In this document: positions 1 through 37,558 of the stretch, piece by piece | Position numbering within the stretch: the first letter of the stretch is position 1 | Layout: every line of letters starts with the position of its first letter | NCBI GenBank assembly: GCA_014324065.1 | Contig: JACOMV010000004.1 | Span: forward strand, 1 to 37,558 | DNA length: 37,558 bases | Origin: Hormoscilla sp. SP12CHS1 | Lineage (GTDB): Bacteria; Cyanobacteriota; Cyanobacteriia; Cyanobacteriales; Desertifilaceae | Direction of reading: 5' to 3' | The notes under the pieces: generated by a model | The model's database searches: none | What the model was told of the DNA's origin: nothing | The model's input: the letters and a program-made list of their open reading frames with translations, nothing else | Program-made: the position numbers and the translations under genes

Positions 1-105
1 GAACTTGATGATGGCGACTTTGATGATAAATTCGTAAGAGCAATTTTGCAGAAAGCTCATTTATTTCGCGCATTAAAATTATTCTTAATTTCTCCTAAAG
101 GTTAG
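1..105 (+). CDS. C-terminal end of a gene cut by the window edge
   Basis: Frame 1 is open from the first base to a TAG at 103-105 and gives 34 residues. It begins with an acidic stretch (ELDDGDFDD) followed by a basic, leucine-rich helix-like tail ending in PKG. It is too short to assign to a family. The next 110 bases hold no continuation of the gene, so this is probably the true C-terminus of a protein encoded to the left. It could also be chance open frame. Confidence 0.35.
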   Translation, partial: ELDDGDFDDKFVRAILQKAHLFRALKLFLISPKG

Positions 106-216
106 TCATATTATGTCAAAAGAGCACCAGCAGAGCATGAAAACCGACTCCCCGTTAGTTTGACAAAAATCTGCTATATGTACGAGTAGCTATATCTAGT
201 ATAACAAGTTTTTTTT

Positions 217-492
217 GTGCAATTAATTTTGTCCAACTATGAGGCTCAAGATGCGATCGCCAGATGGAGATCGGAACTGGCGGCTCTTTATGCTCCCTCT
301 CCTGAAACTCAACTTCCGACAACATCCAATGAACTGGCATCATCCGATGAACCAGCTCCAGCCTATCGGCTTGCACCTCGCGGATCGCAAGCTACACCTC
401 CGGGGACATCCTATCAGGCTCCAGTTCGGACACCAGATGTTAGCAGACAACCCGTCCGATCGCAGATCCCAGAACCTGAACTAAACTATTAG
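217..492 (+). CDS. Doubtful short frame, Pro/Ser/Thr-rich
   Basis: A GTG-started frame of 91 codons. The first 30 residues could form a helix (AIARWRSELAALYA). The rest is rich in Pro, Ser, Thr and Gln and probably disordered. There is no clear ribosome binding site, because the start sits directly after a run of eight T. An in-frame stop lies just upstream, so it is not simply a truncated longer frame. The amino-acid make-up is more protein-like than that of neighbouring frames, and it may be the remnant of a longer gene. I recognise no family. Confidence 0.25.
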   Translation: MQLILSNYEAQDAIARWRSELAALYAPSPETQLPTTSNELASSDEPAPAYRLAPRGSQATPPGTSYQAPVRTPDVSRQPVRSQIPEPELNY

Positions 493-507
493 GCGTTGCA
501 CCAACTC

Positions 508-544
508 GGTCCTGGTAGGGTCCTGGTCCTGGTAGGGTCCTGGT
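508..544. repeat. 17-bp direct tandem repeat
   Basis: Two overlapping copies of a 20-base GGTCCTGGTAGGG-type unit occur at 508-527 and 525-544, a period of 17. It sits just left of the nested inverted repeat and looks like slippage-derived intergenic sequence. Confidence 0.7.
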
Positions 545-561
545 ACCGGTCAGTAGACGAT

Positions 562-646
562 GTCTCTGGGGTAGTGCTTAAGGCGCGAGGTATCTCCTGG
601 GTAGTGCTTAAGGCGCGGCCTTCGCGAGATACCTCGACCCAGAGAC
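562..646. repeat. Nested inverted repeat with internal direct repeats
   Basis: An outer arm GTCTCTGGG (562-570) pairs with CCCAGAGAC (638-646). An inner arm CGAGGTATCTC (586-596) pairs with GAGATACCTCG (626-636). Between the inner arms is the short palindrome AAGGCGCGGCCTT. A 19-base direct repeat starting GGGTAGTGCTTAAGG occurs at 569-587 and 599-617. On one strand this could fold into a long interrupted hairpin. It resembles a small non-autonomous repeat more than a terminator. Confidence 0.65.
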
Positions 647-899
647 GATGTCTCCTGTGTGCCTTATGGACCCTGGGACAAGAGCAAGGAGCAGAGACAT
701 CGGAATCGAATGGTACGCGGTCACTTATCATCCCGTCGTTGCAATTAGCCATTAGCCATTAACGATTCGCTAGAGCATGGACGCTTATTGCAAAAATATT
801 AAGTATTGTTAAACTAGGTTGACAAAAGCCAAGATGGGTTTGTTATACTACGGACGGTCAGGAACTGCGCTTAAGGGATCAATAGTCATTGTGTCGAGG

Positions 900-958
900 C
901 AAGTATCACTTGACATAGCGCGCTCTGATATCAGATCGCGCATGTAAAGTGATACTTG
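900..958. repeat. 59-bp near-perfect palindrome
   Basis: CAAGTATCACTT (900-911) mirrors AAGTGATACTTG (947-958), and the symmetry continues inwards through GCGCG to the exact centre TCTGATATCAGA (924-935). Over the whole length I count two mismatched pairs and one bulged base. Eight G residues follow at 958-965. With no gene on either side for several hundred bases, it could be a small repeat element, a cruciform-forming site or a protein-binding palindrome. Confidence 0.8.
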
Positions 959-1370
959 GGGGGGGATAATTGAGAGATACTTGTGCTTTTTGAGTAACTC
1001 CCCCCTCGTAGCGGAGGGTTCCCGGAGCGTGCGAAGCAATCTCCAGTCGTCATGCTGGCGTTGATATGAAGAGCGCTCCTGCTTACGCACGATGGATATG
1101 CTGCGAAGGCCGGGGGACTCGGGCCTGGAGTGCTGCGCAGCGTGGCGTTCCGAGCGCTAGCGAAGCAATCTCTCGAGGAAGGAAAAGGAGGTAAAAAGTA
1201 CATAGCACGAAAAACGCGCTCTCAATAATATGTTGAGAGCATTGCCGGCGATATCCTTTGACGCATATGATGGTATAATTACTATCTCTGACGCAAATGT
1301 TGTAGTTGCTAAAAGTTGAGATTGCTTCGTTCCTCGAACGCTGCGCGACTTTGTGATAAAGATAGCACGA

Positions 1371-3077
1371 ATGAATGATGAGTATTCATGGCAGCTGCTG
1401 TTAATCGATCGGGACCAGATTTTCCGGCTGGGTCTACGGACAATATGCCAGCAGTCTGCGGAGCTGGAGGTGGTGGCAGAAGCTGACAGTAGGGCAGGGG
1501 CGGAGCAGGTTCTGGCCGCCCGTTCCGAAACTGTCCGAGTGGACTTGGTAATTCTCGATCTAGTGTTGGATATGTCCAATGGGGATCCCCTACAAATCTG
1601 TCAGCTGTTGAAAACCCGATATTATGACTTGCCTGTTTTACTGCTGACTGCTATACAGGATGCAACGGTGCTGCGTCAAGCTCAGGTTTTGGGGGTGAAT
1701 GGTTATTGTCCTAAAGGTATTGCGGTCCCCGAGTTGGTGAGGGTGATACGCCTTGTGGCAGCTGGTGAGAATTACTGGGAACTGGCGAGATCCTCTGGAT
1801 CGAGACCTCTAGGTTTTGTGGCCCGTGTTGGTAATAGCTGGCGCTTGTCGGGGTTGCGACAAATTGCGGCCTCCAGGGCGAAGGCGATCGGTCAACTGCA
1901 AAACCCGGCCCTTTCTCCTCTGAGTCGGGCAATTTTGGTGGGACGCTTGCGAGAACTGCAAACTGCTAGTTGGTTACTCAATCAGCTGTTCGCCCCACAG
2001 GTCCAGAATAAGCTGCCAGTTCCGATAAGCCCACTCCCCAATACTGTAGCGGTCCCGCAAAAGGGGTCGGAAATTCCTAATGCTTCACTCTCCTGCTGGA
2101 GTTTGAGCTCCCGACAAGCTTCTTTATTTCCCTCGATGACTGCTAAACTGGGTTGGGACTTGCAAAACTTGACGGGTCTGCCCCTAGAAATTGATATTTT
2201 ACGCGAGGAAAAGAAACGGGAACTGCTATATACTATATTGCGGCAATTAGAAAAAATCTTGAATGAATTACATTTTGGTCAGGTAGAACTAAGTAAATTA
2301 AAAGAGCAGAATTTGGAAATTTTGCAGGATTTGTGGTCGGAGTCAACTAAAGATTTTTTTTGGAAGTATTATCGGGTGCAAGTGGGCGATCGCTCATTGG
2401 ATATGCTGGTGGTTCTGCTGCAAGATGCCCCAGTTGTGATGGCAACAATTCTTAACAAAATTCCTCTGGTGATGGAGTTATTTTCTCATTTGTTGTACGA
2501 GCAGCCTTTAATAATTGATAATGCTCCCTACTCGGCGGGAACCACTGAAGCGATCGCCCGCGCCGAAGCGGTGATGGAAAATTTAATCATTCAGGTGGCT
2601 AATGGGGTCGTGCAACCGCTGTTGAATAATTTTGCAGATGTGATGGCAATTAAATCATTGTTTTATGACCGGGAATTAATTTCAACTCGCGCTATAGAAA
2701 GATTTAGAAATAATTTGTCTTGGAAATATCGCTACGAGCAATTGTTTGCAGAACCCAAGGCGATCTTTGAAAGCCAGTATATTCTGTTTGGTTTTGATAG
2801 TCGGGGCATTAAAAAAATATCGATCTATGCTCCCAGACGCCCAGAGTTAGAAAAACTGACGGGCTGGCAGCAGGCGGTTACTTTGGCCCTAGAAATAAGG
2901 GATGCGATCGGGCCTCGTTTGCGGTCGGTTATTGCTTTCGTCGGTAGCAGCATTGTCTATATTCTTACCCAAGTAATTGGTAGAGGTATTGGTTTAATTG
3001 GTCGCGGTATCCTGCAAGGGATAGGGAATTCCTGGTCGGAAAATCAGCTTGACAAAAATGGCGAGCGGCAAAAATGA
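1371..3077 (+). CDS. Response regulator: REC domain plus long cyanobacterial C-terminal region (DUF3685/Ycf55-like)
   Basis: A 568-aa protein when started at ATG 1371; an in-frame GTG at 1353 would add six residues. Residues 7-130 form a receiver domain with the acidic pair Asp13/Asp15, the phospho-acceptor Asp63 in VILDL, Thr93 in LLLTA and Lys115 in CPKG, so the domain should be phosphorylatable. No HTH or other DNA-binding output follows. Instead there are about 430 residues of mainly helical sequence with a hydrophobic, glycine-rich C-terminal tail. This layout matches cyanobacterial response regulators whose C-terminal part is annotated DUF3685 or Ycf55-like; I assign that from memory of the family and less firmly than the REC domain. 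A partner kinase is not in the window. The gene stands alone on the plus strand, with repeats on both sides and no clear Shine-Dalgarno sequence. Confidence 0.8.
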   Translation: MNDEYSWQLLLIDRDQIFRLGLRTICQQSAELEVVAEADSRAGAEQVLAARSETVRVDLVILDLVLDMSNGDPLQICQLLKTRYYDLPVLLLTAIQDATVLRQAQVLGVNGYCPKGIAVPELVRVIRLVAAGENYWELARSSGSRPLGFVARVGNSWRLSGLRQIAASRAKAIGQLQNPALSPLSRAILVGRLRELQTASWLLNQLFAPQVQNKLPVPISPLPNTVAVPQKGSEIPNASLSCWSLSSRQASLFPSMTAKLGWDLQNLTGLPLEIDILREEKKRELLYTILRQLEKILNELHFGQVELSKLKEQNLEILQDLWSESTKDFFWKYYRVQVGDRSLDMLVVLLQDAPVVMATILNKIPLVMELFSHLLYEQPLIIDNAPYSAGTTEAIARAEAVMENLIIQVANGVVQPLLNNFADVMAIKSLFYDRELISTRAIERFRNNLSWKYRYEQLFAEPKAIFESQYILFGFDSRGIKKISIYAPRRPELEKLTGWQQAVTLALEIRDAIGPRLRSVIAFVGSSIVYILTQVIGRGIGLIGRGILQGIGNSWSENQLDKNGERQK

Positions 3078-3182
3078 TAAGCAATTCAAAATTATTTCTT
3101 CAAAATTAAAAATTGCCAAAGCAATTGAAAACAAGTATCTTAGCTTTCCTTTTTATGCAATTTAAATGCGCGGCAGCTTATG

Positions 3183-3238
3183 GAGAATTGAGAATAGAGA
3201 ATTGAGAATGGAGAATTGAAAATGGAGAATTGAAAATG
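3183..3238. repeat. Four tandem copies of a 14-bp unit
   Basis: The unit GAGAATTGARAATR occurs four times in a row, with a degraded fifth copy after it. Related AATTG/CAACTG-type repeats recur at about 3279, 11171 and 12013. They are of the short tandem repeat kind common in cyanobacterial intergenic DNA. Confidence 0.8.
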
Positions 3239-3311
3239 AAGAACTGACGGGCAGGCGATCCGCCCTACACGCTAGTCAGTTATCAGTTGTCAGCGTCACG
3301 GTACTGGTCAC

Positions 3312-3422
3312 AACGTACTCTGGCAGGGAACTGCCTGTTACTTGCTCACTATTACGGTTTCAAATCTCAACTATTATGACTGATTGTCGATTAGAACGTA
3401 CTCTGGCAGGGATCTGCCTGTT
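3312..3422. repeat. 28-bp direct repeat spanning the start of the thioredoxin-like gene
   Basis: AACGTACTCTGGCAGGG followed by ACTGCCTGTT at 3312-3339 recurs with one change at 3395-3422. The second copy lies inside the signal-peptide codons of the next gene. The copies are offset by 83 bases, so the upstream one cannot be read in the same frame. A local duplication of the gene's 5' end is the simplest explanation. Confidence 0.8.
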
Positions 3423-3948
3423 GATGTTGTGTGTTACCCTCAGCTGGATGCAGCTGCTGGAAATGCCACCGGCGCTAGCGGGGATTAATGATGATAACTT
3501 TGATGGTAATATCTTTGCTCTCTATGGCGGTAATGGTTCATTGATACCGCCGAAAGTGACATTGGCACAAGCTCTGAAGCGGGATAAGCCCATCCTGCTG
3601 GTGTTTTACGTGGATGACAGCCGCGACTGCAAGCAATATTCTACTGTGGTTTCCCAACTTCAGGCATTTTATGGAGTGCCCGCAGATTTTATCCCGATCG
3701 ATGTGGATGCGATTTTGCCCAAATCTACCTATGAACCTACGGAACCGGGATATTATTATGAAGGCTTGGTGCCTCAAACTCTGATCCTGGATGAGACGGG
3801 TAAGGTGGTTTTTAACGCTAGCGGCAATATCCCCTTTGAACGGGTGGATGATGCCTTCCGGGAGGTGTTTGATTTGTTACCCCGATCGGAATCGGTCGAG
3901 TTGAGGCGGCGACCAGTGAATGAAATCAATGTGGAGTTGACTCAATAG
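3376..3948 (+). CDS. Secreted or lumenal thioredoxin-fold protein
   Basis: 190 residues. The first 36 form a signal peptide: a short charged start, a hydrophobic core (ICLLMLCVTLSW) and a likely cleavage site after PALA. The mature part opens with GINDDNFDGNIFALYGGNGSL and contains a thioredoxin-like core: a strand LLVFYVDD, then SRDCKQYS where a CxxC would normally sit, then the cis-proline region VPQTLILDETG. Only one cysteine remains at the active-site position, so it is unlikely to be a classical disulfide reductase. I recall near-identical cyanobacterial proteins annotated as thylakoid photosystem I accessory factors, but I cannot check this. The strong hairpin at 3983-4010 lies just downstream, so it is probably a single-gene unit. 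Confidence 0.75.
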   Translation: MTDCRLERTLAGICLLMLCVTLSWMQLLEMPPALAGINDDNFDGNIFALYGGNGSLIPPKVTLAQALKRDKPILLVFYVDDSRDCKQYSTVVSQLQAFYGVPADFIPIDVDAILPKSTYEPTEPGYYYEGLVPQTLILDETGKVVFNASGNIPFERVDDAFREVFDLLPRSESVELRRRPVNEINVELTQ

Positions 3949-3982
3949 ACACGGCCCTCATCCTAAAGGGTGGGGTTACAAG

Positions 3983-4010
3983 AACCAAGCCCGCCTGCGC
4001 GGGCTTGGTT
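3983..4010 (+). terminator. Strong GC-rich hairpin after the thioredoxin-like gene
   Basis: AACCAAGCCCGC and GCGGGCTTGGTT form a perfect 12-bp stem around a 4-base loop, 35 bases after the stop codon. There is no run of T downstream, so it is not a textbook intrinsic terminator, but it is the best stem in this part of the window and may work in both directions. Confidence 0.65.
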
Positions 4011-4030
4011 ACTTGCATTGGAGGCATGCT

Positions 4031-4252
4031 ATGACTTTATTTACTCCGATAAAAGAAGAGCCCGATCCTGGCTGGTTTTGTCCACTCTTGAATAAAGAGA
4101 TAAAAGAGGGATATTGTTACGAGGTTAACTACAAGAGGCTCGGTTGTTTCAAGCCTGATGCTTTACGAGAAGTGAAGATGCGCACTGGGAAATCAACCGA
4201 ACAGATATCTCAAGTATGTGAAAACTGTCCTAATAATCCATTTCAGAAGTAA
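4031..4252 (+). CDS. Small cysteine-rich protein of unknown function
   Basis: 73 residues from ATG 4031. That start is chosen because GGAGG lies at 4020-4024, six bases upstream; the in-frame TTG at 4013 has no such site. Five cysteines are present (FCP, YCY, GCF, VCENCP); the last pair is CxxC, and the set could bind a metal such as zinc or an Fe-S cluster. There is no signal peptide or membrane segment. I do not recognise the family. The gene follows immediately after the hairpin at 3983-4010, so it probably has its own promoter. Confidence 0.6.
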   Translation: MTLFTPIKEEPDPGWFCPLLNKEIKEGYCYEVNYKRLGCFKPDALREVKMRTGKSTEQISQVCENCPNNPFQK

Positions 4253-4385
4253 AAACGGCGATCGGCTTATGAGAGAACTCGATACTATCAATTACATAGA
4301 TATGAGGGGCTCGACATGTTCATCGCTGTCAATCATGAGTTAAGGCAATTTATCAAAAAATAGATATCAAACTATTCAGCAATTT

Positions 4386-4667
4386 ATGCGGTCTTTACTC
4401 AATCAGCCTTCTGAAGAAAGCCGCCAGCTTTTCTTAGATTTGAATCCACCCCAATCAGATTCTGATTTTATTTCAGCTTGCTTTCCCATCCCCGATTTTA
4501 AGCAAGCTGAAGTCGCGATCGCCATTCGTTGCGCGATTGCCAAATTGAAAAAGGTGTCAAGTGAATCGCTCCGGGCTAACGGTCTTTTGCCGAGCCAATT
4601 TTGCTTACATTATCGCCTTTCATTCCCGTGCGCAAGAAGATCTAGAGCGGGTCAGCAAACCGGTTAG
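4386..4667 (+). CDS. Hypothetical small protein, possibly a remnant
   Basis: 93 codons from ATG. The first two thirds look like folded protein (an acidic N-terminus, then a helix-like KQAEVAIAIRCAIAKLKK). The last 25 residues are arginine- and cysteine-rich and read like out-of-frame translation. From about 4561 the plausible coding signal moves to the +1 frame, described as the next feature. Either two overlapping small genes exist here or one gene has been frameshifted. No convincing ribosome binding site precedes the ATG. Function unknown. Confidence 0.3.
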   Translation: MRSLLNQPSEESRQLFLDLNPPQSDSDFISACFPIPDFKQAEVAIAIRCAIAKLKKVSSESLRANGLLPSQFCLHYRLSFPCARRSRAGQQTG

Positions 4668-4719
4668 AAAAAGAGTCGGACAGGCCCGATCGCTAGCCAG
4701 AAATCAACGGGAGATGTAG
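4561..4719 (+). CDS. Possible small overlapping gene or frameshifted tail of the previous one
   Basis: A GTG-started frame of 52 residues ending in TAG. It has a hydrophobic start (FCRANFAYIIAF) and a strongly basic end with heptad-like spacing (QEDLERVSKPVRKRVGQARS). AAAAAGG lies about seven bases upstream of the GTG, a reasonable ribosome binding site. It overlaps the end of the 4386 frame in another register. If the pair is one broken gene, the shift would lie between about 4555 and 4600. No family recognised. Confidence 0.3.
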   Translation: MNRSGLTVFCRANFAYIIAFHSRAQEDLERVSKPVRKRVGQARSLARNQREM

Positions 4720-5087
4720 AGAGGAAGTACCACAAGCACGGCAAAACAGGCCGACGGAACAGAAAAAAGATGCTCCCGGATATCTCGAACCGATCTCATA
4801 GCACTGGTATCGGACTGGTACTGGTAACCGCTCGCCGATCGCTGGCACTAGCCCCTTGTCATTGGGGTCCAGGATATGATCAGCTAAATAGGATTTTTCA
4901 CGAAAGAACCAATCCTGACCGGAGCGGTATGCTGAGGTCAGGATTTTCCTCACGAGCAGAACTACCAAAACAGCAAAAAGGCGATCGCCCGAAGGCATGA
5001 CGGGCACTCTTAAGGAACCGCTATAGAAGCTTGCCTTAGCAGACTACTCGCGTTAAACTGAAGGAAGAGACTGATGGGCTGAGGGTC
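4720..5087. other. Gap with one hairpin, no clear gene
   Basis: The only structure I see is the hairpin at 4911-4945. A minus-strand frame (4693-5007) has fairly protein-like composition but no recognisable motif, start signal or neighbour, so I do not call it a gene. Confidence 0.4.
4911..4945. repeat. Perfect 10-bp inverted repeat
   Basis: AATCCTGACC (4911-4920) and GGTCAGGATT (4936-4945) enclose 15 bases. It is followed by TTCC rather than a T run. It may be an operator or a weak terminator ahead of the 5088 gene. Confidence 0.5.
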
Positions 5088-5696
5088 ATGTCACAGGTCT
5101 ACAGTACTGAGGAGTTAATCGAAATATTGGCCTCGGAGCGCCAAGCTTGCATAAAGGGAGAGCGCCTCAATCTTAAGGCCAAAGCGTCTGGTAATCCTGC
5201 GATCGACTGCTTGCTGAACGTTGAGGGGCTGCAAAAGTTTACGGCCTATCAAGATTTTAAGGCGACGGTTCACCGCTACCAGAGGGAACGGCAAGTCTCG
5301 GGTATTGTCTGGCGTCACCTGCAAGTTAAGGGTAAGACTCTCCATTATCCAGTAGTCCACGAGCAGCTGATCGCTCTCTCTAGGGACCTGGAGATCCTGA
5401 AGGCGCATCAGGCGGAAGTGTTGGCATTCTGGCAAGAGGTGACGTTGGGGATGGAATTGTATTTGAGTGTTGCCAGCGGTAAGGACTACCGACCGATCGC
5501 CCCTGGGGAGGTAGAAGGACTTGCTCGCAGAACGGAATGGGCTTACCTGTGGAAATGGGAGAAGTCAGATTTTTTGGAAATGGTCTTGCAGCTAGGATGG
5601 GGAAAACCCTCTGAGGCGTCTTACCGACGGGGATGGCCCGCATCTGGTAGCGAGTACGTTCATGCTGTTAAACCCGGTGCCCGTCCGATTTGCTAA
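5088..5696 (+). CDS. Conserved cyanobacterial hypothetical protein
   Basis: A 202-residue soluble protein, rich in helix and aromatic residues. It has an N-terminal STEELIEILASERQAC helix, a central FTAYQDFKATVHRYQRE helix and a tryptophan-rich C-terminal half (YLWKWEKSDFLEMVLQLGWG). It has the look of a well-kept, full-length cyanobacterial protein and I think I have seen close relatives labelled only as hypothetical; I know no function for it. No membrane segment or signal peptide is present. The start has GAGGG only two bases upstream, and AAGGAAGAG lies further away. It ends 11 bases before the decayed DUF4365 gene on the same strand. Confidence 0.65.
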   Translation: MSQVYSTEELIEILASERQACIKGERLNLKAKASGNPAIDCLLNVEGLQKFTAYQDFKATVHRYQRERQVSGIVWRHLQVKGKTLHYPVVHEQLIALSRDLEILKAHQAEVLAFWQEVTLGMELYLSVASGKDYRPIAPGEVEGLARRTEWAYLWKWEKSDFLEMVLQLGWGKPSEASYRRGWPASGSEYVHAVKPGARPIC

Positions 5697-5707
5697 GATA
5701 GCTGTCC

Positions 5708-6266
5708 ATGTCAAAAAATTGTATAATTAGCGGAGGTGGAGGTAGTGTAAGAGTGGATCTCAATACCCAGAAAGAGGAATTCAGATATGCGTACATATAT
5801 ACTGTGGCATCAGCGGCAGGTTACTCATTTCAGAGAGCATCCTCCCCGTTAGATAAAGTTGGTATTGACGCGATCGTTACAGGACTGGGAGTACAAGGAA
5901 AGCAGCGGAGTTTTCCTCAGCTCCATTTGCAGGTGAAATCCACTTCAAAATATGTAATTGCCGATCGGGAGATTAGGTATCCCCTTAGAGTAATAGATTA
6001 CGAACGCTTGAGAGACGATAATCGTGTAATTTCTCTCATATTGGTTCTAATTTTAGTCCCAGAAAATGTAGAAGAGTGGTTGCGATAATCTGAACGGGAA
6101 CTCTGCCTGAAATATTGTGGCTACTGGATGTCATTACAAGGATCGCCAGGGACAGAAAATAAAGAAACTGTGATGGTATACGTGCCACACGCTGCGCTAA
6201 AATTTGTTCACTGTGGACGCTATGAAGAGGATTATGCAGCGCATTGGAGCAGGAGAAACGCTATGA
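5708..6266 (+). pseudogene. DUF4365 family protein, broken by one stop and one frameshift
   Basis: The first 126 codons give a DUF4365-like sequence: an EEFRYAYIYTVASAAGY start, then GID and LQVKST, which fit the spaced acidic and QxK residues of PD-(D/E)XK-type nuclease folds. A TAA at 6086-6088 follows EEWLR, yet the same frame continues at once with a family-like SERELCLKYCGYWMSLQG. Around 6196-6206, in an AAAATTT run, the coding signal jumps to the +1 frame, which then reads LFTVDAMKRIMQRIGAGETL and stops at TGA 6264-6266. That end is what I expect for the family. Removing the stop and one extra base would restore a protein of about 185 residues. The start at 6263 of the next gene overlaps its stop as ATGA. 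Function in this strain is probably lost. DUF4365 proteins are of uncertain role; a nuclease or defence link is inference. Confidence 0.75.
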
Positions 6267-6541
6267 AAGCAGTTATCCGAGATCTTGATGTGCTTAAAGC
6301 TATAGAACCACCCCAGGTGGCTACATACCTGCAAGCTAATGGTTGGAACCAAGAGAGTATGATTGCTGATAAGGCATCTATTTGGATTCAGAAAACTGAT
6401 GCGGGAGAGGAATTCGATATTCTGTTACCTTTGAAGTCAGAATTTACGGATTTTCCCATTCTCATCAGTCAAGTTATAGAAAATTTGGAATCTGCTGAAG
6501 ATCGATCGCAGTTAGAAATTATCAGCGATATTATTAATTAA
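6263..6541 (+). CDS. Small partner protein of the DUF4365 gene
   Basis: 92 residues from ATG 6263. The start is supported by AGGAG at 6251-6255, seven bases upstream, and by the ATGA overlap with the stop of the DUF4365 frame. A longer reading from 6128 only joins it to the out-of-place tail of that gene. The sequence is acidic and well ordered (MKAVIRDLDVL, then ATYLQANGW, then an EEFDILLPL strand and QLEIISDI at the end). I recall similar small cyanobacterial proteins next to DUF4365 genes. A toxin/antitoxin-like or regulatory relation is possible but not shown. Unlike its neighbour it is intact. Its stop codon lies inside the left arm of the next element. Confidence 0.6.
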   Translation: MKAVIRDLDVLKAIEPPQVATYLQANGWNQESMIADKASIWIQKTDAGEEFDILLPLKSEFTDFPILISQVIENLESAEDRSQLEIISDIIN

Positions 6542-6688
6542 CTCAAGTTGCTACCTATAAAAATTTCGACCTCTCAGACAGCAATTTTTGGCAAAGATAT
6601 CCAACATTATGCCAAATCACAAGGCTCTAAAGGCTAATTTTGGCTAATTTTGGTATTGGGGTTCTGTAGGTAGCAACTTAGGTTAATT
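6536..6688. mobile_element. MITE-like element with 22-bp terminal inverted repeats
   Basis: The left end 6536-6557 and the right end 6667-6688 are inverted copies that differ at two of 22 positions; the inner 13 bases (AAGTTGCTACCTA against TAGGTAGCAACTT) are perfect. The 153-bp element has no coding capacity. It contains a short GGCTAATTTT tandem. The left end overlaps the stop codon of the preceding gene, so the insertion sits exactly at that gene's 3' end. The parent transposase is not in the window. Confidence 0.65.
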
Positions 6689-6965
6689 ACGATTCAGATG
6701 CGATCGCCTTGCGCGTACCTCCGACTCTTGCTGACAAGGGCACCATGCTGCTGGCAGATAATATCGATCTGATCCAATCTCTGAGAGATACCCTCCTTTG
6801 GGCAGCTTGTGCTACTCTTAAAAGACAAGCTTACTTTCCAGAACCCGCTGGAGAAGCCTTGGCTACCTGGGTCAATTGCGACTCGGATTGACGAGGCCAT
6901 ATCCTGGCTGCATTCTTACCATTCTATCCCCAATTGGTTTAATTCATCATGGTGCTCATAATTCT
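6689..6965. other. Short region without a convincing gene
   Basis: Open frames exist on both strands here (6709-6891 plus, 6694-6900 minus). Neither has a start signal, a recognisable domain or a partner. HIP1 and related sites are present. I see nothing else. Confidence 0.35.
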
Positions 6966-7310
6966 ATGATACCATTTGATCGCCAAGTTGTCAAGACCTG
7001 GGTGCAAGCTTTGGAGGAGATCGCCTGGGCCGCAGAGAAATCTCTGTCTACGGGAAATTTATCGCCTTTTGTCGGCACGGAAAAACAGGGAGTTAGCGCT
7101 AATCTCTGCGCTGCAATTGCTCGGATATATGATATCATTGGCAATAATAGCATCGAGATTAATTTGACTTGGTCTCCTATGCTGCCAGTGGAAAAGCCCC
7201 GCCAGATTATTATCCCCGATCGGGCCATAAGGGCGATCGCACCTCTTGCCAGTCTGGGCCTTCAGGAAAATTGGCAGCGATCCTTACATAAGGAGGCGAT
7301 AGTCCCCTGA
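6966..7310 (+). CDS. Hypothetical protein next to the eCIS cluster
   Basis: 114 residues from ATG 6966. The frame is open from 6876, but the added residues read poorly. The N-terminal part is helical (VVKTWVQALEEIAWAAEKSL), the middle contains FVGTEKQGVSANLCAAIARIYDII, and the end is basic. It converges with the minus-strand spike gene, whose stop is 43 bases away. No domain recognised. It could be a remnant. Confidence 0.35.
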   Translation: MIPFDRQVVKTWVQALEEIAWAAEKSLSTGNLSPFVGTEKQGVSANLCAAIARIYDIIGNNSIEINLTWSPMLPVEKPRQIIIPDRAIRAIAPLASLGLQENWQRSLHKEAIVP

Positions 7311-7353
7311 CCACCTCCGGGCAGGCTTCCTACGGCCCTACACGCTGCGCTAC

Positions 7354-8169
7354 TTACATTACCTCTAGACTCCCTTTGTTCATATTTACTGTATTGCCTG
7401 ACAACTCGACACTCGCTGAACCCTTCTTTAAGTTAATTGCCGAAGATGTTATTTCCACCACTGCCGCTGTTGTCTTACTCATTTTTACCCCTGAGTCCGA
7501 TAGCTGTACCTTTGCTTGATCCTTCTCTAGGTTAAACGCACTTTCCGTCAATTCCGCGATCGACTTGCTCTTCTTTAATCGCATCTTGTCTTTATTCAGT
7601 TCAACTTCCACCTGCTTTTCCGCCAGCTTGATGCTCTCTTCCGTAATCATCACTATAGATTCCTTTCCGTTCTTTAACTCAATCTCCTTTTCTGTTAATT
7701 TCACCGTCGTCTTATTGTTATTGTTAATTTCAATTCCCTTGTCATTAAATAACACTTTCAGGGGTTTATCCACCACCGGTTTCCCTACCTCCACTGACAG
7801 ATATTTTTCCCCTTTGCTCAGACTCCTGACCGCGATCGTGACTCCGGAGGTCTTAAACACCTGACACTTCTCTGGTTCACCTGCTACAGTAGCATCAGCA
7901 GCTTTTTGAGGCATTTCTGTTGAGCCCCAGAAACAGCCTGTCCAAATTGGCCTATCTATATTGCCTCCCTCGAATTCTACCCAGACATTCGATCCTTTCG
8001 GCGGGATGGTAAATATGCCAATATCTTTGCCTGCGTAGGGGACGCATGGTTCCGCCCAGAGGCGCTTGTCTCCCAAGACTGACGGCACGCTCACCTCAAT
8101 GCGGCCTCGCTTGTTCATATCTGTGGTATTTGTAACTTTGCCGCGATATTTGCCAAATACTTTATTCAT
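7354..8169 (-). CDS. eCIS spike protein, gpV/gp5-like (first copy)
   Basis: 271 residues. The first 90 form the OB-fold of phage baseplate assembly protein V/gp5 (FGKYRGKVTN, PCVPYAGKDIG, FTIPPKGSNVWVEFEGGN, RPIWTGCFWG). From about residue 130 to the end short alternating strands repeat every 16-17 residues (as in KLTEKEIELKNGKES), the pattern of the triple-stranded beta-helix that makes the membrane-piercing needle. The protein would trimerise below the hub. It is the last gene of the minus-strand block; its ATG overlaps the hub gene's TGA as ATGA, implying translational coupling. The C-terminus carries no toxin domain. A paralogue lies at 12586-13428 on the other strand. Confidence 0.9.
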   Translation of the reverse strand: MNKVFGKYRGKVTNTTDMNKRGRIEVSVPSVLGDKRLWAEPCVPYAGKDIGIFTIPPKGSNVWVEFEGGNIDRPIWTGCFWGSTEMPQKAADATVAGEPEKCQVFKTSGVTIAVRSLSKGEKYLSVEVGKPVVDKPLKVLFNDKGIEINNNNKTTVKLTEKEIELKNGKESIVMITEESIKLAEKQVEVELNKDKMRLKKSKSIAELTESAFNLEKDQAKVQLSDSGVKMSKTTAAVVEITSSAINLKKGSASVELSGNTVNMNKGSLEVM

Positions 8170-9296
8170 GGTATGACTACTGGAACAGTTGCACCTAAAC
8201 CTTCACGGGTCAAAGTGAAGCTCTGTTTATATTTTCCTCGCTCTAACTTATGAGTGACGCTTTTGACATAATAGAGCCCGTCGTAACTTAAGCCTACCCC
8301 TCGCAAACCCACTAAACCCCGAGCCCTGAGCAAACTACCATAATTCTTGGAATCAAGTTCTCCCTTGACTGTGACTACTTTGTCTAGAGACATATCGGTT
8401 ATGGACTGGGCCTTGGCTTTCGCCTGGGACTGATCGAACCCCTGGGCTGAAAGCAAGCGCTTGCGCACATATGCCTGCTTCAAGCCTGAGGAAGTGGCCA
8501 GGGGCGGATGCTTGCTCTTGGATGATTTTACCTCCTGGGACTTATTGTTTTTATGGTCTTGCAATTCTCCAGATGCCTCGGTAGCAGCTAGGGCGTCATA
8601 CTGGAAGTTAATTGAGTCCACATTGGAGTGCCACCCCATATTTACCGATAGGGCTGGCTGGGGTACCCCCAACTTCTCCTGCGGTCCCCAATAGCCCGTG
8701 TTCGTACCCGGAGCTGGTCCCGGGGAAATATAAAACACATAGCCATTCTTCTGGGCCATCTCCAAAATGTATTCTAGGTCAGTGCCCCGCTGGGTCGGAA
8801 TATATTCTGTTGGTAAGGGGGGCTTGTCCCCTACAGGGGGAATTACTTTGGGAATTATCCCGTATTGGGCATAGGTGCCGATGATTTTGCTGACGATCGT
8901 CGTTTGATTCTGGGATGGATGCTGTAGGATTTTTTCCTCCAGATCCATCATTACGCTCACGTCTTCCCCCGTCACTACGATGGTTGAAGACACCCCTGGT
9001 TCCGTACTCGGTTGGAGTTGCTGGTTGGTTATTATGCCATCGCTGAGCACGTGGGGTATGCCGTTGAATATTACCACCAGGATGACGCGGTTAAACTGCT
9101 TGAGATCCGAAAGCAGGGGATAATCTAGAACTGACATCCCATTGCGATTGGCATTAAAGCTCATCTGAAACCCCGATCGCCCGGTATCGCTGTTGGTTAC
9201 TTCGACGCTAGCTAGGGATTCCAGCAGCAAGCGGGATGCTGGCACTGGCACTGTCTTGCCTATTAGTATAGTCAGTTGTACGCCCAGGAAGATCAT
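8166..9296 (-). CDS. eCIS baseplate hub, gpD/gp27-like (late control D family)
   Basis: 376 residues. The start (VQLTILIGKTVPVP) and the body (NRVILVVIFNGIPHVLSDGIIT, VTGEDVSVMMDLEEK, RGTDLEYILEMAQKNGYVFYI, YVKSVTHKLERGKYKQSFTLTREG) match the hub proteins that connect the tube to the spike. In Afp and related systems the hub and spike are often fused as one VgrG-like protein (Afp8); here they are two coupled genes with a 4-base overlap. Residues 240-270 form a Lys/Ser-rich linker, probably a loop. It is third in the minus-strand operon. Confidence 0.88.
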   Translation of the reverse strand: MIFLGVQLTILIGKTVPVPASRLLLESLASVEVTNSDTGRSGFQMSFNANRNGMSVLDYPLLSDLKQFNRVILVVIFNGIPHVLSDGIITNQQLQPSTEPGVSSTIVVTGEDVSVMMDLEEKILQHPSQNQTTIVSKIIGTYAQYGIIPKVIPPVGDKPPLPTEYIPTQRGTDLEYILEMAQKNGYVFYISPGPAPGTNTGYWGPQEKLGVPQPALSVNMGWHSNVDSINFQYDALAATEASGELQDHKNNKSQEVKSSKSKHPPLATSSGLKQAYVRKRLLSAQGFDQSQAKAKAQSITDMSLDKVVTVKGELDSKNYGSLLRARGLVGLRGVGLSYDGLYYVKSVTHKLERGKYKQSFTLTREGLGATVPVVIP

Positions 9297-9317
9297 TTTT
9301 CTGTTTGGGGGTAATTG

Positions 9318-9620
9318 TTAAAAAGTTCCCTGAATATATGGCTGCGGTACCCGGATCTGTTTCCCCGGAGTGGCTGCCAGATCGAAGGGGTTCATCGTGT
9401 TGTTCGCATCGCACACCTGCCAGAACATTTCTGGAGACCCGATGTACCTGTTCGCGATCGCGTCCAGCCGATCTCCCTCTGTTACCGTCACTTCTAAGAG
9501 CAACGTCAGCTTTTCACTCTGAGGCAGAAATCGCCGACGCTTGTAGGCTACGATTTTACCCCCTGCCTTTGTGAAGTTGGCTGTCTCTAGATTGTAGTAA
9601 CGGCTTGTTTCTGCTAACAT
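9318..9620 (-). CDS. LysM-type / tail protein X-like baseplate protein
   Basis: 100 residues. After a strand-rich N-terminus (YYNLETANFTKAGGKIVAYKRRRFLP) comes a LysM-like module, VTEGDRLDAIANRYIGSPEMFWQVCDANNTMNPFDLAATPGKQIRVP, spanning two stretches of conserved turn residues. In phage P2 (gpX) and in eCIS (the C-terminal part of Afp7 or gp53-like proteins) this module ties hub, tube and wedge together. It lies between the tube-adaptor and hub genes with short gaps, in the same operon. In this context the LysM fold is a structural adaptor, not a cell-wall binder. Confidence 0.82.
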   Translation of the reverse strand: MLAETSRYYNLETANFTKAGGKIVAYKRRRFLPQSEKLTLLLEVTVTEGDRLDAIANRYIGSPEMFWQVCDANNTMNPFDLAATPGKQIRVPQPYIQGTF

Positions 9621-9645
9621 GGTTTTTTCTCCCTCTACTTCCGGT

Positions 9646-10278
9646 CTATCCTGTCACCAGACTGCTGACATCACTGACAGTGTTCATTACTGCCATCAGT
9701 TCCTTAATTATCTGATGACCCATAAATATTGAACCACCTGCGCTTAACAATTTCAATTCGCTATAGGTGAGCACTTGCATCTCTAGGCTCACTTCCGAGC
9801 GGATCGGATTCAGATTCACATCATAGGCTTGTTCTTCTATGGACATGCTCTTGATCCGCACTGGCACGATCCGCTTTATTCCCCACATAAACACCGTTAA
9901 TGGCGGGCTTTTGGACAATATCTCTAGAGTTCCTGCCAGCATCATTGCTTCCTGGGCAATTACGTCCACGCTCATGGGATATATTAATGTTTCTAAGGCT
10001 GCTAGCTGGGGGTGTATTCCTAGACTGGTTGCTGTGCCATCTCCCTTTTCTAGTTGATCGGTGGCATCTATTTCAATTTTGACACTGATTGTTTCTTCTG
10101 GTGGTTGGCTGATTTTCGTTCCCTCAGTGTTTTCATAACCAGCTATCCGGGAAGTCAGTGTCCGCGTCATTGTCTCTGGATTATATTGGAACACAATCAC
10201 GTTGGGTAGCGGTATCAAGGGGTCGATCGAGGCTATTGCCCCCTTCAGGGTACGCGGCGAACCGGGAAATGAACTCAT
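9646..10278 (-). CDS. eCIS tube/spike adaptor (CIS tube N-terminal domain, Afp7-like)
   Basis: 210 residues. The opening (GAIASIDP, then VIVFQYNPETMTRTLTSR) is typical of the CIS tube-like proteins found in eCIS loci next to LysM proteins. The core continues with SVKIEIDATDQLEKG, a PLTVFMWG strand, and the run VRIKSMSIEEQAYDVNLNP followed by an EVSLEMQVLT strand, a tube-like beta barrel. It probably forms the first ring under the tail tube. The usual Afp7 also contains LysM; here LysM is a separate gene just downstream. It is the first gene of the minus-strand operon; the promoter should lie in 10280-10400, where I see only weak AT-rich candidates. Confidence 0.82.
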   Translation of the reverse strand: MSSFPGSPRTLKGAIASIDPLIPLPNVIVFQYNPETMTRTLTSRIAGYENTEGTKISQPPEETISVKIEIDATDQLEKGDGTATSLGIHPQLAALETLIYPMSVDVIAQEAMMLAGTLEILSKSPPLTVFMWGIKRIVPVRIKSMSIEEQAYDVNLNPIRSEVSLEMQVLTYSELKLLSAGGSIFMGHQIIKELMAVMNTVSDVSSLVTG

Positions 10279-10423
10279 TAATTCTTTGAGTAAGTTAACT
10301 ACAACCTATTTTATCGGAATTCGCTTCCTCTAAGGTAACTTGTTACATTTTTTCGGTAATTGTCACAAAATGTTATATTGGTGACCAGGACATCAACCGG
10401 TAGTTGTCCCATCCAAGCTTTGG

Positions 10424-10584
10424 GGGAGCCGGGAGCCGGGAGAGGGAAGGGTGGGAGGAGGGGGAAGGGTGGGAGGAGGGGTGGGAAGAGGGAGAAGGGG
10501 TGGGAAGAGGGAGAAGGGTGGGAGGACTATCTACACTCCCCACACTCCCTACACTCCCCACACTCCCCACACTCCCCACACTCC
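10424..10584. repeat. G-rich tandem tract followed by 9-bp C-rich tandem
   Basis: From 10424 to about 10525 the plus strand is almost all purine, with repeated GGGAAGGGTGGGAGGA and GGGAAGAGGGAGAAG units; it contains many GGG runs able to form G-quadruplexes. From 10532 to 10584 follow six 9-bp units, YACACTCCC. The second part can pair partly with the first, so the tract could also form a large imperfect hairpin. Confidence 0.8.
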
Positions 10585-11261
10585 GGAAGGGGAGTTAGGA
10601 CGATCGCCTCTCCCATACATCGGAGCGATATCGCCCGCTAGCATCTATGAGATACATTGCAAAATATACTCACTTTGAGAGCCTTCTCAATAAAAGTCTA
10701 AATTTTTCTTCACGAGTTTTTTTTGACTATATATGTGATATTGTAGGGAATTTGAGTGGGATTTGGGTGAAATTTTGGTGAAATTTGGGTCGGGGCAGTG
10801 TGGTCGCAGCTTCGTTTTTGTTTTGCAACTGTTGTGCGGACAATCGCTCTCAAGAACCTCAAAGTTTTGACCAATGAGCCAGTAATGAGGTTTTTTCGCA
10901 AAACTACTTATTTACTTGCCTTGACATGCTCCCTGGCGCACAACTTTCGCCCTCACTACAAACCTCAGAAAAATCGGAGCCATTACGGCTCGACTAATGT
11001 CCATTTGTCAGTTGTGATTTTTCTGGTATATGGTCACTACCAGCCTATATTCTGTGGTTGCAAATCATCCCGTCGTTGTGCAACAATCGCGATTATCCCC
11101 CCCTCGCAATGACAAGCTATATCCAAAACTTTGAAGTATTGCTTTTCCCCCAATAAGAGGATACGCCGGTAGTTGTCAGTTGTCAATTGCCAATACTTCA
11201 GGTCGATAATGGGTCAGACCCCCCAATTACCCCACAGTATCATGTAATAATACTCTGGATA

Positions 11262-11425
11262 CTTTAGGGAACGCTTAACCGGGAACACCGAACGGGGAAC
11301 GGGAACGGAGAACACCGAATGTAGCCATTAGGCAAGCAGTGTCAGGGGAGAGCGAACCTTAAGGCGAAGTTAGCCGGGGAGGCTGACTCACCGAAAAAAT
11401 GATGTCAGATAGCTGTAACCCAAGC
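11262..11425 (+). ncRNA. Probable relic of a group II intron (domain I-like)
   Basis: A core around 11335-11425, including GTGTCAGGGGAGAGCGAACC, TTAAGGCGAAGTTAGCC, GGGGAGGCTGACTCACCG and TGTAACCCAAGCGGAAG, resembles the conserved domain I segments of bacterial group II introns as I remember them. GGGAAC-type tandem repeats lie just before it. I find no reverse transcriptase gene and no domain V hairpin downstream, so it would be an inactive fragment. The identification rests on memory of the consensus only. Confidence 0.45.
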
Positions 11426-11642
11426 GGAAGTGGTGCTTCACTGGCTCGAAAAACTGTCCAGAGTATTGATGTCAGGACTGACGGTATCCACCCCCAACAA
11501 CTTTGACCAGCAGGATCTGCTGGCAATAAATAATGCTCAAACCCTTGTGGGGCAATACTTTCAGCTCTTCAAGTCAAGGCAGGATAAAAAATCCCAAAAT
11601 TTTGTCAGAAAAGCCCCCCTTAAACGTCTTATATAAGGTGAT

Positions 11643-11665
11643 GCTCAACCAAGTAGCGGTTGAGC
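11643..11665. repeat. 8-bp stem hairpin
   Basis: GCTCAACC and GGTTGAGC enclose AAGTAGC. There is no T run after it. It lies between the intron-like relic and the duplicated segments. Confidence 0.5.
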
Positions 11666-11775
11666 TGAGCTAGCTTTACGCTGGACTACTTCGGGCTGCG
11701 GTTTGGCGATCGCCTGCCTTAACTCATATCTTGCACCTGTCGCAATAAGCAGCCTCTGGTTAAAAATCGAGGCTA

Positions 11776-11930
11776 AAATCGCCAGTCTACCAAAGGAGAC
11801 TAAATCCTTTCTCTATAAGGCTTTCAGTCGGTTTTCAACCGACTTGGCGCCTCGAAACCTGGCTCCCGCCTGGTAACGCGCGTGGGTTTGAACCCACGGC
11901 GGGCCATGAGGCTTATCGAGAATGGTGCAA
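11776..11930 (-). mobile_element. Probable right-end relic of an IS200/IS605-type element
   Basis: Two short, tight hairpins lie close together: AGTCGGTT-TTC-AACCGACT (11826-11844) and CGTGGGTT-TG-AACCCACG (11881-11898). Read on the minus strand, the order (a hairpin with GGGTTCAAACCC, GGCGC, then GGTTGAAAACCGAC and AAAGCCTTATAGAG) is one I associate with the 3' ends of cyanobacterial tnpB elements, where the end overlaps the omega-RNA scaffold. No tnpA or tnpB coding remains nearby. Family assignment is inference. Confidence 0.4.
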
Positions 11931-11950
11931 AATCTCAGGATAAGAGAGTA

Positions 11951-12556
11951 AAGTATTTTGACAACTTGGATATATTGTTGGTGATGGAGACGGTGCACCA
12001 ACAACTAACAACCAATAACTGAGAATTGACAACTGATAACCAACAACGGCAATCAGGTTGGGCCACAAAAATCAGCGTTCTCTGATAAAAGTATTTGGGA
12101 AATGATGTTGACAATCCTGCTAGCATACCCTAATATATGGTTAGCATTTTCCGGCGGCGCTCGTCGGAGGATCAAAAATACTTGTTTATTGCTCCCGACA
12201 TGCTCCCTACGCTCGACTACTTCGGGCTGCGGTTTGGCGATCGCTTGCCTGACTATTTACCATTTCTGGATAAGAAGTATTTTGACAACTTGGATATACT
12301 GCCGGTGACGGTGCTAACAACCAATAACATTGACAACCAACAAGGGCAATCAGGTTAGGCCACAAAAAATCAGCGTTATCTGACAGAAATGGGAAATGAT
12401 GTTGACAATCCTGCTAGCATAATCTAATACTATATGGTTAGCGTTTTTCGGCGGGGATCGTCGGCGGAGCAAAAATACTTGTTTATTGCTCCAGGCAGGC
12501 TCCCTATGCTAGACGACTTCGGGTGCATCCCATATTTGCCTCGCCGCTACGAACCC
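11951..12556. repeat. Two diverged copies of an about 324-bp direct repeat
   Basis: The copies begin with AAGTATTTTGACAACTTGGA at 11951 and 12275. They share the blocks ACAACCAATAAC, CAATCAGGTTRGGCCACAAA, TGGGAAATGATGTTGACAAT, CCTGCTAGCATA, ATACTTGTTTATTGCTCC and GGCTCCCTA-type sequence. The second copy is shorter. A third partial copy (CAGGTTGGGCCACAAAAAAT at 12557) runs into the start of the second spike gene. A related GACTACTTCGGGCTGCGGTT block also occurs near 11683 and 12207. Frames inside the repeats are short and broken. Confidence 0.75.
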
Positions 12557-12585
12557 CAGGTTGGGCCACAAAAAATCAGCGTCCT

Positions 12586-13428
12586 ATGACAGAATTTTTT
12601 GGGAAATATCGCGGTACAGTCAAAAATAATCAAGACCCCAGCAAGCTGGGCAGACTTCAAGTAAGCGTGCCCGAGGTTCTGGACACAGATAACAAAAACT
12701 GGGCCCTGCCTTGCGTACCCTACGCTGGCAAAGATATAGGGATGTTTACAATCCCGCCAAAAGGCGCTAAGGTCTGGGTAGAATTTGAGGGCGGCAATCG
12801 AAATCGCCCGATTTGGACCGGCTGTTTCTGGGGAGATAATGAACTGCCTAAAGAAGCGGAGGTGGCTTACGAACAAAATAACGATCCAGCGGAGATTCAA
12901 GTTTTTAAGACTGAAGAACTCATTCTCATCTTGAGTAGGCGAAAGCAAAAAGAAGGGGTGACCTTGGAAGTAAAAATGCCTAAAAAGGATAAACAGAATG
13001 AGAAAAGGTTGCTGAAAGTGGTGTTAAATAAGGAGGGGATTGAAATCAAGAACGATAAGGAAACGCTGTTAAAAATGACAGAAGAGTTGCTGGAGTTTAA
13101 AAATCAGGAAACAATAGTGGATGTTGCAGCTAAGCATATCCAACTGAAGGAGAAGGAAGAGGGGGAGTTGAAGCTGGTGGCAGAGGGGATTGAATTGAAG
13201 AAAAAATCAGCAACGGCAAATTTGACCGAGGATGGCATTCAGCTAAAGAACGGTAAGTCAGAGGTAAAATTAGCTTCATCAGGGATAAAAATAAGCAATG
13301 ATGGCTCATCTGTAGAGGTGGACTCGAATAAAGTCAATGTCAAGAACAAAGCTGGGGCTGGCCTTAACCTATCTCAGGTGAAAGTAAAGATTGAAAACGG
13401 GACGGGTGCGGAACTAGAAGTAATGTAA
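12586..13428 (+). CDS. eCIS spike protein, gpV/gp5-like (second copy)
   Basis: 280 residues from ATG 12586. That start is chosen because MTEFFGKYRG aligns with MNKVFGKYRG of the first copy; an upstream ATG at 12523 adds 21 unrelated residues. The OB-fold (PCVPYAGKDIG, FTIPPKGAKVWVEFEGGN, RPIWTGCFWG) is followed by a Lys/Glu-rich beta-helix from about residue 125 (KEGIEIKNDKETLLKM, ELLEFKNQETIV and so on) ending in ELEVM like the first copy. The two proteins differ mostly in the needle part. It lies upstream of the wedge genes rather than beside a hub gene. No clear ribosome binding site is visible, and its start lies inside the third copy of the upstream repeat. Confidence 0.88.
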   Translation: MTEFFGKYRGTVKNNQDPSKLGRLQVSVPEVLDTDNKNWALPCVPYAGKDIGMFTIPPKGAKVWVEFEGGNRNRPIWTGCFWGDNELPKEAEVAYEQNNDPAEIQVFKTEELILILSRRKQKEGVTLEVKMPKKDKQNEKRLLKVVLNKEGIEIKNDKETLLKMTEELLEFKNQETIVDVAAKHIQLKEKEEGELKLVAEGIELKKKSATANLTEDGIQLKNGKSEVKLASSGIKISNDGSSVEVDSNKVNVKNKAGAGLNLSQVKVKIENGTGAELEVM

Positions 13429-13512
13429 GTTGTGAATGGTAAGTTATGAGTAGGGTTGCCGAGTTTTTAAGCCACCGGTGAGACATATGATGACAGCGCA
13501 GTGAGAGAGTTA

Positions 13513-13705
13513 TATAGTAAGTCTAAATGATTTATGCAACTGAGATGGCGTTGAAACTATTATCAGGCGGTGAGATTGCTTATGGGTATCTTTACGGAGA
13601 TCATTAACATGTCGATTTAGACTCCCCTCGCAATGATAAATTATAGTTTTTGAAGTATGTGTCCCCACTTACAAAAATTTGCACAAATGATTTAGACGCA
13701 CTATA
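13513..13705. mobile_element. MITE-like element with 25-bp terminal inverted repeats
   Basis: The left end 13513-13537 and the right end 13681-13705 are inverted copies with four differences, reading TATAGTGCGTCTAAATCATT on the reverse of the right end. The outer TATAG would fit TA-targeting IS630/Tc1-type elements. The 193-bp element has no coding capacity. It fills most of the gap between the second spike gene and gp25. Confidence 0.65.
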
Positions 13706-13707
13706 GC
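13679..13707 (+). promoter_or_regulatory. Possible promoter formed by the MITE right end
   Basis: TTGCAC (13679-13684) and TATAGC (13702-13707) are separated by 17 bases and overlap the right inverted repeat. The gp25 start codon is only 18 bases beyond the -10, so the leader would be very short. It may instead be coincidental. Confidence 0.25.
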
Positions 13708-13725
13708 TAAAATTAAAATTGACAA

Positions 13726-14088
13726 ATGGAAATAGCATATCCTTTCCAGATAGACGATCGCAACCGCATAGCGGAAGCAGACTGGTCGGAACATATCCGC
13801 CAGATGATCGAGCAAGTGCTCTTCACCACCCCGGGAGAACGAGTTAACCGGCCAACCTTTGGCTCCGGTCTCATGCAGTTGATTTTTGCTCCCAATAGTC
13901 AAGACCTGAATAGTGCGGTAGAGTTGATGGTACAAGGAGCTTTGCAGGAGTGGTTAGGAGAACTGATTCAGGTGGAAAGTCTGGTAGTGGAGACTGAAGA
14001 GACTAAGTTAAAGGTGACAGTTACATATATAATTAGACGCAATCAGCAACGGGAAGTGGCCCAGTTCGAGCAAGGAGGGTCTCTATGA
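13726..14088 (+). CDS. Baseplate wedge protein, gp25-like (gpW/GP25)
   Basis: 120 residues. It carries the family signature: an N-terminal YPFQIDDRNRIAEADW region, then HIRQMIEQVLFTTPGERVNRP and FGSGLMQLIF, and a C-terminal strand-turn-strand (VESLVVETEETKLKVTVTYIIR). gp25 proteins sit where wedge and first sheath ring meet and help trigger sheath assembly and contraction. The stop overlaps the ATG of the next gene by four bases. Length is normal for the family. Confidence 0.92.
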   Translation: MEIAYPFQIDDRNRIAEADWSEHIRQMIEQVLFTTPGERVNRPTFGSGLMQLIFAPNSQDLNSAVELMVQGALQEWLGELIQVESLVVETEETKLKVTVTYIIRRNQQREVAQFEQGGSL

Positions 14089-16580
14089 GCGACGAATATA
14101 TCCTCACGGACAACGAATTCCGACATCAGCGACGGGTGGCGGTCAGCTATCACCCGAGTCAGATAGGTCTTGATTATATCAAGGTCGAGTGGCTAGATAA
14201 TAATAACGAGTGGGATCTATGGGTCTATTTCGTGCCTGCTCCATCGGGTATGGACAAACAGGTGGCTCCCGCAACCGTCACTGCTGGTAATATCAGCATT
14301 ACCAAAGGTGGAACGGTCAGCAGGGACGTTGAGTTGATCGATCCCGGGCCGGAAGGAGTAGTCGATACAGAGGGAAACCTGCTGAAACTCAGGGTTAGGC
14401 ATCAGCTGCAAGCCGAGGATAGCGAGGAACAGAGCAATTCCTATACATTAGAACTGATTAATGTAGTCAAGCTAGATCCGTTCTTTAAAAATCTGACCTT
14501 TGGCTTCCGAAAACCAGAGCAGATTTCTACCTTAGTTGACCCCCAACAGCAGCCACCTGGGGAGTTGAAAGCTCGCGAACAGATAGAGGTTAGCTATCTT
14601 GCTAAGGACTATAGCAGCTTTCGCCAAATAATACTCGATCGCCTGTCGGTGGTGATGCCGAAATGGATCGAGCGCAACCCAGCGGACATCGGCATCGTGC
14701 TGACGGAAATATTGGCCTATGCTGCTGACAATGCTAGCTATTATCAGGATGCGGTGGCCACAGAAGCCTACCTGAGCATGGCCAGACAACGCATTTCTAT
14801 CCGTCGCCACTGCCGCCTGGTAGACTACTCCCTACATGAAGGCTGTAATGCCCGGGTTTGGGTATACTTAAGGTACGACTCGGAGGAGCCGGAGGTGCTA
14901 GAAAAGGGCACCAAGCTGGTCACTGGTAAATCAACAACGTCCCCAGTGCTTAATCCTGACTCCCGCGATGCTGCTGAGGTGCTCAGAAAAAAAGGAGCAA
15001 AAATTTTTGAAACCCTTCACGACCAAGAACTGCGATCGGAACTCAATGAAATGGAATTCTATGCTTGGGGTGCTTCCGAGCTGTACCTGGAAAAAGGGGC
15101 CACGAAAGCAACATTGAAAGGGCGTTTCGAGCATTTGCAAGTGGGAGACCTGCTGCTACTCGAAGAGGTCAAAAATCCCCAAACTGGCGAAGCGGGAAAT
15201 CCCGAGCACCGTCAGGTGGTACGCTTGACTGTTGTAGACCCAGACCAGGAAGACCCCCTAGCAGGAAGATTTAAATATCCGCCAGATAATACGGGACAGT
15301 TGCTGACTTTCATTGAATGGGATATTCAGGATGCTTTGACTTTCTCTCTGTGCGTGGCAATGACCGTTTGCGGGGAAACCACCGATCCCTTCAGCTACGC
15401 TCGGGGCAATATCATCCTAGCAGACCAAGGCGAAAGCCAGTCTGAAAACCTCCCAGCAGTGCCCGCATCGGGTGATTATCGTCCCCAACTGCAAGAGAGC
15501 GATCTCACCTATGGTGAAGTTTACAACCACGAACAGGCAAAAGCTCAGCCCGCAGCAAATATATTACAGCAAGATTCCCAAGCTGCTGTGCCCCTTTTGG
15601 AGTTGCGATCGTCCGCTATTACCAGTGAAGATTGGGAAACCTGGCAGGTCCGACCCGATCTCTTAAATAGCGATCAGTTTGCTACCGATTTTGTCGTGGA
15701 AATGGAAAGCGATCGCATCGCCCACTTGCGCTTTGGAGACGGGGTGCTGGGGAAGCAACCGCCAGTGGATACTGAGTTGGTAGCTGACTACCGTAGCGGT
15801 AATGGTGCAGCCGGAAATGTGGGCCGAGAGTCCCTCACTTACCTGCTTCCCGAAGATGGCGATCGCCACTCGGAACTGGATGGGAAAATAACTCAAGTCT
15901 ACAACCCCTTAGCGGCCCAGGGTGGCATAGACCCCGAACCGATCGCCGAGGCCCGTCTGAATGCCCCCCAAGCTTTCCGGGTTCGTCAAAACTGCGTCAC
16001 CGAAGCTGACTATGTTGAGGTGATGCAACGTCACCCGGAGGTCCAAAAGGCAGCCGCCGAATTGCGCTGGACGGGCAGTTGGTATACGATGTTTATTGCT
16101 GTCGATCGCTATGGGGGCAAACCGATTGACGATAAATTTAAGCAGGAATTGCGCGATTATATCATGCCATTCCGACTGATGGCTCATGACCTGGAGATTA
16201 TCCCACCGACCTTTGCTCCCCTGGATAGCTTGTTGCGAGTAGAAATTCATGATGGTTATTTCCAGATCAGCATCAAGCGATCGCTCCAGGAAACTTTTGG
16301 CAACCAAGATTTTCCCGACGGCAAGCGCGGCTTTTTTCATCCAGACAACTTCAGCTTCGGCCAGCCAGTTTATCTGAGTGAAATTATCCAGCAAGCCATG
16401 GGAATTTTTGGAGTCTACCGGGTCGAACCCAAACGCTTTCAAGTATGGGGTCGGACCCCTCGGGGAGAACTGGACGCGGGGATAATTACTACCGAGGCTT
16501 TGTCCATCGTCCGGGTGGATAATAACCCTTATACCCCAGAAAATGGTTTAATAGAATTTGCACTAGAGGGCGGAATATGA
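14085..16580 (+). CDS. Baseplate wedge protein, gpJ/gp47-like (Afp11-type)
   Basis: 831 residues. An N-terminal strand-rich domain (about 1-160) precedes the gpJ-like core: SYLAKDYSSFRQIILDRLSV, then IERNPADIGIVLTEILAYAAD and TEAYLSMARQRISIRRHCRL. A central beta region contains the LRFGDGVLG loop. The C-terminal part (about 625-831) has VRQNCVTEADYVEVMQRHPEV and LSEIIQQAMGIFGVYRV, conserved in large eCIS baseplate proteins. It would form the inner wedge around the hub. The start overlaps gp25, and its own stop overlaps the next gene (ATGA), so gp25, this gene and the next two are translationally coupled. Confidence 0.88.
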   Translation: MSDEYILTDNEFRHQRRVAVSYHPSQIGLDYIKVEWLDNNNEWDLWVYFVPAPSGMDKQVAPATVTAGNISITKGGTVSRDVELIDPGPEGVVDTEGNLLKLRVRHQLQAEDSEEQSNSYTLELINVVKLDPFFKNLTFGFRKPEQISTLVDPQQQPPGELKAREQIEVSYLAKDYSSFRQIILDRLSVVMPKWIERNPADIGIVLTEILAYAADNASYYQDAVATEAYLSMARQRISIRRHCRLVDYSLHEGCNARVWVYLRYDSEEPEVLEKGTKLVTGKSTTSPVLNPDSRDAAEVLRKKGAKIFETLHDQELRSELNEMEFYAWGASELYLEKGATKATLKGRFEHLQVGDLLLLEEVKNPQTGEAGNPEHRQVVRLTVVDPDQEDPLAGRFKYPPDNTGQLLTFIEWDIQDALTFSLCVAMTVCGETTDPFSYARGNIILADQGESQSENLPAVPASGDYRPQLQESDLTYGEVYNHEQAKAQPAANILQQDSQAAVPLLELRSSAITSEDWETWQVRPDLLNSDQFATDFVVEMESDRIAHLRFGDGVLGKQPPVDTELVADYRSGNGAAGNVGRESLTYLLPEDGDRHSELDGKITQVYNPLAAQGGIDPEPIAEARLNAPQAFRVRQNCVTEADYVEVMQRHPEVQKAAAELRWTGSWYTMFIAVDRYGGKPIDDKFKQELRDYIMPFRLMAHDLEIIPPTFAPLDSLLRVEIHDGYFQISIKRSLQETFGNQDFPDGKRGFFHPDNFSFGQPVYLSEIIQQAMGIFGVYRVEPKRFQVWGRTPRGELDAGIITTEALSIVRVDNNPYTPENGLIEFALEGGI

Positions 16581-19500
16581 GTTCCCTAGAAAATCAACCA
16601 GAAGAAATTTATAACGTACCGGGGCTGAAAGCTTTATCCTATCGGATCGCTAGGCATGATGACAGCCTCAAACGCATGCTGGCTTCCTTGCATACTCAGA
16701 CAACCCCCCCCGACCAAAAGGATGGGGACCGACCCCTGGAGAAACTGAGCACTAGCCATCGCAATGACCCCGCGATCGCCCTTCTGGATGGTTGGGCCAC
16801 GGTGATGGAGGTGCTGACTTTCTACCAAGAACGGATCGCTAATGAAGGTTTTGTGAATACGGCCACGGAACGACTCTCGGTACTGGAGTTGAGTCGCACC
16901 GTGGGCTACGAACTGGACCCTGGCGTGGCTGCGAGTACCCACCTGGCCTTTACGATCGAAGAGTCGGACGACGTACCGGAGATCGTGACAGTACCGTCGG
17001 GAGTGAGAGTTGAAAGCGTACCCATTGCCGATGAAGACCCTCAGGTATTTGAGACCGTTGAGACCTTGGAAATGCGCGGGGCTTGGAATCTCCTGCTACC
17101 CTATTTCCCCTTAGTTACTATTCCTCAAGAAATTGGGGAAGAGACAGTAGAACTTAAGCTAGCGGGCACCGATACCCAACTGGCAGAAGGAGACCCCCTG
17201 TTAGTGGTGGAAGAGCAAGTAGAACCCTATGAAAGTCGTTATCTAACTCTACTTGCGGTCGAGCCTAATGATGAAGAGGATTACACTCTGGTTTATTGGT
17301 CCGGTGGTTTGGGTTGGGAACCCCGCAGCGAACTCCAACTGTTCGCTTTACGGGAACAAGCGACTCTATTTGGTAGCGACGCCGGAGAGTGGAATGAACT
17401 GAGCCCCGAGGAGAAACGCCTGTACGGTCACGATACCGGTGGTGTTCTTAGCTATATTGATAACCAGGAGTGGCAGTCAATTTCTACCGGTTTGTTGAAG
17501 AACGCTGATGTCCGGGCTTTGGTGCGCGAACCAAACACTGGTAGTCTGTTTGTCGGGACTCATAACGGCATCTTTTGTTCTCGGGATGAGGGCAAAAATT
17601 GGCTGGAGATGAACGTAGGCTTGACAAATATTAACATCTACTCTCTGGCTGTTAATGAGAAAGGATATATTTTTGCTGGTGCAACGGAGGGAAATGTCTT
17701 TAGAAGTATTGACCTGGGAGAAAGTTGGGTAGAAATTGGCAGTGGCGGTGTTAGTGTTGTAGAACATACAATTACGAACCCAGGGGAAGACGATCAAGTA
17801 GAAGAATGGACGCCCATAGAAACCAGTTTGCCCAGCAGTATTATCCGCTGTCTTGCTGTTTATGACAACATTATCTATGCTGGCACTGAATATGGCATCT
17901 TTGGTTCTCAAGATAGCGGTCGAACCTGGAAAGAATTGAATAAAGGAGACAAGGAACCTCTTAACTTGAGTGAAAATATTACTGACTTGAATGGGACTAT
18001 TGTCTATGCAATTGCTATAATAGAGCCAAAGGAAAATGTGGGGACAGAGGAGCCAAAGAAAGATGTGGGGGCAGATGATGAAATAGATGACAAGATCTTT
18101 GTGGGGACCGATCGGGGAGTATTTTTCTCCAAAATTGATGGCAATGGGTGGATTGACGGCAATGGGTGGATTGATGACAATAATGGAATGAGCGCGGATA
18201 TATTCTATTCACTGGTTGTGGGGAATATTGGCTCTAATGAGAGATTATTGGCAGGGACAAATGCAGGTGTATTGCTCCGCAATGGCAACAATAATTGGGT
18301 TCATAAGAATACTGGAGATATGACAAATGAAACCACTGTCTATTCACTCAGTGTAGCGAGTAACGAAAGCAGCGAATACTTATATGCAGGAACAAACCAG
18401 GGTGTATTTCGCTCCCAATTGAGCGACGAGGTGGGAGACTGGACGCAAATAAATAATGGATTGATAAATCAGGAGATCCGTAGTATATTGGGATATTTTG
18501 ATAAAAAGCAGGTAGAAAAGCTATTAGCAGGCAGTTGGTTTGATAGCTTGTATACCAGGGAATGGCCGGGGTTCGAGCTTGCCGATCCGCAGATAGACTT
18601 GAATAGCACCTATGCAAATATTTTAGCAGGCAGTTGGCTGGTACTTACCCACGACGATCGCAGCCAGGCGTACAAAGTGAAGAGGGTGGCGACTGTTTTG
18701 CGCAATGATTTCGGACAAAATGGGAAAATCACCCGCATACATCTGGAAACGGGTGAGGGTCTGAGGGACTTTGGGGGAGAGAAATATCGAGAAACTGAGG
18801 TCAGGCTTGAAAGCGAAGCTTTAGAACTGTTCGAGGAAGTTATCCAGGAAGAACCGCCGGTTGAAGGGGATGAAATCGAATTAGATAAAGTGGTGCCCGG
18901 ACTGGAACTGGAGAGGAAAATTATTATTAGTGGCAAGCAAATGCGTGTCAGGATACCTCCTATGGGCAGCGTAGTCCGCCAGTCCCTGCTGAGCGATAAA
19001 ACTTGGGCAACCCTGAAGGAACTCTGGACTTATACTGATGTTAATGACTTGTCGATCCACAGGGATAGTGACAGGGAAAAGCTATTTGCAGGCACGGCTC
19101 GGGGGGTATTGACCCTAGAACTGGGAAGCGATATCTGGCTTGATAGGACAAGTATCCGCGTTCTTAATTCCTATGAAGAAGGTGGCAAGCACTACATATT
19201 GGCAGGGACAGCAGGGGGGGTATTTCGATATGATGGCAGTAGCTGGAAATCACTGAATACTACGGGCTTGACGAATACTAATGTTCGATCTCTGACTAGC
19301 TATGTAGAAGGTGAGGTCCCCATCATCTTGGCAGGGACAGCAGCAGGAGGAGTATTCCGATATGATGGCACTAGCTGGAGCGAGCTGAATGATGGCTTGA
19401 CTTCTCCCGATGTCCGCGATCTGACAAACTGTTTGGAAAATGGCTCCCCCATCATCTTGGCAGGGACAGCACAGGGAGTATTTCGATATGATGGCACTAG

Positions 19501-22500
19501 CTGGAGCGAGCTGAATGATGGCTTGACTTCTACCGATGTTCGTGCTATAGAAAGCTATGTCGAAGGTGGCACTCGCTACATATTAGCAGGGACAGCAGAA
19601 GGAGTATTTCAATATAATGGCAGTATCTGGAGTGCTCTCAATGATGGCTTGGCGAATACTGATGTTCGTGCTATTAAAAGCTATGATGAAGGTGGCACCC
19701 GCTACATATTAGCGGGGACAGCAGGGGGAGTATTTCGACATGATAGCACCAACTGGAGTGATCTGAATGATGACTTGACGAATACTGATGTTCGTGCTAT
19801 AGAGAGTTATCAAGAAAATGGCTCCCAGATCGTATTGGCGGGGACAGCAGGGGGAGTATCGACGCGACGCCATGATGGCAGATGGAGCCAACTTACTACT
19901 GATTTGCCCTCGTCGGTCGGGGCCCTGGAAAGTTACGAACTCAATGGTACTCTCTACATCCTGGCAGGAACAGAAGAGGGTCTATTTCGCCGAGAACTGG
20001 ATGGCATTAGTTGGGACTATGATACTGGTTTGGGCCCTCTTAATGTCCGAGATATGGAGATTTATGCGGAAAAGGGCGATCGCTATCTGTTGGCTGGGAC
20101 GGAGAATGGCATATTTAGCCTAAATCTGGACGAGGCTGGCGCTAAATGGGAAGATATTAATTATGACTTGCCCCAGGACCAAACAAATATCTCTGCTCTG
20201 GCAACCTATGCGGAAAGTGGAGTCCGCACCATATTTGTGGGGACGACAGCAGGAGATGTATTTAACTTAAAGTCCGATCTCCAATCTTGGGTGAAATTAG
20301 ATAATCGCGTACCCACTGCAAATGAGTATCCACCAGAGATCCGCGCCCTGGCCACTTATGAGTTAGGGGACTCGCGCTACCTGTTGGCGGGGATAGTTGA
20401 GGGGGTATTTCGCCTCAGGCTGGGGGAAAATGCCTGGGAGTATTTTAATACTGACTTGCCCAATCCCAATGTTTGGGCTCTTAATATTTATTACGATAGC
20501 GGCGATATCTCCCTCTTGGCAGGCATTGAGGAAGATGGCATATTTGGGAGAGATCTGACAGACGTGACAGCTAGCTGGCGCCCGTTCTTCGATAGCGGGT
20601 CTGATGAAACAGTCAAGGCTCTGAAAACTTACGACTATAATGATACGCGCTATATCTTGACGGCGATCGCAACGGGAAGCATATGGAGTCGAGACTTGGG
20701 CGGTAATAGCTGGCAGCATCTGGCAGATGAGGGCTTGACCAATACTAATGTTCGCTGTCTCAAGATTTATCGAGACGATATTGACTACCTGTTGGCAGGG
20801 ACAGCAGGGGGTATATTTCGCCAAGAACTAAACAGTCAGACCTGGCACCGCTTCGATAATGGCTTGACGAATACTGACGTACATGCCCTGGAAATGTACT
20901 CGCAAAATGGAGAGTACGTTTTGGCGGGGACCGCAGAAGATGTATGTCGCCGCAAGCTGAATGAAAATACTTGGCAGAAGCTAGCCAGGGGATGGATAAA
21001 TCGGGAAGTCCGCGCTCTCAAGATTTACGATCGTAATGGCAAGCTCTACATCTTGGCGGGAACGGCTGAAGGGGTATTTTACCTAGATTTGAAGGAGGGC
21101 AGCGACGAACTCTGGATCTCCCTCAATAATGATTCCTCCGAGCAGAGATTGCTGGATAAGGATGTCCGCGTTCTGGATATTTACCAAGATGATGATGATG
21201 ACAAGTACTACATCTTGGCGGGGACGAAATCAGGGGTATTTAGCGGCTTGCTGGAGCGAGATGATGATGGTAAAGATACGGCGGTCTGGACCCAACTGAA
21301 TGAGCTATTGACCAATACCGATGTTTACAGCCTAGCTGTCTATACCGAGCAGAAGGAAGGCATTAGGGAGACGACCCTGTTTGCAGGCACCAGGGGCGGC
21401 AATGTCTACCGCTGGGAAATGTTTCGCGAAGATAGTGCCTGGGTACAAATGCGACTAGGTCTGGCTAATGATGTCCGGGCGATCGCCCTCAGCGACCGGG
21501 CTCAAGTATTTATCGGTACGCGCAACTGGAGCATCTTAAAAGGGACGGAAAGCGTGGAGGCCCAAGAAATGCAGCCCGAAGACTCCCTGTCTATTTGGCA
21601 GCGTCGCGAACTCACCTCCGATAAGAGCTTAAAGGCTATGTCTTCCCAGTCGGTCGTGGCTCCCGGCAGTTTAGTGCGCTGGGATCTGATCGATAAACTT
21701 GGGTTTAAGGGCGAGATTACTACCTCACTAGAGGAAATCAAACTGGAGGCTGCCGCTGAAGCAGACAAAATCGTCAGTGAGGTGGCATCCCTGCATAAGA
21801 TCAATCACGGACAACTGCGCACGACTCTCACTTACACCGAACCACTAACCAATACCTACGATCGCACGACAGTTACTATCAATGGCAATGTTGCCGTGGC
21901 TACCCACGGGGAGATAGTATCCGAGGAGGTAGTTGGTAGCGGTGATGGCAGCCAGATCAACCAGGCGTTCGTGCTGAAAAATCCTCCTTTAACCTATATC
22001 CCTGCTGACACGGCTAGCGGCAGCCAAAGCACCCTGACTGTGCGCGTGGATGGTTTGCTCTGGGGAGAAGTTTCCTCCCTCTACCAACTGACCTCCCCTA
22101 CACATAGCTATATGACCCGGATAGACGACGATGGCCAGACGCGCATTATCTTTGGCGATGGTTATAAGGGGGCCAGACCAACAACTGGTCAGGAAAATAT
22201 TACTGCTACCTACCGCTGTGGCATCGGTCCGGACGGAGAAGTTGAAGCTAACACTATTACCCTGGTGCAAACCGCTCCTTTAGGAGTGGTGGCAGTGACT
22301 AATCCTCAACCAGCTACGGGTGCGGCACCGCCAGAAACCCGAGACCAAGCTCGCCAAAATGCTCCCCTCAACACCCTGTCCTTGGACCGGATTATTTCTT
22401 TGCGGGATTACGAGTATTTTATCGGCGGCTTCTCTGGTATTGGTAAGGCTAAAGCTACGGCCCTGGCGATTCGGGAAGGCTATAGTATGGTGCAGGTGAC

Positions 22501-22987
22501 GATCGCAGGTCGCGATGGCGACCCGGTGGCTTCGGACTCCAATCTTTACAATCAAATTATCGAGGCTGTTGATGCTGCTCGCGACCCCACTTTGCGCGTG
22601 GGTGGTGGCTCCGCTTCTGAGTTCAGTCTTAACAGTTACCAGCGTCGCTTGTTTAATATTGCTGCCAAGCTCTGGATCGATCCGCAATATCTAGCCAGTG
22701 CCGTGATTCCCGAGGTGGAAAAGGTCCTGCAAGAGGCTTTTGCTTTTGAAGCCCGTGCCTTCGCTCAGGATGTAACGGCGGCGGAAATTGTGACTTTAAT
22801 TCAGTCCGTTCCAGGGGTTGACGGAGTTGACCTGGATGCGCTTTATTTAGAAGGTAGCGATCGACAGCTCAACCAAATCCTGGAAGCTTCCGAAGCTTTA
22901 TGGGATGGTCTGGCAGTCGAACCTGCAGAACTGCTATTGCTCAATCCCGCTGCTGGCAGTATAAATTTAGAGGAAGTGATTGCATGA
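16577..22987 (+). CDS. Giant baseplate wedge protein (Afp12-like) with two inserted beta-propeller blocks
   Basis: 2136 residues, far longer than the usual eCIS homologue. Residues 1-285 are a baseplate J-like start (VPGLKALSYRIARHDDSLKR, then FYQERIANEGFVNTATER and ELSRTVGYELDPGVAAS). Residues 289-660 are about seven blades with classic Asp-boxes (SRDEGKNW near 335, SIDLGESW near 378, SQDSGRTW near 445). The baseplate sequence resumes at 660-815 (NILAGSWLVL, then KRVATVLRNDFGQNGK), is broken again at 816-1660 by about 19 blades of the LAGTAGGVFRYDGTSW kind, and ends with a J-like C-terminal half (IIFGDGYKGARPTTG, SLDRIISLRDYEYFIGGFSG). Both joins keep the frame, so the protein looks intact. 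The propellers should project from the baseplate as binding or anchoring modules. Confidence 0.85.
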   Translation: MSSLENQPEEIYNVPGLKALSYRIARHDDSLKRMLASLHTQTTPPDQKDGDRPLEKLSTSHRNDPAIALLDGWATVMEVLTFYQERIANEGFVNTATERLSVLELSRTVGYELDPGVAASTHLAFTIEESDDVPEIVTVPSGVRVESVPIADEDPQVFETVETLEMRGAWNLLLPYFPLVTIPQEIGEETVELKLAGTDTQLAEGDPLLVVEEQVEPYESRYLTLLAVEPNDEEDYTLVYWSGGLGWEPRSELQLFALREQATLFGSDAGEWNELSPEEKRLYGHDTGGVLSYIDNQEWQSISTGLLKNADVRALVREPNTGSLFVGTHNGIFCSRDEGKNWLEMNVGLTNINIYSLAVNEKGYIFAGATEGNVFRSIDLGESWVEIGSGGVSVVEHTITNPGEDDQVEEWTPIETSLPSSIIRCLAVYDNIIYAGTEYGIFGSQDSGRTWKELNKGDKEPLNLSENITDLNGTIVYAIAIIEPKENVGTEEPKKDVGADDEIDDKIFVGTDRGVFFSKIDGNGWIDGNGWIDDNNGMSADIFYSLVVGNIGSNERLLAGTNAGVLLRNGNNNWVHKNTGDMTNETTVYSLSVASNESSEYLYAGTNQGVFRSQLSDEVGDWTQINNGLINQEIRSILGYFDKKQVEKLLAGSWFDSLYTREWPGFELADPQIDLNSTYANILAGSWLVLTHDDRSQAYKVKRVATVLRNDFGQNGKITRIHLETGEGLRDFGGEKYRETEVRLESEALELFEEVIQEEPPVEGDEIELDKVVPGLELERKIIISGKQMRVRIPPMGSVVRQSLLSDKTWATLKELWTYTDVNDLSIHRDSDREKLFAGTARGVLTLELGSDIWLDRTSIRVLNSYEEGGKHYILAGTAGGVFRYDGSSWKSLNTTGLTNTNVRSLTSYVEGEVPIILAGTAAGGVFRYDGTSWSELNDGLTSPDVRDLTNCLENGSPIILAGTAQGVFRYDGTSWSELNDGLTSTDVRAIESYVEGGTRYILAGTAEGVFQYNGSIWSALNDGLANTDVRAIKSYDEGGTRYILAGTAGGVFRHDSTNWSDLNDDLTNTDVRAIESYQENGSQIVLAGTAGGVSTRRHDGRWSQLTTDLPSSVGALESYELNGTLYILAGTEEGLFRRELDGISWDYDTGLGPLNVRDMEIYAEKGDRYLLAGTENGIFSLNLDEAGAKWEDINYDLPQDQTNISALATYAESGVRTIFVGTTAGDVFNLKSDLQSWVKLDNRVPTANEYPPEIRALATYELGDSRYLLAGIVEGVFRLRLGENAWEYFNTDLPNPNVWALNIYYDSGDISLLAGIEEDGIFGRDLTDVTASWRPFFDSGSDETVKALKTYDYNDTRYILTAIATGSIWSRDLGGNSWQHLADEGLTNTNVRCLKIYRDDIDYLLAGTAGGIFRQELNSQTWHRFDNGLTNTDVHALEMYSQNGEYVLAGTAEDVCRRKLNENTWQKLARGWINREVRALKIYDRNGKLYILAGTAEGVFYLDLKEGSDELWISLNNDSSEQRLLDKDVRVLDIYQDDDDDKYYILAGTKSGVFSGLLERDDDGKDTAVWTQLNELLTNTDVYSLAVYTEQKEGIRETTLFAGTRGGNVYRWEMFREDSAWVQMRLGLANDVRAIALSDRAQVFIGTRNWSILKGTESVEAQEMQPEDSLSIWQRRELTSDKSLKAMSSQSVVAPGSLVRWDLIDKLGFKGEITTSLEEIKLEAAAEADKIVSEVASLHKINHGQLRTTLTYTEPLTNTYDRTTVTINGNVAVATHGEIVSEEVVGSGDGSQINQAFVLKNPPLTYIPADTASGSQSTLTVRVDGLLWGEVSSLYQLTSPTHSYMTRIDDDGQTRIIFGDGYKGARPTTGQENITATYRCGIGPDGEVEANTITLVQTAPLGVVAVTNPQPATGAAPPETRDQARQNAPLNTLSLDRIISLRDYEYFIGGFSGIGKAKATALAIREGYSMVQVTIAGRDGDPVASDSNLYNQIIEAVDAARDPTLRVGGGSASEFSLNSYQRRLFNIAAKLWIDPQYLASAVIPEVEKVLQEAFAFEARAFAQDVTAAEIVTLIQSVPGVDGVDLDALYLEGSDRQLNQILEASEALWDGLAVEPAELLLLNPAAGSINLEEVIA
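17441..18565 (+). repeat. Propeller block 1: about seven Asp-box blades
   Basis: Encodes residues 289-663 of the giant wedge protein. Blades are marked by FVGTHNGIF, FAGATEGNVF, YAGTEYGIF, FVGTDRGVF, LAGTNAGVLL, YAGTNQGVF and LAGSWFDSLY. Several carry S-x-D-x-G-x-(T/S)-W Asp-boxes. DNA copies are well diverged, so the block is old. One short local duplication (DGNGWI twice, at about 18140-18170) is recent. Confidence 0.75.
19024..21560 (+). repeat. Propeller block 2: about 19 blades, partly young DNA repeats
   Basis: Encodes residues 816-1661. Each blade has the form (L/F)AGT-x-x-GVF, a YDGTSW-like degenerate Asp-box, then NDGLTNTDVRAL. Between about 19190 and 19870 the unit repeats every 126 bases (42 residues) with long identical stretches, for example TATGATGGCA at 19361 and 19487. 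Towards both ends blades diverge. Nineteen blades would make two to three propellers. Confidence 0.75.
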
Positions 22988-25572
22988 ACCAGTCAACAGT
23001 GAAGGAACGGCTTTATAACTTTTTACCCGCGATCTACCGCCGGCAAGATTTCCTTCTGGGAGAACCCCTCCGGGCCCTACTGGCGATCGTGGAGGGAGAA
23101 CTGGGCATCCTGGAAGCCGATATCTATAACCTCTACGAAAACTGGTTCATCGAAACCTGCGCTCTCTGGGTGATGCCCTATATTGCCGAATTGGTAGGCA
23201 TTTGGGACCTGAATGACCCGGAAAAAATCTTCCCCATTCAGCGCAGTCGCATTGGCAATACCATGCGCTACCGCCGCCATAAGGGTACTCCCAGAACTCT
23301 GGAACTGGTGATTGAGGATACCACGGGCTGGACGGCCCGGGTGGTGGAAATGTTTGAGTATGTAATCACCACTCAATACCTCCAACGCCCTCGCACCCAT
23401 CGCCCAGCTACCTTTACTCTGACTCAAAGCACGGAAATGGTGGCGATGCGGGATTATTTTGACAGTAATGCTCATACTTTAGATATCCGCGCCTTTGATG
23501 TCAATCGCGTCAGATATAACCTCAAGAGTCTCAGTCTATTTATCTGGCGTCTGGAAAGTTATCCGGTTAAACGCAGTACCCCCTGCTACCGCCGGGAAAT
23601 GAATATCCGCACCGTCCGGACTACTGACTGGCAAAGCAGCCCATATCAATTTGAAAACGCTGTTTTTGGCTTTAAAACCGCACCAAGTCAGCGGAAACTG
23701 ACTTTACCGGTCAGTCCCCGGCCTATGGTCAGTAAAAGGGCTTGCTATTATTTGTCTGTGGCCAAAAAGAATTGTTATCATTGTAAGCCGGCGGAGCTGA
23801 GCGCCAATCTCACGGGATGCTATACTTTCCATCCTCTGGGTTACGATATGCCTTTGTTCAACCGTCCCCAAACTAGAGAAAATCTGTGGGAACATAATCT
23901 CAACAGTAGCGAAATTCCCATGGCGATCGGTCAGGAGGCTTTTCAAGAAGATATTAGGCCGTACCAAATTGAGCCGGAGCCCGATAAGGAATGGGATAAG
24001 CTATTTATCAAAATATTTAACCTCAGGGACGAGTGGTACGATCTCGAAGACGATGTGGATTATCCTACGAAAAATAATAGTTTTCGTCTGGGATGGACGG
24101 AAACTGAATGTCGCAAGTCCTTTTCCCTGGAAGAGGTGCCGCCTCCAGAACCAGAACCGGAACCGGAGATCCCCCTCAATAGCCCATACTATTATGGACC
24201 CGATCGCAGTCTGGTGATATATATCCGTGTATGCAATCTCAAGGCCGAGAAGAGGCAAAGGCGCAAAAAGTGGCAGAAAGTTCGGGAGTTTCTGCCGATG
24301 CCCCCAGCTAAAATAGAGGCCAAAAGTTTAAGGGATTGGCAAGCTCCCTCTCCTGGTAAGATCGCAGTAGATGTGGAACTGGGACGGCTGATGTTCGCCC
24401 CCGGTGAAGACCCCGGTTGGGATAATTTACAGGTGAATTTTAGTTACGGCTTTAGCGGTAATATGGGTGGCGGTCCTTATAACCGAGGGGAAACTCTGGC
24501 AAACTATACAGATAATATTTGGTTGGTGGCCCGAAATGTTCCCGATGAGGAAAAAGATAACCCTTGGTGGTATACTAATCTGTCAGAGGCGATCGCGGCC
24601 TGGCAGGAAAGCGGCGAGGCCCACGGAATTATCAGAATCATGGATAATTATGCATACTTTAACAGTCGCAATCAAAGGGGAATGCCTATAGTACCGGAAC
24701 CCCTAGTGATAAAAATGAAGGGATGCGATCGCTTGACAATCGAAGCGGGGAATGGTTATAATCCTAGTATTAGTCCCCTAGGAGGCGATCTGATCGCGAT
24801 CGGAGACCAGCAGGAAGAGGCGACATTGCGACTTAATGGTTTGCTGTGCGGGGGTAAAATAGTGACGGCAGGAAATGTTAACCTGGAAGTGGACCACTGT
24901 ACGATTAGGCCCAAGCGAGATGCGGACCAAAAACAAGATAGTATTGTCGGAGTTGCCGAAAAGTCCTATAATATGAAGGTAGGGATTGCTAACAGCATGG
25001 TGGGGAATCTGGAACTGCCGGCAGCAAGCCAGGAACTGGTGGTGTTAGATAGTATTGTAGATGGAGGCCGGGGATACGCGATCGCGTCAAAGGAACAGAG
25101 CTACGGCCCGCAAACAAAAATCGAGCGAACGACAGTATTCGGGGGAGTATATAGTAAAAAGATGCTCTTAGGTTCGGAAACGATATTTACGAAACCGGTG
25201 ATGGTTCAAGAAAGGGAAGGTGGAGGCCTGCGCTATAGCTACGCGCCGGTAAAAATGCAAAAGGAGGAAGGCGATGATAGCTATAGCTACGCGCCAGTAA
25301 ATTCCCAAACGCCGGAACGCTATGAGTGCCAGCCGGAAAGCTCTGGGAAACCGGAACTGGAGCCGAGTTTTACTTCGCTAGAGTACGGGCAACCGGGTTA
25401 TACTCAATTAAGCCTGACTTGTCCGGATGAGATCGAAAATGGAGCGGGGAATGGGGCGGAAATGGGGGTGTTCAATAATTTGAAGCGACCTCAACGAGAA
25501 GCGAATCTAGAAGCGAGTTTGGAAGAATACGTGCGGTACGGTCTGGAAGTGAATAAAGTATACAAAAATTAA
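22984..25572 (+). CDS. Tail protein I-like baseplate protein with beta-helix-like region
   Basis: 862 residues from ATG 22984. That start is chosen because it forms the usual ATGA overlap with the stop of the giant wedge gene and aligns with the family's start (VKERLYNFLPAIYRRQD); the longer reading from 22900 only adds out-of-frame sequence. Residues 1-150 resemble P2 gpI-type proteins (LLAIVEGELGILEADIYNLY, GNTMRYRRHKGTPRTLELVI). The middle is unique and contains a short Pro-Glu linker (PPEPEPEPEIP). Residues 570-760 have short regularly spaced strands (LRLNGLLCGGKIVTAG, VNLEVDHCTIRP), like a right-handed beta-helix. It probably joins wedge and tail fibre, since the fibre gene follows at once. 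Confidence 0.78.
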   Translation: MNQSTVKERLYNFLPAIYRRQDFLLGEPLRALLAIVEGELGILEADIYNLYENWFIETCALWVMPYIAELVGIWDLNDPEKIFPIQRSRIGNTMRYRRHKGTPRTLELVIEDTTGWTARVVEMFEYVITTQYLQRPRTHRPATFTLTQSTEMVAMRDYFDSNAHTLDIRAFDVNRVRYNLKSLSLFIWRLESYPVKRSTPCYRREMNIRTVRTTDWQSSPYQFENAVFGFKTAPSQRKLTLPVSPRPMVSKRACYYLSVAKKNCYHCKPAELSANLTGCYTFHPLGYDMPLFNRPQTRENLWEHNLNSSEIPMAIGQEAFQEDIRPYQIEPEPDKEWDKLFIKIFNLRDEWYDLEDDVDYPTKNNSFRLGWTETECRKSFSLEEVPPPEPEPEPEIPLNSPYYYGPDRSLVIYIRVCNLKAEKRQRRKKWQKVREFLPMPPAKIEAKSLRDWQAPSPGKIAVDVELGRLMFAPGEDPGWDNLQVNFSYGFSGNMGGGPYNRGETLANYTDNIWLVARNVPDEEKDNPWWYTNLSEAIAAWQESGEAHGIIRIMDNYAYFNSRNQRGMPIVPEPLVIKMKGCDRLTIEAGNGYNPSISPLGGDLIAIGDQQEEATLRLNGLLCGGKIVTAGNVNLEVDHCTIRPKRDADQKQDSIVGVAEKSYNMKVGIANSMVGNLELPAASQELVVLDSIVDGGRGYAIASKEQSYGPQTKIERTTVFGGVYSKKMLLGSETIFTKPVMVQEREGGGLRYSYAPVKMQKEEGDDSYSYAPVNSQTPERYECQPESSGKPELEPSFTSLEYGQPGYTQLSLTCPDEIENGAGNGAEMGVFNNLKRPQREANLEASLEEYVRYGLEVNKVYKN

Positions 25573-25588
25573 CAAGAGGAGTTTGATG

Positions 25589-28500
25589 ATGAAAGGAGAT
25601 TTTACTCGTTGGACATTCGATGCGAGCAAGCAATACAGCAGCGTCAGGCTACAGCAAGGTCGGGTACTGTTAGATGCGGACTGGAACGAACAGCTAGATA
25701 TAATGGGCTACCGAGAGACGACGGCGAACAAAGAGATTATCGGACTCAATGGGGTGCCGAACTTGACGAGTTTTGCGATAGAGATTGATGAAGAGGGAGT
25801 AATTCAGTTAGGGAAAGGACTCTGTTATGTGGACGGGATCCTCTGTGAAAACGATGAGAATCAAGAGTCTAGTGGTGAAGAAGAAATCACAGGGGACTAC
25901 CTAGCATATTTAGAAGTATGGCAGCATCACGTTACGGCAATAGAAGCAGAAGAACTGCGAGAAAAAGCCCTGGGGGGACCGGATACAACGACGAGAACCC
26001 AGACTTACTGGCAAGTGAAGTTATCAAGATTTATTACGAGTGAAAGTCCTGAGAAATGGCAGGTAAAGTGGAAAAATTTTCTGGAAGAGAGAGAGCAAAA
26101 AGGGAAGCTAGTAGTCCGCGCAACAGGCACAACCATACTTCCGAACGATCTTTACAGAGTAGAAATTCATCAAGGGGGAAAGTACGAGGAGACGACCACG
26201 TTTAAGTGGGCGAGGAACAATGGCTCAATGGCGGCGCGAGTGGAAAGCATTGACAGTAATCGGGTGACGATAATTAGCAATCCTCAAGCTCAATTCCAGG
26301 TGGAAGATTGGATAGAAATTACTGACGAAGAAAAAGTGAAAGGGGGGGAACCAGGTTTTTTCGCGAAGATAAATAATATCCAAGGGAATGACCTGATACT
26401 GGATCCAGAAGCAGGGGACGAGATAATAGGTTTGGATCCTAGAAATATAATCACAACAGTGAGAATTTGGGGGGCTGAAGCAAGCACGATTGTCGAGGAG
26501 AATGAGGATGGAGGCTATAAAACGCTGGAGAATGGGATAGAAGTCAAGTTTGAAGAGAATGGGGCATCCAAATACAGGACGGGAGATTATTGGTTAATTC
26601 CGACCCGCTCTCAAGAGGAGATTGTGTGGCCACCAGGGGGAGAAGAACCCCACGGCATTGACTATCACTACTGTCCTTTGGCTATTGTCAAATATACGCA
26701 GGAGACTGATACATGGGAGTTTGTAAAGGACTGTCGGCAGGTTTTCCCGGGGATGACGGAGGTGGCGCGGGCAACGGCTGTTACAGATGATGACGGTATA
26801 ATAAAGGGCACGGAGTTGTCGATCGGGGTACAAAGCTACAATGACTCCCGTCGGGCCTATCCAGATGATGAGAAGGATAAATATACTGAAGATAACCTGG
26901 ACATTCAAGGTGGGAAGCATCTGAAGCTGAATGTCGGCTTTTGGAAAGATGAATTGGATGGAGTATTGTGGCCGGCAGATGGCGATCGGGTGGAGGGGAT
27001 GAGCTTCTGCGTGAGCGATCGCCCTCGGATGGAGCTGGACAAATATGGCAGGTTGGGCATTGGTCCTGGTGATGATGGCAGTGGTACGAAGGAGCCGAAA
27101 GCGTGGCTAGACTTGCAGCCAAACTGGTATACAGACGACGAGCCGCCAGCAAATGGGAATGAGGAGTACGTAGGCTTGCGTATTAACCCGACATTTCCTG
27201 GAGATGGGAAGAAGGAATATGGGCTGAAAGTAGAAAATAGCGATGTGGAAATAGGAGGCAATCTGACGGTTGAAGGGAAAAGCCACCTTAAGAGTATAGT
27301 CGGTATAGGGACGGCACCTGAAAAGACGATCGGGGTAAATGTAGGACTGAGCTTGAGTGTACCTGAAGGTGTAATTCCTGGTGAGGTAGTGGGGCTGAAG
27401 TTGCAACCGACTTTGAACGCGAGCAACACGGGGGACCAGCTGACAGGCTTACATATTAATCCTGTATTTCAAAACGACAGTCAAAGTGGCGTCAAGCATT
27501 ACGGGTTGATAGTAGAAAAGGGGAAAGTAGGCATTGGCACGATCGACCCTACTGCGGGGCTAGAGTTGACACCGACGTTGGATGCGAGCAATAACGACGA
27601 TCATCTCACAGGTTTGCTTATTAACCCCGATTTCCAGCATCACAGTCAAAGTGGAGTCAAAGACTATGGGTTGAAAGTAGAAAAGGGGAAAGTAGGTATT
27701 GGTAGCGCTCTGAATGACGATCGAAGTCTAGATATAGGGGTGGACGTGCGATCGGGCGTGATTGCCAGCAACAATAACGACAAGCTCGTCGGCTTATATA
27801 TCGAGCCAGAATTTGAGGATAGCAGCAAAAAAAATGTCGAGCACTATGGATTGATAGTACAAGAGGGTAAAGTCGCGATCGGCCCTCCTTCTGAGAATGT
27901 GTACCCAGTGGAGATTGATGGTTCCGAATCCAGAGTAGAAAATTTGGAAGTGACCGGAGATCTGGAGGTGCGAGGAAATGTAACATATTATGGTGATGTA
28001 GTTGCCTACGCGGTAGAAAAAGCAGCAGGACAAATCCTACTGGGGGACGATAATAGCGATCGGGTGGTAGTTCATGCAACCATGAGTTCGCAGCATACAT
28101 CAGGGAAGCTGAAGCTGACTAGTCCCTTGGAGATCGAACTGGGGGCTAGTCAGCAGGATTTCCTATCGCTGTTTTCTACTGCTGCTGCTGCTCCTAAAAG
28201 TCAAGCAGATGGCAGGATAGTCTGGAAAAAGGGTGTAGTCACAAAAGAGGGCTCCAACTCCGAGGATGGCGTCGGGGAAGAATATGAAGAAGAGTCGAAA
28301 ATATTAGCAGCTATTCATTCGTTTCTAAATGGCGCAGATGGAGATTTAAGGTTTGGAACGGCCAGCAGCGAGGATGACGAACCGCAAGACCGGATGGTTA
28401 TTACTGCCGAGGGGAATGTGGCGATCGGGTCCGAAGATCCAGGCACCAACAAGTTGAAAGTAACAGGTGGAACGACTTCCTTAGGCGGTGCTCTGACAGT

Positions 28501-29866
28501 AACCTCCGGAGGTGTGACCCTCACGGAAGGAGATGTGACGCTCGCGGATGGAGATGTGGTTCTCTCCGATGGAAGTGTGAATATAGTAGGCACAGAGCCA
28601 ACCGCGTCAAAGTTGACGGTCGGGGGTGCGACGAACTTAACAGGAAAGCTGACAGTAGCACCAGAGTTGTTCGGTGATAGCAGCTCGGCGGCGGAAATAA
28701 ATCCGATGTTGGCCGCTACTACTAACGATCAAGTCCTGTGTGCTGTGAAAATTAACCCAACCTTCACTGATAACGAGTACGATGAGACTGCGAAGAAGTT
28801 GGGACTGCATGTGGCCTCGGGAGATGTGGCGATCGACCAGGGAAGTCTGGCGATCGACCAGGGAAGTCTGGCGATCGGGGCTGAGGCAGTACCAAACAGT
28901 GAAAAGTTGTACGTAAATGGTAAAACTATCTTAGGCGGCACCCTGACTGCAAATGCTAGCGACACCTACTTGGCAGGAGCGGAAATAACACAGACTTTGA
29001 CGGCTACTGCTGCCAACCAAACCTTGAGTGCGTTGAAAATTCAGCCAACCTTCACTGAGAACGATCACGATGAAACTGCCAAGAAGTTGGGACTGCATGT
29101 GGCCTCGGGAGATGTGGGGATCTCCCAGGGAAGTCTGGCGATCGGGGTTGACTTTGAATCGGATTATAAGCTAATAGTTGCAGGCAATACTAAGATCAAA
29201 GGTAAAGATTTGGTGTTGCAAGTCGATGACAACGGAGACAAGCAAGGCGTGCTTTTCCAGAACAGCGGTGGTAAATATACCTGGCGGATTTACCGTGAAA
29301 ATGCGGATGATAGCCACGCCTATCTGAAAATTTCTGGGGGCTGGGAGGAAAATTCTACGGATCTGAGCGATCGCGTCACGATCGATAAGGATGGCGCTGT
29401 CGGCATTGGGAAGGATCCGGGAGTTATAGTTGCGGGCGACACGGTAATTGGTGACGGCGAACGACCCTCTGATGGTACTGCGGTCAAACTGGACGTGGAA
29501 GGAATAGTAAGGGGTCAAACTTTTGTAGAAGCAAGTGATGCCAAACAAAAAGAAAACATTCAACTCCTAAAAGACGGACTGGGAAAGATACTGGGATTGC
29601 GCGGCGTGACCTACAAATGGAAAGATGGCAAAGAAGCTGCCCAAAAGACAACAGAAATAGGACTGGTGGCCCAAGAGGTAGAAGCGATCTTCCCAGAACT
29701 GGTAATCACGGACTCTCAGGGGATGAAGTCTCTCAGCTATTCTAAGCTCATTGCTCCTCTGATAGAAGCTGTTAAGGAGCAACAAGCCCAAATTGTGGGA
29801 CTGGTCAACCAAGTTCAACAGCAACAAACTCAAATCGAACAGTTGCAAGCTCTCAATAATGGATAA
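25589..29866 (+). CDS. eCIS tail fibre: DUF6519-like N-terminus, beta-repeat shaft, S74 chaperone C-terminus
   Basis: 1425 residues from ATG 25589, chosen from TTG-ATG-ATG because AAGAGGAG lies seven bases upstream and relatives begin MKGDF. The N-terminal 430 residues (DFTRWTFDASKQYSSVRLQQ, then GRVLLDADWNEQ) match the DUF6519-type domain of eCIS loci, presumably the baseplate attachment. The shaft has repeated units (LKVEKGKVGIG; LTGLLINPDFQ; KKLGLHVASGDV), including a young AIDQGSL duplication at about 28830-28870. The last 110 residues are an intramolecular chaperone (peptidase S74): ASDAKQKENI with Ser1316-Asp1317 as the expected self-cleavage dyad, then EIGLVAQEVEAIFPELV and a Gln-rich coiled coil. 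The fibre should trimerise, then release its chaperone. Target unknown. Confidence 0.85.
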   Translation: MKGDFTRWTFDASKQYSSVRLQQGRVLLDADWNEQLDIMGYRETTANKEIIGLNGVPNLTSFAIEIDEEGVIQLGKGLCYVDGILCENDENQESSGEEEITGDYLAYLEVWQHHVTAIEAEELREKALGGPDTTTRTQTYWQVKLSRFITSESPEKWQVKWKNFLEEREQKGKLVVRATGTTILPNDLYRVEIHQGGKYEETTTFKWARNNGSMAARVESIDSNRVTIISNPQAQFQVEDWIEITDEEKVKGGEPGFFAKINNIQGNDLILDPEAGDEIIGLDPRNIITTVRIWGAEASTIVEENEDGGYKTLENGIEVKFEENGASKYRTGDYWLIPTRSQEEIVWPPGGEEPHGIDYHYCPLAIVKYTQETDTWEFVKDCRQVFPGMTEVARATAVTDDDGIIKGTELSIGVQSYNDSRRAYPDDEKDKYTEDNLDIQGGKHLKLNVGFWKDELDGVLWPADGDRVEGMSFCVSDRPRMELDKYGRLGIGPGDDGSGTKEPKAWLDLQPNWYTDDEPPANGNEEYVGLRINPTFPGDGKKEYGLKVENSDVEIGGNLTVEGKSHLKSIVGIGTAPEKTIGVNVGLSLSVPEGVIPGEVVGLKLQPTLNASNTGDQLTGLHINPVFQNDSQSGVKHYGLIVEKGKVGIGTIDPTAGLELTPTLDASNNDDHLTGLLINPDFQHHSQSGVKDYGLKVEKGKVGIGSALNDDRSLDIGVDVRSGVIASNNNDKLVGLYIEPEFEDSSKKNVEHYGLIVQEGKVAIGPPSENVYPVEIDGSESRVENLEVTGDLEVRGNVTYYGDVVAYAVEKAAGQILLGDDNSDRVVVHATMSSQHTSGKLKLTSPLEIELGASQQDFLSLFSTAAAAPKSQADGRIVWKKGVVTKEGSNSEDGVGEEYEEESKILAAIHSFLNGADGDLRFGTASSEDDEPQDRMVITAEGNVAIGSEDPGTNKLKVTGGTTSLGGALTVTSGGVTLTEGDVTLADGDVVLSDGSVNIVGTEPTASKLTVGGATNLTGKLTVAPELFGDSSSAAEINPMLAATTNDQVLCAVKINPTFTDNEYDETAKKLGLHVASGDVAIDQGSLAIDQGSLAIGAEAVPNSEKLYVNGKTILGGTLTANASDTYLAGAEITQTLTATAANQTLSALKIQPTFTENDHDETAKKLGLHVASGDVGISQGSLAIGVDFESDYKLIVAGNTKIKGKDLVLQVDDNGDKQGVLFQNSGGKYTWRIYRENADDSHAYLKISGGWEENSTDLSDRVTIDKDGAVGIGKDPGVIVAGDTVIGDGERPSDGTAVKLDVEGIVRGQTFVEASDAKQKENIQLLKDGLGKILGLRGVTYKWKDGKEAAQKTTEIGLVAQEVEAIFPELVITDSQGMKSLSYSKLIAPLIEAVKEQQAQIVGLVNQVQQQQTQIEQLQALNNG

Positions 29867-29875
29867 TTGCCCAAT

Positions 29876-29903
29876 AGTCCCGGATGCTTATAACTCCGGG
29901 ACT
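29876..29903 (+). terminator. Hairpin after the fibre gene
   Basis: AGTCCCGGA and TCCGGGACT form a perfect 9-bp stem with a 10-base loop, starting ten bases after the stop codon. No T run follows. It may partly separate baseplate and fibre genes from the sheath and tube genes, which need higher expression. Confidence 0.55.
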
Positions 29904-29984
29904 GGCCCACTACAACTTAGTTGTCGCCCATTCGTTCTCAACTGCTTTCCCCATTTTTAATTTTGAATTGCTTGACAGGTGTGA

Positions 29985-30209
29985 ATGATGAAAGAAAGAT
30001 TAGAACAACGTCTTAAAGCCCTCAAAGCCGAATTTGATGCCGGTCAAAAACTCCTAGCTGAGTACGAGACCAAACAAGCCAGTCTGCGAGAAACCTTACT
30101 GCGCATTAGCGGTGCCATTCAGGTGATCGAAGAAGAGTTGCAGATTCTCGAGGAAGGGGAAAATAACGATCTGGCGGTGGAAAAGGAGGCGGTAGTAGTT
30201 GAAAATTGA
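29985..30209 (+). CDS. Small coiled-coil protein in the eCIS operon
   Basis: 74 residues, or 73 if the second ATG at 29988 is used. The whole chain is one amphipathic helix with hydrophobic residues in heptad spacing (LEQRLKALKAEFDAGQKLL, then LRETLLRISGAIQVIEEEL), ending in an acidic tail. AGGTG lies a few bases upstream. I know no name for it. Its place between the fibre and the first sheath gene suggests a chaperone, cap or assembly factor. It could also pair with the fibre's C-terminal coiled coil. Confidence 0.7.
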   Translation: MMKERLEQRLKALKAEFDAGQKLLAEYETKQASLRETLLRISGAIQVIEEELQILEEGENNDLAVEKEAVVVEN

Positions 30210-30365
30210 CCAGTTGTACCCGTAGCGCAATGACAGATAGGGAAAAGCTAAAAGCCTGGCGATGAATTCACTATGCAATTGTGAATTGCACGAACAGGAT
30301 AGATAAGCATCCAGATGTAGCGATATTTGTAAAGGTAGAGGAAAACAAAAAAGGGAGGAAGATAA

Positions 30366-32723
30366 ATGCCAGTAACACCAACATATCCCGGGGTTTATGT
30401 AGAAGAAATTCCTTCAGGAGTGCGGACGATAACCGGAGTAGCGACTTCGATCGCGGCATTCATCGGTCGGGCCCCCAAAGGACCAGTAAACGAGCCAGTC
30501 CTCATCAACAACTACGGCGAATACGAGCAAATATTTGGCGGGTTATGGACGGAGAGTAATCTGGGCTTTGCTGTGCGAGATTTCTATAATAATGGCGGCA
30601 GTCAGGCGGTGATTGTCAGACTGTACAACGATCCTGGTGGTGATGTTCTAACAAAAACTCAGCTGTTTGTGCCCATCAGTAATGCAACAGTAACAGGGGG
30701 CACAGCAGCAGTAAATGGCACGGCAACAGTAAGTGGGGGGACGGCAACATTAACTAGAAGCATTGTCACAGGGAGTAGCGCAGCAATAGACAGCAATGAC
30801 ACGGTAAAAATAACAGGGGGCAGGGCAGAAGTAACAGGTAGTGGCACAGTAACGGCAACAGTAAATATCGGCACGGTACAAACAAGTACCATTACGGCAA
30901 CAATCACTGGGGGCACGGGCACGGTAACAGGAGGAACTGCAGAGGTAACAAACAGCACAATAACGGTAAGTAGCGGTACAATAAGTGGCGGGACAATAAT
31001 AACAGAAGACGGCAAAGTCACAGGGGGCACGGCCACGGTAACAGGGGGCACGACCACGGTAACAGGGGGCACGGCCACGGTAACAGGGGGCACGGCCACG
31101 GTAAGCAGCAGCGAAGTGGCTGACGATCAACCGTTAGAGAAAATAATAAGTTGCGGCAAAGTAACAGGGGGTGATGCAGAAGTAACAGGCGGCGTGGTAA
31201 CAGGTGCCCATCTAACGGTCACGGTTAGCATGGTAACAGGTTCCACGGCAACGGTGGACAACTCGGCGGAAGCAACGGTGATAGGTAATGTTTCGGCAGT
31301 AGAAGGGGAAGCTACATCTACAGTTTCTACGGGCGGCATAGTAACAGTAACGTTAACAGGGGGCACCGTAACAGGGGGCACCGTAGAAATAGATGGCACC
31401 CAAACAGCAACGGTAACAGGGGGCACGGCAACAATATCAGGGGACACAGTCACAGTCACGGGCGACGACGTTGAAACCTTGCAAATGTATATGAAGCTGG
31501 AAGGGGCAAACGAAGGCGCTTGGGGGAACGAGTTGGAGGCTGACGTGAACCATGATTTTCCAACGGATGATGATACTCAAGCGCAAGTAGCAGAGGAAAA
31601 CCTATTCAATCTATATGTCAAGGATAACGATACGGGAGTAGAAGAAATATTTCAGAATGTCTCGGAGAATTCAGACCACAAGCGCTACGTTAAAAATGTA
31701 CTAGAAAAAGATTCTCAATTGGTGCGGGTGTCTGGGGATGTGCCTAGTAAAGAAGAATTACCTGATGGAGGAGATGAATGGGATTATCTAAAATCATTGG
31801 CGATCCCGGCGGTAGATGGCGACCCGTTGCAAGTTAGCAACTTTACTGATGGAGAAAGCGAGAAAAAAGGAATTTATGCTCTGGAAAAGGCCGACCTGTT
31901 TAACTTGCTCTGCATCCCACCCTACAAGGATGACGGAAATGTAGACGTAGGGGTGATTGATGCAGCGATAATATATTGCGAGAAACGCCGGGCCATGATG
32001 ATTATCGACTCCCCCAGCGACTGGGCGAATAAGGAAGATGCGAAAACAGGGATTGATGGAGACGTGGGGTCCACCAGTAGGAATGCGGCCATCTTCTTCC
32101 CCCGCCTGGTGATGCCGAACCCCCTCAAGGACAATCAAATAGAAACATTTGCTGCTTGCGGGGCGGTGGCGGGCATCTTCGCCCGCACCGATGCCACCCG
32201 GGGTGTATGGAAAGCCCCAGCAGGTTTGGAAGCTGTCTTGCGGGGAGGAGTTTTGGCCCTCAGCGTCCCCCTGACAGACCCGGAAAATGGCGAGTTGAAC
32301 CCTCTGGGAATTAACTGCTTGCGCAATAAACCCCCAGCAGGTAAAATCGTCTGGGGTTCGCGCACTCGGGTAGGAGACGATCGCCTGGCTTCAGAATGGA
32401 AATACATCCCGGTGCGACGACTAGCACTGTACATGCAAGAATCATTGTATCGAGGTACGAAATGGGCAGTATTTGAACCGAACGACGAACCCCTGTGGGC
32501 GCAGTTGCGACTGAGTATCGGTTCCTTCATGAATAATCTTTTCCGCCAGGGAGCATTTCAAGGCAGTTCGGCCAGCGATGCCTACTTTGTCAAGTGCGAC
32601 AAGGAAACTACTACCCAATATGACATCGATCGGGGGATAGTGAACATCGTCATCGGGTTTGCGCCCCTGAAGCCAGCAGAATTCGTAATTCTCAAGTTCC
32701 AACAGATAGCAGGACAATCATAA
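30366..32723 (+). CDS. Contractile sheath protein 1 with a large Thr/Gly/Val repeat insertion
   Basis: 785 residues. Residues 1-88 are a normal sheath start (TPTYPGVYVEEIPSGVRTI, then FAVRDFYNNGGSQAVIVRLY). About residues 93-370 are an insertion made almost only of Thr, Gly, Val, Ala and Ser in TVTGGTATV-like units. From residue 375 the sheath fold resumes (EGANEGAWGNELEADV) and runs to the usual end (DIDRGIVNIVIGFAPLKPAE). The second sheath, directly downstream, lacks the insertion and is 263 residues shorter. A good GGGAGGAAG site precedes the ATG. Sheath subunits wrap the tube and contract to drive it. The insertion lies in the variable, outward-facing part of sheath proteins, so this subunit would carry a surface decoration. 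Confidence 0.9.
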   Translation: MPVTPTYPGVYVEEIPSGVRTITGVATSIAAFIGRAPKGPVNEPVLINNYGEYEQIFGGLWTESNLGFAVRDFYNNGGSQAVIVRLYNDPGGDVLTKTQLFVPISNATVTGGTAAVNGTATVSGGTATLTRSIVTGSSAAIDSNDTVKITGGRAEVTGSGTVTATVNIGTVQTSTITATITGGTGTVTGGTAEVTNSTITVSSGTISGGTIITEDGKVTGGTATVTGGTTTVTGGTATVTGGTATVSSSEVADDQPLEKIISCGKVTGGDAEVTGGVVTGAHLTVTVSMVTGSTATVDNSAEATVIGNVSAVEGEATSTVSTGGIVTVTLTGGTVTGGTVEIDGTQTATVTGGTATISGDTVTVTGDDVETLQMYMKLEGANEGAWGNELEADVNHDFPTDDDTQAQVAEENLFNLYVKDNDTGVEEIFQNVSENSDHKRYVKNVLEKDSQLVRVSGDVPSKEELPDGGDEWDYLKSLAIPAVDGDPLQVSNFTDGESEKKGIYALEKADLFNLLCIPPYKDDGNVDVGVIDAAIIYCEKRRAMMIIDSPSDWANKEDAKTGIDGDVGSTSRNAAIFFPRLVMPNPLKDNQIETFAACGAVAGIFARTDATRGVWKAPAGLEAVLRGGVLALSVPLTDPENGELNPLGINCLRNKPPAGKIVWGSRTRVGDDRLASEWKYIPVRRLALYMQESLYRGTKWAVFEPNDEPLWAQLRLSIGSFMNNLFRQGAFQGSSASDAYFVKCDKETTTQYDIDRGIVNIVIGFAPLKPAEFVILKFQQIAGQS
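30642..31475 (+). repeat. Low-complexity repeat array inside sheath gene 1
   Basis: Codes for the sheath insertion. The commonest DNA word is ACAGGGGGCACGG. At 31020-31103 four 21-bp units (ACAGGGGGCACGGCCACGGTA with one change) lie head to tail, giving TGGTATV four times. Units elsewhere are 12 to 30 bases and always multiples of three overall. The plus strand is poor in T in the repeat units. Confidence 0.85.
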
Positions 32724-32729
32724 CTGTAG

Positions 32730-32781
32730 GGTGGGCACCGCCCACCAGCACCAGCAGGGCCCACCAGGCAGGGCCCACCAG
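32730..32781 (+). repeat. Hairpin and 13-bp direct repeat between the sheath genes
   Basis: GGTGGGC-ACC-GCCCACC (32730-32746) is a compact hairpin seven bases after sheath gene 1. Two copies of CAGGGCCCACCAG follow (32755-32767, 32769-32781). A REP-like stabiliser or partial terminator that sets the ratio of the two sheaths is possible. Confidence 0.6.
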
Positions 32782-32817
32782 AGCCAAGAATTCCTAAGAT
32801 AAAAGGAGACAGAGAAA

Positions 32818-34386
32818 ATGCCAATAACACCAACTTATCCAGGGGTTTATGTAGAAGAACTGCCTTCAGGAGTGCGCACTATTGTAGGTGTAGCAACTTC
32901 AATCACGGCATTTATCGGTCGGGCCCTGCGGGGACCGACGGATGAGGCAATACTGATTAATAACTACGGCGAATATGAGCGCATATTTGGCGGCTTGTGG
33001 AATGAAAGTACCATGAGTTTCGCGGTGCGGGATTTCTACAATAATGGCGGGAGTCAGGCGGTGATTGTCCGACTTCAGAATGGGGGAGGGAAAGCAGCGT
33101 TTGAGGTGCCAAGCGAGCCAAGCCACGAGGACAATGTTCTAAATTTGGAAGCGGCAAACGAAGGGGCTTGGGGAAATAAATTGCAGGCGAAGATTGACCA
33201 GGATTTTCCCAGCAGCGAAGTAGGCAAAGCAGACGCAGAACTACTGTTCAACCTATCGATCCGAGACCAAGGAACGGGAGTAGTTGAAACATTTCTCAAT
33301 GTATCGGCCCTCGAAGGACACCCGCGCCAAGTAGATAAGGTACTGGAAAATACATCTGAATTGGTGCGGGCTACTGAACTACCGGCCGCTCGGCCTGACC
33401 CGACTGTCAACGCTGAAGATGATAATTGGGAGCCCGCTGATGGAGTAAGTGGTGGCGATGATGGCGATCGGATCACAGAAGACGAATTCATCCTGAGCAA
33501 AGAAGCAACTAAAGAGGGACTTTATGCCCTAGAGAATGCGGATCTGTTTAACTTGCTATGCATCCCGCCCTACTACCCAGGCGTAGATGGGGATGGGGAT
33601 ATAGATGGAACTTTAATTGACGCGGCCTTGATATATTGCGAGAAGCGCCGCGCCATGATGATTATCGACGCCCCCGGTAGTTGGAAGAATAAAGATGATG
33701 CGAAAACAGGGATTAATAGTACAGCGGATGTAGGAGCCACCAATACCAATGGGGCCATCTTCTTCCCGCGCATCGTGATGCCGAACTCCCTCAAGGACAA
33801 GCAATTAGAAATATTTGCTCCTTGTGGGGCGATCGCGGGGATATTCGCGCGCACGGATGCAACGCGGGGGGTATGGAAAGCGCCAGCGGGTTTGGAAGCA
33901 GTGTTAAAGGGAGTGATAGCTTTGAGCGTGCCCCTGACAGACTCGGAAAATGGGGAGTTAAACCCCAAAGGGATTAACTGCTTACGATCGATGCCACCAG
34001 CGGGTCGGATAGTCTGGGGCGCGCGGACGCGGGTAGGGGACGACATGCTGGCGTCGGAATGGAAATACATCCCGGTGCGACGACTGGCGCTGTACATGCA
34101 AGAATCATTGTATCGGGGTACCCAATGGGCGGTATTTGAACCGAACGACGAACCCCTGTGGGCGCAGTTGCGACTGAATATCGGCTCCTTTATGGATAAT
34201 CTCTTCAAGCAGGGAGCATTTCAAGGCAGTTCGGCCAGCGATGCCTACTTTGTCAAGTGCGACAAGGAAACCACGACCCAGTATGATATCGATCGGGGGA
34301 TAGTAAACATCATCATCGGGTTTGCGCCCTTAAAGCCAGCAGAATTCGTGATTCTCAAGTTCCAACAAATAGCGGGACAAGCATAA
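32818..34386 (+). CDS. Contractile sheath protein 2
   Basis: 522 residues, the normal size. It has the same start (TPTYPGVYVEELPSGVRTI) as sheath 1, no repeat insertion (IVRLQNGGGKAAFEVPSEPS bridges the site), a variable middle, and a C-terminal half almost identical to sheath 1 (GIFARTDATRGVWKAPAGLE; YMQESLYRGTQWAVFEPNDE). AAAAGGAGA precedes the ATG. Two or three sheath genes are common in eCIS (Afp2-4); the copies can form different rings. It is followed ten bases later by the tube gene. Confidence 0.93.
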   Translation: MPITPTYPGVYVEELPSGVRTIVGVATSITAFIGRALRGPTDEAILINNYGEYERIFGGLWNESTMSFAVRDFYNNGGSQAVIVRLQNGGGKAAFEVPSEPSHEDNVLNLEAANEGAWGNKLQAKIDQDFPSSEVGKADAELLFNLSIRDQGTGVVETFLNVSALEGHPRQVDKVLENTSELVRATELPAARPDPTVNAEDDNWEPADGVSGGDDGDRITEDEFILSKEATKEGLYALENADLFNLLCIPPYYPGVDGDGDIDGTLIDAALIYCEKRRAMMIIDAPGSWKNKDDAKTGINSTADVGATNTNGAIFFPRIVMPNSLKDKQLEIFAPCGAIAGIFARTDATRGVWKAPAGLEAVLKGVIALSVPLTDSENGELNPKGINCLRSMPPAGRIVWGARTRVGDDMLASEWKYIPVRRLALYMQESLYRGTQWAVFEPNDEPLWAQLRLNIGSFMDNLFKQGAFQGSSASDAYFVKCDKETTTQYDIDRGIVNIIIGFAPLKPAEFVILKFQQIAGQA

Positions 34387-34395
34387 GGAGGAAAA

Positions 34396-34920
34396 ATGGC
34401 TCAATTTTCAGTAAATACGGAACGGTTTGACCCATACAAAAACTTCAAATTCCGGGTAAAATGGGATGGGGTATATGTAGCGGGGGTAAGTCGGGTGAGT
34501 GCCTTAAGTCGGACGACGGAGGTAGTGGAACATCGGACGGGAGGAGACCCCAGCAGTCCTCGGGTATCCCCGGGACAAACGAAGTACGAAGCCATAACCT
34601 TAGAACGGGGGGTAACCCACGACCCGGCATTCGAGCAATGGGCCAATAAGGTCTGGAACTACGGTGCGGGTTTGGGAGCAGAAGTGTCCCTGTTGGACTT
34701 CCGCAAGGATATCATTATCGAGGTGATGAACGAAGCGGGACAGGTGGCGATCGCCTACAAAGTATATCGGTGCTGGGTATCGGAGTTCCAAGCGCTGCCA
34801 GAGTTAGATGGGGGGGGAAATGAGGTAGCAATTCAGAGCATTCAGCTGCAAAATGAAGGATGGGAACGTGACTATGACGTGACGGAACCGTCAGAACCAA
34901 GCTTCACTGAACCGGCATAG
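34396..34920 (+). CDS. Inner tube protein (gp19/Hcp-like, Afp1/5-type)
   Basis: 174 residues. The fold is shown by YKNFKFRVKWDGVYVAGVSR, the RTGGDPSSPRVSPGQTKYEA loop, ITLERGVTHDPAFEQWANKVW, then SLLDFRKDIIIEVMNEAG and YKVYRCWVSEFQALPELDG; this is the T4 gp19-like tube family. Hexameric rings of it form the channel inside the sheath. A perfect AAGGAGGA site lies directly upstream, fitting the need for many copies. Only one tube gene is present in the window. It ends seven bases before the next gene. Confidence 0.93.
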   Translation: MAQFSVNTERFDPYKNFKFRVKWDGVYVAGVSRVSALSRTTEVVEHRTGGDPSSPRVSPGQTKYEAITLERGVTHDPAFEQWANKVWNYGAGLGAEVSLLDFRKDIIIEVMNEAGQVAIAYKVYRCWVSEFQALPELDGGGNEVAIQSIQLQNEGWERDYDVTEPSEPSFTEPA

Positions 34921-34927
34921 AATCCCA

Positions 34928-35662
34928 ATGCGACCACTAACAGCTTCCGAACTAATTCGCGGCTGGGAAGTAGGACAGAGTCAACATGCCCTAGACAGGG
35001 CGTTGACTCTTCTGAGTCTCGCTTGTCCGGGTTATAGTCAGGCTGAACTGGCTTCTCTGAGTATCGGACAGCGGGACGCATATCTATTAACCCTGCGAGA
35101 AATCACCTTCGGAGAGGAGATGAACGGTTGGGCAGACTGTCCCCAATGTAGCGAACGGTTAGAGTTTAACATGAAAACTTCCCAGATGAGGTTGGTAGAA
35201 GTGCTCGAACCGCAAGTAGCAGAATATAGCCTAAAAATGGGAGAGTGGGAGTTGGGCTTTCGCTTGCCCAATAGCTGGGACTTAGCTGCTATAGTGGGGG
35301 AAACAGATGTGGAGAGGGCAGCAGCACGACTGCGGCAAAGATGTCTGAGTTGGGCTTTGTTCGAGGGAGTAGAGGTAGGCTATAATCACCTACCAGAAGA
35401 GGCGATCGCGGCGATGGTAGAGTCAATAGCAGCAGCGGACCCCCAGGCAGAAATATTGCTAGACTTAAGTTGTCCGGCCTGCGGTCACAAGTGGCAAGTC
35501 ATGCTAGATATAGTGTGGTTTTTGTGGAAAGAAATCAGCGCCCGGGCCCAGAGGATCCTCCAAGAGGTGCATATGCTAGCCCGGTTCTATGGATGGCGAG
35601 AGGCAGATATACTATCTATGAGTACGGTCCGACGGCAGTGTTATTTAAATTTAGTAGGCTAA
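34928..35662 (+). CDS. Baseplate hub assembly chaperone, T4 gp26/gp51-like, with two CxxC pairs
   Basis: 244 residues. The helical start (TASELIRGWEVGQSQHALDR) and LREITFGEEMNGWADCPQCS are typical of the T4 gp26/51-like proteins that follow the tube gene in eCIS clusters. Cys71-Cys74 (CPQC) and Cys182-Cys185 (CPACGHKW) can form a split zinc ribbon around the central domain. The C-terminal 60 residues are helical and basic (LWKEISARAQRILQEVHMLA). The stop shares one base with the next start (TAATG). It probably helps assemble the hub rather than remaining in the particle, as inferred from T4. Confidence 0.75.
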   Translation: MRPLTASELIRGWEVGQSQHALDRALTLLSLACPGYSQAELASLSIGQRDAYLLTLREITFGEEMNGWADCPQCSERLEFNMKTSQMRLVEVLEPQVAEYSLKMGEWELGFRLPNSWDLAAIVGETDVERAAARLRQRCLSWALFEGVEVGYNHLPEEAIAAMVESIAAADPQAEILLDLSCPACGHKWQVMLDIVWFLWKEISARAQRILQEVHMLARFYGWREADILSMSTVRRQCYLNLVG

Positions 35663-37558
35663 TGGCTGATTTGTTCGCCCGACTGGCAAGACGTACCCTG
35701 GGTTTAATGCCCGTGGTGCAACCGAAAATTACCTCGCGGTTTGCCCAGGAAGAGGCGATGGCGGGTGAAAATGCTAATCTAGAAATACCCAGCTTGTTTT
35801 CCAGCGATCGGGGTTTATTGCCAGGTACGCCAGCAGATGCAGGGTTCTTGCCAAGTGAGAAGATGACAGGCGGGGATGCCTGCCCCACGAATGATGAAGA
35901 GTCCTCTATAGAGAAAAGCATTCTGGTGGCCCGAGGAGACCCAGAAAATCAGGAATTAACTCCCGAAATGTCGGCTATTTCGGAAGCAAGAAGGGAAAGT
36001 AGAGTTGGAGAAGGTCGGGGAAGAAAAAGACCAGAATATTTCCAGAGAAAAACACGGGCGATCGGGCCAATAAAAGAGTCCGAGAGTCTAGTGCAGAGGG
36101 CGGAGAATAAAGAGATAGTAGAGTTAGAAGTAATAGGAGAAAGGGTGAGGGTATATGCAACAGAAGAGTCAAGGGGGGCGGGGGAGAGAAGAGGGGAAGA
36201 TGTTATAAAAGTAACAGTTGCAGGGGAAGAAAAGAAGGAAAGAGATAGGGCGATAGGGGAAAAAAAGGGAGAGTCAGAAAGTCCCAGAAGGATTATAGAG
36301 GTTGATGAGTCGGGTGGGAATGATGAGATATATTCCAGAAGAAAAGAATTATCAAGTAGGGAAGAGGAAAAAAGGGAGATAGGACAAAAAGTAGAGTCAG
36401 TTGAGTTAGAAAGTCGGGGAAGGACAGGGACGGAGAGAGAGTCCAGAAGGGAAGAAGAGTCAAGGGGGGAAAAAAGGGCGATCGGACCAATAGTAGAGTC
36501 AGTCAAGTCAGCAAGTCCAGATGGAAGTGCAGATGGAAATAAAGAAAAAAGGTCAAGGGCGATCGCCAGGAAGGCAACAGCGGAGATATTCTCAAGAAAA
36601 GCTTCATCGTCAAGGAAAGAAGAGTGGGGAAGGGAGACAGGGCCCTCAGATCCAGTGAGAGAAAGTGAGGTGAAGTGGCCAGGACTCGATCGAGGTAGAG
36701 AGTCAGAGTTGGACTCAAGAGAAGAAGTGTTTGGGACAGAAGAGGGAACAGGGGCGATCGCACCAAGAGGATCGAGAGAGTCAGTCAGGTCAGAAAGTCC
36801 AGATGGAAATAAAGAAAAAAGGTCAAAGGAGGTAGTTCAAAGAAAAGCGGATGAGTCAAGGGAGTCGGGAAGGGCGATCGCACTGTCAGATCCAGTGAGA
36901 GAAAGTGCGGTGAAGTGGCCAGATGGAGGTAGAAAGTCAGAAAATACTCAAATAAGATCCAGAAGAGAAGAAGGATCGAGTAGGTCTCAAGGGGGAAGGG
37001 CGATCGCCTCAAGACCGGAAGTGCAGCATGTAGATCAACCAGGAAAAGAATATCTAAGTGTTATTGCCAGGGAACGGGAAAAACAGAGTGAGTCAAAGGA
37101 AAGTTCGTCAAATACTCAAATAAGATCCAGAAGAGAAGAAGGATCGAGTAGGTCTCAACCGGGAAGGGCGATGGCCCCAGAGTCAAGACTGGAAGTGGAG
37201 TATGTAGATCGGGTAACAGTCGAAGTTGGTAGAGAAGATATAATTGCTATTGCCAGGGAACAGGAAAAACAGAGTGAGTCAAAGGAAAGTTCGTCAAATA
37301 CTGAATTAAGTTCCAGAAGAGAAGAACTGTCAAGTAGGTATCAAGGGGAAAGGGCGATCGCGTCAAGACCGGAAGTGCAGCATGTAGATCGGGTAACAGT
37401 GGAACAAGGGAAAGAAGATAGAAGTGCGGGGGAAAAACAGAGTTACTCAAAGGGTCCAGAGGAGATTTTAGAATTAAGTTCCAGAAGAGAAGAAGGATCG
37501 AGTAGGTCTCAAGGGGGAAGGGCGATCGCCTCAAGACCGGAAGTGCAGCATGTAGATC
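35662..37558 (+). CDS. Giant Arg/Glu/Ser-rich repeat protein of the eCIS operon, incomplete at the right edge
   Basis: The frame opened by ATG 35662 runs to the last base without a stop: 632 codons and a base. The first 50 residues (MADLFARLARRTLGLMPVVQ, then PKITSRFAQE) look like a short conserved head that I associate, from memory, with proteins after the gp26-like gene in cyanobacterial eCIS loci. The rest is almost free of hydrophobic clusters and consists of Arg, Glu, Ser, Lys and Gly, so it should be disordered. From about residue 430 a unit with RSRREEGSSRSQGGRAIASR and PEVQHVD repeats every 56 residues. Start overlap with the chaperone gene (TAATG) supports translation. The opposite strand has many chance open frames because of the purine bias. 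Function unknown; a flexible linker, anchoring or cargo-handling protein is a guess. Confidence 0.75.
   Translation, partial: MADLFARLARRTLGLMPVVQPKITSRFAQEEAMAGENANLEIPSLFSSDRGLLPGTPADAGFLPSEKMTGGDACPTNDEESSIEKSILVARGDPENQELTPEMSAISEARRESRVGEGRGRKRPEYFQRKTRAIGPIKESESLVQRAENKEIVELEVIGERVRVYATEESRGAGERRGEDVIKVTVAGEEKKERDRAIGEKKGESESPRRIIEVDESGGNDEIYSRRKELSSREEEKREIGQKVESVELESRGRTGTERESRREEESRGEKRAIGPIVESVKSASPDGSADGNKEKRSRAIARKATAEIFSRKASSSRKEEWGRETGPSDPVRESEVKWPGLDRGRESELDSREEVFGTEEGTGAIAPRGSRESVRSESPDGNKEKRSKEVVQRKADESRESGRAIALSDPVRESAVKWPDGGRKSENTQIRSRREEGSSRSQGGRAIASRPEVQHVDQPGKEYLSVIAREREKQSESKESSSNTQIRSRREEGSSRSQPGRAMAPESRLEVEYVDRVTVEVGREDIIAIAREQEKQSESKESSSNTELSSRREELSSRYQGERAIASRPEVQHVDRVTVEQGKEDRSAGEKQSYSKGPEEILELSSRREEGSSRSQGGRAIASRPEVQHVD
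36955..37558 (+). repeat. 168-bp in-frame repeats carrying HIP1 octamers
   Basis: Units start at 36955, 37123, 37309 and 37477, giving spacings of 168, 186 and 168 bases, all multiples of three. Each contains AGAAGAGAAGAA and most contain GGAAGGGCGATCGC and CGGAAGTGCAGCATGTAGAT. The last unit is cut by the window edge. GCGATCGC lies at 37000, 37354 and 37522 inside the units and at 36559, 36754 and 36874 before them. Confidence 0.85.

Follow-up and report, generated by a model that had tools for sequence, protein, structure and literature searches.

Two neighbouring genes of a cyanobacterium encode contractile sheath proteins that resemble each other at both ends, and only one of them carries a long insertion rich in threonine, glycine and valine. 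The question raised by this locus is how such an insertion is accommodated in a contractile sheath, and what it might do there. The DNA analyzed here, referred to as the window, comprises 37,558 nucleotides of Hormoscilla sp. SP12CHS1 (contig JACOMV010000004.1, positions 1-37,558, forward strand). An earlier note on this DNA had proposed that the insertion forms a beta-solenoid or a glycosylatable coat on the outside of the tail, giving a mixed sheath of plain and decorated rings. As a whole, this interpretation is partly supported by the results presented below.

The relevant features of the window are as follows, with the basis of each assignment in brackets.

7354-8169 (reverse strand) and 12523-13428 (forward strand): two Phage_base_V proteins, encoded on opposite strands of one cluster (Pfam)
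22900-25572, forward strand: Tail_P2_I-family baseplate protein of the same cluster (Pfam PF09684, E 4.8e-6)
25583-29866, forward strand: protein with DUF6519 and Peptidase_S74, upstream of the sheath genes (Pfam)
30366-32723, forward strand: sheath 1, a decorated Cis2-type sheath protein of 785 aa (open reading frame, Pfam, paralogy, AlphaFold2)
30675-31472, forward strand: Thr/Gly/Val array of sheath 1, residues 104-369 (266 aa), with heptad units of the TVTGGTA type (composition, colinear homologue)
31020-31104, forward strand: four 21-bp units inside the array, with 96% matches (repeat search)
32818-34386, forward strand: sheath 2, the plain paralogue of 522 aa (open reading frame, Pfam)
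34396-34920, forward strand: inner tube protein of the T4 gp19 family (Pfam PF06841, E 4.8e-45)
34928-35662, forward strand: T4_baseplate-family protein of the contractile injection system (CIS) cluster (Pfam PF12322, E 1.2e-12)

Further members of the cluster identified by Pfam were gp25, CIS_tube, Pvc16_N, an AAA ATPase, and three eCIS_core proteins. Genes for tube, sheath, spike, baseplate, AAA ATPase, a Pvc16-like cap, and eCIS_core cargo, which together mark an eCIS gene cluster, were all found, and by gene content the cluster is an eCIS-type contractile injection system. The three eCIS_core (PF13699) genes lie close together downstream of the window (L051, 4938-7343, 7789-9576, and 11744-13591), and their products are candidate CIS cargo. 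The DUF6519/S74 protein is possibly a tail fibre. It also contains 21-bp (7-residue) tandem repeats, located at 28508-28580 and 28827-28877 (e.g., GDVTLAD/GDVVLSD). Another tandem repeat, five copies of 126 bp at 19195-19859, is part of a 2136-aa open reading frame with weak matches to Pfam families of the beta-propeller type.

Comparison of the two sheath proteins revealed 80% identity over residues 1-91 and 72% identity over residues 376-785 (sheath 1 numbering), with nothing alignable in between. The interval between the anchor residues L86 and W386 measures 299 residues in sheath 1, 31 in sheath 2, and about 23-39 in plain relatives, which confirmed the earlier observation that the paralogues align at both ends and that an array has been inserted into one of them. 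Both proteins scored above the curated Pfam cut-off for Phage_sheath_1C; for Phage_sheath_1, sheath 2 exceeded the cut-off and sheath 1 fell 0.8 bits below it. The conserved N- and C-terminal core with a sheath fold, by which the family is recognized, was recovered by Pfam and by the match of the AlphaFold2 model to solved sheaths (Z 35-40). A protein search of the genome found sheath 1 and sheath 2 as the only sheath genes. A sequence resembling a ribosome-binding site precedes the start codon of sheath 1. Both cores are intact and under strong purifying selection, and only about ten fixed differences separate the cores of decorated and plain sheaths.

Two smaller observations concern this gene pair. 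At about residue 628 of sheath 1 (about 32247-32252), the conserved core motif LRG-GV contains an additional glycine that none of the other aligned sheaths shares. Between the two genes, at 32729-32746, the palindrome GGGTGGGCACCGCCCACC is predicted to fold as a hairpin. The GGGTGGGCACCGCCCACC pattern occurs 76 times in the draft genome and is therefore a dispersed repeat; at this position, the hairpin could attenuate read-through from sheath 1 into sheath 2.

The insertion had originally been delimited as 30642-31475, corresponding to residues 93-370. The array proper is somewhat narrower, spanning residues 104-369. Within it, threonine accounts for 26.7%, glycine for 18.0%, and valine for 14.3% of all residues, next to a single proline and no aromatic residue. 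The tetrapeptide TGGT occurs 10 times, compared to a mean of 0.6 and a maximum of 4 in 2000 shuffles of the same composition, and the self-identity of the array is highest at a lag of seven residues (0.27 versus 0.15 expected). The near-identical 21-bp units at 31020-31104 mark the part of the array that expanded last and point to recent local growth inside a domain that is itself older. The codons of the array are skewed toward ACA/ACG, GTA, and GGC/GGG. Open reading frames on the opposite strand or in other frames over the array were rejected as genes because they are predicted by the codon content: the longest has 150 codons, compared to a mean of 230 after codon shuffling.

A homologue of the array was found in the orthologous sheath of Hormoscilla GUM202 (L037:1260-3677), which carries a colinear array of 288 residues with 44% identity. 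The alignment of the two arrays scored 166 bits, and the highest score of 200 shuffles was 78 bits; because the colinear match exceeds all shuffles, the array is a real conserved feature and not a product of chance. Synonymous and nonsynonymous divergence between the two arrays amounted to dS 0.85 and dN 0.45 (dN/dS 0.54), values to be read with the repeats in mind, which make the alignment uncertain in places. For the flanking core of the same pair, dS was 0.89-0.91 and dN 0.11 (dN/dS 0.12-0.13). In this pair, the array is thus as old as the core, and its protein sequence changes about four times faster. Neither stop codons nor frameshifts interrupt it in the window genome or in GUM202. No homologue was found among 148 relatives except for GUM202, none was found in phages, plasmids, or viral contigs, and a comparison with Pfam gave no family match. 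Among the genomes searched, the array is confined to one genus.

The earlier note had missed that orthologues hold unrelated modules at the site of the array. The longer member of the Moorena sheath pair, a protein of 801 aa, accommodates about 290 residues at this position, arranged in three units of about 60-70 residues, which look mostly helical as judged by composition and sequence appearance. Hormoscilla GUM202 encodes three sheaths in tandem: a plain protein (531 aa), one with a helical-type insert (b, 688 aa), and one with the Thr/Gly/Val array (c, 806 aa). The insert of sheath b is related to that of Moorena (41% identity over 93 residues, E 2e-16), and the helical-type insert is unrelated to the Thr/Gly/Val array. 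In addition, Ala-rich inserts, again labelled by composition and sequence appearance, occupy the same anchor interval in L077 (193 residues) and L052A (112 residues). Judging by these sequences, the insertion site is modular, with unrelated modules swapped among orthologues.

A second insertion site was observed ahead of the motif 'GLYALE', where about 310-390 residues are inserted in L043, L044, L089, L091, L094, and L095, which are sheaths from other cyanobacteria and from IMG/VR. Three IMG/VR contigs listed as 'viral' (L052, L053, and L054) encode tandem pairs of eCIS-type sheaths, accompanied by a tube gene in L052 and L053; they resemble pieces of CIS clusters from bacteria more than phages.

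The position of the insert relative to the sheath fold was explored with AlphaFold2. A model of sheath 1 based on 14 closely related alignment rows reached a pLDDT of only 41.7. With 92 diverse rows, the mean pLDDT rose to 72.6; this mended the core, and the array stayed low. In the latter model, the core mostly scored above 90, residues 377-456 of the peripheral segment reached about 90, and residues 92-372 mostly stayed below 50. The modelled core matched solved CIS sheaths (Foldseek/VIA-align), namely Streptomyces coelicolor Cis2 (Z 40.6, 341 residues), the H. borinquense sheath (Z 39.7, 464 residues), and Anabaena Cis2 (All3325, 7b5h; Z 32.7, 354 residues); these matches cover the sheath core only and say nothing about the fold of the array. 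Structure prediction, as suggested in the earlier note, therefore yielded an intact sheath fold matching solved CIS sheaths, and no confident fold for the array.

The model places the insert between the core strand 80-86 and the strand 377-380, with which the confidently predicted part of the peripheral domain opens. The insertion point would accordingly coincide with the start of domain 3, an exposed outer domain, and in the model the contraction core is free of the insert. In the Streptomyces Cis2 sheath, domain 3 is located at the surface and too flexible to be resolved (PMC10066040). The corresponding domain of a Roseiflexus sheath was the target of a designed antibody and is exposed on the outside of the assembled sheath (PMC12998442), and Anabaena Cis2 has one extra peripheral domain compared to Pvc2/Afp2 (PMC8894136). 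Based on homology to domain 3 of these known CIS sheaths, the insert most likely projects outward in the assembled sheath. No significant match of the array was found in the PDB; the best hit, a very weak lead, was the ice recrystallization inhibition protein 3ult, which has short repeats (E 0.88). With regard to a possible beta-solenoid, the heptad TATVTGG is of a kind that could form short strands joined by tight turns. With respect to a glycosylated coat, no glycosyltransferase families were found among the scanned neighbouring proteins.

A tree built from the insert-free sheath core separated a decorated clade (Moorena, window sheath 1, and GUM202 b and c; support 0.985) from a plain clade (support 0.984). 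The position of window sheath 1 inside the decorated clade had a support of only 0.034. The existence of separate clades in the core tree implies that the duplication is older than the split of Moorena and Hormoscilla. Within genomes, the cores show stretches of local similarity. Sheaths b and c of GUM202 are 100% identical at the nucleotide level over residues 584-664, and over the last 300 residues their dS is 0.20, whereas dS relative to the plain copy is about 0.87. Sheath 1 and sheath 2 of the window have 92% identical codons for residues 705-744 (65% between orthologues), and the two proteins have private residues in common at positions 536, 690, 693, 697, 736, and 737. The simplest reading of this local homogenisation is gene conversion. 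Gene conversion would maintain similar cores next to differing inserts; this is consistent with co-assembly without proving it. In Hormoscilla GM7CHS1pb (L041, 4563-8276), two reading frames share the decorated sheath gene, and the plain gene is interrupted close to its end; either true decay or sequencing errors could account for these breaks.

The explanation that we consider best, and more probable than otherwise by a moderate measure, is that the cluster encodes an eCIS with a plain sheath protein and a paralogue that bears an exchangeable surface module at the start of the peripheral outer domain. An old tandem duplication of an eCIS sheath gene would have given rise to sheath 1 and sheath 2. 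Sheath 1 has a complete core, comprising the N-terminal strand, the wall domains, and the C-terminal strand. It would be expected to form polymers together with sheath 2, since both cores are intact and under strong purifying selection. The array of roughly 270 residues would sit as an exchangeable module where the peripheral domain of sheath 1 begins, and some or all rings would present it on their outside as a hydrophilic, Thr-rich coat or adhesive that is either flexible or rich in beta structure. Sheath 2 would provide the undecorated subunits. We infer that both proteins co-assemble in one particle, and the array may act as an adhesive, a coat, or a spacer. Mixed plain and decorated rings are plausible on account of the purifying selection on both genes, the local homogenisation, and the detection of these two sheath genes only. 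On the other hand, tandem genes can undergo conversion even if their products do not assemble together, and the occurrence of the array in one genus possibly reflects a lineage-specific, weakly selected expansion.

Such an expansion might also be neutral, with a 21-bp seed grown by slippage in a tolerant surface loop and no function attached to the product. The four near-identical 21-bp copies and a skewed codon use that matches amplification of a small seed are what this process would leave behind, and the array is both limited to one genus and faster in protein evolution than the core. Against it stand the array of a second species, which is colinear, 44% identical, and free of stops and frameshifts at a synonymous divergence of about 0.85 and a dN/dS of 0.54, and the independent long inserts that other orthologues have at exactly the array site; neutral growth appears unlikely to us. 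Sheath 1 could alternatively form a specialised minor ring close to the baseplate or the cap, like the extra sheath proteins of PVC and AFP, where the array would dock fibres or the upstream surface proteins and would not act as a coat. AFP and PVC have three sheath proteins of different size (PMC8894135), and the decorated gene adjoins a gene of the DUF6519-S74 type in the window genome and in relatives. Cores that are 72% identical between sheath 1 and sheath 2, with so few fixed differences between decorated and plain sheaths, speak against such specialisation, and we regard it as improbable.

It seems very unlikely that sheath 1 is a duplicate in decay and is left out of the particle. This reading could draw on the single-glycine insertion at about residue 628, unique among the aligned sheaths, and on the frame breaks in both GM7CHS1pb genes, which are possibly sequencing errors. 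However, the core of sheath 1 has a dN/dS of 0.12-0.13 relative to its orthologue, a ribosome-binding-like sequence lies ahead of its start codon, and decorated orthologues have been retained in Moorena genomes and in Hormoscilla GUM202. Returning to an exchangeable module beside a plain copy, a wider and more tentative idea, which we hold to be possible but rather less than even in probability, is that the sheath serves as a modular display platform: paralogues with cores matched by conversion would co-assemble, and one of them would swap modules at a fixed site, producing mixed or patterned decoration. If this were true, particles of symbiotic or marine cyanobacteria would be decorated for adhesion, coating, or contact between particles.

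No direct description of decorated or alternating sheath paralogues of this kind was found in the open-access literature. Among the closest known systems are AFP and PVC, whose sheaths are built of several paralogues, the layers following a specific intermittence (PMC9230969, PMC8894135). One particle of these systems contains several paralogous sheath proteins of different size (Afp2/Afp3/Afp4 and Pvc2/Pvc3/Pvc4), and Hormoscilla likewise encodes such paralogues. In contrast to AFP and PVC, the Hormoscilla paralogues are cyanobacterial, about 72% identical, and set apart by a repeat array, and those of relatives by unrelated modules at the same site. The thylakoid-anchored CIS of Anabaena (PMC8894136) is likewise cyanobacterial; its Cis2 (All3325, 7b5h) shares the fold and has an extra peripheral domain (PMC8894136). 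Unlike the Hormoscilla cluster, it builds its sheath from one protein, Cis2, in 23 layers, and has no tandem decorated copy. The nearest solved structures are Cis2 of Streptomyces CISSc, with its flexible domain 3 at the surface, and the sheath of the haloarchaeon H. borinquense; CISSc differs in having a single sheath protein and no Thr/Gly/Val array. Outward extra domains are also known from large multi-domain phage sheaths (types 2 and 3; Evseev et al., 2022) and from AlgoCIS Alg2 (domains III and IV) (PMC9230969, PMC8894135). Those are mostly folded domains, Ig-like or helical, whereas in Hormoscilla a low-complexity heptad array is present in one of two tandem copies.

The type of machine, the existence of CISs with multiple sheath proteins, and outward extra domains on sheaths are thus already known, and the cluster is not a new class of machine. 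What is new, as a variant, is this particular array, the fact that just one of the two tandem copies carries it, and a site at which unrelated modules are exchanged. The results point to a natural site in a CIS sheath that accepts inserts of nearly 300 residues and of differing kinds, with the core apparently unharmed and a plain copy alongside. This opens to test the purpose of surface decorations on a contractile sheath, and the occurrence of mixed or patterned sheaths from tandem paralogues beyond AFP and PVC.
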